Shown here in pieces: positions 1 to 64,000 of a stretch of 64,000 bases of DNA. Origin of the DNA: Paracoccus marcusii (lineage in GTDB: Bacteria; Pseudomonadota; Alphaproteobacteria; Rhodobacterales; Rhodobacteraceae); the NCBI RefSeq assembly GCF_028621715.1, contig NZ_CP117466.1:1-64000 (forward strand). Direction: 5' to 3'. The notes under the pieces were generated by a model that did no database searches, was not told the origin of the DNA, and worked only from the letters and a program-made list of their open reading frames with translations. The position numbers were made by a program, and so were the translations under genes. Numbering within the stretch: the stretch's first letter is position 1; the number at the start of each line of letters is the position of its first letter.

Positions 1-937
<937 letters not shown>

Positions 938-949
938 TTATTCCCGGCG

Positions 950-1159
950 TCACGCATTCCTGCGCCGCCAGATACGCCAGGTCACGATCAGCGACCAGAC
1001 AAAAGCGCCGATGGCGGCAAGGTCGGCCAGAAAGGCCCACCGCGCCGCCCAGTCATAGTGCTGCCCGATCGCCTGGATGGCGAGCCAGATCAGCATGGTC
1101 GTCGCGATCACGATCGCGACCAGCCGCATCTGGCGGGCGTCCTGCGCGGGGTCCGCCAT
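950..1159 (-). CDS. small membrane protein of the nuo operon (DUF5337 type)
   Basis: This is a 69-residue protein with two hydrophobic segments (about residues 11-28 and 41-62) and a basic C-terminus WRIWRRRNA, so it is predicted to be an inner-membrane protein. It matches the small DUF5337 proteins found inside Rhodobacteraceae nuo operons. The ATG at 1159 shares its A with the upstream gene's TGA (TGATG), and AGGAGG lies 7 bases before it. That makes ATG preferable to the GTG three bases upstream. No catalytic residues are visible. A role in complex I assembly or stability is inferred from position only. Confidence 0.75.
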   Translation of the reverse strand: MADPAQDARQMRLVAIVIATTMLIWLAIQAIGQHYDWAARWAFLADLAAIGAFVWSLIVTWRIWRRRNA

Positions 1160-1713
1160 CACCCCGCCTCCTGCCTGCGTGCGGCCAGCGCGCGCGCCTG
1201 CCCCACCCAGTCGTCATTGCGGATGCGCGACGCGGCGCGGCCGATCCCGGCCGCCATGCGATCCACGTCGGCGTCGTCCCAGGCCGCGATCTGCGAGAAC
1301 CGCGTCACGCCCGCCTGTTCCAGCGCCTGCTGGACCTTCGGCCCGATGCCCTTTATGGCCCGCAGGTCGTCCGGCCCGCCGGCATAGATGCTGCGCGCGG
1401 CGTCCGGCGTCTCGCGCGGGGCGGCCGGAGGAATGGCATCACCCGACGGCGCAATCTCGGGCGCAGCCGCAGGCGCCGGTGCCTGCCGGACGGGCGCGGC
1501 CGCCTGCGGCGGCAGCGGCATCGCGTCCCAGTCCGGCTCGTCCATTCGGACCCCGCGGGGATCGCCGAGCCAAGCCACCATCAGGGCCAGCAGGCCACCC
1601 GCGATCAGCGCCAGCACCAAGGCCGCCAGCCAGCCCATCTGCCCGAACAGGCCGATGCCCAGAAAGACCAGCAGCGCCGTGACGGCTCCGGTGGTTCTGC
1701 TGGCGGGTGTCAT
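1159..1713 (-). CDS. membrane-anchored helix-hairpin-helix protein in the nuo operon
   Basis: The protein has 184 residues. Two adjacent N-terminal hydrophobic stretches (about 10-48) are followed by an Ala/Pro-rich linker (about 60-115). The C-terminal module reads DDLRAIKGIGPKVQQALEQ and continues to about residue 160. That module is a helix-hairpin-helix fold like the ones in predicted flap-endonuclease-like and DUF4332-type proteins. Homologues recur between nuoE and nuoF in this family and are often loosely named complex I subunit E-like. No nuclease active-site residues can be identified. The start has AAGGAC 8 bases upstream, and the gene is coupled to the next by TGATG. Function unknown. 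Confidence 0.65.
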   Translation of the reverse strand: MTPASRTTGAVTALLVFLGIGLFGQMGWLAALVLALIAGGLLALMVAWLGDPRGVRMDEPDWDAMPLPPQAAAPVRQAPAPAAAPEIAPSGDAIPPAAPRETPDAARSIYAGGPDDLRAIKGIGPKVQQALEQAGVTRFSQIAAWDDADVDRMAAGIGRAASRIRNDDWVGQARALAARRQEAG

Positions 1714-1748
1714 GGCTGGCGTCCTTTCTGCGGGTCGTCGGGCTGCGG

Positions 1749-2642
1749 TCAGTCGCGGTCCTTGTCATCCTTGCGCACATCGGCCGGTTCGCGCGCCGAA
1801 ACCGGGCGCGCGGCCGAACTGGCCTGCGCCTCCTGCTCGGTCACGCCGGTCGAATCGACCGGTGCCCCGTCCGACGGGCGCGGTTCGCGTTCCGGCGCGG
1901 TGTCCACGCCGGTCTGGTCGTCCGCCGCGGCATCGGGCTTGCGGCGCCATTTCGTCAGGATCGGAACCTCGGTCCCGTCGATCCGCTTCAGCGTCTCGCC
2001 CAGGTCAGAGGCCAGTTGCACGCTGGCGTTGTGACCCTCCTGCCCCTTCAGATCGGCCAAGCTGGTCAGCCCGCTGACGGGTTCGGACGCAAAGCGACCG
2101 GTCTGCGATCCGGGCACCGGAACCTCTCCGGCCGACATGCGGTCGATCAGCGCCTCGAGGCTCTCGGGCGTCAGATCCTCATAGTAGTCCTTGCCGATCT
2201 GGGCCATCGGGGCGTTGGCGCAGGCGCCAAGGCACTCGACCTCCTCCCAGCTGAACTTGCCGTCGGCCGACAGGGTATGCGGCGTGGGCGCGATCTTGCG
2301 CTTGCAGACCGCGACCAGGTCCTCGGCTCCGCAGATCATGCAGGTCGTGGTGCCGCAGATCTGAATGTTCGCAACAGTCCCAACGGGTTGCAGCTGGAAC
2401 ATGAAGTAGAACGTCGCCACTTCCAGCGCCCGGATATAGGCCATGCCCAACAGTTCGGCGCAATATTCGATGGCGGGACGCGACAGCCAGCCTTCCTGTT
2501 CCTGGGCACGCCACAGGACAGGAATGATCGCCGATTGCTGACGACCTTCGGGGTATTTGGTGATCTGTGCCTGCGCCCATTCCAGGTTCGCAGGCGTGAA
2601 TTCGAAACTGTCCGGCTGGACGGGGTGCAGGCGGCGCAGCAT
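1749..2642 (-). CDS. nuoE: NADH-quinone oxidoreductase subunit E (24 kDa type) with long C-terminal extension
   Basis: NuoE carries the N1a 2Fe-2S cluster next to NuoF in the NADH-dehydrogenase module. The thioredoxin-like core covers about residues 10-170. The four expected ligands are present: C96 and C101 (ICGTTTC) and C137 and C141 (ECLGAC). The protein is 297 residues, longer than the roughly 160-240 usual for the family. The extra part (from about 185) is polar and Pro/Glu/Asp-rich and ends [11 protein letters not shown], which looks disordered. The start ATG overlaps the nuoD stop by one base (TGATG), indicating coupled translation. Confidence 0.93.
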
Positions 2643-3883
2643 CAGCGGTCAACCTCTCCGAAGACGATATCCTGGGTGGCGATCAGGGCCGGGACGTCGG
2701 CCAGCAGATGGCCCTTGGACATCCAGTCCATGGATTGAAGGTGCAGGAACCCCGGCGCGCGAAGTTTCGCACGATAGGGACGGTTGGTGCCGTCGCTGAC
2801 CAGATAGACGCCGAACTCGCCCTTGGGGGCCTCGACGGCGGCATAGACCTCTCCGGCGGGAACGCGGAAGCCCTCGGTGTACAGCTTGAAGTGATGGATC
2901 AGGCTTTCCATGTCCCGCTTCATGTCGCCCCGCTTGGGCGGGGTCAGCTTGCCGCGGGCCAGAACCTCGCCCGGCCCTTCGGCCCGCAGCTTGGCGATCG
3001 CCTGCTTCATGATCAGCGTCGATTCACGCATTTCCTGCATCCGGCACAGGAAACGGTCATAGCAGTCGCCGTTCGTACCGACCGGGATCTTGAAGTCGAA
3101 CTCGTCATAGCATTCGTAAGGCTGGCTGCGACGCAGGTCCCAGGCCATGCCCGATCCGCGCACCATCACGCCCGAGAAACCCCAATCCAGCGCATCCTGT
3201 TCGGACACGATGCCGATGTCGACCAGCCGCTGCTTGAAGATGCGGTTTTCGGTCAGCAGCGTGTCCAGATCGTCCAGAACCTTGGGGAAACGCTCGCACC
3301 ACGCCTCCATGTCGTCCAGCAGGTCGGGGGTCAGGTCCTGATGGACGCCGCCCGGCCGGAAATAGGCTGCATGCAGACGCGCGCCCGATGCGCGTTCATA
3401 GAAGATCATCAGATCCTCGCGCGCCTCGAAACCCCATAGCGGCGGGGTCAGGGCGCCGACGTCCAGCGCGCCGGTCGTCAGGCCCAGAAGGTGGTTCAGG
3501 ATACGCCCCACCTCGCAGAACAGCACCCGGATCAGGCTGGCGCGGCGCGGCACGACCGTCCCGGTCAGACGTTCGATCGCCAGGCACCAGGCGTGTTCCT
3601 GGTTCATCGGCGACACGTAATCCAGCCGGTCGAAATACGGCAGGTTCTGAAGATAGGTCCGGCTTTCCATCAGCTTCTCGGTGCCGCGGTGCAGCAGGCC
3701 GATATGCGGGTCGGCGCGTTCCACGACCTCGCCGTCCAGCTCCAGCACCATGCGCAGCACACCATGCGCGGCAGGGTGTTGCGGACCGAAGTTGATGTTG
3801 AAGTTGCGAATGCGCTGTTCGCCGGTCACCAGGTCGTGGCTGCCGTCGTCATAGCTGTTCGCGCGGATGTCGCCGTCCATCAT
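2642..3883 (-). CDS. nuoD: NADH-quinone oxidoreductase subunit D (49 kDa type)
   Basis: NuoD, together with NuoB, forms the quinone-binding site of complex I. The protein is full length at 413 residues. Hallmarks are [16 protein letters not shown] near residue 28, [11 protein letters not shown], the [11 protein letters not shown] segment, and the C-terminal [11 protein letters not shown] with the terminal [13 protein letters not shown]. The family descends from hydrogenase large subunits but lacks Ni ligands. It begins with two Met codons; the first overlaps the nuoC stop by 4 bases (ATGA). Confidence 0.95.
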
Positions 3884-4500
3884 TTCGCGGCCCCCTTTTC
3901 GTCGCCGGGCAGGGCGTATTGCACGCCTTCCCAGGGCGACAGGAAATCGAACTGCCGGTATTCCTGCACCAGCGACACGGGCTCATAGATCACGCGCTTT
4001 TCGGCGTCGTCATATCGAACCTCGACATAACCGGTGGTCGGAAAGTCCTTGCGCAGCGGATGGCCGGAAAAGCCATAGTCGGTCAGGATGCGGCGCAGGT
4101 CCGGATGACCGGTGAACAGGATCCCGAACATGTCGAAGATCTCGCGCTCGAACCAGTTTGCGGCGGGATAGATCGCGGTCAGCGTCGGCAGCATCTCATC
4201 CTCGCGGATGGCGACCTTCACGCGGACGCGGTGGTTCTGGTACATCGACAGGAAGTGCCAGACGACGTCGAACCGCTGCTGGCGCGACGGGTAATCGACG
4301 GCGGTGATGTCGACCAGCGTGGAGAACCGGCAGCTGCTGTCGCTGCGCAGGAAATCCAGCAGATCCAGGATGCCGCTGGCCGTGGCCGTCACGGTCAGCT
4401 CGCCAAAGGCCACGTCGGTGCCGATGACCTCGTTCGGGCGGCGCAGCTTGATGTGCTCGGCCAGCTGGTCCAGCGCGTCGGGATCGGTATAGGTCGCCAT
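3880..4500 (-). CDS. nuoC: NADH-quinone oxidoreductase subunit C (30 kDa type)
   Basis: A 206-residue peripheral-arm subunit that links the NuoD/B quinone module to the rest of the complex. The family signature is in [29 protein letters not shown] and the following HPLRKDFP region. A longer reading frame runs upstream to 4626, but that part is the shadow of nuoB. The ATG at 4500 is preceded by GAGGTG at good spacing, sits just after the nuoB stop, and gives the N-terminus [10 protein letters not shown]. The stop overlaps nuoD (ATGA). Confidence 0.94.
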
Positions 4501-4502
4501 GA

Positions 4503-5392
<890 letters not shown>

Positions 5393-5456
5393 GGGTGACG
5401 ATCCCCTTGTCGGTCGCGGGGATCACGGCTGACCCCGCGACGGGTTGGCTGAGTGC

Positions 5457-5485
5457 GGTTTAGACCCGTGACCGTCCGGGGTCAA
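5457..5485 (-). promoter_or_regulatory. candidate sigma-70-type promoter of the nuo operon
   Basis: On the minus strand, TTGACC (5485-5480) and TAAACC (5462-5457) are separated by exactly 17 bases. They lie 65-93 bases upstream of the nuoA GTG, in the only sizeable non-coding gap before the operon. The leader contains GC-rich inverted segments but no recognisable riboswitch. The call rests on sequence resemblance only. Confidence 0.5.
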
Positions 5486-5534
5486 CGGGCGCAGGGGATC
5501 GAAAGCGCGGCGAATTGTTGCAATGCGGCGCGGA

Positions 5535-6086
5535 TCAGTCGCGGATTTCGCCCGCGTCCACGCCCCAGATCGCCGTCTTGGGCACCCAGCCCCGCTGGCC
5601 GCCGCCCGACACGCGGCACCATTCGGGCTCGCATTCGTTCAGCCGCAGGATGGCCCCGGCCTCGGCCCGCGCCACGATGTCGGAATCGCGATGCGGTCGG
5701 GCGCGCAGTTCCAGCATGTCCTGGGTGACCAGTGCTGTGCGGACCCCCGACAGTAGCGCATAGTGGATCCAGCCCCCTGCCCCATCCTTGTCCTCGACCC
5801 GGCGCCAATGACCGAATTCGGCCACCACCCGCAGCGGCATCCCCGCATGGCGGAACACCCAGTCGATGCGGTGAGACAGGCTGGGCCCGCGCCGGGCGTT
5901 GCCTTCGTTGCCCTTCAGGCTGACATAGCGGGGCAGCGGCAGGTTGGTCACCGGACCCCGCTGTTCGGTCGCACCCTGGCTTTGTTGCGGTTCGCTTTGG
6001 GCCATCGCCTGCGGGGCGGCAGCCCCCATCATCGCCACAAGCGCAAGTGCCACCCTTGCGCCCGTCCTGCCTGGCCGTGCCGTCAT
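5535..6086 (-). CDS. exported SH3-domain protein
   Basis: The protein has 183 residues, with an N-terminal signal peptide ending near APQAMA-Q (about residue 30). Two bacterial SH3-like repeats follow: YVSLKGNEGNARRGPSLSHRIDWVF (about 53-77) and ALVTQDMLELRARPHRDSDIVARAE (about 117-141). The closing segment EPEWCRVSGGGQRGWVPKTAIWGV is typical of SH3_3/SH3_4 modules. Such domains bind peptides, often in the cell wall, so a periplasmic or envelope role is likely. It stands alone, divergent from the hydroxyacid dehydrogenase. Confidence 0.75.
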   Translation of the reverse strand: MTARPGRTGARVALALVAMMGAAAPQAMAQSEPQQSQGATEQRGPVTNLPLPRYVSLKGNEGNARRGPSLSHRIDWVFRHAGMPLRVVAEFGHWRRVEDKDGAGGWIHYALLSGVRTALVTQDMLELRARPHRDSDIVARAEAGAILRLNECEPEWCRVSGGGQRGWVPKTAIWGVDAGEIRD

Positions 6087-6238
6087 GCGTTGTCCGTTCC
6101 TGTCCTGTGCGGGGCGCGGACGCCCCTTCTGGGGTCTTGTGCCTGCCCCTCAACGCGGGCAGTTTGCCAAAAGCGTCCGCCGATGGGAAGGGCGTGCCTG
6201 CAGGCGACCGATCAAGGCTCTGACACAGTGAGGTGACC

Positions 6239-7243
6239 ATGCCCGCCACCCCCGCAGCCCCCCGCAGCAGACTGCGCGTCGCCGTGACGCGCCGCCTGCC
6301 CGAGGCGGTCGAGACCCGCATGTCCGAACTGTTCGACGTGGCCCTGCGCGACGACGACCGCAAGATGTCGTCCGATCAGCTGGTATCGCTGATGCAGGAC
6401 GCGGACGTCCTGGTGCCGACCGTGACCGACCAGATCACCGCCGCCATGCTGGCCCGCGCGGGCGAGCGGCTGAAGCTGATCGCGAATTTCGGCGCGGGCA
6501 TCGACCATATCGACGTGATGTCCGCCCGCCAGCGCGGCGTTCTGGTCAGCAACACCCCCGGCGTCGTGACCGAGGACACCGCCGACATGACGCTGGCGCT
6601 GATCTTGGCCGTGACCCGCAAGATCCCCGAGGGCCTGGCCGAGATGCAGGCCGGACGCTGGCAGGGCTGGTCGCCCACCGCCCATCTGGGCGGGCGCGTC
6701 GGCGGGCGGCGTCTTGGCATCCTGGGCATGGGCCGCATCGGCCAGGCGGTCGCGCGCCGCGCCGCCGCCTTCGGCATGCAGGTCCACTATCACAACCGCC
6801 GCCGCCTGCGCCCCGAGATCGAGGAGGCCCTGGGCGCGACCTGGTGGGAGAGCCTGGACCAGATGCTGGCGCGCATGGACATCGTCAGCGTGAACGCGCC
6901 GCACACGCCCTCGACCTTCCACCTTCTGAACGCGCGTCGGCTGAAGCTGATGAAGCCGACCGCCGTGATCGTGAACACCTCGCGCGGCGAGGTCATCGAC
7001 GAGAACGCCCTGACCCGCATGCTGCGCGCCGGAGAGATCGCGGGCGCGGGCCTGGACGTCTTCGAGCATGGCCACGAGATCAACCCCCGCCTGCGCGAGC
7101 TGCCCAACGTCGTCCTGCTGCCGCATATGGGCAGCGCGACCGTCGAGGGCCGCGCCGAGATGGGCGAGAAGGTGATCATCAACATCAAGACCTTTTCCGA
7201 CGGGCACCGCCCGCCCGACCTGGTCGTGCCGTCGATGCTGTGA
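6239..7243 (+). CDS. D-2-hydroxyacid dehydrogenase (glyoxylate/hydroxypyruvate reductase type)
   Basis: A 334-residue NAD(P)-dependent dehydrogenase reducing 2-keto acids or oxidising D-2-hydroxy acids. The Rossmann motif is GGRRLGILGMGRIGQAVARR (about 155-175). Catalytic-domain signatures are IANFGAGIDHIDV, the VNTSRGEVIDENAL block with catalytic Arg, and LLPHMGSAT with the catalytic His. The ATG at 6239 follows GAGGTG closely; an in-frame GTG two codons earlier is less likely. The stop overlaps the ATG of the MFS gene (TGATG), so the two are probably co-translated. Substrate cannot be fixed from sequence. Confidence 0.88.
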   Translation: MPATPAAPRSRLRVAVTRRLPEAVETRMSELFDVALRDDDRKMSSDQLVSLMQDADVLVPTVTDQITAAMLARAGERLKLIANFGAGIDHIDVMSARQRGVLVSNTPGVVTEDTADMTLALILAVTRKIPEGLAEMQAGRWQGWSPTAHLGGRVGGRRLGILGMGRIGQAVARRAAAFGMQVHYHNRRRLRPEIEEALGATWWESLDQMLARMDIVSVNAPHTPSTFHLLNARRLKLMKPTAVIVNTSRGEVIDENALTRMLRAGEIAGAGLDVFEHGHEINPRLRELPNVVLLPHMGSATVEGRAEMGEKVIINIKTFSDGHRPPDLVVPSML

Positions 7244-8385
7244 TGACGATGCGTTGGGCCGTGTCGGTCCTGTTTTTCGTGAACGGCCTGCTGGTGGGCA
7301 GCTGGGCGCCGAAAATTCCCGTCCTGATGGAAAGGCTTGGCATCACCGAGGCCAGCGCCGGGGTGATCGTGCTGGGGCTGGGCCTGGGCTCGATCTGCGT
7401 GATGCCGCTGTTCGGGGCGATGGTCGCACGGGCCGGATCGGCCAGCGCCGTGAGGCTGGCCGCGTGGCTGGCCGCGCCGTCGATGATCTGGATCTCTCTG
7501 GCGCCGACCTATTGGACGGTGGCGGCGACCGTGGTGCTGTTCGGCGGCATGGTCGGCGGCATGGACGTGGCGATGAATGCCAACGCGGTTGCGGTGGAAC
7601 GCGCGCGTGGCCGGGCGATCATGTCGTCCTGCCACGGATTCTGGAGCCTGGGCGCCTTTGCCGGCGCCGCCGCGGGCGGCTGGCTGATCCAGCGATTCGG
7701 GGAACTGGCCCATGCCGCCGTCATCACCGCAGTCTTTGCGCTGGTGCTGCTGTGGGCGCTGCCGCGGCTGCTGCAGGACGCCCCCGATGCGGGCGCGCCC
7801 AAGGCGCCGCTGCGCCTGCCGCGCAGCCCCCTGCCCTGGCTGATCGGGCTGATGGCCCTGGCCGCGATGATTCCCGAGGGCGCGATCCTGGATTGGGCCG
7901 CCGTCTATCTGCAGCGCGAGATGGGCGCGTCGCTGTCCGTCGCGGGCCTGGGCTTTGCCGCCTGCGCGGGCACGATGGCGGCGATGCGCTTTGCGGGCGA
8001 CGGACTGCGCCGGCGCTTTGGCGCGGTCACCACCCTGCGCGCCAGTTCGGCCGTGGCGATGGCGGGCCTGGTCCTGGCCGGGCTGTCCAGCAGCCCCGCC
8101 CCGGCGATCGCGGGGTTCGCGTTGGCGGGCATCGGCATCGCGAACATGGTGCCCATCGCCTTTTCCGCGGCCGGGAACGTGCCGGGGCTTGCCGCAGGCA
8201 TGGGCCTGTCGGTGGTCACGATGATGGGCTATTCCGGCATCCTGCTGGCGCCGGGCAGCATCGGTTTCCTGGCCGAACACCTCAGCCTTGGCACCATCTA
8301 TCTGGGACTTGCCGCCCTGCTGCTGATCCCGCTGCTGCTGTCCCGCCTGGCCGCCACCGCCGATTTCGAACCGCGCGACGACTGA
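7243..8385 (+). CDS. MFS transporter
   Basis: A 380-residue polytopic membrane protein of the major facilitator superfamily with about 12 hydrophobic helices and a cytoplasmic loop near residues 175-195. Early features are FFVNGLLVGSWAPKIPVL and a conserved GGMDVAMNANAVAVE stretch, as in the FucP/YbjJ-like group of sugar or small-molecule transporters. The start shares its A with the stop of the hydroxyacid dehydrogenase. A reading frame continuous upstream to 6844 is a shadow of that gene. Coupling suggests a carrier for the substrate or product of the dehydrogenase (inference). Confidence 0.85.
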   Translation: MTMRWAVSVLFFVNGLLVGSWAPKIPVLMERLGITEASAGVIVLGLGLGSICVMPLFGAMVARAGSASAVRLAAWLAAPSMIWISLAPTYWTVAATVVLFGGMVGGMDVAMNANAVAVERARGRAIMSSCHGFWSLGAFAGAAAGGWLIQRFGELAHAAVITAVFALVLLWALPRLLQDAPDAGAPKAPLRLPRSPLPWLIGLMALAAMIPEGAILDWAAVYLQREMGASLSVAGLGFAACAGTMAAMRFAGDGLRRRFGAVTTLRASSAVAMAGLVLAGLSSSPAPAIAGFALAGIGIANMVPIAFSAAGNVPGLAAGMGLSVVTMMGYSGILLAPGSIGFLAEHLSLGTIYLGLAALLLIPLLLSRLAATADFEPRDD

Positions 8386-8393
8386 GCGCCGCC

Positions 8394-9203
8394 TTAGCGG
8401 TACAGTTCGGCCGCGGCAGGAAAGCTGCGGTCACGGACCGCGGCCGCATAGGCGGCGATGGCCTGGTCGGCCTCTTTGCCCAATTCCCCGAAACGGCGGA
8501 CAAAGCGCGGCACGCGACCCGACAGGCCCAGCATGTCGTCCAGCACCAGGATCTGCCCGTCGCAGCGCGCGCTGGCGCCGATGCCGATGGTCGGCACGGC
8601 GATGGCATCGGTGATCTGATCGGCCAAGGCCTCCATCACCCCCTCGACCACGACGCTGAACGCGCCCGCATCGGCGACCGCGCGGGCATCCGCGACGAAG
8701 GCGGGCCAAGTGGCTGGATCGCGGCCCTGCGTCTTGAAGCCGCCCATCGTGTTCGTGGCCTGCGGCGTCAGGCCGACATGGGCCATGACCGGGATGCCGC
8801 GGTCGACCAGAAAGCGGATGGTGGGGGCCATGCGGGCGCCCCCCTCCAGCTTGACGGCGCCGGCGCCGGTCTGGGCCATCACGCGGGCGGCGTTGCGGAA
8901 CGCCTGTTCCGGCGATTCCTCATAACTTCCGAAGGGCATGTCGATGACGACCATGGCGCGGTCGGACCCGCGCATGACGGCTTGGCCGTGCAGGATCATC
9001 ATCTCCAGCGTGACCCCGATCGTCGAAGGCAGGCCGTGGACCACCATGCCCAGGCTGTCGCCCACCAAAATCACGTCGGCATGGGCATCGACCATTGCCG
9101 CCATCGGCGCGGTATAGGCGGTCAGCGCAACGATGGGGGTCGAACCCTTGCAGTCGGCGATCTGGGGCGCGGTGACGCGGCGGACGGGGGCTTGCGCGGA
9201 CAT
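8394..9203 (-). CDS. panB: 3-methyl-2-oxobutanoate hydroxymethyltransferase
   Basis: PanB makes ketopantoate from 2-oxoisovalerate and 5,10-methylene-tetrahydrofolate, the first committed step of pantothenate and CoA synthesis. It is full length at 269 residues. Motifs include [54 protein letters not shown] and VPTIGIGAS. The ATG at 9203 has GAAAGG upstream; the much longer frame to 10403 is a shadow of panC. It lies 38 bases downstream of panC and is probably co-transcribed with it. Confidence 0.95.
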
Positions 9204-9241
9204 GGGTCGGCCTTTCAAGGGGATGCGCGGGGCCGCGCGGG

Positions 9242-10087
9242 TCAGGGATGGGCGGTGCGCTGGTCGATCAGCAGCACGTCGCCGAAACGGATCGCCAGCA
9301 GGATCGCCACCGGACCGCCCACGACGGCGATGCGTGACAGGTCGCGCGCGTCGCGGATGTCGATCGAGCGGATGTCGGCCCGCGGTTCCGTGGACAGGAT
9401 GGCGCGGATCTGGCGGCGCAACAGGCTGACGGGCGTGCCCATCGCGACCGATTCCGCCGCATGGTCCAGCGCACGGGCCAGCACCGGGGCGGCGGCGCGA
9501 TCCTCGGCCGTCAGGCGCTGGTTGCGCGAGGACATGGCCAGCCCGTCGGGTTCGCGCACGGTCGGCACGGGCAGGATGGTCACGGGAATGTCCAGGTCCT
9601 CGACCATGCGGGTGATCAGGGTCAGCTGCTGATAGTCCTTTTCGCCGAAGGCCGCGGCCTGGGGCTGGACGATGTTGAACAGCTTGGTGACCACAGTCGC
9701 CACGCCGCGGAAATGGCCAGGGCGCAGGCGGCCCATCAGGATGCCGCCCAACTGCGTCACCTGCACATGGGTCTGCGCACCGGGGCGCCAGATGTCGGAC
9801 ACCTGCGGCAGGAACACCGCGTCGCAACCGGCCTTGCGCAGCAGGTCCAGGTCCTGCGCCTCCTGCCGAGGATACTTGTCCAGATCCTCGTTCGGGCCGA
9901 ACTGCGCGGGGTTCACGAAGATCGAGGTCACCACCCGGCCGCCGCCCTGCCGATCCAGCCAGTCGCGGGCCCGCGCGACCAGGGTCAAGTGGCCCTGATG
10001 CAGCGCGCCCATCGTCGGCACCAGGGCTGTGCGGCCCGCGTCCCGGCGCCAGGCGCGCATGGCGTCGGTGCTGCGGCAGATGTCCAT
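9242..10087 (-). CDS. panC: pantoate-beta-alanine ligase (pantothenate synthetase)
   Basis: PanC joins pantoate and beta-alanine with ATP to give pantothenate. It is full length at 281 residues. The nucleotide-binding motifs are clear: [11 protein letters not shown] (HxGH, about 24-34), [25 protein letters not shown] and [10 protein letters not shown] (KMSKS-like). It precedes panB on the minus strand, giving a panC-panB unit. Confidence 0.95.
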
Positions 10088-10239
10088 GGTGCCCCCTTGT
10101 TGGCGTGGGCCGCAACCTAGCGACGGGGGCGGGTCTGGGCAAGGCCATGTCGTTTTTCGCCCGCAGATGTCGGGCGCCTTTGACGCGGCGTTTCACCGAT
10201 GGGGCATCACAGGCGAAACGGTTCCAACAGGAGAGCGCG

Positions 10240-12732
10240 ATGACGTCGCATGTGAAGGTTCTGGTCGTGGGCGGGGGCGCGGTCGGATGCGGCATCGCGC
10301 TGCATCTGGCGCGCGCGGGCTGGGACACGCTGCTGGTCGAACGCGACGAGCTGACCGCCGGATCGACCTGGCACGCGGCGGGGCTGCTGCCCCTGTTCAA
10401 CATGGGCTATGCGACCAGCCATATCCACGATTACTCGGTCAAGCTCTATGCCGGGCTGGAGGCCGAGACGGGGCTGAACGCGGGCTTCACCCGCTGCGGC
10501 AACCTGCGCATGGCGCAGACGGATGGGCGGATGGACGAATACATGCTGTATTCCGCCACCGCCGAGACGATCGGGATCGAGCATCAGTTCCTGACCCCCG
10601 CCCAGATCAAGGAGCGCTGGCCGCTGGTCCGCACCGAGGACCTGAAGGGCGCGCTGTTCCACCCGACCGACGGATACATCAACCCCGCCGACGTGACCCA
10701 GGCCATGGCCAAGGGCGCGCGGATGGCGGGCTGCCGGATCGAGCGCAAGATCCAGGTGAACGCCTATCGCTGGACCGGCAGCGAATGGGTCGTGACGGTG
10801 GAAAAGATGGTCGATCGCGGCGGCAACCTGATCCCGTCCGGAGAGGTCTATGACATCCACGCCGAACATGTGGTGACCGCGACCGGCAACCACGCACAGC
10901 GCACGGCCAAGCTGCTGGGCATCAAGATCCCCGCCATCCCGGTCGAACACCAGTTCATCGTAACCGAGCCAGACCCCGCGCTGATGCGCTGGCGCGCCGA
11001 AGGCAACCCCGAGCATCCGGTCCTGCGCGATGCCGATGCCAAGTGGTATGTCCGCGAGGAGCGCGGCGGCTGGATCCTGGGTCCCTATGAAAAAGGCGCA
11101 CCCGCGCGGTTCGAATACGGCGTGCCGGACAGCTTCCGCGCCGACCTGTTCCCCCTGGACCTGGAGCGGATCGAGGAGGAGTACATGGCGATGATCCATC
11201 GCATTCCGACCTCGGAGACGGTGGGTCTGAAGGACGACTTCAACGGCCCGATCTGCTATACCCCCGACGGCAACCCGCTGGTCGGACCCGCGCCGGGCCT
11301 GCGCAACATGTGGCTGGCCGAGGGGTTCAGCTTTGGCATCACCGCAGCCGGGGGCGTGGGCCATTACCTGGCGCAGATGATGACCGAGGGCGAGGCCGAG
11401 ATCGACATGGCCTCGCTGGACCCCCGCCGGTTCGGGTCCTGGATGACCACGGAATACGCCGCCCGCAAGAACGAGGAGGCCTATGACCACGTCTTCATCC
11501 TGCACCATCCCGACGAGGAGCGGCCCGCCTGCCGCCCGCTGCGTACCTCGCCTGCCTATGACCGGCAGGCGGCGCATGGCGCGCAGTTCGGGCATGTGAA
11601 CGGGTGGGAACGCCCGAACTACTACGCGCCCGAGGGCTTTGACGACCATGACAGCCGCAGCTTCCGTCGCGGCGGATGGTGGCAATACGCCAAGGCCGAG
11701 GCCGAGGCCGTGCGCCAGACGGCGGGCCTGGTCGATGCGACGGCGTTTGCCAAGCACACCGTCACCGGGCCCGGGGCGACCGCCTTCCTGGACTGGTTGA
11801 CCACCAACAAGCTTCCCAAGGTGGGGCGGATCAACCTGACCTATGCGCTGACCGATGCCGGGACGGTGCGGACCGAATACACGATCGTGCGGCGCGGAGA
11901 GCAGGATTACTACCTGGTCAGCGCCGGGGCCTGGACGGATTACGACCGCGACAACCTGCTGAAATTGGCGCAGGATTTCATGGCCGCTGGGGGCGAATAC
12001 GTCCATGTGCAGGACGTGACCACGCAATGGGGCGTCTTTGCCCTGGCAGGGCCTGAGAGCCGGAACATCCTGGCCCGGATGATCCGTGACGCGGAACCTG
12101 CGACCGCCCTGTCGAACAAGCGCTTTCCCTGGCTGTCGATGCGCAACATCGAGCTGGGCATGGTCCCGGTCATGGCCATCCGCGTCGCCTATACCGGCGA
12201 GCTGGGATGGGAGCTGCACCACCCGATCGAGATGCAGAACCACCTGTTCGACAAGCTGATCGCCGCCGGAGAGCCGTCTGGCATGAAGCTGGTCGGCGCT
12301 CGGGCTCAGAACTGGCTGCGCCAGGAGAAGTCGTACCGCGCCTTCGGCACCGAACTGGGCCGGGATGCGACGCCGCTGGAGGCGGGGTTGGACCGGTTCG
12401 TGGACCTGGGCAAGGAGTTCCGCGGCAAGGCCGCGATGCAGGCCAAGGGGATCCGGTCCACCTGTGTCACGCTGCTGATCGACGGGCCGGCGGATGCGGA
12501 CCCCTGGGGCCGCGAGGCGCTGTTCCTGGACGGGGAAAAGATCGGGCGCCTGACCTCGGGTGGCTATTCGGCGGCCTTCGGCAAGCAGATCGGCATGGGC
12601 TATGTCCGCCCCGACCTGGCGACGCCCGGCACCAAGCTTCAGGTGCGGATGTTCCGCGAGCTGTATGACGCGGTGGTGACCGAGGACAGCCCGCACGACC
12701 CGCAGAACGCCCGCATTCGCGTCGACGGCTGA
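10240..12732 (+). CDS. FAD-dependent oxidoreductase with C-terminal GcvT domain (dimethylglycine/sarcosine dehydrogenase family)
   Basis: The protein has 830 residues in two halves. The N-terminal DAO-type flavin domain has the dinucleotide motif [19 protein letters not shown] (about 8-26). It also has GSTWHAAGL (about 40-48), whose His carries covalent FAD in characterised dimethylglycine and sarcosine dehydrogenases. From about residue 440 follow FAD-linked and GcvT-type domains, which in these enzymes pass the one-carbon unit to tetrahydrofolate. The likely role is oxidative N-demethylation of a methylated glycine-type compound. The ATG at 10240 has ACAGGAGA upstream. No other betaine or sarcosine gene is adjacent, so the exact substrate is open. 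Confidence 0.82.
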
Positions 12733-12738
12733 CAAGGT

Positions 12739-12771
12739 TGCGCAGGCGGTCCCCCCGCGATCGCCTGCGCA
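12739..12771 (+). terminator. GC-rich hairpin after the FAD/GcvT gene
   Basis: TGCGCAGGCG and CGCCTGCGCA form a perfect 10-bp stem with a 13-base loop, starting 7 bases after the stop codon. No T-run follows, so it may be a weak terminator or a 3' end-protecting structure. Confidence 0.5.
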
Positions 12772-12998
12772 CGGACGCCAAGGGTACCGATGGTTGGATC
12801 GGCCTATGTCGTCACCGATTGACCGGCGTACGGGGCAGCGGGACTGACCATGGTCGCCGCATCCGGCGGATCATCCTCCGCGTGCCAACAAAAGCTGTTT
12901 GTGCACCCGGAATCACCCAGACCATCGTCGCAGGCAATCACGATGGAATTCGGGCTATTGCCGCCTGACGCCAAGCCGCAGGCCACAAATGACAAAGG
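12772..12998. other. non-coding stretch with no recognised content
   Basis: Between the FAD/GcvT hairpin and the tRNA-Gly terminator there is no convincing gene. A 63-codon minus-strand frame (12804-12995) has no recognisable domain and no persuasive ribosome-binding site. The base composition is somewhat less GC-rich than the surroundings. A small RNA cannot be excluded, but nothing in the sequence argues for one. Confidence 0.4.
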
Positions 12999-13001
12999 CC
13001 A

Positions 13002-13028
13002 GACCCGAGGGTCTGGCCTTTTGTTTTT
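13002..13028 (-). terminator. terminator hairpin beside tRNA-Gly, bidirectional in form
   Basis: AAAGGCCAGACCC-gag-GGTCTGGCCTTTT is a near-perfect hairpin ending within a few bases of the tRNA-Gly 3' end. It is bounded by A-rich and T-rich tracts, so it can stop transcription from the tRNA on the minus strand. It could also stop transcription from the plus strand, where TTTTGTTTTT follows. Confidence 0.75.
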
Positions 13029-13102
13029 GGAGCGGGCGAGGCGATTCGAACGCCCGACCCTAACCTTGGCAAGGTTATGCTCTACCCCTGAGCTACGCCC
13101 GC
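13028..13102 (-). tRNA. tRNA-Gly (anticodon GCC)
   Basis: Read on the minus strand, the acceptor stem GCGGGCG pairs with CGCCCGC. The D arm contains AGCTCAGGGGTAGAGC. The anticodon stem-loop is AACCTTGCCAAGGTT with anticodon GCC, and the T arm contains GTTCGAATC. The discriminator T is followed by an encoded CCA. A terminator hairpin lies immediately downstream. Confidence 0.96.
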
Positions 13103-13227
13103 ACTCCAGTTCCTCTTGCGATCCGTTTCACCGTCTCGCCTTCGGTGAGCGGGTATTTACGAAAGCCCGCCGGGGGGTGCAAGAGGAAAAAACGCACCAT
13201 CGGCGATTTTCTTTTGCACCCCCTGCC

Positions 13228-16095
13228 CTACTCCGCAGCGCGGCTACGGGCCGGGTTCAGCATGGGTCCAAGATAGCGCCCGGTATGGCTGGCCTCGACC
13301 TGCGCGACGTCCTCCGGCGTGCCTGCCGCCACGATCACGCCGCCGCCATCGCCGCCCTCGGGGCCGATGTCGATGATCCAGTCCGCCGTCTTGATGACGT
13401 CCAGGTTATGCTCGATCACGATGACCGAATTGCCCTGATCGACCAGTTCGTGCAGCACCTCCAGCAGCTTGCGGACATCCTCGAAATGCAGACCCGTCGT
13501 CGGCTCGTCCAGGATATACAGCGTGCGGCCAGTGGACCGACGAGACAGCTCCTTGGACAGCTTGACGCGCTGCGCCTCGCCACCCGACAGGGTCGTCGCC
13601 TGCTGGCCCACCTTGATGTAGCCGAGGCCCACCTGCATCAGCGCGTCCATCTTCTCGCGGATCGAGGGGACGGCGCTGAAGAATTCCTGCGCGTCCTCCA
13701 CAGTCATGTCCAGCACATCGGCGATGGACTTGCCCTTGAACTGCACCTCCAGCGTCTCGCGGTTATAGCGCTTGCCCTTGCAGGTCTCGCACTCGACATA
13801 GACGTCGGGCAAGAAGTGCATCTCGATCTTGATGACACCGTCGCCCTGGCAGGCCTCGCAGCGCCCGCCCTTGACGTTGAAGCTGAACCGGCCCGGCTTG
13901 TAGCCACGCGCCTTGGCCTCAGGCAGGCCCGCGAACCAGTCGCGGATGGGCGTAAAGGCGCCGGTATAGGTCGCCGGGTTGGACCGCGGCGTGCGCCCGA
14001 TGGGGCGCTGGTCGATGTCGATGACTTTGTCCAGATGCTCCAGCCCACGGATCGTCTCGCAGGGCGCGGGGGTCTGGCGGGCGCCGTTCAGGCGCAGGGA
14101 TGCGGTCTTGAACAGCGTCTCGATGGTCAGGGTGGACTTGCCGCCCCCCGACACGCCCGACACGCAGACGAAGCGGCCCAGCGGGAATTCGGCGGTGACA
14201 TCCTTGAGGTTGTTGCCGGTCGCCTTGACCACGGTGACCTTCTTGCCGTTGCCCTTGCGGCGGGTCTCGGGGACCTCGATCGCGCGCTTGCCGGACAGAT
14301 ACTGGCCAGTCAGGCTGTCGGGATCGGCGGCAATCTCGGCAGGCGTGCCCTTGCTGACCACGCTGCCGCCATGCACCCCCGCCCCCGGCCCCATGTCAAA
14401 GACATAGTCGGCATGGCGGATCGCATCCTCGTCATGCTCGACCACCAACACCGAGTTGCCCTGGTCGCGCAGGTTCATCAGCGTGGTCAGCAACCGGTCG
14501 TTGTCGCGCTGGTGCAGGCCGATGGACGGCTCGTCCAGAACGTACAGCACGCCCGTCAGGCCCGACCCGATCTGGCTGGCCAAGCGAATGCGCTGGCTTT
14601 CGCCGCCCGACAGCGTGCCTGCCGCGCGCGACAGGGTCAGATAGTTCAGGCCCACATTGACCAGGAATCCCAGCCGCTCGCGGATCTCCTTGAGGATTGC
14701 GGCGGCGATCTCGGCCTTCTGCTTGGACAGGTGGTTCGGCGCGTCGGTTATCCAGTCCAGCGCCTCCTGGATCGACAGCTGCACGACCTCGCCCACGTGG
14801 TTGCCGGCGATCTTGACCGCCAGCGCCTCGGGCTTCAGGCGATAGCCTCCGCAGGCGCCGCAGGGGCGGTTGTTCTGATAACGCTCGAACTCCTCGCGCA
14901 CCCAGGCGCTGTCGGTCTCGCGCAGGCGGCGTTCCATGTTGGGAATCACGCCCTCGAAGACGCGGCTGATCTCATAGACACGGCCGGCGTCGTCAAAGCG
15001 GAACTTGATCTCGTCCTTGCCCGACCCGCGCAGGAACATCTGCTGGACGCTGTCGGGCAGATCCTTCCACGGGGTCTTCTTGTCAAAACCGTAATGCTTC
15101 GCCAGCGCGTTGATGGTCTGGGTCAGGTAGGCCGACTTGGTCTTGGCCCAAGGCACGATCGCGCCCTTGTCCACCGACAGGGCCGCGTCGGGCACGACCA
15201 GGCGGTCGTCGAAGAACAGCTCGACCCCCAGACCGTCACAGACCGGGCAGGCGCCGAACGGCGCGTTGAACGAAAACAGCCGCGGCTCGATCTCGGGGAT
15301 GGTGAAGCCGCTGACGGGGCATGCGAACTTCTCGGAAAAGGTCAGGCGCTCGGGTTCGCCCTCGGCCCCCTCCTCCTGCGCCAGCTCCAGATGGGCGATG
15401 CCGTCGGCCAGGTTCAGCGCGGTGCGCAGACTGTCTGCCAGCCGCGTCTCCAGCCCCTCGCGCACGACGATGCGGTCGACCACGATATCGATGTTGTGGC
15501 GGAACTTCTTGTCCAGGGTCGGCGCGTCGTCCAGGTCGTGGAAGGTGCCGTTGATCTTAACCCGCTGAAAGCCCTGGCGGCGCAGTTCGGCCAGCTCCTT
15601 CTTGTACTCGCCTTTGCGGTCGCGGACGATGGGGGCCAGCAGATAGGCGCGCGTGCCTTCGGGCAGGGCCATGGTGCGGTCGACCATGTCCTGGACCTGC
15701 TGCGCCTCGATCGGCAGGCCGGTCACGGGGGAATAGGGCGTCCCGGCGCGCGCGAACAGCAGACGCAGATAATCGTAGATCTCGGTGACCGTGCCCACGG
15801 TGGAACGCGGGTTCTTGGAGGTCGTCTTCTGCTCGATGCTGATCGCGGGGGACAGGCCGCTGATATGGTCGACATCGGGCTTGCCCATCATGTCCAGGAA
15901 CTGGCGCGCATAGGCCGACAGGCTTTCGACATAGCGGCGCTGCCCCTCGGCATAGACCGTGTCGAAGGCCAGGGACGACTTGCCGGACCCCGACAGACCG
16001 GTGATCACCACCAGCTGATCGCGGGGGATATCCATGTCGACGTTTTTCAGATTGTGTTCGCGCGCGCCGCGAACCTCGATGAACTTCTGTTCCAT
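13228..16095 (-). CDS. uvrA: excinuclease ABC subunit A
   Basis: UvrA is the damage-recognition ATPase of nucleotide excision repair. It is full length at 955 residues, with two ABC modules. The first Walker A is GLSGSGKSS (33-40), the second GVSGGGKST near residue 648; the signature sequences are [13 protein letters not shown] and [12 protein letters not shown]. Zinc-finger cysteines occur as CPVCDG, CGACGG and CEACQGDG...CETCKG. The ATG at 16095 has GAGGGG at suitable spacing; further upstream in-frame Met codons would run into the promoter and operator. An SOS box lies about 64-78 bases upstream of the start. Confidence 0.96.
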
Positions 16096-16119
16096 ACGTG
16101 CCCCTCTGACCAGTCGCAT

Positions 16120-16147
16120 CAGATAGGGACGCTTGGGCGAAAAGCAA
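16120..16147 (-). promoter_or_regulatory. candidate uvrA promoter
   Basis: Minus-strand TTGCTT (16147-16142) and TATCTG (16125-16120) are separated by 16 bases, 25-52 bases upstream of the uvrA start. The SOS box lies immediately upstream of the -35 element, consistent with LexA control. Confidence 0.45.
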
Positions 16148-16158
16148 GTTCCATCAGC

Positions 16159-16173
16159 GAACGAAGGCGGAAC
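16159..16173 (-). promoter_or_regulatory. LexA operator (SOS box) of uvrA
   Basis: The plus strand reads GAACGAAGGCGGAAC, which on the minus strand is GTTC-N7-GTTC. This direct repeat is the established LexA box of alphaproteobacteria and is known in front of uvrA and recA in Rhodobacter. It lies in the uvrA/pyc divergent region, next to the proposed uvrA -35 element. Confidence 0.85.
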
Positions 16174-16261
16174 ATCGCTGCGGCACCGTAACATCTGCTG
16201 CGTGGCCTATCAGCTTTTGGTCGCAGATCGCGGGACGGAGGCTTCTGGTTATCGCTAACAC

Positions 16262-16289
16262 TTGCGCTGCATCGCAGCACGGATAGGAT
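16262..16289 (+). promoter_or_regulatory. candidate pyc promoter
   Basis: TTGCGC (16262-16267) and TAGGAT (16284-16289) are 16 bases apart, 28 bases before the pyc ATG, with GGAAGGGGG as the ribosome-binding site between. Resemblance only. Confidence 0.4.
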
Positions 16290-16316
16290 GCTTGGCAACG
16301 AGGAAGGGGGCTTGGC

Positions 16317-19300
16317 ATGTTCAAGAAGATTTTGGTGGCGAACCGGGGCGAGATTGCCATTCGCGTGATGCGCGCGGCCAACGAGCTGGGCAAGAAGACG
16401 GTCGCCGTCTATGCCGAGGAGGACAAGCTGGGCCTGCACCGTTTCAAGGCGGACGAGGCCTATCGCATCGGCGAGGGGCTGGGACCGGTCGCGGCCTATC
16501 TGTCCATCCCCGAGATCATCCGCGTGGCCAAGCTGTCGGGCGCCGACGCGATCCATCCGGGATACGGTCTGCTGTCCGAGAACCCCGACTTCGTCGATGC
16601 CTGCACGGCGGCCGGCATCACCTTCATCGGTCCGCGCGCCGACACGATGCGCGCGCTTGGCGACAAGGCCAGCGCGCGGCGCGTGGCGATCGAGGCGGGC
16701 GTGCCGGTGATCCCCGCGACCGAGGTGCTGGGCGATGATTTCGACGCCATCAAGCGTGAGGCGGCGGAGGTCGGCTATCCGCTGATGCTGAAGGCGTCCT
16801 GGGGCGGTGGCGGGCGCGGCATGCGCCCGATCAACAGCGAGGCCGAGCTGGTCGAGAAGGTCCGCGAGGGTCGCCGCGAGGCCGAGGCCGCCTTCGGCAA
16901 CGGCGAGGGTTATCTGGAGAAGATGATCCTGCGCGCCCGCCATGTCGAGGTGCAGCTGTTGGGCGACACGCATGGCGGCCTCTATCACCTGTATGAACGC
17001 GATTGCACCGTGCAGCGCCGCAACCAGAAGGTCGTCGAACGCGCCCCCGCCCCCTACCTGACCGAGGCGCAGCGCGCTGAGGTCTGTGGCCTGGCGCTGA
17101 AGATCGGGCAGGCGGTCGGCTATCAGAACGCCGGCACGGTCGAGTTCCTGATGGATATGGACAGCCAGCAGTTCTACTTCATCGAGGTGAACCCCCGCGT
17201 GCAGGTCGAGCATACCGTGACCGAGGAGGTCACCGGCATCGACATCGTGCAGAGCCAGATCCGTATCGCCGAGGGCGAGACGCTGGCCGATGCCACCGGC
17301 CATGCCAGCCAGTCCGACATCACCCTGTCGGGCCATGCCCTGCAATGCCGGGTGACCACGGAAGACCCGCAGAACAACTTCATCCCCGATTACGGCCGCA
17401 TCACCGCCTATCGGTCGGCCACCGGCATGGGCATCCGCCTGGACGGCGGCACGGCCTATTCGGGGGGCGTCATCACGCGCTATTACGATTCGCTGCTGGT
17501 CAAGGTCACGGCCTGGGCGCAGACGCCCGACCAGGCGATCCGCCGCATGGACCGCGCGCTGCGCGAGTTCCGGGTGCGCGGCGTCAGCACCAACATCGAC
17601 TTCGTCATCAACCTGCTGAAACATCCGACCTTCCTGGACGACACCTATACAACCAAGTTTATCGACACGACCGACGATCTTTTCGACTTCAAGAAGCGTC
17701 AGGACCGCGCGACCAAGATCCTGACCTATCTGGCCGACATCAGCGTGAACGGGCATCCCGAGACCGCGGGCCGCGCCCTGCCCCCGGCCCAGGCCCGTGC
17801 GCCGGTCCCGCCTGCCCCCAAGGCCGCTCCTGCGCCCGGCACCCGCCAGCTGCTGGAGACCAAGGGCGCCCAGGCCGTGGCCGACTGGATGGCCGCCCAG
17901 ACCCAGCTGCTGATCACCGACACCACGATGCGCGACGGGCACCAGTCGCTGCTGGCGACCCGGATGCGGTCGATCGACATGATCCGCGTGGCGCCCAGCT
18001 ATGCCGCGAACCTGCCGCAGCTGTTCAGCGTGGAATGCTGGGGGGGCGCGACCTTCGACGTGGCCTATCGCTTCCTGCAGGAATGCCCCTGGCAGCGCCT
18101 GCGCGACATCCGCGCGCAAATGCCCAACCTGATGACGCAGATGCTGCTGCGCGCGTCGAACGGCGTGGGTTACACCAACTATCCCGACAACGTGGTGCAG
18201 TTCTTCGTGAAACAGGCCGCCGAGACCGGGGTCGATGTGTTTCGCGTCTTCGACAGCCTGAACTGGGTCGAGAACATGCGCGTCGCGATGGACGCGGTGA
18301 TCGACAGCGGCAAGGTCTGCGAAGGCACGGTCTGCTATACCGGCAACATGCTAGACCCCGACCGGTCCAAATACGACCTGCAGTATTACGTGAAAACCGC
18401 GCAGGAGTTGAAGGCCGCGGGCGCGCATGTGCTGGGCCTGAAGGACATGGCGGGCCTGCTGAAGCCGCCCGCCGCCCGCATCCTGATCAAGGCCCTGAAG
18501 GAGGAGGTCGGCCTGCCGATCCATTTCCACACCCATGACACCAGCGGCATGGGTGGCGCCACGATCCTGGCCGCGGCGGATGCGGGCGTCGATGCCGTCG
18601 ATTGCGCGATGGACGCGCTGTCGGGCAACACCAGCCAGCCGACCCTGGGGTCCGTGGTCGAGGCGTTGGCCCAGACCGACCGCGACACCGGCCTAGACAT
18701 CGGCGCCGTCCGCGCCATCAGCAACTATTGGGAATGCGTGCGCGAAAGCTATGCCGCGTTCGAATCGGGCCTGCAGTCCCCGGCCTCCGAGGTCTATCTG
18801 CATGAGATGCCCGGCGGGCAGTTCACCAACCTGAAATCGCAGGCGCGGTCGATGGGCCTGGAGGATCGCTGGCACGAGGTGGCGCAGGCCTATGCCGACG
18901 TGAACCGGATGTTCGGCGACATCGTCAAGGTCACACCGTCGTCCAAGGTCGTGGGCGACATGGCGTTGATGATGGTGTCCCAGAACCTGACCCCCGAGGA
19001 CGTCATGAACCCCGACCGCGACATGTCCTTCCCCGATTCGGTGGTGGACATGATGCGCGGCAATCTGGGCCAGCCCCCCGGTGGCTGGCCGCGGGCGATC
19101 CAGGCCAAGGTGCTCAAGGGAGAGACCCCGATCACAGACCGCCCCGGTGCCCATCTGGAACCCGTCGACCTGGAGGCAGAGCGTGCCAAGCTGTCAGAGA
19201 TGCTGGACGGCAAGACCATCGATGATGAGGATCTGAACGGATACCTGATGTATCCCAAGGTCTTCACCGACTACATGCAGCGCCATGAGACCTATGGCCC

Positions 19301-19751
19301 GGTGCGCACCCTGCCGACCCGCACCTTCTTCTACGGCATGGAGCCGGGCGATGAGATCAGCGTCGAGATCGACCCCGGCAAGACGCTGGAGGTCCGCCTG
19401 CTGACCCTGGGAGAGACCGACGAGACCGGCCAGATGAAGGTCTTCTTCGAACTGAACGGCCAACCGCGTCAGGTCCGCGTTCCGAACCGCTCCGCCACCG
19501 GCGCGCAGGCGGCGCGCCCCAAGGCCGATGCCGCGAACCCCGGCCATGTCGGCGCGCCGATGCCGGGCGTCGTGGCGTCCGTCGGCGTCGCCCAGGGCGC
19601 TCAGGTCAAGCAGGGCGATCTGCTGCTGACGATCGAGGCGATGAAGATGGAGACCGGCCTGCACGCCGACCGCGACGGCACCATCAAGGCGCTGCATGTC
19701 GGCCCCGGCCAGCAGATCGACGCCAAGGACCTCCTGGTCGAGATCGAATGA
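16317..19751 (+). CDS. pyc: pyruvate carboxylase
   Basis: This anaplerotic enzyme carboxylates pyruvate to oxaloacetate with ATP and biotin. It is full length at 1144 residues in a single chain. The biotin carboxylase domain spans about 1-450 (KILVANRGEIA, DAIHPGYGLLSENPDF, ASWGGGGRGM, EVNPRVQVEHTVTE). The carboxyltransferase TIM barrel begins near 535 (DTTMRDGHQSLLATR) and has HTHDTSGMGG and the CWGGATFDVAYRFL metal/pyruvate region. The C-terminal biotinyl domain has EAMKMETG, with the biotinylated Lys near 1109. It is divergent from uvrA. Confidence 0.97.
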   Translation: MFKKILVANRGEIAIRVMRAANELGKKTVAVYAEEDKLGLHRFKADEAYRIGEGLGPVAAYLSIPEIIRVAKLSGADAIHPGYGLLSENPDFVDACTAAGITFIGPRADTMRALGDKASARRVAIEAGVPVIPATEVLGDDFDAIKREAAEVGYPLMLKASWGGGGRGMRPINSEAELVEKVREGRREAEAAFGNGEGYLEKMILRARHVEVQLLGDTHGGLYHLYERDCTVQRRNQKVVERAPAPYLTEAQRAEVCGLALKIGQAVGYQNAGTVEFLMDMDSQQFYFIEVNPRVQVEHTVTEEVTGIDIVQSQIRIAEGETLADATGHASQSDITLSGHALQCRVTTEDPQNNFIPDYGRITAYRSATGMGIRLDGGTAYSGGVITRYYDSLLVKVTAWAQTPDQAIRRMDRALREFRVRGVSTNIDFVINLLKHPTFLDDTYTTKFIDTTDDLFDFKKRQDRATKILTYLADISVNGHPETAGRALPPAQARAPVPPAPKAAPAPGTRQLLETKGAQAVADWMAAQTQLLITDTTMRDGHQSLLATRMRSIDMIRVAPSYAANLPQLFSVECWGGATFDVAYRFLQECPWQRLRDIRAQMPNLMTQMLLRASNGVGYTNYPDNVVQFFVKQAAETGVDVFRVFDSLNWVENMRVAMDAVIDSGKVCEGTVCYTGNMLDPDRSKYDLQYYVKTAQELKAAGAHVLGLKDMAGLLKPPAARILIKALKEEVGLPIHFHTHDTSGMGGATILAAADAGVDAVDCAMDALSGNTSQPTLGSVVEALAQTDRDTGLDIGAVRAISNYWECVRESYAAFESGLQSPASEVYLHEMPGGQFTNLKSQARSMGLEDRWHEVAQAYADVNRMFGDIVKVTPSSKVVGDMALMMVSQNLTPEDVMNPDRDMSFPDSVVDMMRGNLGQPPGGWPRAIQAKVLKGETPITDRPGAHLEPVDLEAERAKLSEMLDGKTIDDEDLNGYLMYPKVFTDYMQRHETYGPVRTLPTRTFFYGMEPGDEISVEIDPGKTLEVRLLTLGETDETGQMKVFFELNGQPRQVRVPNRSATGAQAARPKADAANPGHVGAPMPGVVASVGVAQGAQVKQGDLLLTIEAMKMETGLHADRDGTIKALHVGPGQQIDAKDLLVEIE

Positions 19752-19758
19752 GCCGCAG

Positions 19759-19809
19759 GGCCGGGGGACGCCGCCCCGGCCCCGCACGACCGCGCCGCGT
19801 CAGCGGCGC
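19759..19809 (+). terminator. two GC hairpins downstream of pyc
   Basis: GGCCGGGG/CCCCGGCC (19759-19781) and GCGCCGC-gtca-GCGGCGC (19792-19809) follow the pyc stop. Neither has a T-run, so termination is plausible but not certain. The rest of the 120-base gap to the next gene shows nothing else. Confidence 0.4.
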
Positions 19810-19872
19810 CTCAGGCCCGGGCGGCAGCACGCCGACCATCGGTCGGCACCCCCGCCCCGGCCCGTCACACCC

Positions 19873-20244
19873 TCAACCGTCGCAGCGCTGGTAAAGGCGC
19901 GTGCCGCCCGCATCCGTCAGGCGCAGCGCCACCCCCTCCATCGTGGCGCTGACGGCACGCGTGTCCGTCATGCCCTCGCTGGAACAGCTCAGCGTCACCG
20001 CCCCTTCCGTCCCCACCGCGCCGCGCGTGCAGCGTGCCTCATAGAACCGCCAGCTTTCCCCCGCCAGCGTCAGCCGCGTCTCCGAGGCCGGATCCCCGCA
20101 GGCCTCGGCCCGCAGATCATAGGTCCCGTCGACCAGCGCCGCGCCGCCTTGCGCGGGGGGCGGCACGGCGCCGCCGCCGGTCTCGGTCTTGCAGGCCGCG
20201 AGGGCCAGCGCCGCCATCAGGGCGGCGGGCAGGATGGGGGTCAT
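19873..20244 (-). CDS. small putative lipoprotein
   Basis: A 123-residue protein with a lipoprotein signal: a hydrophobic stretch, then LAAC with Cys at residue 18, followed by a Gly/Pro-rich linker. The mature part is about 85 residues with three further Cys and no domain I recognise. GAAGGAGA precedes the ATG. Predicted to be anchored in the periplasmic face of a membrane. It lies 31 bases downstream of the M3 peptidase and may be co-transcribed with it. Confidence 0.65.
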   Translation of the reverse strand: MTPILPAALMAALALAACKTETGGGAVPPPAQGGAALVDGTYDLRAEACGDPASETRLTLAGESWRFYEARCTRGAVGTEGAVTLSCSSEGMTDTRAVSATMEGVALRLTDAGGTRLYQRCDG

Positions 20245-20275
20245 GGGTCTTCTCCTTCTTCCTGTCGCGCGGGCC

Positions 20276-22300
20276 TCAGTCCAGCCCGCGCCCTTTCAGC
20301 AGGGCATCGACGCCCGGCATGCGGCCCCGAAAGGCCATCCACAGCTGATCCGCCGGGGCAGACCCGCCCTTGGACAGGATCGTCTCTTCCAGCCGCCGCG
20401 CCGTTGCGGGGTCGAAGATGTCGCCCGTCTCGGCGAAGGCCGCAAAGGCATCCGCGTCCATCACCTCGGACCACATGTAGCTGTAATAGCCCGCCGCATA
20501 GCTGTCGCCCGCAAAGACATGCGCGAAATGCGGCGTCGCATGACGCATGGGGATGGCGTCCGGCGCCTCCAGCCCCGTCAGCACCTCGGCCTGCCGTGCC
20601 ATCGGGTCGGATGCCGGCGCACCTTCGTGAAAGGCCAAGTCCACCAGCGCGCTCTCCAGATATTCCACGGTCGAGAACCCTGCCCCGGCCCTGCCCGCCG
20701 CCAGCATCCGGTCGCGCAGATCGGCGGGCAGGACATCACCGGTCTCATGGTGGCGCGCATGGGCGTCCAGCACCGCGGGCTGCTCCAGCCAGTGTTCATA
20801 AAGCTGGCTGGGCAGTTCCACGAAATCCTGCGCAACCGAGGTCCCCGAGATCGAGGGCCAAGTCACGTCCGACAGGATGTGATGCGTCGCGTGGCCGAAT
20901 TCGTGGAACAGCGTGCGCGCATCGTCCCAGGACAGGGAGGCCGGCCCACCCGGCTGGTCCGGCGGGGTGAAGTTGCAGACGTTGACCACGATCGGCCTCT
21001 GACCGTCACCGATCTTGTGCTGCATCTGCAGGGCCGAACACCACGCCCCCGACCGCTTGGACGGCCGCGCGAAATAGTCGCCTACAAAGACGGCCATCAG
21101 CTGGCCGTCGCGGGTGATCCGCCAGGCGCGCACGTCGGGCGCCCAGAGCGGCGCCTCCAGCGGCTGGAACTCCAGGCCGAACAGGCGATGCGCCACGTCG
21201 AAGACAGCACCCAGCATCGCGTCCAACGTCAGATAGGGGGCCACGTCATCGGCGTCAAAATCATGCGCGCGGGCGCGATGCCGTTCGGCATAGAGGCGCC
21301 AGTCCCAAGCCTCCAGCGGACCGTTGACCCCGTCCTCGTGCAGCATTTGGGCCAGCACCTGCTGATCGGACAGTGCGCGGGCGCGCGCCGCGGTCCAGAC
21401 CTGGGACAGCAGGTCGCGCACCCGCTCGGGCGTCGCCGCCATCTGCGTCTCCAGCTTGTAGCCGGCGAAATCGGCATAGCCCAACAGCTGCGCGCGCTCA
21501 TGGCGCAGGGCCAGGATCTCGGAGACCAGCGGCATGTTGTCGGTCGCCGCGCCGCCTGCCCCCGAACCCGACCCCCGTGCGGTCCAGGCCCGGAACGCCG
21601 TCTCGCGCAGCGCGCGGTCCTGGGCATGTTCCAGGAAGGGCACGATCAACGATCGATTCAGCGTCACCACCTGCCCCGTCATGCCGCGTTCGCGCGCCGC
21701 CGCCCGCATGGCACGGACCAGCCAGTCGGGCAGACCCGCAAGGGCATCGTCGGCCACGGACAGCACAAAGTCGCGTTCGTCCGTCAGCACGTTCTGGGTG
21801 AACTCGGTGGTCAGCACGGCCAGCCGGGCGCGGATCTGGGCCATGCGGGCGCGGCCCGCCTCGTCCAGGCCCGCCCCGGCCCGCGTCAGGTCGCGCAGCG
21901 CCAGTTCTGTGATGCGCCGATCCTCGGGCGACAGGCCGTCGGCGGCGGCCGCCACGGCGCGCACGCGGGCGTACAGACGCGAATCCATGCTGATCCGGCT
22001 ACCGTATTCGGCAAGCCTGGGGGCGAAATCACGCTGCAGCGCCTGGCGCGCGTCGTTCGAATCGACCCCGGCCAAGGTGTAGAACACCGAAAGGACACGG
22101 TTCAGATCCTCATCCGCGGTCTCCATCGCCGCGATGGTGTTGGCAAAATCGGGCGCGTCGGGGTTGGCGGCGATCGCCTCGTTCGCGGCTTCGGCCGCGG
22201 CCAGCGCCTGATCGAAGGCGGGGGCGAAATCCGTGTCGTGGATCAGGTCGAAACGCGGCAGGCCTTCGGGGCCGGTCCAGCGGGTCAGTTGCGGGTTCAT
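20276..22300 (-). CDS. M3 family metallopeptidase (oligopeptidase A / peptidyl-dipeptidase type)
   Basis: A zinc peptidase of 674 residues that degrades short peptides, probably cytoplasmic since no signal peptide is seen. The catalytic motif is TLFHEFGHATHHIL (HExxH near residue 463), with the downstream glutamate in the YLESALVDLAFHEG helix. Length and the closing SKGGSAPADQLWMAFRGRMP fit the PrlC/Dcp group. The ATG at 22300 has GGAGG 5 bases upstream and is preferred over the TTG one codon earlier. Confidence 0.9.
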   Translation of the reverse strand: MNPQLTRWTGPEGLPRFDLIHDTDFAPAFDQALAAAEAANEAIAANPDAPDFANTIAAMETADEDLNRVLSVFYTLAGVDSNDARQALQRDFAPRLAEYGSRISMDSRLYARVRAVAAAADGLSPEDRRITELALRDLTRAGAGLDEAGRARMAQIRARLAVLTTEFTQNVLTDERDFVLSVADDALAGLPDWLVRAMRAAARERGMTGQVVTLNRSLIVPFLEHAQDRALRETAFRAWTARGSGSGAGGAATDNMPLVSEILALRHERAQLLGYADFAGYKLETQMAATPERVRDLLSQVWTAARARALSDQQVLAQMLHEDGVNGPLEAWDWRLYAERHRARAHDFDADDVAPYLTLDAMLGAVFDVAHRLFGLEFQPLEAPLWAPDVRAWRITRDGQLMAVFVGDYFARPSKRSGAWCSALQMQHKIGDGQRPIVVNVCNFTPPDQPGGPASLSWDDARTLFHEFGHATHHILSDVTWPSISGTSVAQDFVELPSQLYEHWLEQPAVLDAHARHHETGDVLPADLRDRMLAAGRAGAGFSTVEYLESALVDLAFHEGAPASDPMARQAEVLTGLEAPDAIPMRHATPHFAHVFAGDSYAAGYYSYMWSEVMDADAFAAFAETGDIFDPATARRLEETILSKGGSAPADQLWMAFRGRMPGVDALLKGRGLD

Positions 22301-22327
22301 CAAGACCTCCTGTCGTCGACAGGCAGC

Positions 22328-23380
22328 CTAGGGTTGCGCCGCGCCGGGTTCCAGCGCCGATTGCGCCCCGCAGACCGGACAGGCCGGGTCCTGCGCGCAG
22401 GCGATCGTCCGGGTTTCGCCATAGAGCCCATCGAACAGCATCATCCTACCGCGCAGGCCCTGGCCCGCGCCGGTCAGGTGCTTGATCGCCTCCAGCGCCA
22501 TCAGGCTGCCGATCACGCCGGGCAGCGCGCCGACCACGCCCGCCTCGGCGCAGGGGGCGTCGCGTTCGGGGGCCACGGGGAACAGGCAGGCCATGCAGGG
22601 CCCGCCGCGGGCCGGGTCGAACAAGGTCACCTGCCCCTCCCACTGGCCGATGGCGCCCGACAGCAGGGGCACGCCCGCCGCCCCGCAGGCCCGGTTGATC
22701 GCGGCGCGGCCCGCGAAACTGTCGGTGCCGTCGATGACCAGATCATGTCCCGCGATCAGGTCGCTGTCGCCTTCGGTGATGCGGCGGATCAGCGGCGTCA
22801 CGTCCAGATGCGGGTTCAGCCGCAGCATCGCCTCGGCCGCGGCATAAGCCTTGGGTTCGCCGCGCAGATCGTCGCGAAAGATCACCTGGCGCTGCAGGTT
22901 GGACAGGCTGACCGTGTCGTCATCCGCCAGCGTGATCCGCCCCACCCCGGCTGCAGCCAGGTACAGGCAGACGGGCGAGCCCAGCCCCCCTGCCCCGACG
23001 ACCAGCACCCGTGCGCCCTTCAGCCGCATCTGACCCGCACCGCCGATCTGGTGCAGGACCAGATGGCGGGCATAGCGGTCCAGCTCTGCGTCCGACAGCC
23101 CGGCATCGCGGGTCACGGGGGCGGGCGCGGGCGTGGCCTGAACGCGCAGTCGCGCCAGCAGCCGGCGATAGCCGATGACCAGCATCACCACCGCGCCCAG
23201 AACCAGCCAGCCCGCCGCACTGCCGCCAAGGGCGGCGGCGGCACCGCTGCCCGGCGCGATCACCTGCAGCGACAGCATGCAGACCCACAGGATCCCCACC
23301 ATCAGCAGCACCACCTGGCGTGGCAGATGCAGCACCCGGCCCAAAATCAGCAGCATCACGATCAGGAAGACGCCGGTCAC
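22328..23380 (-). CDS. ThiF/MoeB/HesA family adenylyltransferase with N-terminal membrane segments
   Basis: E1-like enzymes of this family activate the C-terminus of a ubiquitin-like sulfur carrier such as MoaD or ThiS by adenylation. The 350-residue protein has the nucleotide motif [12 protein letters not shown] (about 122-133), [20 protein letters not shown], and two zinc CxxC pairs (CMAC and CPVC). Unlike a standard MoeB (about 250 residues), it begins with two or three hydrophobic helices (about 1-70), so it is probably membrane-bound. The start is a GTG overlapping the dut stop as GTGA. The longer frame to 23755 is a dut shadow. Whether the partner is MoaD, ThiS or another carrier is not shown here. 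Confidence 0.8.
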
Positions 23381-23856
23381 AGCCCCGCCCCCCCGGTGGA
23401 ACCGAACCCACCCTGCCCGCGCACGGTGTCGTCCAGCGCGTCGACCAGTTCGAACCGGGCCTGCGGCGCGGGGGCCACGACCATCTGGGCGATCCGGTCG
23501 CCGTGGCGGATGGTGAACGGCGCATCGCCCAGGTTCAGCACGATCACCCCCAGGGGGCCGCGATAGTCGCAGTCGATGGTGCCGGGGCTGTTGGGCAGGG
23601 TCAGGCCGTGCTTGAGCGCCAGCCCGGACCGGGGGCGGACCTGGACCTCCCACCCCTGCGGGATGGCCAAGGCCAGCCCGGTGGGGATCAGCGCGCGGCC
23701 CATCGGCGGCAGGGTCACCCCCTGCACCCGGTCCGCGGGGGCCAGGTTGGCGCACAGGTCGGCCCCCGCCGCCCCCGCCGTCTGATAGGACGGCAGCGGA
23801 AGGGCGGGGTCGGCATCGGGAAGGCGCATCACGCGCAGGACGGGCTGGTGGGTCAT
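23377..23856 (-). CDS. dut: dUTP diphosphatase
   Basis: The enzyme hydrolyses dUTP to dUMP and pyrophosphate, keeping uracil out of DNA. It has 159 residues with all five trimeric dUTPase motifs: [45 protein letters not shown] and the C-terminal GFGSTGG. The ATG at 23856 follows an AGGGG. An in-frame ATG at 23868 overlaps the infC terminator stem region and is less likely. It is translationally coupled to the ThiF-like gene. Confidence 0.94.
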
Positions 23857-23873
23857 GCCCCTATCCATGCAAC

Positions 23874-23905
23874 GCAAAAGGCCGCGCGGCAATGCCGCAC
23901 GGCCT
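23874..23905 (-). terminator. rho-independent terminator of infC
   Basis: On the minus strand, GGCCG and GCGGC arms with a single mismatch (hairpin 23880-23904, loop AAT or ATT) are followed by TTTT. It lies 26 bases after the infC stop and just before dut. Confidence 0.8.
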
Positions 23906-23930
23906 CTCAGCATGTCGCAGTCGGGATGGA

Positions 23931-24470
23931 TCAGCGCGGAGCGATCATCATCACCATCTGGCGACCTTCCAGCTTGGGCATGGTCTCGACCTTGCCAGCC
24001 TCTCCGACGTCGTCGCGGACGCGGTGCAGCAGTTCCAGGCCAAGGTCCTGGTGGGCCATCTCGCGGCCGCGGAAGCGCAGGGTCACCTTGACCTTGTCGC
24101 CGCCTTCCAGGAACTTCAGCACGCTGCGCATCTTGACATCATAATCGTGGGTATCGGTTCCCGGACGGAACTTGATCTCCTTGACCTCGATGACCTTCTG
24201 CTTCTTGCGGGCCTCGGCCTCGCGTTTCTGCATCTCGTACTTGTACTTGCCGAGGTCCATGACCTTGCAGACCGGGGGGGCCGCGTTCGGCGAAATCTCG
24301 ACCAGATCCAGCCCGGCATCCTGTGCCATCTGCATGCCGACCGACGGCGGCACGACGCCGATGTTTTCCCCTTCGGGACCGATCAGGCGGATTTCGGACA
24401 CGCGGATGCGTTCGTTGGTGCGGGGACCGGTGTCACGTTGGGGCGGTGCGTTATGCGGGCGGCGGGCTAT
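23931..24470 (-). CDS. infC: translation initiation factor IF-3, probable AUA start codon
   Basis: IF-3 binds the 30S subunit and checks start-codon pairing. Family sequence runs from [20 protein letters not shown] through [35 protein letters not shown] and [18 protein letters not shown] to [15 protein letters not shown]. There is no in-frame ATG or GTG at the expected N-terminus. An ATA at 24470 has AAAAGGAG ending 8 bases upstream and gives the normal family length (179 residues). The only upstream alternative, a TTG at 24536, lacks a ribosome-binding site and falls in a promoter -35 element. Non-AUG starts are known for infC (AUU in E. coli), where they let IF-3 repress its own synthesis. 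Confidence 0.93.
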
Positions 24471-24477
24471 GGCGTTG

Positions 24478-24485
24478 CTCCTTTT
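24478..24485 (-). promoter_or_regulatory. strong ribosome-binding site deciding the infC start
   Basis: AAAAGGAG on the minus strand ends 7 bases before ATA (24470-24468), with no ATG, GTG or TTG at suitable spacing. This is what places the infC start at the unusual codon. Confidence 0.75.
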
Positions 24486-24507
24486 ATGGCCAATGCGAAG
24501 TGACAGG

Positions 24508-24536
24508 AAAATAAGGGCAACCGCGTCATTATTCAA
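24508..24536 (-). promoter_or_regulatory. candidate infC promoter
   Basis: Minus-strand TTGAAT (24536-24531) and TATTTT (24513-24508) are separated by exactly 17 bases. The predicted transcript would begin near 24501, about 30 bases before the ATA, and would exclude the upstream TTG. Confidence 0.6.
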
Positions 24537-24669
24537 CCGGAATTGATCAGGACGGGGCGCAATTCGGCCCTGCGGCGACCCGATCCGGGGGCAATCGGGG
24601 GGTGCGGCGCTTTTCCGGCGCGGGGGGCTGTGTCATAGAGTGTGCAAATGCCGTGAACATCAGGGGTCC

Positions 24670-25398
24670 ATGATGCCGAAACTGTTGCCCATCGTCGTGA
24701 TTCTGGTTCTGGCCGCGGGGGGCGCGTCATACCTGATGCAAGGCCGCACCGACGAACCCGTTGAAATGGCCCAGGCCCCCGAGGTTCAGACCGCGGCCCC
24801 CGACACCGTCGCAGGCGACGCCGCGCGCCTGGCCGACGATGCCGCCGACGCCGCACAGACCGCCGCGGAAACCGCGGACGAGGCCCCCGCGACAGAGGCG
24901 ACGGACAGCCAGGATGCGGCCAATGCCGCAGCCGATGCGGCCGCAGACGCCGCCGCCATCGCCGCCGATGCCGCGGCCGAGGCCGTCGCCGCATCGAACG
25001 ACACCGGCGGCGCCCCCGCCAGCGACGCGGCGGACGCCGCCGAAGCCGCGGCCGAGGCCGCGCTGGACGCCGCCGACCGGGCCGCGGCCGCCGCCGCGGG
25101 CGCCACCGCGGGCGTCACCGACCTGACCGCCGACGCGGCCGCGCAGGAGGCCGCCAGCGCTGCGCAGGACGCGGCAGAGGCCGCCGCCGAGACGGCCGAT
25201 GCCGCCACCGTCGCCGCCCGGATCGAGGCGCTGCTGACCCCCGAGGGCTTCGACCGCGCCCAGGTCGACAGCATCATCGACGGCGCGGCCATCCCCGACA
25301 CGCAGAAGCAGACGCTCAAGCAGCTGGTGTCGCAGGCAGAGGGCGACCCCGCCCTGCTGGCCGCCGCGCTGGAGCAGGTCAAGGCGGTCATGCGCTGA
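24670..25398 (+). CDS. alanine-rich membrane-anchored protein
   Basis: A 242-residue protein starting with a single hydrophobic anchor (about 5-24). A very long low-complexity stretch (about 40-180) follows, built of Ala with Asp/Glu/Thr, such as AADAAADAAAIAADAAAEA. That stretch is likely a long acidic helix or coiled coil. The last 60 residues (VAARIEALLTPEGFDRAQVD to QVKAVMR) look like a small folded helical domain. Two adjacent ATGs (24670 and 24673) follow AGGGG. Probably faces the periplasm. Function unknown. Its stop overlaps the next gene's start (TGATG). Confidence 0.7.
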   Translation: MMPKLLPIVVILVLAAGGASYLMQGRTDEPVEMAQAPEVQTAAPDTVAGDAARLADDAADAAQTAAETADEAPATEATDSQDAANAAADAAADAAAIAADAAAEAVAASNDTGGAPASDAADAAEAAAEAALDAADRAAAAAAGATAGVTDLTADAAAQEAASAAQDAAEAAAETADAATVAARIEALLTPEGFDRAQVDSIIDGAAIPDTQKQTLKQLVSQAEGDPALLAAALEQVKAVMR

Positions 25399-26273
25399 TG
25401 ACGGTCCTGCCGATCCGGGACATGGCGCCGTTCCTGGCCGGGCGGCCCGCCGTCCTGGCCCGCGGACCGCTTGCCGTGATCCTGGTCGAGGACGACACCG
25501 CCGTCGCGGCGACGCTGCGCCATCATCTGGACCGGGGCTTTCGCCACATCCTGCTGATGTCGGACCAGCCGCAGGATCTGCCCGACGCGATGGCCGCGCA
25601 GGTGACGCAGCTTCGCTACGACCCGCGCAGGCCCGCGGCCCATGTCCAGGCGGTGAACGCGGTGATCCGCGCCGTGCCGACCGGCACCTGGCTTTACTAC
25701 GGCTTCAACGCCGAGTTCCTGTTCTATCCCTTCTGCGAGACCCGAAGCGTCGGAGAGATGCTGGCCTTTCACACCGAGGAACGGCGCGCCGCGATGCTGT
25801 CCTATGTGATCGATCTTTATGCGGGCGATCTGCGGGCCTGCCCCGATGCGGTCGATCTTGACGGGGCGCTCTTCGACCGGACGGGATACTATGCCCTGGG
25901 CCGTCGCGGCGCGGACGGCCAGATCCGCGAACGCCAGCTGGACTTTCACGGCGGCCTGCGCTGGCGCTATGAGGAGTTCCTGCCGGCAGACCGTCGCCGC
26001 ATCGACCGCATCGCGCTGTTCCGCGCCGCCCCCGGCCTGACGGTGACCGCCGACCACCGCTTCTCGATCGAGGAGTACAACACCTATTCCTGTCCCTGGC
26101 ACCACAACCTGACGGCCGCTGTGGCATCCTTTCGGGTCGCCAAGGCGCTGGTACGCAATCCCGGATCGCGCGAACAGGTCCGCGACATGACCTGGCGCAA
26201 TTCGCAGCGCTTTGACTGGACCAGCCAGCAGCTGATGGACCTGGGCCTGATGGAGCCGGGACAGTGGTTCTAG
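25398..26273 (+). CDS. uncharacterised protein, possibly glycosyltransferase-like
   Basis: A soluble 291-residue protein without signal or membrane segments. The N-terminal part (LAVILVEDDTAVAATLRHHLD, HILLMSDQ) resembles the start of a nucleotide-sugar binding fold. A middle stretch (WLYYGFNAEFLFYPFCETRS, then GEMLAFHTEERR) has the flavour of family 2/92 glycosyltransferases, but no complete DxD motif stands out. Translation is coupled to the alanine-rich gene. I do not assign a function; glycosyltransferase is a weak guess. Confidence 0.6.
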   Translation: MTVLPIRDMAPFLAGRPAVLARGPLAVILVEDDTAVAATLRHHLDRGFRHILLMSDQPQDLPDAMAAQVTQLRYDPRRPAAHVQAVNAVIRAVPTGTWLYYGFNAEFLFYPFCETRSVGEMLAFHTEERRAAMLSYVIDLYAGDLRACPDAVDLDGALFDRTGYYALGRRGADGQIRERQLDFHGGLRWRYEEFLPADRRRIDRIALFRAAPGLTVTADHRFSIEEYNTYSCPWHHNLTAAVASFRVAKALVRNPGSREQVRDMTWRNSQRFDWTSQQLMDLGLMEPGQWF

Positions 26274-26381
26274 ACGGCTGCGGCTTGCCCTTGCGCGGGT
26301 CTTGCCCCGGATGATAGACCCTGCGGCAACCTGAAAAACCGACCGGCCCGCAGGGGCTGCACAGATGAAGGCATGACCCGG

Positions 26382-26891
26382 ATGGCATTGACCCAGACCA
26401 GCTTCGACCGCGACGACCTGCTTGCCTGCGCGCGCGGAGAACTGTTCGGCCCCGGAAATGCCCAGCTGCCCGAACCGCCCATGCTGATGATGGACCGCAT
26501 CACCGACGTGTCCGAGGACGGCGGCGCGCATGGCAAGGGCCATATCGTCGCCGAATTCGACATCACGCCCGACCTGTGGTTCTTCGGCTGCCACTTTCCC
26601 GGCAACCCGATCATGCCCGGCTGCCTGGGCCTGGACGGGCTGTGGCAGCTGACCGGCTTCAACCTGGGCTGGCGCGGCTGGCAGGGGCGCGGTTACGCCC
26701 TGGGCGTCGGAGAGGTCAAGCTGACCGGCATGGTGCGGCCCGACCGCAAGATGCTGCGCTATACCGTCGATTTCACCAAGGCCGTCCAGACCCGTCGCCT
26801 GACCATGGGCGTGGCCGATGGCCGGGTCGAGGCGGACGGAGAGCTGATCTATCAGGTCAAGGACATGAAAGTGGCCCTGTCGGCCAGCTGA
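26382..26891 (+). CDS. fabA: 3-hydroxydecanoyl-ACP dehydratase/isomerase
   Basis: FabA dehydrates 3-hydroxyacyl-ACP and isomerises trans-2-decenoyl-ACP to the cis-3 form, the branch point of anaerobic unsaturated fatty acid synthesis. Counting from the ATG at 26382 (169 residues), the catalytic pair is H71 ([10 protein letters not shown]) and D85 ([10 protein letters not shown]), one residue off the E. coli numbering. An in-frame ATG at 26373 would add MTR, but family alignment and length favour 26382. It is followed 24 bases later by fabB. Confidence 0.94.
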
Positions 26892-26915
26892 CCCCACCCA
26901 TTCAAGGAGGCCCCC

Positions 26916-28145
26916 ATGCGTCGTGTCGTCATCACCGGGCTTGGTATCGTATCCCCCATCGGCAACAATGCCGACGAGGTCACTGACAGCCTGCGCGCGG
27001 GCAAGTCAGGCATCGTCTTCGCCCCCGAATATGCCGAGCACGGCTTTCGCAGCCAGGTCCACGGCATGCCGCAGATCGTGCTGGACGACCATATCGACAA
27101 GCGCAACCTGCGCTTCATGGGTCCGGGTGCCGCCTACAACTTCCTGGCCATGGAACAGGCCATCAAGGACAGCGGCCTGGAGGAAGGCGACGTCTCGAAC
27201 GAGCGCACCGGCCTGATCATGGGATCGGGCGGGCCGTCCACGTCGAACTTCTTTCTGGCGCATCAGACGGTGATCGAGAAGGGCAGCCCCAAGCGCATGG
27301 GCCCCTTCATGGTCACGCGCTGCATGTCCTCCACCAATTCGGCCTGCCTTGCCACGCCCTTCAAGATCAAGGGCGTGAACTACTCCATCACCTCGGCCTG
27401 CGCGACGTCGGCGCATTGCATCGGCAACGGGGTCGAGCAGATCCAGATGGGCAAGCAGGACATCGTCTTCGCCGGCGGCGGCGAGGAGCTGGACTGGACG
27501 CTGTCGTGCCTGTTCGACGCGATGGGCGCGATGTCGTCGAAATACAACGACACGCCCGAGACCGCGTCGCGCCCCTATGACGCGACGCGCGACGGGTTCG
27601 TGATCGCGGGCGGCGGCGGCGTCGTCGTGCTGGAGGAGCTGTCCCACGCCCTGGCGCGCGGCGCCAAGATCTATGCCGAGGTCACGGGTTACGGCGCGAC
27701 CAGCGACGGATACGACATGGTCGCCCCCTCCGGCGAGGGCGGCGAGCGTGCGATGCGCGTGGCCATGTCCACCCTGCCCGAGGACCGCAAGGTCAGCTAC
27801 ATCAATGCGCACGGCACCTCGACGCCCGTGGGCGATCTGGGCGAGATCAAGGCCATCCGCCGCATCTTCGGCGAGGGGTCGACCCCGCCGGTCAGCTCGA
27901 CCAAGTCGCTGACCGGGCATTCCCTGGGCGCGACCGGCGTTCACGAGGCAATCTATAGCCTGCTGATGTTGCAGAATGACTTCATCGCGGCCTCGGCGAA
28001 CGTCACGACGCTGGACCCCGAGATTCAATCGGGCGAGATTGCGACCAGCCGCGTGGACAACGCCGGGTTGGATTCGGTCCTGTCGAACAGCTTCGGCTTT
28101 GGCGGCACGAATGCCACCCTGCTGATGTCGCGCTATCAGGACTGA
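26916..28145 (+). CDS. fabB: beta-ketoacyl-ACP synthase I
   Basis: FabB elongates cis-3-decenoyl-ACP made by FabA, so the pair commits carbon to unsaturated fatty acids. It has 409 residues. The active-site Cys is C162 in [12 protein letters not shown], and the two catalytic His are in [11 protein letters not shown] and [22 protein letters not shown] precedes the ATG. Confidence 0.96.
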
Positions 28146-28161
28146 GGCAAAGGACCAACGC

Positions 28162-28950
28162 ATGGGCGATCTTCTGAAGGGCAAGCGCGGGCTTGTGATG
28201 GGGGTCGCCAACGAGCGGTCCATTGCCTGGGGCATCGCGCGCGCGCTGGCCGACCAGGGGGCAGAGCTGGCGTTCAGCTATCAGGGCGAGGCGTTCGGCA
28301 AGCGGGTCGAACCGCTGGCGGCCTCCGTCGGGTCGGACCTGCTGGTCGATGTGGACGTGACGAACGACGCGTCGCTGGACGCGGCCTTCGCCACGCTGGC
28401 CGACCGGTGGGGGTCGATCGACTTCGTGATCCACGCCGTCGCCTTCTCCAACAAGGACGAGCTGACCGGCCGGTTCATGAACACCAGCCGCGCCAACTTC
28501 AAGCACAGCCTGGAGATCAGCTGCTACTCGCTGATCGAGGTCGCGCGCCGCGCCCATCCGCTGATGTCCGAGGGCGGGTCGATCATCACCCTGACCTATG
28601 GCGGGTCGAACCGCGTGACGCCGTTCTACAACGTCATGGGCGTCGCCAAGGCCGCGCTGGAAAGCAGCGTGCGGTACCTGGCCAACGACCTTGGCCCGGA
28701 CGGCATCCGCGTCAACGCGATCAGCCCCGGCCCGATGAAGACGCTGGCAGGCGCGGCCATCGGCGGCGCGCGCAAGACCTTCCGGCATACCGAGGCCAAT
28801 GCGCCCTTGCGCGCCAACGCCACGCTGGAATCCATCGGCGGCACCGCGGTCTGGCTGCTGTCCGACTGGGGTGCCTGCACCACCGGAGAGATCGTGATGG
28901 TCGATGGCGGCTATCACGTGCTGGGCATGCCGCAGAGCGAGAACCTGTAG
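28162..28950 (+). CDS. fabI: enoyl-ACP reductase [NADH]
   Basis: A short-chain dehydrogenase-fold reductase that completes each round of fatty acid elongation. It has 262 residues, with LVMGVANERSIAWGIA at the cofactor site and the catalytic Y156 and K163 (FYNVMGVAK), matching the FabI pattern Y-x6-K. GGTAVWLLSDWGACTTGEIVMVDGGYH closes the fold. It lies 16 bases after fabB, third gene of a fabA-fabB-fabI unit. Confidence 0.95.
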   Translation: MGDLLKGKRGLVMGVANERSIAWGIARALADQGAELAFSYQGEAFGKRVEPLAASVGSDLLVDVDVTNDASLDAAFATLADRWGSIDFVIHAVAFSNKDELTGRFMNTSRANFKHSLEISCYSLIEVARRAHPLMSEGGSIITLTYGGSNRVTPFYNVMGVAKAALESSVRYLANDLGPDGIRVNAISPGPMKTLAGAAIGGARKTFRHTEANAPLRANATLESIGGTAVWLLSDWGACTTGEIVMVDGGYHVLGMPQSENL

Positions 28951-28977
28951 CGGCAATCACGACAGGGGGGCGGCGGC

Positions 28978-29802
28978 ATGGCGGTTTTCGCGGCGGGTGA
29001 CGGGGCGCGCATCGCTTTTTCCGACCAGGGGACCGGCCTGCCCGTCCTGTGCCTGGCGGGCCTGACCCGCAGCATGTCCGATTTCGACTATGTCGCGCCG
29101 CACCTGACCGGAGTGCGCCTGATCCGCATGGATTACCGCGGCCGCGGCGCGTCGGAATGGACCGGGGCCGAAACCTATACCGTCCCGCGCGAGGCGCGCG
29201 ATGCGATCGACCTGCTGGATCATTTGGGGATCGACCGTGCCGCGGTGCTGGGCACGTCGCGCGGCGGGCTGGTCGGCATGGTGCTGGCCGCGACCGCGCA
29301 TGACCGCCTGTCAGGCCTGTGCCTGAACGATGTCGGCCCCGAGATCGCGCGTGCCGGGCTGGACCGGATCTTCGACTATGTCGGACGCAATCCGGCGGCT
29401 GCCAGCCATTCCGAACTGGCGGCGCGCCTGCCCGGGCTGATGCCGGGCTTTGCCGACGTGCCGCCGGGACGCTGGCTGGAGGAAGTGCGCCGCCATTACC
29501 GCGAAACGCCGGAGGGGTTGCGCATCACCTATGACCCCGCCCTGCGAGAGGCGTTCCTGGCCGCGTTCCAGGGCGATCCGGTCGATCTCTGGCCGTTGTG
29601 GCGGGCGACGGCCGGCTTGCCGGTCGCACTGATCCGGGGGGCGAATTCGGACCTTCTGTCGCCTGCGGTGGCTGCGCGCATGAAGGACATGCGCCCGGAC
29701 CTGATCCTGGCCGAGGTGCCCGGCCGCGCCCATATCCCCTGGCTGGACGAGGCCCCTGCCCTGGACGCGATCCGGCGCTGGCTGGCGGCATGCGGCGCCT
29801 AG
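28978..29802 (+). CDS. alpha/beta hydrolase
   Basis: A cytosolic alpha/beta-fold hydrolase of 274 residues. The nucleophile elbow is LGTSRGGLVG (Ser near residue 97); the oxyanion region is LCLAGLTRS, and a C-terminal PGRAHIPWLDE supplies the His. The lid region follows residue 120. Its substrate is unknown; position after fabI makes an ester or thioester of a fatty acid conceivable but unproven. It ends head-on against the phosphate transporter, sharing the bases CTAG. Confidence 0.85.
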   Translation: MAVFAAGDGARIAFSDQGTGLPVLCLAGLTRSMSDFDYVAPHLTGVRLIRMDYRGRGASEWTGAETYTVPREARDAIDLLDHLGIDRAAVLGTSRGGLVGMVLAATAHDRLSGLCLNDVGPEIARAGLDRIFDYVGRNPAAASHSELAARLPGLMPGFADVPPGRWLEEVRRHYRETPEGLRITYDPALREAFLAAFQGDPVDLWPLWRATAGLPVALIRGANSDLLSPAVAARMKDMRPDLILAEVPGRAHIPWLDEAPALDAIRRWLAACGA

Positions 29803-31283
29803 CCGCCGATCGCCCGCAGCGCCCAGAACAGCGCCCCCGACAGGGCCGCCGCCGCCGGAACCGTGACGACCCAGGCCGCGCCGATGGTCAGCACATGCGA
29901 CCGGCGCACTAGCTTGCGGCGGCGACGCTCCTCGGGGGCGGTGCGGGGGCGTTCGGGGGCCTGCCCCTGCACGGCGCGGGCGCGGCGGGCCGCGTCCCAT
30001 TCGCGAAAGAAGCCCACCCCGAAGATCGCACCGACCGCGATGTGGGTCGAACTGACCGGCAGACCCAGCCAGCTGGCCAGGATCACCGTCAGCGCCGCCG
30101 ACAGCGACACGCAATAGGCACGCATGGGGTTCAGCTTGGTGATCTGGCTGCCGACCATGCGGATCAGCTTGGGTCCGAACAGGAACAGGCCAAAGGACAG
30201 GCCGAACGCCCCGATCAGCATCACCCAAAGCGGGATCGCCACGGCCTCGGCCGTGCCGCCCGATCCCAGGGCCTGCACGATGGCGGCCAGCGGCCCGACG
30301 GCATTGGCCACGTCATTGGCACCATGCGCAAAGGACAGCAGCGCGGCCGACACGACCAGCGGGATGCCGAACAGCACCTTGAGCGACTTGTTGCGGTTCT
30401 CCAGCCCGCGCGACTGGCGGCGGATAACCGGGATCATGACGACCCAGCAGACCAGGCCCAGCACCGCGCCGATCATCAGCGCCCCGGAAAAGGTCACGTC
30501 GACGATCCGGCTGAGACCCTTCAGCGCCAGGTAGGCCGCGAACGCGCCCGCCATGATGCCGATCAGGACCGGCACCCAGACGCGCGCGGCCGCGATCTTG
30601 TCGTCGCGATAGATGATGCGCGCCTTGATGAACCACAGGAAGGCCGCGGCGATCAGCCCGCCCAGCACCGGAGAGATCACCCAGCTGGCCGCGATGGTCG
30701 CCATCGTGGGCCAGTTGACCGCGCCGAACCCGGCCGCGGCGATGCCCGCGCCCATCACGCCGCCGACGATGGAATGGGTGGTGGAGACCGGCGCGCCGAT
30801 CCAGGTCGCCAGGTTCACCCACAGCGCAGATGACAGCAGCGCCGCCATCATCGCCCAGACGAAGATGCCGTCGGTCCCGATCGTCTGCGGATCGATGATC
30901 CCGCGAGAGATGGTGCTGACCACGTCGCCGCCCGCGATCAGGGCGCCCGCGGTCTCGAACACGGCGGCGATGGCGATGGCGCCCCCCATGGTCAGCGCAT
31001 TCGCGCCGACCGCCGGGCCCATGTTGTTCGCGACGTCGTTGGCGCCGATGTTCAGCGCCATGTAGGCGCCGAAGATCGCCGCGACCACGACGATCAGCGT
31101 GTTGTCGGTCTGTCCGAAGGCGACCATCGCCCCCAGCCCGGCCAGCAGCACGAAGGCCAGCGCGACGCCCGGCGCGACCAGCGGGCGCGCGACATAGGCG
31201 GTAGCGTTTTCCAGCGCCGAGAACCGCCCCAGGTCGCGGTCCAGCGTATCGAGATGTCGGGCTTCCAGGTCGTTTTGGGCCAT
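29799..31283 (-). CDS. inorganic phosphate transporter, PiT family
   Basis: A low-affinity ion-coupled phosphate carrier with 494 residues. It shows the two inverted PiT signature repeats, NIGANDVANNMGPAVGA (about 75-91) and FAHGANDVANAVGPLAA (about 320-336), with hydrophobic helices around them. The N-terminus is a cytoplasmic tail of about 40 residues. There is no linked pho gene and I see no obvious Pho box upstream. Confidence 0.92.
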   Translation of the reverse strand: MAQNDLEARHLDTLDRDLGRFSALENATAYVARPLVAPGVALAFVLLAGLGAMVAFGQTDNTLIVVVAAIFGAYMALNIGANDVANNMGPAVGANALTMGGAIAIAAVFETAGALIAGGDVVSTISRGIIDPQTIGTDGIFVWAMMAALLSSALWVNLATWIGAPVSTTHSIVGGVMGAGIAAAGFGAVNWPTMATIAASWVISPVLGGLIAAAFLWFIKARIIYRDDKIAAARVWVPVLIGIMAGAFAAYLALKGLSRIVDVTFSGALMIGAVLGLVCWVVMIPVIRRQSRGLENRNKSLKVLFGIPLVVSAALLSFAHGANDVANAVGPLAAIVQALGSGGTAEAVAIPLWVMLIGAFGLSFGLFLFGPKLIRMVGSQITKLNPMRAYCVSLSAALTVILASWLGLPVSSTHIAVGAIFGVGFFREWDAARRARAVQGQAPERPRTAPEERRRRKLVRRSHVLTIGAAWVVTVPAAAALSGALFWALRAIGG

Positions 31284-31391
31284 GATGTCCTCTGGTTGGC
31301 GCAGCGGGGGCCTAGGGCGAAACGGCGCTCAGCGCAAGCATTGCGGCGGTAGGGTGCCGATCCGAGCAGCAAAAAGCCGGGCCTGTGTGAA

Positions 31392-31405
31392 TGTAATCCT
31401 TTTCA
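31392..31405 (-). promoter_or_regulatory. LacI-type operator, copy 1
   Basis: TGTAATCCTTTTCA, read on the minus strand as TGAAAAGGATTACA, fits the shared motif TGAAA-N4-TTACA. It stands 21 bp (two helical turns) centre to centre from copy 2, 45-80 bases before the exported isomerase gene. Confidence 0.7.
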
Positions 31406-31412
31406 GACGGAA

Positions 31413-31426
31413 TGAAATCCATTACA
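31413..31426 (+). promoter_or_regulatory. LacI-type operator, copy 2
   Basis: TGAAATCCATTACA matches the same 14-bp motif. With copy 1 it makes an outer inverted repeat TGTAAT...ATTACA. Confidence 0.7.
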
Positions 31427-31470
31427 TCTGTGGACAACCCCCGGAGGAGCGGGGACCAGAGGAGAAGATC

Positions 31471-32322
31471 ATGACATTTGCAAGAACCGCCCTGATCGGT
31501 GGACTGGCCACGCTGGTGGCACCGATGGCGATGGCCCAGGATGCGGCCACGTCCGACCTGCCCATCGCGGTCCAGATGTATACGCTGCGCGACCACGGCA
31601 CGCTGGATGAACAGCTGGCCGCCGTCCAGGCGGCGGGCGTGACCGCGGTGGAGACCGTCGGCATGCAGGACAGCACCGCCGAGGACCTGTCGGCCAAACT
31701 GCAGGAATACGGGATCGAGGCGATCTCGACCCATGCCCAGCTGGCCGATCTGCGCGCCGACGCGCAGGCGGTGATCGATTTCAACAAGGCGATCGGCAAC
31801 GACGTCATCACCGTCCCCTATCTGGTCGAGGAGGACCGCCCTGCAGATGCCGCCGGCTGGACCGCCCTGGGCGAGGAGCTGGCCGCGCTCAGCGAGACGC
31901 TGCAGGCGGCGGACATGACGCTGGCCTATCACAACCACGATTTCGAGATGGTCGAGTTCGACGGCCGCACCGCGCTGGAGATCATGATGGAGGCCGCGGG
32001 CGAGGACGTCATGGCCGAGCTGGACCTGGCATGGGTCGCGCGCGGCGGGTTGGACCCGGTCGAGTATCTGGGCCGTTTCGACGACCGCGTCTTTGCGATC
32101 CACGCCAAGGACAACGCCCCCGAGGGCGAGGCCGAGGACGAGCGGGGCTTCAAGGCGCTTGGCGAAGGCACGCTGGACTGGGCTGCGATCCTGCCAGCCG
32201 CCGAGGAGGCCGGCGCGCAGTGGTACATCATCGAGCATGACCAGCCCTTGGACGCCGCCGAGGTCGTGATGACCGGTGCCACCTTCCTGACGGAAAACCT
32301 GCCGGACAGCGCCACGCGCTGA
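31471..32322 (+). CDS. exported sugar isomerase/epimerase (TIM barrel, AP-endonuclease-2 fold)
   Basis: A 283-residue protein with a Sec signal peptide (MTFARTALIGGLATLVAPMAMA, cleaved before QDAAT). The xylose-isomerase-like barrel then contains VQMYTLRDHG, DMTLAYHNHDFEM, AELDLAWVARGG, FAIHAKDN and WYIIEHDQ, whose acidic and His residues form the usual metal site. Secretion of this fold is unusual; the mature enzyme should act in the periplasm. GAGGAGA precedes the ATG at 31471; the reading frame upstream to 31282 covers the operator region and is not coding. Two operator copies control it. Substrate inferred to be a 3-keto or other modified hexose. Confidence 0.82.
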   Translation: MTFARTALIGGLATLVAPMAMAQDAATSDLPIAVQMYTLRDHGTLDEQLAAVQAAGVTAVETVGMQDSTAEDLSAKLQEYGIEAISTHAQLADLRADAQAVIDFNKAIGNDVITVPYLVEEDRPADAAGWTALGEELAALSETLQAADMTLAYHNHDFEMVEFDGRTALEIMMEAAGEDVMAELDLAWVARGGLDPVEYLGRFDDRVFAIHAKDNAPEGEAEDERGFKALGEGTLDWAAILPAAEEAGAQWYIIEHDQPLDAAEVVMTGATFLTENLPDSATR

Positions 32323-32347
32323 ACCCTCCCTGCCGGACAGGTTGACT

Positions 32348-32377
32348 GGGGCCGCGACATCGTCGCGGCCCCTTTTT
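32348..32377 (+). terminator. strong rho-independent terminator
   Basis: GGGGCCGCGAC-atc-GTCGCGGCCCC is a perfect 11-bp stem followed by TTTTT, 26 bases after the stop of the exported isomerase. Confidence 0.9.
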
Positions 32378-32437
32378 CCGTGTCGCGATGCCGGGTGGCG
32401 ATGCCGGGGCCCGCCGCGGGGGGCGGACCCGGCCGGA

Positions 32438-33196
32438 TCACATCGGGCGGACCCAGATGTTGCGGAAGCTGACATCCGCGTCATGGTCCTGCAGCTGGAT
32501 CGGCGCGCAGTCATGCGCCTCGTAGGCCGGATAGCCGATCCATTCGGTCACACCCTGGATCTGGGCGTGGTTCTGCACCACAACGCCGTTGTGCAGGACG
32601 GTGATATGGGCCGGACGGCGCAGCGCGCCTTCGTCCGAAAAGATCGGCGCCTGGAAGATGATGTCGTAGGTCTGCCATTCTTCCGGTGCGCGCGAGGCGT
32701 TCACCAGCGGCAGGTGCTGCTTGTAGATCGACCCCGCCTGCCCGTTCGCATAGGTCGGGTTCTCGAAGCTGTCCAGAACCTGCACCTCATAGCGGCTCTG
32801 CAGGAAGATGCCGCTGTTGCCGCGGTCCTGGCTGTCATGCCCTTCGTTGTTCGGCGGAGAGCGCCATTCGACATGCAGCTGCACGTCGCAGAAGCTTTCC
32901 GTGGTGCGGATGTCGCCCGATCCGCGCGCGACGCGCATCGCGCCGTCCTCGACGACCCACTCGGCGGCGCCGCCGTTCACGGATTCCCACCCGTCCAGGT
33001 TCGTCCCGTCGAACAGCACGACCGCGTCCGACGGCGGCTCGCCAGCGGGGGTCTGGACCAGCCGCGGCTCGGGGCCCGCGATCTCGGTCACGCGGGACTG
33101 GGCCTGGCGTTCCTCGCGGGTCGGCTCGGGGGCGTCCTGGGCCAAGGTGGGGGCGGCCAACGCCAGCAGCGCGGCCATCGATGTCATCAGTTTCAT
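32438..33196 (-). CDS. exported DUF1080 protein (3-keto-disaccharide hydrolase family)
   Basis: A 252-residue protein with a Sec signal (MKLMTSMAALLALAAPTLA-Q). The concanavalin-like PF06439 domain follows from about residue 58: VVLFDGTNLDGWESVNGG, SFCDVQLHVEWRSP, NSGIFLQSRYEVQVLDSF, EEWQTYDIIFQAP. Described members cleave glycosides whose sugar has first been oxidised to the 3-keto form. The ATG at 33196 follows AAAGGAC; the frame upstream to 33256 is not needed. It is the last gene of the unit starting at 36521, after the flavoprotein that could supply the 3-keto substrate. Confidence 0.85.
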   Translation of the reverse strand: MKLMTSMAALLALAAPTLAQDAPEPTREERQAQSRVTEIAGPEPRLVQTPAGEPPSDAVVLFDGTNLDGWESVNGGAAEWVVEDGAMRVARGSGDIRTTESFCDVQLHVEWRSPPNNEGHDSQDRGNSGIFLQSRYEVQVLDSFENPTYANGQAGSIYKQHLPLVNASRAPEEWQTYDIIFQAPIFSDEGALRRPAHITVLHNGVVVQNHAQIQGVTEWIGYPAYEAHDCAPIQLQDHDADVSFRNIWVRPM

Positions 33197-33252
33197 GGCA
33201 ATGTCCTTTGCGAAAGAATGCGGCCCCGGACATGCCGGGGCCGTTGGCGGGA

Positions 33253-33897
33253 TCACGTGGCCCAGGCCGGGCCGCCGTCGTATTCCAGATCGCCGATGTA
33301 CTCGCCCGGCACCGGCTCATAGCGCAGCACCTGCGTCGCACCGACTTCGGAGGTGAAGAATCCGAACAGCGTCAGCTGCTGGATCGGCGTGAACCAGTGC
33401 AGCGCCGGCAGGTCCGCCTCGGTCTGGGCCTGCGCGGTGGCCGCGGTGTCGGCCGACTGCTGCTGGTCGCGGGCCTGGATGCGCATCTCCTCCTTGGCTT
33501 GGGCCACGACGGCAGCCTGGGCGCTGGCGGCGACCATGGCCTCCTGCAGCATCTGCTGGCGCTCCTCGGCGGTCAGGTCCTCGAACGGCTTGCCGAATTG
33601 TGCCTGGGCCTCGGATTTCAGCGTGTCGATGCTGTCGCGGAACGCCGCCTGCTCCTCGGCGTCATAGCAGTCGCTGACGAACTGGGTCATGAAGGCGCCG
33701 ACGCCCGCGTCCTTGGCGCCCGGCGTGTCAGTGGCGGGAATGATCGTCTCGGCCACCTCGTCCAGAAAGGCCGCATCCTCGGGGGTGAAGAGGTTCTCTC
33801 CGGTCTCGGTCGGGACATAGGCCATCACCCGGCCCGCACCCAGCATGGCCGTCCCGGTGACGGCGGCGATCATCGTCAAAAGGTCGCGACGGTTCAT
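33253..33897 (-). CDS. Tat-exported small subunit of a GMC dehydrogenase (gluconate 2-dehydrogenase subunit 3 family)
   Basis: The protein has 214 residues. A twin-arginine signal peptide (MNRRDLLTMIAAVTGTAML, cleavage near RVMA-Y) is followed by a helical domain with FTPEDAAFLDEVAETIIPATDTPGA, the family hallmark. A Gln/Ala-rich helix (about 130-180) and WFTPIQQLTLFGFFTSEVG complete it. In characterised systems this subunit carries its folded flavoprotein partner through the Tat pore. The ATG shares its A with the TGA of the GMC gene (TGATG). The longer frame to 34263 is a shadow. Confidence 0.88.
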   Translation of the reverse strand: MNRRDLLTMIAAVTGTAMLGAGRVMAYVPTETGENLFTPEDAAFLDEVAETIIPATDTPGAKDAGVGAFMTQFVSDCYDAEEQAAFRDSIDTLKSEAQAQFGKPFEDLTAEERQQMLQEAMVAASAQAAVVAQAKEEMRIQARDQQQSADTAATAQAQTEADLPALHWFTPIQQLTLFGFFTSEVGATQVLRYEPVPGEYIGDLEYDGGPAWAT

Positions 33898-35585
33898 CAC
33901 AGATCTCCGTTCTTGAGGGCTTTGACGGCGTGATCCGCCGCACGCGCGGTCAGCGCCATGTAGGTCAGCGACGGGTTCACGCAGCTGGCCGAGGTCATGC
34001 AGGCCCCGTCCGTCACATAGACGTTCGGCGCATCCCAGACCTGGTTGTCGCCGTTCAGGACCGAGGTCTTCGGATCGCGGCCCATGCGTGCCGTGCCCAT
34101 CTCGTGGATGCCCATGCCGGGGGCATAGTCGCGGTCGACTGGCTTGACGTCCTTGACGCCGGCGGCCTCCAGGATGTCGACGGCGTCCTGCTTCATGTCC
34201 TCGCGCATGCGCATCTCGTTCTCGCGCAGGTCGACGCTGACGGACAGGACCGGCAGGCCCCACTTGTCCGTCGTGCCCCGGTCAAGCGAGATGGCGTTGT
34301 CGTGATAGGGCAGCATCTCGCCAAAGCCGGTCATGCCGATGGTCCAGTTGCCCGGCGTCGACAGGGCCTGCTTCAGGTCCGCACCGATGTTCAGTTCGGC
34401 GATGTCGCGCTGCCATCCCTGGCGGCTGGCCGATCCCTGATAGCCGAAACCGCGGGTATAGGGCCGCTCCTCGCCGTCGATATTGCGGAAACGCGGGATG
34501 TAGAAGCCCGCCGGACGGCGCCCGAAGTAGTACTTGTCGTCGAACCCCTCGACCCGGCCCTCGGCGCCGACGCGGAAATGGTGGTCCATGACGTTGTGGC
34601 CCAGCTCGCCCGACGACGACCCCAGACCGCCTTCCCAGACATCGGTGGCCGAGTTCATCAGCACCCAGGTCGAATTGAAGCTGGAGGCGTTCAGGAACAC
34701 CACGTCGGCGGTGTACTCATAGGTCATGTTCGTCTCGGCATCGATGATCTCGACCCCGGTCGCGCGCTTGCGGTCCTTATCATACAGAACCTCCTTGACG
34801 ATCGAGAACGGTCGCAGCGTCAGGTTGCCCGTGGCCATCGCGGCGGGCAGCGTCGCGGACTGGGTGCTGAAATAGGCGCCATAGGGGCAGCCCAGCCAGC
34901 ACTTGTTGCGATACTGACAGGCGACGCGGTTCTGGTCGGGCAGTGCCTCGGTGATGTTGGCCACGCGGCTGTTGATCAGGTACCGCTTGCCGCCAAAGGC
35001 GTTGCGCAGGCGTGCGGCCACGTCCTTTTCGACGATGTTCAGCGGGATGGGCGGCAGGAACTGCCCGTCGGGCAGGATGTCCAGCCCCTCGTTCGTCCCC
35101 GAGATGCCGGCAAAGCGTTCGGCATGATCGTACCACGGCGCGATGTCGGCATAGCGGATCGGCCAGTCGGTCGCGATCCCCTCGCGTTCGTTGGCGGTGA
35201 AGTCGGTGTCCGAGAAGCGATAGGACTGGCGACCCCACATCAGGCTGCGCCCACCGACGTGATAGCCCCGGAACCAGTCAAAGCGCTTGGCCTCGACATA
35301 GGGATTCTCCTGCTCGTTGGCCCACATGCCGAAGGTCTGCTCGTTCAGGGGATAGTCGCGCGACAGGACGGGATAGTTGTCCTTCATCTCCATGGTCGCG
35401 GTGCCGCGGTGGGGATAGTCCCAGGCCTCCTTGTCGGCGTTCACATAGTCGGTCAGATGCTCGATGTTGCGGCCGCGCTCCAGCATCAGGACCTTCAGGC
35501 CCTTCTCCGTCAGCTCCTTGGCGGCCCACCCGCCGCTGATGCCCGATCCGACGACGATTGCGTCGTAATGCATGTTGTCTGCCAT
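33897..35585 (-). CDS. GMC family FAD oxidoreductase (glycoside 3-dehydrogenase-like large subunit)
   Basis: A flavin dehydrogenase of 562 residues. The FAD motif is VVGSGISGGWAAKELTEKG (about 11-30), with VGGRSLMWGRQ and the catalytic region GMGIHEMGTARMG (His near 488) followed by SASCVNPSLTYMALTARAADHAV (Asn near 533). There is no signal peptide of its own; export with the Tat-signal small subunit encoded next is expected. The large/small pairing resembles lactose or glucoside 3-dehydrogenase (LacA/LacB type) and gluconate 2-dehydrogenase. A cytochrome c subunit, often third in such complexes, is not encoded nearby. AAAGGAA precedes the ATG. Confidence 0.88.
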   Translation of the reverse strand: MADNMHYDAIVVGSGISGGWAAKELTEKGLKVLMLERGRNIEHLTDYVNADKEAWDYPHRGTATMEMKDNYPVLSRDYPLNEQTFGMWANEQENPYVEAKRFDWFRGYHVGGRSLMWGRQSYRFSDTDFTANEREGIATDWPIRYADIAPWYDHAERFAGISGTNEGLDILPDGQFLPPIPLNIVEKDVAARLRNAFGGKRYLINSRVANITEALPDQNRVACQYRNKCWLGCPYGAYFSTQSATLPAAMATGNLTLRPFSIVKEVLYDKDRKRATGVEIIDAETNMTYEYTADVVFLNASSFNSTWVLMNSATDVWEGGLGSSSGELGHNVMDHHFRVGAEGRVEGFDDKYYFGRRPAGFYIPRFRNIDGEERPYTRGFGYQGSASRQGWQRDIAELNIGADLKQALSTPGNWTIGMTGFGEMLPYHDNAISLDRGTTDKWGLPVLSVSVDLRENEMRMREDMKQDAVDILEAAGVKDVKPVDRDYAPGMGIHEMGTARMGRDPKTSVLNGDNQVWDAPNVYVTDGACMTSASCVNPSLTYMALTARAADHAVKALKNGDL

Positions 35586-35618
35586 CTGGCGTTCCTTTCT
35601 AGAAATTGCTTGAGGCGT

Positions 35619-36521
35619 TCAGACGTCGCAGGTCAGCACCGCGTCGCGCAGCGATGCGGCGGCGGCCTGCGGGGCGGGGTCGCGCGGGATGAATTCCTGC
35701 GCCACCCAACCCTGATAGCCCGTGTCCCGGATCGCCCTGCAGATCGCGGGATAGTTCAGTTCCTGACTGTCGTCAGGGTCGTTGCGGCCGGGATTGCCGG
35801 CGGTGTGGTAATGCCCGAACCAGCGATGGTCGCGCATGATGGTGCGGATCACGTCGCCCTCCATGATCTGCATGTGGTAGATGTCATAGAGCAACTTGAA
35901 CTGCGGGCTTTGCAGCCGTTCGCACAGCGCCACGCCCCATGCGCTGCGGTCGCACATGTAATCGGGATGATTGACGCGGCTGTTCAGCAGCTCCATCTGC
36001 AGCACGACCCCGGCGTCGCGGGCGGCAGGCAGGATGCGCGACAGGCCCTCGGCGCAATGGCGCAGGCCGTCTTCGTCGGACATGCCCCTGCGGTTGCCGC
36101 TGAAGCAGATCAGGTTCACATGCCCCGCCTCCGCGACCAGCGGGATGTGACGCAGATAACGTTCGGTCAGTTCGTCGTGGTTGGCGGGGTCCGCCCAGCC
36201 ATCCTCCAAGCTGATCTCGGCGCCGTTGCACATCGAACTGGCCAGCCCGTGTTCGGCCAGCACCGGCCAGTCGTCCGGACCGCACAGGTCGATCGCGCCC
36301 AGGCCGGTCTGGCGGGCCAGCTGGCACAGGTCGGCCAGCGGCAGGTCGCCAAAGGTCCAGCGCGCCACGGAATGGTTGATGTTGCCCTGCAGCCCCGCAG
36401 GCTGCGCATCCTGGGCCATCAGGGGCACCGCCCCCAGCCCCGCCCCAAGCGCCGCAAGGCCGCTGGCGCCGTGAAACAGTCCGCGCCGGGTCATGGTCGC
36501 GCGTTCCGACAGATCGGTCAT
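35619..36521 (-). CDS. Tat-exported hydroxypyruvate-isomerase-like TIM-barrel protein
   Basis: A 300-residue protein whose N-terminus holds TMTRRGLFHGASGLAALGAG and a hydrophobic run ending VPLMAQDA, a clear twin-arginine signal. The barrel follows with DLCGPDDWPVLAEHGL, VNLICFSGNRRG, VLQMELLNSRVNHPDYMC, FKLLYDIYHMQIMEGD, YHTAGNPGRND and WVAQEFIP, the metal-site pattern of hydroxypyruvate isomerase-like epimerases. The ATG at 36521 has GGGAGG 6 bases upstream; a second in-frame ATG at 36494 would still keep the RR motif. First gene of the exported-enzyme unit, with an operator 50 bases upstream. Confidence 0.85.
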   Translation of the reverse strand: MTDLSERATMTRRGLFHGASGLAALGAGLGAVPLMAQDAQPAGLQGNINHSVARWTFGDLPLADLCQLARQTGLGAIDLCGPDDWPVLAEHGLASSMCNGAEISLEDGWADPANHDELTERYLRHIPLVAEAGHVNLICFSGNRRGMSDEDGLRHCAEGLSRILPAARDAGVVLQMELLNSRVNHPDYMCDRSAWGVALCERLQSPQFKLLYDIYHMQIMEGDVIRTIMRDHRWFGHYHTAGNPGRNDPDDSQELNYPAICRAIRDTGYQGWVAQEFIPRDPAPQAAAASLRDAVLTCDV

Positions 36522-36570
36522 GGTTATCCTCCCTTTGATGCAGGCCCCGGTCACGCCCTCGGGCGAAATA

Positions 36571-36584
36571 TGAAACCGTTTACA
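36571..36584 (+). promoter_or_regulatory. LacI-type operator, copy 3
   Basis: TGAAACCGTTTACA, matching the five-copy motif, 50 bases upstream of the Tat-exported isomerase gene and inside a longer GAAAT...TTTC palindrome. It shows that this gene starts its own transcription unit. Confidence 0.75.
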
Positions 36585-36622
36585 TTTCGGGGCGGAACGA
36601 CCCCCTCCTCCGGGGTCGGAAT

Positions 36623-36648
36623 GCGGCGCGGGTCACATCCCGCGCCGC
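36623..36648 (-). terminator. hairpin after the ABC transporter operon
   Basis: GCGGCGCGGG and CCCGCGCCGC form a perfect 10-bp stem with a 6-base loop, 8 bases after the substrate-binding protein gene on the minus strand. No T-run follows. It lies between that gene and operator copy 3. Confidence 0.5.
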
Positions 36649-36655
36649 GTCGTCG

Positions 36656-37591
36656 TCAGTACGGGCTGTCTTCGAAATAGAAGCTCTCGGCGTTCTCCGG
36701 GGTGATCAGCTCGGAGGCGATGATGAATTCGCCCGACATGGGCGCACCGGAGGTCAGACCCAAAGCGGTCATCTCGATCGCGGTCGAGATCATCGCCGGC
36801 GGATAGGTCACGTTCACCGGAACCGTCGGATCGCCGTCCTGGATGCGCTGGACCATCTCCTTCATCCCGGCGCCGCCGACGACGAACATCTCCTCGGTGC
36901 GGCCGGCTTGGTCGATGGCCGCCAGCGCGCCCACGGCCATGTCGTCATCCGCCGCCCAGACCGCATCGATCTCGGGGAAGCGCGACAGCCAATCCTGCAT
37001 TAGGTTGAAGGCCGTGTCGCGGTTCCAATTGCCGTGATCCATGGCCAGCACCTCGATGCCCGACCCTTCCAGCGCAGCCTCGAAACCCGCCACTCGCTCG
37101 TTGTCGACGGTGGAGGCGATGCCGCGCATCACGACGACCTTGGCGCCCTCGTCCAGGGTATCGGCGAAATACTGGCCTGCGGTGCGGCCGAAGCTGTCGT
37201 TGTCGCCTGCGACATACAGGTTCTCGATGCCCTCCTGGGCCAGGCCGCGGTCGACGACGGTGACCCAGACGCCGCTGTCGGCGATGCGCTGGATCGGGCC
37301 GGTCAGGGGCTCGGATTCGAAGGGCAGGACGACCAGTGCGTCGATGCCGCGGGTGGCCACCATGTCCTCAAGGTCCGACACCTGCTGCCCGGGATCGGAG
37401 GTCGTGGTCAGCACGAATTCCAGATCGGGGTTCGCCTCGGACAGCCGCGCGACGGTGCGTTCGGCGTGAAAGTTCAGCGCCCCCGCCCAGCCATGCGTCG
37501 CCGCCGGGATCGAGATGCCGATGGTTTCCGACAGCGCCGGGACAGCGGTCAGGCCCATCAGGGCGGTCGTGGCAATCAGGGTCTTTCTCAT
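36656..37591 (-). CDS. sugar ABC transporter substrate-binding protein
   Basis: Periplasmic binding protein of the ribose/galactose type (PBP1 fold), 311 residues. The signal peptide MRKTLIATTALMGLTAVPALS is followed by ETIGISIPAATHGWAGALNFHAE and two Rossmann-like lobes (GIDALVVLPFESEPLTG, VTVVDRGL, VVVMRGIASTVDNERVAGF, IDAVWAADDDMAVGAL). The ATG at 37591 has GGAGG upstream; an upstream in-frame start is not supported. It is the last gene of the transporter unit. Confidence 0.92.
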   Translation of the reverse strand: MRKTLIATTALMGLTAVPALSETIGISIPAATHGWAGALNFHAERTVARLSEANPDLEFVLTTTSDPGQQVSDLEDMVATRGIDALVVLPFESEPLTGPIQRIADSGVWVTVVDRGLAQEGIENLYVAGDNDSFGRTAGQYFADTLDEGAKVVVMRGIASTVDNERVAGFEAALEGSGIEVLAMDHGNWNRDTAFNLMQDWLSRFPEIDAVWAADDDMAVGALAAIDQAGRTEEMFVVGGAGMKEMVQRIQDGDPTVPVNVTYPPAMISTAIEMTALGLTSGAPMSGEFIIASELITPENAESFYFEDSPY

Positions 37592-37618
37592 GGTGTTTAC
37601 TCCTCCCACAGGTGAAAA

Positions 37619-38614
37619 TCAGCGTGCGGCGCCGGTGTTTCGCTGCAGCACGACGGCAAGGATGATGACGACGCCCTGGATGGCACCGTTCAGATAGGGG
37701 CTGACGAAGTCAGTCAGGTTCAGCAGGTTGCCGATCAGCGACAGGATCAGGACCCCCACGACCGTGCCCCATACCCGGCCGAAGCCGCCCTTCAGCAGGG
37801 TGCCGCCGATGATCACTGCGGCGATCGCCTCCAGTTCCCACAGCAGGCCCGTGGTGGCGGATGCCGATCCAAGGCGCGGCACGTACATCACGACCGCGAT
37901 GCCGACCAGCGTGCCCAGCAGGACATAGGTCATCAACCGCACCCGCAGCACCGCGACCGAGGAATAGCGCGCGACCTTCTCGTTCGAACCGATGGCGGCG
38001 CAGTGGCGACCGAAGGCGGTGTGGCGCATGGTGATCTCTCCCAGGATCGCCAGCACGGCAAAGACGATGATGGGCCAGCTGATCCCCAAGATGCCCTCGT
38101 AGTAGACGGGGCGGTACAGCTCGCGCATCTCATAGCCCAAGGACAGCGTGCCGCCGTCGGCCAGCCAGGTCACGAGGCTGCGATAGATGCCCATCGTGCC
38201 CAAGGTCAGAATGAACGCCTCGATGCCGGCGCGGGTGATCAGGATGCCGTTGATGAAGCCCGCGGCCAGTCCCGTGAACAGCGCCAGCGCAATGCCGATC
38301 AGGATGACGGGCAGCCCGCCGCCCATGCTTTCGGTCAGCATGTTCATCACCAGGATCATCAGCCCGGCGACAAAGGCCGCCATCGACCCGACGGACAGGT
38401 CCAGCCCGCCCGCGGTGATGACGAAGGTCATGCCGATGGCGATGATGCCGATGAAGGCCGACCGCGCCAGGACGTTCGTGATGTTGGCAAAGCTGAGGAA
38501 GTTCGGGTTCAGCGCCATGCCGATCAGGACCAGCACGATCAGCGCCACGATGGGCGCGACGACGGCCAGATTGACCCTGGGACGCCGGGTCGGGGCGGTG
38601 GTTGCCATACTCAT
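37619..38614 (-). CDS. sugar ABC transporter permease (RbsC family)
   Basis: A 331-residue inner-membrane permease with about eight to ten helices. The conserved ITAGGLDLSVGSMAAF segment and the GRHCAAIGSNEKVARYSS loop, which contacts the ATPase, are present, with GGTLLKGGFGRVWGTVVGVLI near the end. The start overlaps the ATPase stop as ATGA. Confidence 0.93.
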   Translation of the reverse strand: MSMATTAPTRRPRVNLAVVAPIVALIVLVLIGMALNPNFLSFANITNVLARSAFIGIIAIGMTFVITAGGLDLSVGSMAAFVAGLMILVMNMLTESMGGGLPVILIGIALALFTGLAAGFINGILITRAGIEAFILTLGTMGIYRSLVTWLADGGTLSLGYEMRELYRPVYYEGILGISWPIIVFAVLAILGEITMRHTAFGRHCAAIGSNEKVARYSSVAVLRVRLMTYVLLGTLVGIAVVMYVPRLGSASATTGLLWELEAIAAVIIGGTLLKGGFGRVWGTVVGVLILSLIGNLLNLTDFVSPYLNGAIQGVVIILAVVLQRNTGAAR

Positions 38615-40128
38615 GCGGCGCTGTCCTTTTCATGTCCGCCCTGGGAATGGTCCATCCCCATGGCCAGACGCACGATATTGCCCTCGGTCACGGCCGCGTC
38701 GGCCAGTTCGCCCACGATGCGACCAGCGTGCATGACGACCACGCGGCTGGCCAGACCGATCAGTTCGGGCATTTCCGAGGAGATGACGATGATGCTGCGG
38801 CCTTCGGCGGCCAACCGTGCGATCAGGGTATAGATCTGCTGCTTGGTGCCGATGTCGATGCCGCGGGTGGGTTCGTCGATGATGACCACCTGGGGGTCCG
38901 ACAGCAGGGTCTTGGCCAACAGCAGCTTCTGCTGGTTGCCGCCCGACAGATCGCCCACCGCCATGCCGCGTTCGGGCGCACGGATGGCGAAGTCGCCGAT
39001 GGCTGTGTCCAGCGCGGCCTCCTCGCGCTTGCGGTCGATCAGGGGGCTGCCGAACTGGTCCAGCTGGCCCAGGGTCAGGTTCTCACGAAGCGTCTTGTCC
39101 AGCAACAGACCCGCGCCCTTGCGGTCCTCGGTCAGATAGACCAGCCCGGCCCGCATCGCCTGCGAGACGTGGTTGGCGGGCAGGTCCTGCCCCTTCAGGC
39201 GCACGGTGCCGCTGCGCGGGCGCAGGCCCGCGATGGCCTCGGCCAGTTCGGTGCGCCCCGATCCGACCAGGCCGCCGATGCCCAGCACCTCGCCCCGGTG
39301 CAGCACCAGGGACGCGTCATGGACCACACCGGGGACGCTGACGCCCTGCGCCTCCAGGATCGGCTCGGCCCCGTGGGCGGCCTTGGGCGGGAACAGGTCC
39401 GACAGCTCGCGCCCGACCATCGCGGTGGCCATGTCGTCTTCGGTGACGTCGGCGGTCAGGTCCGACCGCACCATCGTGCCGTCGCGCAGGACGGTCACGC
39501 GGTCGGCGATGCGCTTGACCTCGCCCAGCTTGTGCGAGGTGTACAGGATCGCCACCCCTTCCGCCCGCAGGCGGTCGATCTGGGCGAACAGCACCTCGGT
39601 CTCGCGTTCGGTCAGCACGGCGGTCGGTTCGTCCATGATCAAGACGCGCGCCTTGCGCGACAGGGCCTTGGCGATCTCGACCATCTGCTTGTCGGGGACC
39701 GAGATGCGGTTGACCGGCGTGCCCGGATCGACCCGGCACTGCAGCTGGCCCAACAGATCGGCCGTCTGCGCCCGCATCGCCTTGTGATCCAGCAGCAGCC
39801 CGCGCCGCAGTTCGCGGCCCAGAAAGACGTTCTGATCGACCGACAGGTGTTCGGCCAGGTTGAACTCCTGATGGATCATGATGATGCCCAGATCCTCGGC
39901 CTCGTCCGACCCGGCAAAGGTGATGGGCTTGCCCTGCCACGTCACCTGCCCGCCCGTGGGGTCCAGGTATCCGGCCAGGATCTTCATCGTCGTGGACTTG
40001 CCTGCGCCGTTCTCGCCGATCAGGGCGTGGACCTCTCCGGGATGCAGGGCGAAATCGACACCGTGCAGGATCTCGATGGGACCAAAGGACTTGGTGACGC
40101 CGTTCAGCGCCAGGATGGGATCGGTCAT
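38611..40128 (-). CDS. sugar ABC transporter ATP-binding protein (RbsA/MglA type)
   Basis: A double ATPase of 505 residues. The first domain has Walker A GENGAGKST (about 38-46) and Walker B VLIMDEPTAVL. Its signature region VPDKQMVEIAKALSRKA is degenerate, as usual in this family. The second domain has GLVGSGRTELAEA in place of a full Walker A, the signature LSGGNQQKLLLAK, and VVIIDEPTRGID. The ATG at 40128 overlaps the upstream dehydrogenase stop (ATGA); the frame extending to 40734 is that gene's shadow. Confidence 0.94.
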   Translation of the reverse strand: MTDPILALNGVTKSFGPIEILHGVDFALHPGEVHALIGENGAGKSTTMKILAGYLDPTGGQVTWQGKPITFAGSDEAEDLGIIMIHQEFNLAEHLSVDQNVFLGRELRRGLLLDHKAMRAQTADLLGQLQCRVDPGTPVNRISVPDKQMVEIAKALSRKARVLIMDEPTAVLTERETEVLFAQIDRLRAEGVAILYTSHKLGEVKRIADRVTVLRDGTMVRSDLTADVTEDDMATAMVGRELSDLFPPKAAHGAEPILEAQGVSVPGVVHDASLVLHRGEVLGIGGLVGSGRTELAEAIAGLRPRSGTVRLKGQDLPANHVSQAMRAGLVYLTEDRKGAGLLLDKTLRENLTLGQLDQFGSPLIDRKREEAALDTAIGDFAIRAPERGMAVGDLSGGNQQKLLLAKTLLSDPQVVIIDEPTRGIDIGTKQQIYTLIARLAAEGRSIIVISSEMPELIGLASRVVVMHAGRIVGELADAAVTEGNIVRLAMGMDHSQGGHEKDSAA

Positions 40129-41231
40129 GGCGTCACCTGGACCCAGGCCACATCCGCCGCGTTCGACCGGATGCAGGCGTCGATGAACTGCAACCCCTCC
40201 AGCCCGTCGCGGATGCCGGGAAGGGTGTCGGGCATGGTGCCGCTGCGGATCGCCTGCGCGGCCTCGGCATAAAGGTTCGCGAACCCCTCCAAGTATCCTT
40301 CCGGATGGCCGGGGGGCACGCGGCTGCCGTCCTGGGTGCTGCCCGGCCCGGCGCGGCGCAGGATCTGCGCCGGCTTGCCGAAGGGGGTGTATCTCAGCGT
40401 CTCGGGCGTGTCGTGCTGCCATTCCAGGCCGCCCTTGTCGCCATAGACCCGCAGCCGCAGGCCGTTCTCCGTTCCCGGCGCCACCTGCGAGGCCCACAGC
40501 ATCCCCTTGGCCCCCGACGCATAGCGCAGCAGGATGTGCGCGTTGTCGTCCAGCCTGCGGCCGGGGACGAAGCTGGTCAGGTCCGCGGCCAGCCGGTCGG
40601 GCAATTCGCCAGTAACGAACCGCGCCAACTGGAACGCATGCGTGCCGATGTCGCCGATCGCGCCGCCGGCGCCCGCGCGTTCCGGGTCGCCGCGCCATGC
40701 GGCCTGCTTGCTGTCCGTGTCCTGGGTCAGCCAATCCTGGGCGTATTCGACCTGGACCAGCCGCAGCGTGCCCAGATCGCCGCGCGCGATCATTGCCCGG
40801 GCCTGCCGGATCTGGGGATAGGCGGAATAGTTGTGCGTCAGGATGAACAGCGCATCGGACCGCCCGGCCACGTCGGCCAAGGCCTGCGCCTGATCCAGCG
40901 TCGCGGTCATCGGCTTGTCGCAGATGACATGGATGCCCTGTTCCAGAAAGGCGCGCGACACGGGTTCATGCAGGTGGTTCGGGGTGCAGACCGACACGGC
41001 CTCGATCCCGTCGGGACGGGCAGCCTCGTCACGTGCCATCTGGCGGAAATCGCCATAGCTGCGGGTGATGCCCAAGGCACGCGCACTCTCGGCCGCGCGC
41101 GTCTCGTCCGAGGACAGCGCGCCGGCGATCAGGTCGAACCGGCCATCCAGCCGCGCGGCGATGCGATGGACGTTGCCGATCATCGCCCCCTCGCCGCCCC
41201 CGACCATGCCCAGACGGATCGGGCGGTTCAT
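40125..41231 (-). CDS. Gfo/Idh/MocA family oxidoreductase
   Basis: A cytosolic NAD(P)-dependent sugar dehydrogenase, 368 residues. The Rossmann motif is LGMVGGGEGAMIG (about 7-19), followed by VCTPNHLHEPVSRAFLEQG and the family signature VICDKPMT (Lys near 102). GGAIGDIGTHAFQLARFV holds the conserved D/H catalytic residues. In 3-keto-sugar pathways such enzymes interconvert 3-keto and hydroxyl sugars, which fits the exported GMC and DUF1080 enzymes nearby. Overlaps both neighbours by 4 bases. Confidence 0.9.
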   Translation of the reverse strand: MNRPIRLGMVGGGEGAMIGNVHRIAARLDGRFDLIAGALSSDETRAAESARALGITRSYGDFRQMARDEAARPDGIEAVSVCTPNHLHEPVSRAFLEQGIHVICDKPMTATLDQAQALADVAGRSDALFILTHNYSAYPQIRQARAMIARGDLGTLRLVQVEYAQDWLTQDTDSKQAAWRGDPERAGAGGAIGDIGTHAFQLARFVTGELPDRLAADLTSFVPGRRLDDNAHILLRYASGAKGMLWASQVAPGTENGLRLRVYGDKGGLEWQHDTPETLRYTPFGKPAQILRRAGPGSTQDGSRVPPGHPEGYLEGFANLYAEAAQAIRSGTMPDTLPGIRDGLEGLQFIDACIRSNAADVAWVQVTP

Positions 41232-42280
41232 CGGGACAGCCCCAGCATGCGGCGGTTGGCTTCCATGTCGGCACCCCCATCGGCGAAATCGTCAAAAGCG
41301 CGGTCGGTCACGCGGATGATGTGGTCGCGCACGAAGGCCGCCCCTTCGCGGGCGCCGTCCTCGGGGTGCTTGATGGCGCATTCCCATTCGACCACGGCCC
41401 AGCCGTCGAACCCCATCACCGCCAGCTTGGAAAAGATCGCGCCGAAATCGACCTGACCGTCGCCCAGGCTGCGGAAACGGCCGGCGCGCTGCGCCCAGGG
41501 CTGAAATCCACCATAAACGCCCTGCCGACCAGTCGGGTTGAATTCGGCGTCCTTGACATGGACCATGCCGATCCGGTCGGCATAGATGTCCAGGTTCTCA
41601 AGGTAATCAAGCTGCTGCAGCAGGTAGTGCGACGGATCATACAGCATCTTGGCCCGCGGATGCTGGTCCAGACGGTCCAGGAACATCTCGAAGGTGACGC
41701 CGTCGTGCAGGTCTTCTCCGGGATGGATCTCGAAGCAGATGTCGACACCGCGGCTGTCGGCATGGTCCAGGATCGGACGCCAGCGGGCGGCCAGTTCGTC
41801 GAATGCCGCCTCGACCAGGCCCGCGGGGCGCTGCGGCCAAGGATAGAAGTACGGCCAGGCCAGCGCGCCCGAGAACGCCGCCATCCGGTCAAGGCCAAGG
41901 TTGGCCGACGCATCGATGGTCTTGCGCATCTGGTCCACCGCCCACGCCTGACGGGCCGTCGGATTGCCCCGCAGCGTGGCCGGCGCGAACCCGTCGAACG
42001 CCTCGTCAAAGGCCGGATGGACGGCGACCAGCTGACCCTGGATATGGGCCGACAGTTCGGTGACGGCCAAACCGTTGGCCTGCCCCTTCAGATCGTCGCA
42101 ATACGTGGTCGAGATCGCGGCCAGATCCAGGTCGATCAGTGCCTCCGCCCCCGACGGCACCTGCACGCCCAGATAGCCGCAATCGGCAGCCCATGCCGTG
42201 ATCGCGCCAAAGCTGTCGAACGGTGCCTGCGGGCCCACGAATTGGGCCAGGAAAAGGCCGGGGCCCTTGATCGTCTTCAT
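41228..42280 (-). CDS. cytosolic sugar (phosphate) isomerase/epimerase
   Basis: A 350-residue xylose-isomerase-like TIM barrel without a signal peptide. Metal-site segments are VDICFEIHPGEDLHDG, KMLYDPSHYLLQQLD, IGMVHVKDAEFNP and FDGWAVVEWECAIKHPEDGA. GGGAGG precedes the ATG. First gene of the transporter unit, divergent from the LacI gene with two operator copies between. It may complete isomerisation of the imported sugar. Confidence 0.88.
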   Translation of the reverse strand: MKTIKGPGLFLAQFVGPQAPFDSFGAITAWAADCGYLGVQVPSGAEALIDLDLAAISTTYCDDLKGQANGLAVTELSAHIQGQLVAVHPAFDEAFDGFAPATLRGNPTARQAWAVDQMRKTIDASANLGLDRMAAFSGALAWPYFYPWPQRPAGLVEAAFDELAARWRPILDHADSRGVDICFEIHPGEDLHDGVTFEMFLDRLDQHPRAKMLYDPSHYLLQQLDYLENLDIYADRIGMVHVKDAEFNPTGRQGVYGGFQPWAQRAGRFRSLGDGQVDFGAIFSKLAVMGFDGWAVVEWECAIKHPEDGAREGAAFVRDHIIRVTDRAFDDFADGGADMEANRRMLGLSR

Positions 42281-42332
42281 ACATCCTCCCGGAACTTCCC
42301 CTCCGAAGTTCCCCTTGCCCGATTCCGCGTCA

Positions 42333-42346
42333 TGTAATCGGTTTCA
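42333..42346 (-). promoter_or_regulatory. LacI-type operator, copy 4
   Basis: TGTAATCGGTTTCA, on the minus strand TGAAACCGATTACA, in the divergent gap between the isomerase and lacI-type genes. It is 53 bases from the isomerase start. Confidence 0.75.
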
Positions 42347-42364
42347 TCTGACGTTCTCACAGGA

Positions 42365-42378
42365 TGAAAAGGTTTACA
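42365..42378 (+). promoter_or_regulatory. LacI-type operator, copy 5
   Basis: TGAAAAGGTTTACA, 32 bp (three helical turns) centre to centre from copy 4 and 50 bases before the repressor's GTG. It suggests autoregulation together with control of the divergent transporter unit. Confidence 0.75.
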
Positions 42379-42427
42379 ACATCAATTTTTCCGCTAAGCC
42401 TGATGCTGTCCCGAACAAAGGTTTCTT

Positions 42428-43453
42428 GTGTCAGATCAATCGCGTCCACCCCGAATCCATGATGTCGCCAAGCTGGCGGGGGTGTCCGTGGCGACGGTCA
42501 GCCGGGCCATCTCGAACCCGTCGATCGTGTCGGAAACCACGCGCAAGGCAGTCGAGGCGGCGATCGCGCAGACCGGCTATACGCTGAACTTCACCGCCCG
42601 GAACCTGCGTCAGCAGCAGGTGGGCGGCGTGCTGGCGCTGGTGCCGAACCTGGCCAATCCGTTCTTCTCGCAGATCCTGTCGGGCATCTCCGAGGTGCTG
42701 CGCCGCCACAACCTCAGCCTTTTGGTGATGGACACGACCGCGGTGCCTGACCAGCCGGCGATGAAGGTGCTGGGCCCCTATCTGACGCGGTCGCGCTCGG
42801 ACGGGGTGATCGTGCTGGACGGGCAGATGGAGCCGGGCCTGTTCGCCAGTCCCGGCTGTCCGCCCCTGGTGCAGGCCTGCGAATGGATCGACGGCCTGTC
42901 CGCCCCCCGCGTGCTGGCCGACAATGTCGAAGGGGGCCGCCTGGCCGCCCGGCATCTGACCGACCTGGGGCACCGCCGCATCCTGCACCTGACCGGGCCG
43001 CAGGGCAGTTCGCTGACCCTGTCGCGCCGCCAGGGCTTCCTGCAGGGTCTGGCGCAGGCGGGGCTGCCCGATCCCGACCCCGGGGACAGCATCACCGGTG
43101 ATTTCACCGCCCGGTTCGGCCAGCAGATGGCCGCGCAGGTGCTGGCCATGCCCGACCGTCCCACCGCGGTCTTCTGCGACAACGACGAAATGGCGATCGG
43201 CCTGATGCACGGGCTGATCGTGGCCGGGCTGCGGGTGCCGCAGGACATCTCGGTCATGGGGTTCGACAACATCGAGATGGCGGCCTACAGCAGCCCCGGC
43301 CTGACCACGATCCGCCAGCACCGCGCCCGCCTTGGCCGGCGCGCCGCCGAAGTCCTGCTGGCCCGCATGCAGGGCCAGCAGGTCACCGACAGCATCACCC
43401 TCGGCGTCGATCTGGTGGTCCGTGCCAGCACCGGACAGGCGGCAAAAACGTGA
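42428..43453 (+). CDS. LacI family transcriptional repressor
   Basis: The 341-residue protein has an N-terminal helix-turn-helix RIHDVAKLAGVSVATVSRAI (about 9-28) and the hinge helix around TARNLRQQQ. A PBP1-type ligand domain follows (VLALVPNLANPFFSQILSGI, VLADNVEGGRLAARHL, TAVFCDNDEMAIGLMHGL, ISVMGFDNIEMAAYSSPGLTTI). The start is GTG with a weak ribosome-binding site. It sits beside the genes it most likely controls; five operator copies across the cluster fit a dimeric LacI protein, possibly looping between paired sites. Confidence 0.93.
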   Translation: MSDQSRPPRIHDVAKLAGVSVATVSRAISNPSIVSETTRKAVEAAIAQTGYTLNFTARNLRQQQVGGVLALVPNLANPFFSQILSGISEVLRRHNLSLLVMDTTAVPDQPAMKVLGPYLTRSRSDGVIVLDGQMEPGLFASPGCPPLVQACEWIDGLSAPRVLADNVEGGRLAARHLTDLGHRRILHLTGPQGSSLTLSRRQGFLQGLAQAGLPDPDPGDSITGDFTARFGQQMAAQVLAMPDRPTAVFCDNDEMAIGLMHGLIVAGLRVPQDISVMGFDNIEMAAYSSPGLTTIRQHRARLGRRAAEVLLARMQGQQVTDSITLGVDLVVRASTGQAAKT

Positions 43454-43502
43454 CTTGTTCCAGGGGGCGGGGATTAATATTGTAGGGTTGAACGTCGGGG
43501 AC

Positions 43503-44066
43503 ATGGCCCGCCGCAACAGGATGACGATGCCCGACCCCACGCTGCCCGAAGCCCTGCGCGCCCAGATCGCGCGGTCGCGGATCGCCATTTCCCTGGCGGC
43601 GGCGATGCCCGACATGCCGCTGTGCATGGTCAACGACGCCTTCTGCCGGCTGACCGGCTTTGACGCCGATGACAGCTTGGGCCGCAACTGCCGCTTTCTG
43701 CAATCCTCCGCAACGCCGCGGGACCAGATCGGCGCGATGTCGCGGTTCCTGGCCGACGATGCACAGGACGACGGGCGGTTCCCGGTTATGAACCGCACCC
43801 GCGATGGGCGGTCGTTCATGAACTTGGTGTTCATGTCCAAGCTGCGCGGCGGCGACGGCACGCTGCGTTTCGTGATCGGGTCGCAGTTCGACGTGACCGC
43901 ATCCGATGCGGCAGGAACGATCGCGCGCGATGATGTGGCACTTAGCCGCAACATGGCGGACTTGCGCCGGGCCGCGGGACAGTTCGGACTGATCATGTCG
44001 GATTCCACGGGGCTGATCGCCCGTTCGATCAGCACGCTTGCAAGGATCACGTTGCGCGATGAATGA
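43503..44066 (+). CDS. short LOV-domain blue-light photoreceptor
   Basis: A 187-residue protein with one LOV (PAS) domain (about 38-145). The FMN-binding signature GRNCRFLQ is intact, with the adduct-forming Cys at residue 63. VNDAFCRLTGF, the RTRDGRSFMN strand with conserved Asn, and RFVIGSQFDVT with the flavin-contacting Gln are also present. A helical tail of about 40 residues follows, with no output domain, as in short LOV proteins. The gene lies 49 bases after the repressor. The coding region of a CheB-CheR kinase begins inside its last three codons, so the two are probably partners. Confidence 0.88.
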   Translation: MARRNRMTMPDPTLPEALRAQIARSRIAISLAAAMPDMPLCMVNDAFCRLTGFDADDSLGRNCRFLQSSATPRDQIGAMSRFLADDAQDDGRFPVMNRTRDGRSFMNLVFMSKLRGGDGTLRFVIGSQFDVTASDAAGTIARDDVALSRNMADLRRAAGQFGLIMSDSTGLIARSISTLARITLRDE

Positions 44067-47000
44067 CGCCTCGCCCGCACGCGCCACCACGCGTCCGCCC
44101 TTCGCCGTCGTCGGCATCGGCGCCTCTGCCGGGGGACTCGAGGCGCTGCACGACCTGCTGCGTGACGTCCGGCGCGAGGATCCGGCTGCCTATGTCGTCA
44201 TCCAGCACCTGGACCCGACGCATGACAGCGTTCTGGCCGAACTGCTGGACCGGCGCACCGCGCTCAGCGTGCAGCAGGCGACCGACGGCACGGTGCTGCA
44301 GCCGGGTCATGTCTATACCATCCCCCCCGGCGCGCGGATGCTGATCAGCGACGGACGCCTGCACCTGACCGATTTCGACCAGCCGCGCGGGCTGCGCCGC
44401 CCGATCGACGACTTCTTCGAAAGCCTGGCGCATGACCGCGGCCCGGCCGCTGCCTGCGTGATCCTGTCGGGCACGGGGGCGGACGGCACGTTGGGGCTGC
44501 GCGCGGTCAAGGAACATGGCGGCATCTGCGTCATCCAGGAACCGCGTACCGCCCGGTATGACGGAATGCCCCTCTCGGCGCAGTCGACCGGGCTGGTGGA
44601 CTATGTTCTGCCGCCGGAACGGATCGTGCCCGCCATCCTGCAGTTCTTCGACTCCAGCGAAACGCAGCAGGCCGACGACGCGATGCTGGCCGATGCGCGG
44701 CTGATCTGCCAACACCTGCTGGACCGGTGCGGGCACGATTTCTCGGGCTACAAGATGACGACGCTGGTGCGGCGCATCCGCCGGCGGCTGCAGGTCCTCA
44801 ACATTGCCGGCACGCGCGACTATCTGCGCCATCTGCAGCGCCATCCCGACGAATGCGAGGCGCTGCTGAACGAGTTCCTGATCAACGTGACGCGGTTCTT
44901 CCGCGACCCCGAGATGTTCCAGGCCCTGCGCGAACAGGCGATCCGCCCGATGGTCGCGGCCGCCGACGGAGAGGAGCTGCGCGTCTGGGTCGCCGGCTGC
45001 TCATCCGGCGAGGAGGCCTACTCCGTCGCGATGCTGATCGATACGGAAATGCGCGCCGCCGGGTTGCGGCCCCGCTTCACCGTGTTCGCCAGCGACATCG
45101 ACAAGAAGATGATCGAGATCGCCCGCGCCGGCACCTATCCGATCAGCGCCCTGGCCGACATCCCCGAGGAGATGCGCGCGGCCTATACCACACATCGCGA
45201 CGCGCTGATGCAGATCACGCCGCAGCTGCGCGACCGGGTGCGTTTCTCGCTGCATTCGGTGCTGCGCGATCCGCCCTTTGCGCGGGTCGACCTGATCTCC
45301 TGCCGCAACCTGCTGATCTATCTGGACGAAGATCTGCAGTCTCAGGTGCTGCCGCTGTTCCACTATGCCCTGCGCCCCGGCGGCTACCTGTTCCTGGGCC
45401 CGTCCGAAGGGGTGCGTCGCGAATCCATGCACTTCACCGAGCTGGACCGCCCCGCGCGGCTGTTCCAGCGTGACGCGACGCCCGCGCGCCTGCCGCTGGA
45501 CATGCCGTTCCTGCGGTCCGAGGGCGACCGCCCCTCCCCCGGCCCCCGCAGCCGCAAGGCCGAGGACGGCGCGGCCCGCGACGGGGCCCTTGCCGCACAG
45601 CGCAGGGTGCTGGACCGGTTCGCGCCCGCCTCGCTGCAGGTGTCCCCTGCGGGAGAGGTCCTGTGGACGGCGGGCAGGCTGGGCCGTTTCCTGGCCGTCG
45701 ATCCGACCGCCAGAAAGCCGATCCTGGCACCGCAGATCGTGCATCCGGGCCTCAAGGAGGCGGTGACCGCCGCGCTGGACCAGGTGGCCGGAACGGGCCG
45801 CGCGGCCATCCTGCGCAACCTGCTGGCGCGGTCCGACCTGGGGGCGCAGCCGGTGACCCTGTTCGCGGAGCCTCTGCCCGACCGCAGCGTCCTGCTGGTG
45901 TTTCACGACGCGGGCGCACAGGCCCTGCCCGACACGCTGGACGAGACGGACGAGCTGAGCGTCACGGAATCCCGGTCGGACCTGCTGGAGGAGCAGCTGC
46001 GCCTGACGCGGATCGAGCTGCACGGCGCCGTCCAAGAGCTTGAGACCGCGAACGAGGAGCTGAAGAGCTCGAACGAAGAAATGATGTCGATGAACGAGGA
46101 GCTTCAGTCCACGAACGAGGAGCTGAGCACCGTCAACGACGAGCTGAAGTCCAAGATCGACGATCTGACGGCCGCCAACAGCGACCTGCAGAACTTCTTT
46201 TCCGCGACCAAGATCCCCCTGCTGGTGGTCGACCGCGACGTGCGGGTGCGCAACTTCACCGCCGCGGCGCTGCAGATCTTTCCGCTGCGCCGGTCCGATC
46301 ACGGCCGCCCCCTGGCCGACGTGTCCAACGTCTTCGCCAGCGACGTCCTGCTGTCGATGGCGGCAGAGGTGGCCCGCCAGGGCGAGGCGCAGGGAACCGA
46401 GCTGGTCGAGGCCGGCGGCACCCGCGTCTGGCGCGTCGACGCCAAGCCCTATCGCGGCCCCGAGGGGCATCTGGACGGCGCCATGCTGGTCTTCGAGGAC
46501 GTCACCGCGCTGCGCGACCTGCGCGTCGAGGTCGAGCGGCAGGAGGAGCGGCTGAACGCGGTGCGGTCCATGGCGCGGATCGCGGTCTGGCATTACGACG
46601 CCGCATCGCGGATGCTGACTATCGACGACAGCTCGGACCTGCTGGGCCTGGGCCAGACGGCGCAGCTGCCGCTGTCGGCCTTTGCGGCCCTGATCGCGCC
46701 CGCCGACCGTGACGGGCTGCTGGCCGACCTGCAGGCCTGCGCCGCGGGCACGGCCTTTCGGCGTGTCGTGTCGCCTTCGTCCGACGCACGCTCCGCCGTG
46801 CGGTTGGAGACGGCGGCCGCGCGGTTCGGGAGCGACGACGGCGATTGCCGCGTGCTGGGGGTCATGCTGGACGTGACCGCCGCGCAATCGGCCGCCACGC
46901 TGCGTGAAGCGGTGATTTCCGAGATGGACCACCGGGTCAAGAACCTGTTCACCCAGATCTCGGCGATGCTGCGGATGGCAGCCCGCGAGACCGACGACGC

Positions 47001-47460
47001 CCAGACCGTGGTCGAGGAGGTCTCCGCCCGGATCAATGCGCTGGCCAGCTCTCATGGACTGACCACGGCGCGGGGCACCAAATCGCAGCTGCCCCTGGCC
47101 GACCTGATCGCGACCACGCTGGCGCCCTATGACGGTGCGCGGATCGACAGCGGCGGTGACGACCTGACCATCCCGGCCCGCCTGGTGGTCCCGATGTCGC
47201 TGATCCTGCACGAACTGGCCACGAACGCGTTCAAGTACGGCGTCCTGGGGCCGGTCGACGGTGCGTTGCAGATCACGTGGCGACGCGATGGCGACGGGGC
47301 GGTGCTGGACTGGACCGAACGCTATGACGCGCCGCGGGCGCAGGACGAACCCGATGCGGGCTTCGGCTCGATCCTGCTGGAGGGGGCGACATCGCAGATC
47401 GACGGCACGTTGCAGGTGACGCTGGACGCGGACAGCCGCCGCACCCGCCTGACCTTCTAG
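44059..47460 (+). CDS. CheB-CheR-PAS-HWE histidine kinase fusion protein
   Basis: A cytosolic signalling protein of 1133 residues. CheB methylesterase domain: VVGIGASAGGLEALHDLL near residue 15 and ILSGTGADGTLGLRAVKEHGG near 140, without a receiver domain. CheR methyltransferase: RFFRDPEMFQAL, SAM site VWVAGCSSGEEAYS near 310, and DLISCRNLLIYL. A long Asn/Glu coiled coil (about 660-710) leads into a PAS domain and a second PAS-like region. The C-terminal kinase of the HWE/HisKA_2 type has MDHRVKNLF (His near 957) and an N box HELATNAFKYG near 1052. The start ATG at 44059 overlaps the LOV gene by 8 bases, implying coupled synthesis. Confidence 0.9.
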   Translation: MNDASPARATTRPPFAVVGIGASAGGLEALHDLLRDVRREDPAAYVVIQHLDPTHDSVLAELLDRRTALSVQQATDGTVLQPGHVYTIPPGARMLISDGRLHLTDFDQPRGLRRPIDDFFESLAHDRGPAAACVILSGTGADGTLGLRAVKEHGGICVIQEPRTARYDGMPLSAQSTGLVDYVLPPERIVPAILQFFDSSETQQADDAMLADARLICQHLLDRCGHDFSGYKMTTLVRRIRRRLQVLNIAGTRDYLRHLQRHPDECEALLNEFLINVTRFFRDPEMFQALREQAIRPMVAAADGEELRVWVAGCSSGEEAYSVAMLIDTEMRAAGLRPRFTVFASDIDKKMIEIARAGTYPISALADIPEEMRAAYTTHRDALMQITPQLRDRVRFSLHSVLRDPPFARVDLISCRNLLIYLDEDLQSQVLPLFHYALRPGGYLFLGPSEGVRRESMHFTELDRPARLFQRDATPARLPLDMPFLRSEGDRPSPGPRSRKAEDGAARDGALAAQRRVLDRFAPASLQVSPAGEVLWTAGRLGRFLAVDPTARKPILAPQIVHPGLKEAVTAALDQVAGTGRAAILRNLLARSDLGAQPVTLFAEPLPDRSVLLVFHDAGAQALPDTLDETDELSVTESRSDLLEEQLRLTRIELHGAVQELETANEELKSSNEEMMSMNEELQSTNEELSTVNDELKSKIDDLTAANSDLQNFFSATKIPLLVVDRDVRVRNFTAAALQIFPLRRSDHGRPLADVSNVFASDVLLSMAAEVARQGEAQGTELVEAGGTRVWRVDAKPYRGPEGHLDGAMLVFEDVTALRDLRVEVERQEERLNAVRSMARIAVWHYDAASRMLTIDDSSDLLGLGQTAQLPLSAFAALIAPADRDGLLADLQACAAGTAFRRVVSPSSDARSAVRLETAAARFGSDDGDCRVLGVMLDVTAAQSAATLREAVISEMDHRVKNLFTQISAMLRMAARETDDAQTVVEEVSARINALASSHGLTTARGTKSQLPLADLIATTLAPYDGARIDSGGDDLTIPARLVVPMSLILHELATNAFKYGVLGPVDGALQITWRRDGDGAVLDWTERYDAPRAQDEPDAGFGSILLEGATSQIDGTLQVTLDADSRRTRLTF

Positions 47461-48038
47461 GTCAGCAGCGCGCCGACCTGCCGCATCTGCTGGCGCAGCA
47501 TGTCGGGAATGTCGGATTCGGTCATCGTCTCGTCCCCCGCCCAGGTGCGCACGGCATGCGACAGCGCGTGGGTCGCCAGTTCGGCGATCAGCATCGCCTC
47601 GGCCTGGCGGTCGGGGCCCAGGCGGGCGTGCAGCAGCCCGCCGATCGTCAGGGCGATGTTGTCCATCGAATTGCGGAACACGGCCATCAGCTCGGGGGTG
47701 GTGTCCCAGACCTGTTCGATCATGCGGACGACCTGGCGGTCCAGGTCCTTCAGTTCCAGCATCCGTCCCAGCAACAGCGCCAGATCGTCGATCAGTGCCC
47801 CCTTGGACGTCACGATCCAATCGGCCGTGCAGGGTTCCAGCTGCGGCGGCATGCCCAGGACCGCAGCCTGCTTGTTGGCGTAATAGTTGAAGAAGGTGCG
47901 CGGACTAATCCCTGCCTCGGCGGCGATGGAATCGGTGGTGACCGCCGCATAGCCCGACCGGATGCTCAACCGCAGCGCGGCCAGCTGGATCTCTCGGGCG
48001 GTCTGCTGGCGGCGGCGGTCGCGCAGGTTGCTGGTCAT
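47457..48038 (-). CDS. TetR family regulator of the efflux operon
   Basis: A 193-residue protein with a helix-turn-helix at VTTDSIAAEAGISPRTFFNYYANK (about 33-56, the classic TetR recognition helix) and a helical ligand domain. The ATG at 48038 gives a normal N-terminus (MTSNLRDRRRQQTAREIQLAA); the longer frame to 48110 would run through the operator. Divergent from the RND operon, so it probably represses it and itself. Its stop shares CTAG with the end of the kinase gene. Confidence 0.88.
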   Translation of the reverse strand: MTSNLRDRRRQQTAREIQLAALRLSIRSGYAAVTTDSIAAEAGISPRTFFNYYANKQAAVLGMPPQLEPCTADWIVTSKGALIDDLALLLGRMLELKDLDRQVVRMIEQVWDTTPELMAVFRNSMDNIALTIGGLLHARLGPDRQAEAMLIAELATHALSHAVRTWAGDETMTESDIPDMLRQQMRQVGALLT

Positions 48039-48073
48039 TTTCGGGGCAGTCTCCTCGTGCAGTCGAAGCAAAC

Positions 48074-48100
48074 ATTGCATAGTCCGCAAAAACATGCAAT
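48074..48100. promoter_or_regulatory. palindromic operator between tetR-type gene and RND operon
   Basis: ATTGCAT (48074-48080) and ATGCAAT (48094-48100) are perfect inverted arms separated by 13 bases, in the middle of the 108-base divergent gap. Position and symmetry fit a TetR-family binding site. Confidence 0.65.
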
Positions 48101-48146
48101 CAGCGCGCAACAGTGACGCCCCGTCGGGTGCTTATCCAGGACAAAG

Positions 48147-49463
48147 ATGATGCCGAAACACAGCCTTGCGACCGGCGCCGCCATGGTCGCCGCGATTCTG
48201 TCCACCTCCGCGGCCTGGGCGCAGGCGCCCGAAGGGATGCCGCCCAAGCAAGTGGGCGTCATGCAGGTGGCGGTTCAGGACGTTCCGCGAATCGTGACCC
48301 TGCCCGGTCGCGCGGTCGCGGTGTCGGAGACCGCCATCCGCCCCCGCGTCGGCGGCATCGTGACCGAGATCCTTTACGATCCCGGCGCTGCGATCGAGGC
48401 GGGCACCCCGATGTTCCGCATCGAGGACACCACCTATCAGGCGAACCTGGCCAGTGCCGAGGCGCAGGTCGCCTCTGCCCGCGCCCAGGTGACGCAGTCG
48501 CAGTCGTCCTTTGACCGTACCCAACAGCTACTAGGGTCTGGGACGACCCAGGCCCAGGTCGAACAGGCCCAGGCCACGCTGGACCAGGCGACCGCCGCGC
48601 TGCAATCGGCCGAGGCCGACCTGACGCTGGCACAGGCCGAACTGGGCTGGACCACGGTCACCAGCCCCCTGTCGGGCATCGCCAGCGTGTCGGCGGCATC
48701 GGTGGGCGATCTGGTGACCGCCGGACAGGCCGACGCCATGGCTACCGTCACCCAGCTGGACCCGATCGAGGTCGACATGTACGAACCTTCGTCGCGCTTC
48801 CTCAGCGTGCTGGACGACATCAACGACGGCAACCTGCGCCTGAACGACGAACTGGCCGCGACCCTGACGCTGGAGAACGGCCGTGAATACCAGGCGGTTG
48901 GCCAGCTGGTCGCGCCCGGCGTGACCGTGTCGACCTCGACCGGGTCGATCGACACGCGGTTCCGGTTCGACAATCCCGACAACCTGCTGCTGCCGGGCAT
49001 GTTCCTGCGCGGGCAGGTCGATCTGGGCGTGACCTCGGCGATCCTGGTGTCGCAGTCGTCGGCCACGCGTGACAAGGTCGGCACCCTGACGGCCTGGGTC
49101 GTCGAGGATGGCAAGGTCAGCCAGCGCCAGCTGACCGAGGACGGCACCTACAAGCACCAGTGGATCGTCACAGACGGCATCGAGGATGGCGAGACACTGG
49201 TCGTCGACGGCCTGACCGGGCTGGCCGAGGGCATGGAGGTCGTCACCGTCCCCGTGACCATCGACGAGACCGGCGTCGTGCGCGAACAGGCCCCCGCCCA
49301 AGGCGCCCCCGCCGATGCAGCCTCTGCCGATGCAGCCCCCACGGATGCGGCCTCCGCCGACACGGCCCCCGACGCAGCCGCGGCCGACGCGGGAACCGAC
49401 ACCGGCCCCGCCGACGCAGCCCCCGCGGAGGCGGATGCCGCCCCCGCCGGCGCGACGGAGTAA
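48147..49463 (+). CDS. RND efflux periplasmic adaptor subunit
   Basis: A membrane-fusion protein of 438 residues bridging the RND pump and outer membrane factor. The signal peptide ends near SAAWA-Q. Lipoyl-like halves (VGGIVTEILYDPGAAIEAGTPMFRIED; TVTSPLSGIASVSAASVGDLV) flank an alpha-helical hairpin rich in Ala/Gln. The beta-barrel region holds DNLLLPGMFLRGQVDLG. The last 50 residues are an unusual Ala/Asp/Pro tail (repeated ADAA, SADA, TDAA) beyond the normal family end. Two Met codons start the frame. Confidence 0.9.
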   Translation: MMPKHSLATGAAMVAAILSTSAAWAQAPEGMPPKQVGVMQVAVQDVPRIVTLPGRAVAVSETAIRPRVGGIVTEILYDPGAAIEAGTPMFRIEDTTYQANLASAEAQVASARAQVTQSQSSFDRTQQLLGSGTTQAQVEQAQATLDQATAALQSAEADLTLAQAELGWTTVTSPLSGIASVSAASVGDLVTAGQADAMATVTQLDPIEVDMYEPSSRFLSVLDDINDGNLRLNDELAATLTLENGREYQAVGQLVAPGVTVSTSTGSIDTRFRFDNPDNLLLPGMFLRGQVDLGVTSAILVSQSSATRDKVGTLTAWVVEDGKVSQRQLTEDGTYKHQWIVTDGIEDGETLVVDGLTGLAEGMEVVTVPVTIDETGVVREQAPAQGAPADAASADAAPTDAASADTAPDAAAADAGTDTGPADAAPAEADAAPAGATE

Positions 49464-49469
49464 TCGCGC

Positions 49470-52400
49470 ATGGCACGTTTCTTCATTCACCGGCCCGTCT
49501 TTGCATGGGTGATCGCCCTGATCACCATGCTGGTCGGCGCGCTTGGCCTGAACAGCCTGGCCATCGAACAGTATCCCCAGATCGCACCCACGACGGTGCA
49601 GGTCCGGGCCACCTATAACGGCGCCTCGGCCGAGATCGTCGAATCCTCGGTCACCACGGTGATCGAGGACGCGATGACCGGCATCGACGGCCTGACCTAC
49701 ATGACGTCGAATTCGACGCCGGGGTCGGCATCGGTCGCGCTGACCTTCGACGACACCGTCGACCCCGAGATCGCCCAGGTCCAGGTGCAGAACAAGCTGC
49801 AGCTGGTCACGTCGCAGCTGCCCGACGTGGTGCAGCAGCAGGGCGTGCAGGTCGAACGCTCGACCAGCTCGATCCTGCTGGTGGCGGCGCTGACGGCGGA
49901 AGAGGGCACCTATACCACCGTCCAGCTGGGCGACCTGATCTCGCAGTTCATCGAGGATCCGGTCAAGCGCACGCCGGGCGTCGGGTCGATCAACACCTTC
50001 GGCTCGGGCTATGCGATGCGGGTCTGGATGGACCCGATGAAGATGGTCCAGTACAGCGTCACGCCCGCCGACGTCACCGCGGCCGTGGCCGCGCAGAACA
50101 CCAACGTCACCGTGGGCGACCTGGGCGCGCAGCCCGCCGCCGAGGGCCAGCGGCTGACCGTGTCGGTCACCGCGCAGTCGCAGCTGTCGACGGTCGAGGA
50201 GTTCGAGAGCATCCTGCTGCGCGTCGATCCCGACGGATCGACGGTCTTTCTGGGCGACGTCGCCCGGATCGAGATCGGTCAGGAAAGCTATGGCGGCAGC
50301 TCGCGCTATAACGGTAACCCGGCCGCGGCCGTCGCCGTGAACCTGGCGACCGGCGCGAACGCCGTGTCGACCGCCGCCGCCGTGCGCGACACCATCGACG
50401 GCCTTGCCGACGCCCTGCCCGCGGGGGTCGAGATCACCTATCCCTATGACACCTCTCCGTTTGTGGAAAAGTCGATCAGCCAGGTCTACAAGACTCTGGC
50501 CGAGGCCGTGCTGCTGGTGTTCCTGGTGATCCTGGTCTTCCTGCAAAGCTGGCGGGCGACGATCATCCCGGTGGTGGCGATCCCCGTCGTGCTGCTGGGC
50601 ACCTTCGCCGTGCTGGCGGTGGCGGGCTTCTCGATCAACACGTTGACGATGTTCGCGCTGGTGCTGGCCATCGGCCTTCTGGTCGACGACGCCATCGTGG
50701 TCGTGGAGAACGTCGAGCGGGTGATGGAGGAAGAGGGCCTGGGCCCCGTCGAGGCCACCGAAAAGAGCATGGACGAGATCACCTCGGCGCTGGTCGGCAT
50801 CGTGCTGGTCCTGTCGGCGGTATTCCTGCCGATGGCGTTCCAGACCGGCGCCACCGGGGTCATCTATCGCCAGTTCTCGATCACCATCATCACCGCGATG
50901 ATCCTGTCGCTGGGCGTGGCCGTGATCCTGACCCCCGCCATGTGCGCAAGCCTGCTCAAGGCGCGCAAGCATGGCCAGGGCGGCATCGCCCCCGCCCGCT
51001 GGTTCAACCGCAACCTGGACCGGACCACGACCGGCTATGTCGGCATCGTCACGCGGCTGGTGAAGCGCCCGCTGCGGATGCTGATCGTCCTGGTCGCGAT
51101 CGGATTCGGCGTGATGACGCTGTTCGACCGCCTGCCCGGGTCGTTCCTGCCCGACGAGGATCAGGGCGTCGCCCTGGCCATCATCCAGGGCCCGGACGGA
51201 TCGACCACCCAGCAGACGCAGGCCCTGGTCGAGAAGGTTGAACAGTACCTGCTGACCCAGGAAACCGACACGGTGGAATCGGTCTTTGCCGCGCTTGGCT
51301 TCAGCTTCGGCGGGACCGGGCAAAGCAACGCGCTGGTCTTCATCAAGCTGCGCGACTATGCCGAACGCGACGGGTTCGACATCGCGTCGCTGGTGAACCG
51401 GGCGAACGGCTATTTCTTCACCACCAACCGCCAGGGCCAGATCTTTGCCCTGCAGCCGCCCGCGATCCAGGGCCTGGGCACGTCCTCCGGCTTTACCATG
51501 TACCTGGTGGACCAGACGGGTCAGGGCCAGGACGCGCTGGCCGCCGCCGCCAACCAGCTTGTCGCGGATGCGCAGGCGGGTGGCCAGGTCACCAACCTGC
51601 GCGGCAACGAGACCGCGAACACCCAGACCGCCCTCCGCCTGGACATCGATCAGCAGAAGGCCGCGGCCTTTGGGCTGAACATCGGTGACGTGAACGCGAT
51701 GCTGTCGGTGATCTTTGCAGGGCGCGACGTGAACGACTTTGCGCTTGGCAACGACCTGCGGCCCGTGGTGGTCCAGGGCGAGGCCGCAAGCCGCAGTCAG
51801 CCCGAGGACATCGAACGCTGGTATGCCCGCAACAGCCAGGGGGAAATGGTGTCCTTTGGCGCCTTCGCCGATCAAAGCTGGCAGCAGGAACCGCAATCGC
51901 TGGCGCGTTTCGGCGGCACACGGGCGCTGGAGCTCAGCGGGGCGGCCGTTCCCGGCCTGTCCTCGGGCGAGGCGATGGACGTGATGGAACAGATGGTGGC
52001 GGACATGGACGGCGGCTATGGCACCGCATGGACTGGGCTGTCGTTCCAGGAACGGCTGTCGGGCAACCAGGCGCCGCTTCTGTTCGCGCTGTCGGCGCTG
52101 GTCGTGTTCCTGTCGCTGGCCGCGCTGTACGAAAGCTGGTCGGTGCCGCTGGCGGTCATGCTGACCGTCCCGGTGGGCATCCTGGGCGCCCTGGCGGCCG
52201 CGCTGTTCTTCGGACAGTCGAACGACGTGTACTTCAAGGTGGGTCTGCTGACGACCATCGGGCTTGCCGCCCGAAACGCCATCCTGATCGTCGAATTCGC
52301 CGAGGCGCAGGTCAAGGAGGGCAAGACCGTGGTCGAGGCCGCCCTGATCGCATCGCGCCAGCGTCTGCGTCCGATCCTGATGACCACGTTCGCGTTCATG

Positions 52401-52586
52401 CTGGGCGTGCTGCCGCTGGCCATCGCGTCGGGCGCCGGTGCGGGGGCGCAGAACTCGATCGGCATCGGCGTTCTGGGCGGCATGGCTTCCTCTGCCGTCA
52501 TCGGGATCTTCCTGGTGCCGGTCTTCTATGTGGCCGTGCTCAAGATCCGGTCGCTGCTGTCGCGCAAGAAGGAAAAGACCTCGTGA
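49470..52586 (+). CDS. RND multidrug efflux pump (HAE1 family)
   Basis: Proton-driven inner-membrane pump, 1038 residues, the usual AcrB/MexB length. It has MARFFIHRPVFAWVIALITML at the N-terminus, two large periplasmic loops and two groups of helices. The helix-4 segment FALVLAIGLLVDDAIVVVENVERVMEE contains the paired Asp residues of the proton relay, followed by ATEKSMDEI. It starts 6 bases after the adaptor stop. Confidence 0.95.
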   Translation: MARFFIHRPVFAWVIALITMLVGALGLNSLAIEQYPQIAPTTVQVRATYNGASAEIVESSVTTVIEDAMTGIDGLTYMTSNSTPGSASVALTFDDTVDPEIAQVQVQNKLQLVTSQLPDVVQQQGVQVERSTSSILLVAALTAEEGTYTTVQLGDLISQFIEDPVKRTPGVGSINTFGSGYAMRVWMDPMKMVQYSVTPADVTAAVAAQNTNVTVGDLGAQPAAEGQRLTVSVTAQSQLSTVEEFESILLRVDPDGSTVFLGDVARIEIGQESYGGSSRYNGNPAAAVAVNLATGANAVSTAAAVRDTIDGLADALPAGVEITYPYDTSPFVEKSISQVYKTLAEAVLLVFLVILVFLQSWRATIIPVVAIPVVLLGTFAVLAVAGFSINTLTMFALVLAIGLLVDDAIVVVENVERVMEEEGLGPVEATEKSMDEITSALVGIVLVLSAVFLPMAFQTGATGVIYRQFSITIITAMILSLGVAVILTPAMCASLLKARKHGQGGIAPARWFNRNLDRTTTGYVGIVTRLVKRPLRMLIVLVAIGFGVMTLFDRLPGSFLPDEDQGVALAIIQGPDGSTTQQTQALVEKVEQYLLTQETDTVESVFAALGFSFGGTGQSNALVFIKLRDYAERDGFDIASLVNRANGYFFTTNRQGQIFALQPPAIQGLGTSSGFTMYLVDQTGQGQDALAAAANQLVADAQAGGQVTNLRGNETANTQTALRLDIDQQKAAAFGLNIGDVNAMLSVIFAGRDVNDFALGNDLRPVVVQGEAASRSQPEDIERWYARNSQGEMVSFGAFADQSWQQEPQSLARFGGTRALELSGAAVPGLSSGEAMDVMEQMVADMDGGYGTAWTGLSFQERLSGNQAPLLFALSALVVFLSLAALYESWSVPLAVMLTVPVGILGALAAALFFGQSNDVYFKVGLLTTIGLAARNAILIVEFAEAQVKEGKTVVEAALIASRQRLRPILMTTFAFMLGVLPLAIASGAGAGAQNSIGIGVLGGMASSAVIGIFLVPVFYVAVLKIRSLLSRKKEKTS

Positions 52587-53968
52587 CGTTTCCCCGTATG
52601 ACCCGCGCGACGCTGTCGCTGACGGCGCTGTTGATGATCTCCGCCTGCGCGGCGGTGGGGCCAGACCCCACCGCCCTGCCCGACACCCGCGTCCAGGGCG
52701 CCTTCGCCGAAGGCGGCGGCGGCCCCGTGGGCCAGGTCGGCACCACGGCCTTCTGGTCGGGCTATCAGGACCGCACCCTGTCGCGGCTGATCGCGGGCGG
52801 GCTGGACACCAGCCTGGACATCATCACCGCCAACGAACGCATCCGTGCCGCAGCGGCCGACCTTCAGGCGACCCAGCCCCTGGCGGCCCAGATCAGCGGA
52901 GAGCCCGCATCGGCCAGCCGCGTGCGGTCGGGCGGCGACGGTCAGGCGACCGGCTATACCAGCAGTGCCAACCTGTCGGCGGGCTTCGTGTTCGACCTGT
53001 TCGGGGGCGCGCGCCGTGCCCGCGAAGGGGCCGCTGCGGGCGTCGCATCGGCCGAGGCGCAGGCGCAGGTCACCCGGCTGGCATGGCTGGCCGAGGTCAT
53101 CAGCGCCTATTCCGACGCGCGCTACAACCAGCAGGCGCTGGCTCTGACCCGCGACACGATCGAGGCGCGCCAGGCCACCCTGCGCGTCACCCGCGACAGC
53201 CAGGCCCTGGGTCTTGCCACCGATTTCGACATCGCCCAGACCGAGGCTCTGCTGCAGACCGCGCAGGCCGACCTTCCCGCCTTCGAGGCGCAATTCAACG
53301 CGCAGGTCTATCGCCTGTCGACGCTGCTGAACCAGCAGGCCGGGCCGCTGATGTCGCAGATGCAGGGCGGATCGGGCGCGCTGCGCATCCCGCCCGGCCC
53401 CGGCACCGGGGTACCGGCCGAACTGCTGCGTAACCGTCCAGACGTGCGCGCGGCCCAGCAGGATCTGGTGCAGGCGCTGGCGGCGGTGGGGGTCGCGACG
53501 GCGGACATGCTGCCCTCGCTGTCACTGACGGGGACGGTCAGCGACACGGGCGGTGCGACGGGCTGGGGCTTTGGCCCGCGCATCAGCCTGCCGGTGGCCA
53601 ACCAGGGCATCCTGGGCGCAACCCGCACCCGCCGCGTGTCCGAGGCGCGCCAAGCCGATCTGGCATGGCGCAGCCAAGTCGCGGCCTCGGTCGAGGATGT
53701 GCAGACCAGCCAGTCGAACCTGCGCCGCCTGCGCCAGCGCGTCGATGCGCTGGACCGCGCGGCGGCGAGCTATGACCGGGCCTATGCCTTGGCGCGCACG
53801 AACTTCGAGGCGGGCGCCCTGCCGCTGGTCGATCTGCTGGACGCCGACCGCCAGCGTGCGGCGGCACGCCTGCAGGCCGCATCGGCCCGCAACGACGCCG
53901 CCAAGGAATGGGCCGCACTGCAGATCGCGACCGGTGCGGGGGCCGCCGTGGCGCGGATCGCCGACTAA
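52583..53968 (+). CDS. outer membrane efflux lipoprotein (NodT/OprM type)
   Basis: A TolC-like channel of the tripartite pump with about 456-461 residues. The lipoprotein signal is SLTALLMISAC-AAVGPD, and two outer-membrane-factor repeats follow. Signatures include LSAGFVFDLFGGARRAREGA and VPAELLRNRPDVRAAQQDL in the middle, then GFGPRISLPVANQGILGA. A GTG at 52583 overlaps the pump stop as GTGA; an ATG at 52598 is the alternative start, closer to the signal peptide. A longer frame from 52028 is a shadow of the pump gene. Confidence 0.92.
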   Translation: MTFPRMTRATLSLTALLMISACAAVGPDPTALPDTRVQGAFAEGGGGPVGQVGTTAFWSGYQDRTLSRLIAGGLDTSLDIITANERIRAAAADLQATQPLAAQISGEPASASRVRSGGDGQATGYTSSANLSAGFVFDLFGGARRAREGAAAGVASAEAQAQVTRLAWLAEVISAYSDARYNQQALALTRDTIEARQATLRVTRDSQALGLATDFDIAQTEALLQTAQADLPAFEAQFNAQVYRLSTLLNQQAGPLMSQMQGGSGALRIPPGPGTGVPAELLRNRPDVRAAQQDLVQALAAVGVATADMLPSLSLTGTVSDTGGATGWGFGPRISLPVANQGILGATRTRRVSEARQADLAWRSQVAASVEDVQTSQSNLRRLRQRVDALDRAAASYDRAYALARTNFEAGALPLVDLLDADRQRAAARLQAASARNDAAKEWAALQIATGAGAAVARIAD

Positions 53969-54693
53969 TCCTGGGGCGGCAGCAGGTCGCTGCCGCCGCT
54001 TTCGTCCTTCAGCGCGATGCCCGTCGCGCCGATCCGACGCCCCTGCATCACCAGCCAGGCCAGCCGTTCGGCGGCGGCCTGATGGGACAGCCCCCCGTTC
54101 GGATGAATGTTTGACACGCAGTTGCGCGCGTTGTCGCGCAGCCCGATCCGGGGCGCATGGGTCAGATAGGCGCCAAGGCTGTCGGCCACCGACAGTCCGG
54201 GCCGTTCGCCGATCAGCATCAGCACCATGCCCGCCCCCGTGGCCGCCCCGATCGCATCGCCCAAGGCCACCCGCGCGCCCTGCGCCAGAATCACCGGACG
54301 CCCCGCCAGTTCCGGCAGGCAGGCGAGCAGCGCCCGCACCACGCCCGCGGCCTGCGCCATGACCGCGGGCGCGGACAGCCCGTCCCCGATCACCACCTGC
54401 AGCGGCGCGTCCAGCCGGGCCAGGTCATGGGGCGCCAGCTGCCGCCCCAGGTCTGGGCGGCGCAGATAGGTGGCGCGGTCGGTCGCCATGCTGTCCACCC
54501 GCAGCACCGGCAGCGGGTCAAGGTCCCGCGTCAGCGCGTCCCAATCCACCTGCCCGTGGATCGCATCGCGCGCCGCCGCGTGGTCCTGCTGAAACCGCAG
54601 CAGGTCCGGCAGGGCGGTCGGCCCGGCCCCCGCCTGCAGCCGCACCCGCGCCGGAGTCAGGGCGGACAGGCGGCGCAGGTCCGGCGCGCTCAT
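53965..54693 (-). CDS. eutC: ethanolamine ammonia-lyase small subunit
   Basis: EutC pairs with EutB in the adenosylcobalamin-dependent lyase that splits ethanolamine to acetaldehyde and ammonia. It has 242 residues, with QVVIGDGLSAPAVMAQA, MVLMLIGERPGLSVADSLGAYLTHAP and DNARNCVSNIHPNGGLSHQAAAERLAWL, which are conserved blocks of the family. It overlaps eutB by 4 bases (ATGA). It converges with the efflux gene, overlapping its stop codon. Confidence 0.94.
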   Translation of the reverse strand: MSAPDLRRLSALTPARVRLQAGAGPTALPDLLRFQQDHAAARDAIHGQVDWDALTRDLDPLPVLRVDSMATDRATYLRRPDLGRQLAPHDLARLDAPLQVVIGDGLSAPAVMAQAAGVVRALLACLPELAGRPVILAQGARVALGDAIGAATGAGMVLMLIGERPGLSVADSLGAYLTHAPRIGLRDNARNCVSNIHPNGGLSHQAAAERLAWLVMQGRRIGATGIALKDESGGSDLLPPQD

Positions 54694-56069
54694 GCGGACA
54701 GCCCCAGGCGGCGGGCCATCGCGCCGGTATCGGGCAATGCCCCACCCGCAAGGCCGAACGCATCCAGCCAGGCCGCGAATTCGGGTGCCGGGGTCAGGCC
54801 GGTGGTTTCGCGCAGATAGGCGATGTCCTCGAATGCCAGGCTTTGATAGCCCAGCATCACGTCGTCGGCGCCCGGCACGGCGATCACGAAATTGACCCCC
54901 GCCTGCGCCAGCAGCGTCGACAGCGTGTCCATGTCGTCCTGGTCGGCCTCGACATGGTTGGTATAGCAGACATCGACCCCCATCGGCAGGCCCAGCAGCT
55001 TGCCGCAGAAATGATCCTCCAGCCCCGCACGGATGATCTGCTTGCCGTCGAACAGGTATTCCGGCCCGATGAAGCCCACGACAGTATTGACCAGCAGCGG
55101 CGCATAGGCGCGGGCGACGCCCTGGGCGCGGGCCTCCATCGTCTGCTGATCGACACCGTGATGGGCGTCGGCCGACAGGGCGGACCCCTGCCCCGTCTCG
55201 AAATACATCACGTTCTGGCCGACCGTGCCCCGCCCCGCCGCCAGTCCCGCCTGATGGGCCTCCTCCAGCATCGACAGGGTGATGCCGAAACCTTCGTTGG
55301 CAGCCTGGCTGCCCGCGACCGACTGGAAGATCAGGTCCACGGGCGCGCCCCGCTCCAGCAGGGTCAGGGCGTTGGTCACATGGGTCAGCACGCAGGTCTG
55401 CGTGGGGATGTCCAGCGCCTGGCGCATCTCGTCCAGGGCGGTCAGCAGGGCGTGGCAGTTGGCCAGGTTGTCCGACGCCGGGTTGATCCCGATCACTGCG
55501 TCGCCCGCCCCCTGCAGCAGCCCGTCCAGCACCGCGACCGCGATGCCGCGCGGGTCATCCGCCGGATGATTGGGCTGCAGCCGCGAGGCCAGCACCCCCG
55601 CCCCGCCAATGGTGTTCCGGAATGCCGTGACGACCCGCACCTTGCGCGCCACGCGGATCAGGTCTTGGTTGCGCATCAGCTTGCTGACCGCGGCCACCAT
55701 CTCCGGCGTCAGGCCGGGGGCGACGGCGGCCAGGGCCGCACCGTCCGTGGCGGGTGACAGCAGCCAGTCGCGCAGATCGCCCACGGTCATCGACGCGACC
55801 GGCGCAAAGGCCGCGCGGTCGTGGCCATCGATGATCAGGCGTGTGACCTCGTCATCCTCATAGGCAACCAGCGCATCGGAGAGGAACGTGGACAGTGGCA
55901 GGTCCATCAGCACGCGCCGCGCCGCCACGCGTTCCAGCGCGCTGCCCGCCGCGATCCCGGCCAGCTGATCGCCCGACCGTTCCGGCGAGGCCGCGGCCAT
56001 CACCGCAGCCAGGCTGTCAAAGCGAAATCTGTGGTCGCGCGCTGTGGCGGCATACGTGGCCATGACCAT
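54690..56069 (-). CDS. eutB: ethanolamine ammonia-lyase large subunit
   Basis: Catalytic TIM-barrel subunit, 459 residues. Family blocks include NTIGGAGVLASRLQPNHPADDP, VIGINPASDNLANCHALL, THVTNALTLLERGAPVDLIFQSVAGSQAANEGFG, FETGQGSALSADAHHGVDQ and MGVDVCYTNHVEADQDDMD. No microcompartment or other eut genes follow, so this is a short eutBC unit for ethanolamine catabolism in the cytosol. The start may be the ATG at 56069 or the second at 56063. Confidence 0.95.
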   Translation of the reverse strand: MVMATYAATARDHRFRFDSLAAVMAAASPERSGDQLAGIAAGSALERVAARRVLMDLPLSTFLSDALVAYEDDEVTRLIIDGHDRAAFAPVASMTVGDLRDWLLSPATDGAALAAVAPGLTPEMVAAVSKLMRNQDLIRVARKVRVVTAFRNTIGGAGVLASRLQPNHPADDPRGIAVAVLDGLLQGAGDAVIGINPASDNLANCHALLTALDEMRQALDIPTQTCVLTHVTNALTLLERGAPVDLIFQSVAGSQAANEGFGITLSMLEEAHQAGLAAGRGTVGQNVMYFETGQGSALSADAHHGVDQQTMEARAQGVARAYAPLLVNTVVGFIGPEYLFDGKQIIRAGLEDHFCGKLLGLPMGVDVCYTNHVEADQDDMDTLSTLLAQAGVNFVIAVPGADDVMLGYQSLAFEDIAYLRETTGLTPAPEFAAWLDAFGLAGGALPDTGAMARRLGLSA

Positions 56070-56128
56070 CCCCGGTTGTCGGGGGACAGAATGACCCGAT
56101 CGGCATCGGGGTCAAGGCATCGATGAAA

Positions 56129-56139
56129 GGGGGGGGGGG
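56129..56139 (+). repeat. homopolymer of 11 guanines
   Basis: An uninterrupted G11 run stands two bases from the 3' end of the tRNA-Leu gene. Such tracts are prone to polymerase and sequencing slippage, and the exact length should be taken with care. Confidence 0.8.
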
Positions 56140-56140
56140 T

Positions 56141-56227
56141 TGGTGCGGCCGAGAAGACTCGAACTTCCACTCCGGTTAAGGAACAGCGACCTCAACGCTG
56201 CGCGTCTACCAATTCCGCCACGGCCGC
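56141..56227 (-). tRNA. tRNA-Leu (anticodon GAG)
   Basis: On the minus strand the acceptor GCGGCCG pairs with CGGCCGC. The D arm is GGCGGAATTGGTAGACGC, typical of leucine. The anticodon arm CAGCG-TTGAGGT-CGCTG gives GAG. A long variable arm (TTCCTTAACCGGAG region) marks a class II tRNA, and the T arm has GTTCGAGTC. CCA is encoded. Confidence 0.95.
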
Positions 56228-56334
56228 ATCCGGGCAGTGCGCGCCTGATAGCCGAGGCAGATTGCAAAGAAAAGCGGTTTCTGCGGATGCCGACGGATGT
56301 TGACGGGGACGGACGAAGAGGCCACATCGCAACC

Positions 56335-56979
56335 ATGGTTGAATGGATCATCAGCAGCGGCCTGACCGCGCATGCCGACGCCGTGGCCCTGATGGAGGAT
56401 CGCGTGGCGCAGATCCATGCAGGCCAGGCCCCCGAGGCCGTCTGGCTGGTCGAACACCCGCCCCTGTACACGGCCGGGACCAGCGCCCGCCCCCAGGACC
56501 TGCTGGACGCGCGCTTTCCGGTGCACCAGACCGGGCGGGGCGGTCAGTACACCTATCACGGGCCGGGCCAGCGCGTGGCCTATGTCATGCTGGACCTGAA
56601 CCGGCGCGGCCGCGACGTGCGCGCCTTTGTCGGACAGCTGGAGGGGTGGGTGATCGACGCGCTTGCCAGCTTCGGCGTGTCAGGCCAGATCCGCGAGGGG
56701 CGCGTGGGCGTCTGGGTGCCGCGTCCCGACAAGCCCCCCCTGCCCGATGGCCAGATGCGCGAGGACAAGATCGCCGCCATCGGCGTCAAGCTGCGCCGAT
56801 GGGTCAGCTTTCACGGCATCGCCGTCAACGTGGACCCCGACCTGTCGCATTACGGCGGAATCGTGCCCTGCGGGATCAGCGGGCACGGCGTGACCTCGCT
56901 GGTCGATCTGGGGCTGCCGGTGGGGATGGCCGATCTGGACGTGGCGCTGCGCCAGGGTTTTGCGCGCACATTCGGCTAG
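56335..56979 (+). CDS. lipB: octanoyl-[ACP]:protein N-octanoyltransferase
   Basis: LipB moves octanoate from acyl carrier protein to lipoyl domains, the first step of lipoic acid attachment. It has 214 residues. Conserved parts are [49 protein letters not shown] (catalytic Lys) and the [14 protein letters not shown] block (catalytic Cys). The ATG at 56335 gives the family N-terminus; the frame upstream overlaps the tRNA gene. Confidence 0.93.
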
Positions 56980-57095
56980 GCCGGCGATCAATTCTTTCAA
57001 TGCGACCTTTCGATGGCTGGATTTCCGGGGCGCGTTGGTCCTACGGTGCTCTTCGGGAGACCACGGCCCCTCCAGGGCCCAGCGAGGAACTACGC

Positions 57096-57536
57096 ATGAA
57101 ATCAGCCATTGTCGGCGCCCTGTTGGGCGCGACCCTAGCCATCCCCGCCGTCGCGCAGGAAGCGGGCGACGCCGCCGCGGGCGAGGGCGAATTCCGCAAA
57201 TGCCGCGCCTGCCACATGATCCAGGACGACAGCGGGACCGACATCGTCAAGGGCGGGGCCACCGGTCCCAACCTGTGGAACATCGTCGGCGCGCCCATCG
57301 CCCACATGGAAGGCTTCAACTATGGCGACGGCCTGCTGGCCGCCAAGGAAGCCAACCCGGACATGGTCTGGACCGAGGAGGAGCTGGTCGCCTACGTGAC
57401 CGATCCGACGGCCTGGGTGAAGGAAAAGTCGGGCGACGATTCGGCCCGCAGCAAGATGACCTTCAAGCTGAACCGCAACCAGGCGGACGTCGCGGCCTAT
57501 CTGGCCTCGGTTTCGCCGGACGCGCCCGCCGAATGA
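57096..57536 (+). CDS. cycA: cytochrome c550
   Basis: A periplasmic monohaem class I cytochrome c of 146 residues, carrying electrons between the bc1 complex and oxidases. The signal peptide MKSAIVGALLGATLAIPAVA is cleaved before QEAGD. The haem motif is CRACH (C36, C39, H40), and the axial Met is in KMTFKL. The regions DIVKGGATGPNLWNIVG and NPDMVWTEEELVAYVTDP match Paracoccus c550. GAGGAA precedes the ATG. In Paracoccus the c550 gene also lies next to a ctaD gene. Confidence 0.93.
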   Translation: MKSAIVGALLGATLAIPAVAQEAGDAAAGEGEFRKCRACHMIQDDSGTDIVKGGATGPNLWNIVGAPIAHMEGFNYGDGLLAAKEANPDMVWTEEELVAYVTDPTAWVKEKSGDDSARSKMTFKLNRNQADVAAYLASVSPDAPAE

Positions 57537-57565
57537 TCCTCTGACGCGGCACCGTGCCGCCTTGG

Positions 57566-57600
57566 CGCCCCGGCCGGGTTTTTCGGACCCGGCCGGGGCG
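57566..57600 (+). terminator. cycA terminator
   Basis: CGCCCCGGCCGGGT and ACCCGGCCGGGGCG form a 14-bp stem with a loop of 7 bases (TTTTCGG), followed by TTT, 30 bases after the cycA stop. It separates cycA from ctaD transcription at least partly. Confidence 0.75.
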
Positions 57601-57700
57601 TTTGCCTCCGGGGCCACTGTGACGCATTGCCCGGTGCCCGCAGGTGGTCTAAAGAATGCGTGATAATGACGGTCGACAGGCCGGATCGACGACATCTTGA

Positions 57701-59389
<1,689 letters not shown>

Positions 59390-59402
59390 GGCACATCCCT
59401 CG

Positions 59403-59897
59403 ATGCCCTATCGTTGGACAGAAACGGCCCCGGACACGTCCGGGGCCTTTTTGCAAACCGTGACCCTGTGGCCGCACCGATCGCTGCCCAAACGGGGCTT
59501 CGTGTGGTTCATCGGAACGACGGCCACGCTGCTGCTGCTACCGATTCTGGCGGTTCTGGGGACGCAGGTGCTGTGGGGGCTGCTGCCCTTCATGATGCTG
59601 ACGGTGGGGGGCGTGTGGATCGCCCTGCACCAGACCTATCGCACCGGACAGACGCGCGAGGAGCTGGTCATGGACCGCAGCCGCCTGCAGATCCGGCGCA
59701 ACGATCCGGGACGTCCAGAGCGCCTGTGGCAGACCAACAGCTATTGGGTGCGCCCGGGCCTGCGCAATGGCCCGGTCGAGGCCTATCTGACCCTGTCCGA
59801 CGGCCAGCGCGAGATCGAGCTGGGCGCGTTCCTGACCCCCGATGAACGCCGCGACCTGTGCGACGAGCTGATGCGGCGGCTGGCGCGGCTGCGCTAG
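59403..59897 (+). CDS. DUF2244 membrane protein
   Basis: A 164-residue protein with two hydrophobic helices (about 33-70) followed by a cytosolic beta-rich domain (LVMDRSRLQIRRNDPGR to REIELGAFLTPDERRDL). The N-terminal WPHRSLPKRGFVWFIG is the DUF2244 hallmark. The family often accompanies cytochrome oxidase genes. Oddly, its codons 8-17 are formed by a strong transcription terminator. It ends head-on against the next gene, sharing CTAG. Confidence 0.8.
   Translation: MPYRWTETAPDTSGAFLQTVTLWPHRSLPKRGFVWFIGTTATLLLLPILAVLGTQVLWGLLPFMMLTVGGVWIALHQTYRTGQTREELVMDRSRLQIRRNDPGRPERLWQTNSYWVRPGLRNGPVEAYLTLSDGQREIELGAFLTPDERRDLCDELMRRLARLR
59426..59452 (+). terminator. strong terminator inside the start of the DUF2244 gene
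   Basis: GGCCCCGGA-cacg-TCCGGGGCC followed by TTTTT forms a 9-bp GC stem with a U-run. It lies 37-63 bases after the ctaD stop but 23-49 bases inside the DUF2244 coding region. It may therefore end ctaD transcripts while leaving translation of DUF2244 to readthrough or another promoter. Confidence 0.85.
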
Positions 59898-60082
59898 TCG
59901 TCGTCGGCGCGGTCCGGCAGGTCGTCGTGGTCGGTCTTGGCAAAGTCTTCCAACTCTGCCTCGGTCATGCTGTGATACATGTCCTTGGACGCGCCCTGTA
60001 GGTCGCCGACCTTCGTCTCGCCGCGCTTGGCGGACAGGGCGGCGCCTGCGGCGCGTTGCTGGGCTTTGGATCGTGCGGGCAT
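59894..60082 (-). CDS. small DUF3008 protein
   Basis: A 62-residue, highly charged soluble protein: basic N-terminus MPARSKAQQRAAGAALSAKRG, then KDMYHSMTEAELEDFAKT. This pattern is that of DUF3008 proteins. A near-ideal AGGAGGTGA lies 4 bases before the ATG, so the gene is clearly translated. Function unknown. Confidence 0.8.
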   Translation of the reverse strand: MPARSKAQQRAAGAALSAKRGETKVGDLQGASKDMYHSMTEAELEDFAKTDHDDLPDRADDD

Positions 60083-60127
60083 GGGGTCACCTCCTGCCCG
60101 CACAACGCGTGACGCGACGCGCGGGTT

Positions 60128-60589
60128 TCAGGCCAGCAGGCGCGCCTTGACGGCCGGACCCACCGCACCGAAATCCATCTGGCCGGCATGGCGCTCCTTC
60201 AGCGCGGCCATCACGCGACCCATGTCGCGGATGCCCTCGGCACCCAGATCGACGATGGCCGCGTCGATCGCGGCGGTCGTCTCGACGCTGTTCATCTGGC
60301 GCGGCAGGAACTCCTGGATCACGCCGATCTCGTCTTCCTCCTTGGCGGCCAGCTCCAGACGGCCGCCCTCCTCATAGGCCTTGGCCGATTCCTGGCGCTG
60401 CTTGACCATGCGCGACAGGATCATGACCAGGTCGCCCTCGGTCAGGGTGCCGTCGGTGTCCCCGCTGCGCGCGGCGATCTCGCGGTCCTTGACGGCGGCG
60501 GCGATCAGGCGCAGCGTCGACAGCCGGGCGCTGTCGCGGGCCTTCATCGCCTCTTTGGTGGCGGCTTGCAGCTTGGCGCGCAGATCCAT
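60128..60589 (-). CDS. GatB/YqeY domain protein
   Basis: A 153-residue cytosolic helical protein with MDLRAKLQAATKEAMKARDSARLSTLRLI and the block EEDEIGVIQEFLPRQMN, both characteristic of YqeY. The fold matches the tail domain of GatB amidotransferase, but the catalytic part is missing. GGAGACG precedes the ATG; the frame upstream to 60715 is not coding. Divergent from carA. Confidence 0.9.
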   Translation of the reverse strand: MDLRAKLQAATKEAMKARDSARLSTLRLIAAAVKDREIAARSGDTDGTLTEGDLVMILSRMVKQRQESAKAYEEGGRLELAAKEEDEIGVIQEFLPRQMNSVETTAAIDAAIVDLGAEGIRDMGRVMAALKERHAGQMDFGAVGPAVKARLLA

Positions 60590-60743
60590 CTTCGTCTCCA
60601 ACCCAAGGCGCGGGATGCGCCCGAAAGAACCGCATCTAGCCCCCCGGCGCCTGCGTTTCAAGCGCGGCTCCCCGGCCGCTGCGGGTTGACCTTGGGGCGT
60701 CCGCCCCCTATTCACCGGCTGATTTCATTCCAGAGGTGCCGAC

Positions 60744-61892
60744 ATGGCTGCTAAACCGACCGCCTGCCTGGCGCTTGCCGACGGGACCGTCTTCTATGGC
60801 ATGGGCTTTGGCGCCCCCGGCGAGGTCGTCGCCGAGCTGGTCTTCAACACCGCGATGACCGGCTATCAGGAGATCATGACCGATCCGTCCTATGCCAGCC
60901 AGGTCGTGACCTTCACCTTTCCCCATATCGGCAATACCGGCGTCACGCCGGAGGATGACGAGGCGCCCGATCCTGTCGCCAGCGGTATCGTCGTGCGGTG
61001 GGACCCGACCGAGCCGTCGAACTGGCGCAGCACGTCCGAACTGACCGACTGGATGGCCCGCCGTGGCCGCATCGGCATCGGCGGCGTGGACACCCGTCGC
61101 CTGACCCGCGCGATCCGTCAGCAGGGTGCACCCCACGTCGTCCTGGCGCATGATCCCGACGGCAATTTCGACATCGAGGCGATGATCGCCCGCGCCCGCG
61201 ACTGGCAGGGCCTGGTCGGCCTGGATCTGGCCCGCGGCGTCAGCTGCGCCCAAAGCTATCGGTGGGATCAGGGGTCGTGGGAATGGGGCACAGGCTTCGG
61301 CACCGCACCCGGCGACAAGCCGTTCAAGGTCGTGGCGCTGGATTACGGTGCGAAACGCAACATCCTGCGCTCTCTGGTGGCCCATGGCGCCGATGTCACC
61401 GTCCTGCCCGCCACCGCCACCGCCGAGGAGGTGATGGCGCACGAGCCCGAGGGCGTCTTCCTGTCGAACGGCCCCGGCGATCCGGCGGCCACGGGGGAAT
61501 ATGCCGTCCCGATGATCAAGGACCTGCTGGGCCGCGACATGCCGATCTTCGGCATCTGCCTGGGTCACCAGATGCTGGCGCTGGCGCTCGGGGCCAAGAC
61601 GGTCAAGATGGGCCATGGCCATCACGGCGCAAACCACCCCGTGCGCGACGTCGAGACCGGCAAGGTCGAGATCACCTCGATGAACCACGGTTTCGCCGTC
61701 GATTCGCAAAGCCTGCCGGTCGGCGTGATCGAGACCCATGTCAGCCTGTTCGACGGCAGCAACTGCGGCATCCGCATGCAGGACAAGCCGGTCTTTTCCG
61801 TTCAGCACCACCCGGAGGCCTCGCCCGGTCCCCAGGACAGCCTGTACCTGTTCAAGCGGTTCACCGATTCGATGCGCGCGCGCCGCGCGTGA
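60744..61892 (+). CDS. carA: carbamoyl-phosphate synthase small subunit
   Basis: The glutaminase subunit that feeds ammonia to CarB for pyrimidine and arginine synthesis, 382 residues. The N-terminal domain holds LVFNTAMTGYQEIMTDPSY. The class I glutamine amidotransferase has the nucleophile in FGICLGHQMLALALG (Cys near 271), MGHGHHGANHPV, and FSVQHHPEASPGPQD with catalytic His and Glu. AGAGGTG precedes the ATG. Confidence 0.96.
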   Translation: MAAKPTACLALADGTVFYGMGFGAPGEVVAELVFNTAMTGYQEIMTDPSYASQVVTFTFPHIGNTGVTPEDDEAPDPVASGIVVRWDPTEPSNWRSTSELTDWMARRGRIGIGGVDTRRLTRAIRQQGAPHVVLAHDPDGNFDIEAMIARARDWQGLVGLDLARGVSCAQSYRWDQGSWEWGTGFGTAPGDKPFKVVALDYGAKRNILRSLVAHGADVTVLPATATAEEVMAHEPEGVFLSNGPGDPAATGEYAVPMIKDLLGRDMPIFGICLGHQMLALALGAKTVKMGHGHHGANHPVRDVETGKVEITSMNHGFAVDSQSLPVGVIETHVSLFDGSNCGIRMQDKPVFSVQHHPEASPGPQDSLYLFKRFTDSMRARRA

Positions 61893-61904
61893 TGACGAAT
61901 TCGT

Positions 61905-61936
61905 CCCGTGCGACCGGATTTTGCCGGTCGCGCGGG
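61905..61936 (+). terminator. carA terminator hairpin
   Basis: CCCG-t-GCGACCGG and CCGGTCGC-g-CGGG form a long GC stem around ATTTTG, 13 bases after the stop. TTAATCTTCTGTT follows as a weak T-rich tail. Confidence 0.6.
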
Positions 61937-61999
61937 ATCGCTTAATCTTCTGTTAACGCATCATGTGCCAAGACGGGTCGATCCTGATGGGAAACGACC

Positions 62000-64000
62000 A
62001 TGGCGCAGCCTGCCCCCCTGCCCCGGCCTGCCAACCTGCCCGATCCGGCCACCGCCGGCAGCGCGGTCCTGTGCGGGCCGACGCTGGCACCGCGCGACCG
62101 CCGGTCGCTTGGGCAGATCCTGCTGGAAGACGGGGCGGTCGATGCGGGGGACCTGCTCAAGGCGACGGTGATCCAGCAAAAGCTGCGCCTGCGGCTGGAC
62201 CAGGTATTGCTGGCCCAGGGGATGGTTCAGCCCGCCGCCTTGGCCCGCGCGCTGTCGCGGCAGTGGCGCACCACCGCCATCGACCCCGACGTGACGCCCG
62301 CCGACCCGCGGCTGATCGACGACGCGGGGGCCGGGTTCTGCCTGACGCACGGGCTGCTACCCTGGCGGCGAATCGGCGGGGTCACCTGGATCGCGACGGC
62401 GCGGCCCGATGATTTCGCGGCCGTGCTGCCCCTGCTACCGCGCCAGTTCGGCCAGGTCCGCATGTTGCTGTGCAGTGCGGACCAGGCCCAGGGCGGTGTG
62501 CTGAACTCCCGCCGGACCCGCCTGATCCGCGAGGCGGAGACGCGCGTCCCCGCCATCGAAAGCTGTCGCACGCAGGACCAGGCCCGGACGGCACGCCTGG
62601 CGATCGCGGCGCTGGCCCTAACCGCGGCCGGCCTGATCCTGGTCCCGACGCTGATCGTGGGGCTGCTGACCTCCTGGGCGGTGCTGACCCTGCTGACGCA
62701 GAGCGGGCTGAAGCTGGCGTCGTTCCTGGCGGCGCGGCGGGCGCTGCGCGAGCAGGATGCCCATGCGCTGGCCATCCGACAGGGTCATCCCATCCCCCCG
62801 CTGATGGAGGCCGCGCTGCCGCTGATCTCGGTCATGGTGCCGCTGTTTCACGAAAAGGACGTCGCGGGCAAGCTGGTCGCACGGCTGGCGCGGCTGGACT
62901 ATCCGCGGGAACTGACCGACATCCTGCTGGTGATCGAGGCCAGCGACGAGATCACCGAGGGCGCGCTGGACGGCGTGCGCCTGCCGCATTGGATCCGCGT
63001 CGTGCGGGTGCCCGACGGGCCGATCAAGACCAAGCCCCGGGCGCTGAATTATGCGCTGAACTTCTGCCGCGGCCAGATCGTGGGCATCTGGGACGCCGAG
63101 GACCGACCCGATCCCGATCAGCTGCACAAGGTTGCGCGCCGCTTTCATGTCGCGCCTGCGGACGTCGCATGCCTGCAGGGAGCGCTGGATTACTATAACC
63201 CGCGCACCAACTGGCTGGCGCGGTGCTTTACCATCGAATACGCAAGCTGGTTCCGCATCCTGCTGCCGGGGGTCGCGCGTCTAGGGCTGATCGTGCCCCT
63301 GGGCGGCACCACCCTGTTCTTTCGCCGCCACCTGCTGGAAGAGGTCGGCGCATGGGATGCATGGAACGTGACCGAGGACGCCGATCTGGGCGTCCGCCTG
63401 GCCCGGCGCGGATACCGGACAGAGATCATCGAGACCACGACCGATGAGGAGGCGAACTGCCGCGCCCTGCCATGGGTCAAGCAGCGGTCGCGCTGGCTCA
63501 AGGGATACGCGATGACCTGGGCGGTGCACATGCGCGATCCTGCGGCGCTCTACCGCGATCTGGGGGCGTGGCGCTTCTGGGGCTTTCAGGTCCAGTTCCT
63601 GGGGGCGCTGTCGCAATACCTTCTGGCACCGATCCTGTGGAGCTTCTGGCTGCTGACCTTCGGCCTGCCGCATCCGCTGCGCGCACCGCTGGAATCCGGG
63701 GTAGGCTCTTGGGCGATCGTCGGCCTGTTCGGATTGTTCGTCGCGTCCGAGGCGCTGAGCATCTTCGTCGGCATGCGTGCGGTCAGTGGGGCAAAGCACC
63801 GCCATCTGATGCCTTGGGTGCCGACGCTCCATCTCTATTTTCCGCTTGGATGCCTGGCCGGGTGGAAGGCCATCTACGAGGTCGTGGCCAAGCCCTTCTA
63901 CTGGGACAAGACCGCCCACGGCCTGTTCGTCGAGGCGGCGGATGCCCCCGTCATCCCCCTGGCACCGGGCATGGTCTCGATCCCGGTCCTGGGCCAGATC
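62000..64000 (+). CDS. family 2 glycosyltransferase with N-terminal MshEN-like domain, partial
   Basis: 667 residues are visible and the frame continues past the window. Residues about 33-150 form a two-repeat domain (SLGQILLEDGAVDAGDLLKA; LRLDQVLLAQGMVQPAALAR) like the GspE/MshE N-terminal domain, which in some proteins binds cyclic di-GMP. Two helices follow at about 198-235. The GT2 core has VMVPLFHEKDVAGKL, DAED (near 364), TED (near 457) and QRSRW (near 493), the processive-enzyme pattern of cellulose or chitin synthases. C-terminal helices follow. A role in exopolysaccharide export is likely. Confidence 0.85.
   Translation, partial: MAQPAPLPRPANLPDPATAGSAVLCGPTLAPRDRRSLGQILLEDGAVDAGDLLKATVIQQKLRLRLDQVLLAQGMVQPAALARALSRQWRTTAIDPDVTPADPRLIDDAGAGFCLTHGLLPWRRIGGVTWIATARPDDFAAVLPLLPRQFGQVRMLLCSADQAQGGVLNSRRTRLIREAETRVPAIESCRTQDQARTARLAIAALALTAAGLILVPTLIVGLLTSWAVLTLLTQSGLKLASFLAARRALREQDAHALAIRQGHPIPPLMEAALPLISVMVPLFHEKDVAGKLVARLARLDYPRELTDILLVIEASDEITEGALDGVRLPHWIRVVRVPDGPIKTKPRALNYALNFCRGQIVGIWDAEDRPDPDQLHKVARRFHVAPADVACLQGALDYYNPRTNWLARCFTIEYASWFRILLPGVARLGLIVPLGGTTLFFRRHLLEEVGAWDAWNVTEDADLGVRLARRGYRTEIIETTTDEEANCRALPWVKQRSRWLKGYAMTWAVHMRDPAALYRDLGAWRFWGFQVQFLGALSQYLLAPILWSFWLLTFGLPHPLRAPLESGVGSWAIVGLFGLFVASEALSIFVGMRAVSGAKHRHLMPWVPTLHLYFPLGCLAGWKAIYEVVAKPFYWDKTAHGLFVEAADAPVIPLAPGMVSIPVLGQI

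Follow-up and report, generated by a model that had tools for sequence, protein, structure and literature searches.

The gene cluster at 31471 to 43453 of the window, the 64,000-nucleotide stretch of Paracoccus marcusii DNA analysed here, appears to be a locus under LacI control for the use of glycosides by a non-hydrolytic 3-keto route, in which sugar bonds are most likely split in two steps, oxidation of the sugar followed by elimination of its partner. We assign this identity, and the whole explanation in which a glycoside would be oxidised, eliminated, hydrated and reduced, a probability of roughly 78%, because the protein encoded at 31471..32322 is an eliminase homologue and that at 41228..42280 matches a glucal hydratase. 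Eleven genes with the families and export signals given below were found within these bounds; homology, residues, signals, gene order and operators were all read directly. Export signals were called by eye and with a crude script that over-calls and is not proof alone, since it assigned a signal to the cytosolic hydratase as well, in the window copy and in 29/48 hydratase ORFs.

The gene at 31471..32322 (plus strand) encodes a 283-aa protein with a Sec signal. It is 58% identical to the Agrobacterium protein P0241, which over the aligned region itself shares 99% identity with PDB chain 8bvk (AtOGE). All five metal and catalytic residues of AtOGE (the HNH/D/H/E set) were retained, His154, His156, Asp185, His211 and Glu255 corresponding to AtOGE His132, His134, Asp163, His189 and Glu233. 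Because of this identity and the retained residues, we regard the protein as a 3-keto-beta-glucoside eliminase of the OGE type and not as an isomerase. Apart from the window's own gene, a class-wide eliminase search (20/387 genomes) yielded relatives of at most 39% identity and so missed the Agrobacterium type. In Agrobacterium, proteins with 96 to 99% identity to the crystallised eliminase begin with a predicted export extension at the N-terminus, and the eliminase relatives examined generally have one. A cytosolic eliminase in Agrobacterium, suggested by the 259-residue PDB chain, was no longer favoured in view of these extensions. Exported TIM barrels were also rejected as a novelty of this locus, because Agrobacterium P0241 and P0242 carry an extension absent from the crystallised chain.

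The cytosolic TIM barrel encoded at 41228..42280 (minus strand), which the first-pass annotation had called an isomerase, turned out to be a hydratase by homology, matching the solved 2-hydroxy-3-keto-glucal hydratase (PDB 8ro4) at 542 bits. It has no signal extension, since the alignment with 8ro4 runs from residue 1 to residue 1. The same operon contains the gene for a Gfo/Idh/MocA oxidoreductase (40125..41231, minus strand; PF22725, PF02894 and PF01408), a predicted 3-keto-glucose reductase that matched PDB 3v5n at 463 bits and stayed below the cut-off of the levoglucosan dehydrogenase family NF052479 (118.3 versus 650). Genes for an Rbs-type importer together span 36656-40128 on the minus strand. 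They encode a periplasmic sugar-binding protein (RbsB-like, 36656..37591; PF13407, 152 bits), a permease (RbsC-like, 37619..38614; PF02653, and NF007067 at 184 bits, under the cut-off of 398) and a sugar ABC ATPase of 505 aa (RbsA-like, 38611..40128), the last recognised from its reading frame and from orthologues that are syntenic in six of eight distinct related loci.

Oxidation is attributed to a predicted glycoside 3-dehydrogenase. Its large subunit, a GMC flavoprotein (33897..35585, minus strand; PF05199/PF00732), is without a signal of its own, and the small subunit (33253..33897, minus strand; PF13618, 121.5 bits) bears the Tat signal MNRRDLLTMIAAVTGTAMLGAGRVMA with its RR pair. The neighbouring gene at 32438..33196 (minus strand) encodes a DUF1080 protein with a Sec signal (PF06439, 154 bits; PDB 4qhz, 256 bits), a predicted 3-keto-glycoside lyase/hydrolase whose His238, in an LQxH motif, is invariant in 49/49 aligned rows. 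We take LacA and LacB to be the GMC protein and the small subunit, and LacC is presumably a cytochrome c. GMC, small subunit and signal-bearing DUF1080 sit in one cluster, as in the LacABC/DUF1080 pathway. When the window was searched for CxxCH ORFs of at least 80 aa, no LacC candidate was found near the cluster genes, and only two such ORFs were present at all (48823-49116 and 56343-57533); in five related loci, a CxxCH ORF lies within 1.5 kb of the GMC or the small-subunit gene.

From these assignments we infer what each protein does in this strain, where each step takes place, which species is imported and how the Tat-exported TIM barrel (TatTIM) acts. In the periplasm, the GMC protein, exported by its Tat-signal partner, would oxidise the glycoside at C3, and the Sec-exported eliminase would convert 3-keto-beta-glucosides to the aglycone and 2-hydroxy-3-keto-glucal. 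The DUF1080 protein may split other 3-keto-glycosides, probably alpha-linked ones, by elimination and perhaps hydration. The importer would take up 2-hydroxy-3-keto-glucal and/or 3-keto-glucose; in the cytosol, with hydration thus following periplasmic elimination, the hydratase would turn the enone into 3-keto-glucose, which the Gfo/Idh enzyme would reduce to glucose. Several elements of the first-pass annotation are preserved in this scheme. The export signals it had listed (Sec on DUF1080, RR on the small subunit, Sec and RR on the TIM barrels) were all found, the eliminase and hydratase homologies agree with its 3-keto-glycoside route, the signals are consistent with an extracytoplasmic site for both oxidation and bond cleavage, and import followed by Gfo/Idh reduction is kept as the probable final part.

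The LacI-family regulator is encoded at 42428..43453 (plus strand; PF00356 and PF13377), and its gene is syntenic in related loci. At up to two mismatches, the operator pattern ATGWAANSSNTTWCAT matched six places in the window versus 0.37 expected, a number reached in 0/100 shuffles. Across the whole 3.18-Mb genome at up to one mismatch, six places were detected, five of them in the cluster, and the backward control of the pattern gave 0 matches; the pattern was built from the cluster's own sites, so the genome scan tests exclusivity only. Within this genome, the five LacI-type operators are almost unique to the cluster. They comprise a tandem pair 5' of the eliminase gene (31391..31427; 31391-31406 and 31412-31427), one site 5' of the TatTIM gene (36570..36585) and a pair at the junction of the hydratase gene and lacI (42332..42379; 42332-42347 and 42364-42379). 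The operators were found again at orthologous places in eight distinct related loci, in agreement with the single regulon proposed before: the tandem pair was kept in 8/8, the TatTIM operator was present at up to one mismatch in 6/8, and at least one operator occupied the junction in all six loci that have it.

P. hibiscisoli, P. sediminilitoris and Celeribacter share the order of the 11 genes. Among 101 Paracoccus genomes, TatTIM and DUF1080 were found in the same 13, and the eliminase in those 13 plus one more. A Paracoccus locus (L114) and a Ketogulonicigenium locus (L112) contain the cluster without DUF1080 and TatTIM, and such a cluster still has the eliminase, the hydratase and the reductase. 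Therefore, the beta route looks self-sufficient.

TatTIM (35619..36521, minus strand; PF01261) carries an RR signal whose arginines are invariant in 17/17 aligned sequences, and its gene co-occurs with the GMC and DUF1080 genes. Its nearest folds among the matches listed (VIA-align) were isomerases and the 3-keto-D-glucoside 4-epimerase YcjR (3ngf, 1k77 and YcjR 6wn6). Glu177, Asp213, His239 and Glu276 align with YcjR residues, and the overall sequence similarity to YcjR is weak. The protein scored below the cut-offs of hydroxypyruvate isomerase TIGR03234 (94.1 versus 353.45) and 2-oxo-tetronate isomerase NF043033 (94.4 versus 325). The eliminase 8bvk and the hydratase 8ro4 were not among its best 50 fold rows, which is uninformative by itself. 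A literature search on YcjR-type activity found nothing. Judged from its residues and fold, TatTIM stands closer to isomerases and 3-keto-sugar epimerases than to the lyases, and it most likely rearranges 3-keto-glycosides in the periplasm. Proton transfer between two glutamates would bring about either C4 epimerisation, as from a 3-keto-galacto to a 3-keto-gluco unit, or keto-group migration, and the step would broaden the cluster's usable substrates. Of the two exported isomerases first proposed, then, the Sec barrel is by homology a beta-eliminase and the Tat barrel is still plausibly an isomerase/epimerase. We suggest, tentatively, that TatTIM may be a so far unrecognised periplasmic enzyme that epimerises 3-keto-glycosides or shifts their keto group, supplying a missing step (e.g., for lactose's 3-keto-galactosyl unit) in many Bacteroidota and Proteobacteria and, jointly with this, that the species crossing the inner membrane may be the enone, 2-hydroxy-3-keto-glucal, with hydration confined to the cytosol.

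It is conceivable, if doubtful, that the cluster is mainly devoted to a single substrate, for example lactose or a different galactoside, with TatTIM turning the 3-keto-galactosyl into a 3-keto-glucosyl unit before or after cleavage. TatTIM is present in Indibacter alkaliphilus LW1 (L018) and Halomonas/Vreelandella titanicae (P0046), both named as lactose users with LacA and DUF1080 by Price et al. (PMC9007349), where the fate of 3-ketogalactose is left open. The YcjR-like metal ligands are consistent with such a role, but the weak similarity to YcjR argues against it. That TatTIM is instead a third 3-keto-glycoside lyase, acting on other linkages or anomers, is rather unlikely. Two residues past the first metal ligand, where the eliminase has its catalytic His (HNH) and the hydratase reads EIH, the four TatTIM rows read ELL or ELF and lack the OGE-type His; the nearest folds among the matches listed point away from a lyase as well.

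The first-pass annotation had drawn a hydrolytic course, in which DUF1080 would hydrolyse periplasmic 3-keto-glycosides, both exported TIM barrels would isomerise the keto-sugar, and the 3-keto-sugar would be imported and reduced. PF06439 does bear the name 3-keto-disaccharide hydrolase, and periplasmic DUF1080 hydrolysis was proposed for Caulobacter by Price et al. (PMC9007349). We nevertheless consider this course improbable: the protein at 31471..32322 retains the eliminase site together with its 58% identity to the Agrobacterium enzyme, the operon contains a glucal hydratase, and a cluster devoid of DUF1080 and TatTIM retains eliminase, hydratase and reductase. Cleavage by hydrolysis alone was rejected in view of the hydratase in the operon. 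In the earlier order of oxidation, cleavage and isomerisation, oxidation stands, and cleavage becomes elimination plus hydration, not simple hydrolysis. It is very improbable that the GMC enzyme acts on a polyol, fructose or glucose in a cluster for free sugar oxidation. Its nearest solved relatives, the large subunits of fructose and glucose dehydrogenases, speak for this reading, but the eliminase and hydratase suit 3-keto-glycosides and the gene set matches the Agrobacterium glycoside operon.

The oxidation, elimination, hydration and reduction preferred here reportedly also make up gut-bacterial pathways described by Nasseri and by Kastner in 2024, with the same chemistry as in the window, and the 3-keto-glycoside lyase of Bacteroides in these pathways is said to belong to the DUF1080 family. 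C3 oxidation in Bacteroides is carried out by Gfo/Idh, unlike the predicted GMC oxidation in the window. PDB entries that we take to represent the gut-bacterial DUF1080 group matched the window DUF1080 protein at 20 to 21 bits.

The arrangement, thought undescribed in the first reading, has been described for Agrobacterium (PMC10628242) and largely for Caulobacter (PMC9007349). The Agrobacterium tumefaciens glucoside operon encodes four enzymes, GlycDH/TAT-AtOGE-AtHYD-Gfo, its hydratase resting on preliminary evidence (Bitter et al. 2023, PMC10628242). The window shares with it a GMC protein with a Tat-signal subunit, the eliminase (58% identical), a hydratase and a Gfo reductase, but it also has DUF1080 and the Tat TIM barrel, neither of which is named in the passages considered from that account; the word "periplasm" is absent from its main text. 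In Caulobacter, LacABC, DUF1080, a transporter, two epimerases and a reductase are important for lactose use, and the post-cleavage steps are left open there (PMC9007349). Likened by description, the two loci have in common a LacABC-type dehydrogenase, a periplasmic DUF1080 protein, a transporter, two sugar epimerases and a reductase, whereas the Caulobacter locus, studied on lactose, has LacC, and the window genes have no nearby CxxCH ORF. Oxidation, elimination, hydration and reduction also constitute the levoglucosan pathway of Bacillus smithii (PMC7676230); that pathway starts with levoglucosan dehydrogenase, a family whose cut-off of 650 the Gfo protein of the window, at 118 bits, does not reach.

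These results replace the label "isomerase" by eliminase and hydratase in a cluster found repeatedly among Rhodobacterales. The route itself is already known from other bacteria, and TatTIM is singled out as one conserved exported enzyme that is testable on known intermediates.

Reading frames and Pfam profiles placed 11 genes between 31471 and 43453. The outlying one (31471-32322, plus strand) encodes a TIM barrel with a Sec signal. The minus-strand genes, in order away from lacI, begin with a cytosolic TIM barrel (41228-42280), which is followed by a Gfo/Idh/MocA protein, by the ATPase, permease and binding protein of an Rbs-type importer (the ATPase being called from its reading frame and position, without a Pfam profile), and then by a Tat-exported TIM barrel (TatTIM, 35619-36521), a GMC flavoprotein (33897-35585), its Tat-signal PF13618 small subunit (33253-33897) and a Sec-signal DUF1080 protein (32438-33196). 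The LacI regulator gene (42428-43453, plus strand) is divergent from this run. Next to it lie a plus-strand PAS-domain ORF (43332-44066, PF13426) containing GRNCRFLQ, which we take to be a LOV photoreceptor-type motif, and then a fused CheB-CheR-PAS-HWE kinase at 44038-47460.

The Sec-signal TIM barrel is 58% identical to the Agrobacterium protein P0241, which in turn shares 99% identity with solved chain 8bvk over the aligned region. This structure is AtOGE, an O-glycoside beta-eliminase converting 3-keto-phlorizin into phloretin and 2-hydroxy-3-keto-glucal, for which the text of PMC10628242 names His132, His134, Asp163, His189 and Glu233; their counterparts in the Paracoccus protein are His154, His156, Asp185, His211 and Glu255. 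The cytosolic TIM barrel matches 8ro4, deposited as a 2-hydroxy-3-keto-glucal hydratase, end to end with residue 1 on residue 1 (542 bits), and the Agrobacterium study of 2023 describes its own hydratase as assigned on preliminary evidence only (PMC10628242). Because of these two matches, we predict that the cluster holds both lyases of the published four-step route, rather than the two isomerases proposed in the first-pass annotation. That annotation had also not recognised the arrangement as described, but what it outlined is already covered by Price et al. on the Caulobacter lactose locus (PMC9007349) together with the account of the Agrobacterium operon (PMC10628242).

The DUF1080 protein scored 154 bits against PF06439. 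Among solved structures it comes closest to 4qhz (256 bits), whose entry names a putative glycosyl hydrolase; 8tda and 8rr2, presumably characterised Bacteroides lyases, matched it with no more than 20-21 bits. All 49 DUF1080 rows, comprising this protein and 48 from related loci, of which 31 are weak matches (23-41 bits), share the histidine of an LQxH motif close to the C-terminus; in this protein it is His238. The Bacteroides lyase in which an H275N variant was studied is, we assume, also a DUF1080 protein. According to a 2026 paper, this variant splits a 3-keto-alpha-glucoside through elimination yet is hydration-deficient. We infer that His238 occupies the H275 position, and on the H275N result and the invariant histidine, so equated, the DUF1080 protein may catalyse both elimination and hydration, possibly with alpha-linked substrates.

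Export was considered for 205 different eliminase relatives, drawn from two lists of the best 120 each, of which 189 carry the full set of site motifs. The core motif of our script was present in 192, and among these listed proteins none lacked an N-terminal extension; 172 passed a strict signal rule, and the 20 failing it mostly have no Lys/Arg before the hydrophobic stretch. The 13 without the motif comprise 11 with merely Phe for Tyr and a similar start, one with a longer N-terminus and one fragment. Agrobacterium P0242 begins MKTFKSKLAGMAFVVGLAAGFANPVFA, and P0241 and P0247 start ten residues further along, a shorter start having been called. The predicted export of the eliminase, earlier thought unfamiliar, is therefore not new. 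The word "periplasm" is absent from the main text of PMC10628242, so the split of compartments, elimination outside and hydration inside, is our own inference. Since a crude signal script also flagged 29 of 48 hydratase ORFs, the hydratase was called cytosolic from its end-to-end match to 8ro4.

The 16-base LacI-like palindrome ATGWAANSSNTTWCAT occurs in two copies upstream of the eliminase gene, in one upstream of TatTIM and in two between the hydratase gene and lacI. Allowing one mismatch at most, it was found at six places in the 3.18 Mb genome, five of them in the cluster; the pattern read backward, as a whole-genome control, was found at none. With as many as two mismatches allowed, the window gave six matches versus 0.37 expected, six being reached in 0 of 100 shuffles; the sixth, at 33181, sits on the DUF1080 gene start and was left out of the operator count. 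Because the pattern was built from these sites, both sets of counts bear on its exclusivity and not on its discovery. Nine related loci were scanned, eight of them distinct (L106 is on the same contig as L002). The operator pair precedes the eliminase gene in 8/8, an operator precedes TatTIM in 6/8, and at least one hydratase-lacI operator is present in all six loci having that junction. These data uphold the earlier proposal of one operator set. The other two loci (L109 and L110) have a compact form, with lacI divergent to TatTIM-GMC-small subunit-DUF1080 and the eliminase gene opposite; importer, reductase and hydratase are all absent from these blocks, and the best hydratase relatives lie elsewhere in the genomes (72-73% identity).

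Among 101 Paracoccus genomes, TatTIM and DUF1080 were found in an identical 13; the eliminase was present in this set and, in addition, in G027 (86% complete). As the genes are neighbours, their joint occurrence reflects a single mobile or inherited unit and is no sign of independent co-occurrence. Hydratase relatives (at least 60% identity) occur in 80 of the 101, far more commonly than the rest of the block, and thus probably serve other operons. In Paracoccus liaowanqingii the eleven-gene block resides on a 255 kb plasmid (L107/L113), and genome G005 of this species has an equal-scoring hydratase copy on contig C1. The G027 locus (L114, contig C77) retains LacI-hydratase-Gfo-importer-GMC-small subunit and the eliminase, without TatTIM and DUF1080, and the Ketogulonicigenium robustum cluster (L112) likewise lacks both. 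The L114 GMC and small subunit also diverge more, scoring 1105 and 157 bits versus 1252 and 297 for L002, so replacement of the entire TatTIM-GMC-small subunit-DUF1080 block accounts for this locus just as well as TatTIM and DUF1080 having been gained together. On Rhizobium rhododendri plasmid pTi6.2 (L111), importer-LacI-hydratase-Gfo genes accompany an eliminase match spanning query residues 1-156 only, and no GMC match was found in that stretch. Two alphaproteobacterial genomes of one family (L097, L100) carry DUF1080, small subunit, a distant eliminase-like TIM barrel and GMC within 4 kb, perhaps a Caulobacter-type lac locus.

The neighbours of TatTIM were tallied as raw, uncontrolled counts at its best 80 loci; for 20 of them the flanking sequence on one side is shorter than 8 kb. 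Of the partners whose co-occurrence the first-pass annotation had proposed to check, GMC with its small subunit was present at 56/80, DUF1080 (at least 20 bits) at 48/80 and a strong eliminase (at least 300 bits) at 9/80, three in Rhodobacterales and six in Luteimonas/Lysobacter/Pseudoxanthomonas/Xanthomonas/Stenotrophomonas. The hydratase (at least 400 bits) was present at 46/80, and GMC, hydratase, Gfo and DUF1080 all together at 41/80. DUF1080 accompanied 46 of 57 loci with GMC versus 2 of 23 without it, and 22/80 had neither GMC nor hydratase. At five loci (L028, L066, L076, L047, L063), cytochrome c-like CxxCH ORFs lie no more than 1.5 kb from a gene for GMC or its small subunit; none was found near those genes of the window. 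In four Flavobacteriaceae loci (L020, L037, L053, L079; ~10000-10870), TatTIM stands alone beside apparent CTP synthase and YidC genes, judged from their N-termini, so it may be used without an adjoining GMC gene. In the open-licence literature searched for the pathway and for epimerase activity we recognised no assignment of this conserved protein; Nasseri 2024, Kastner 2024 or Arellano 2010, outside that scope, may have one.
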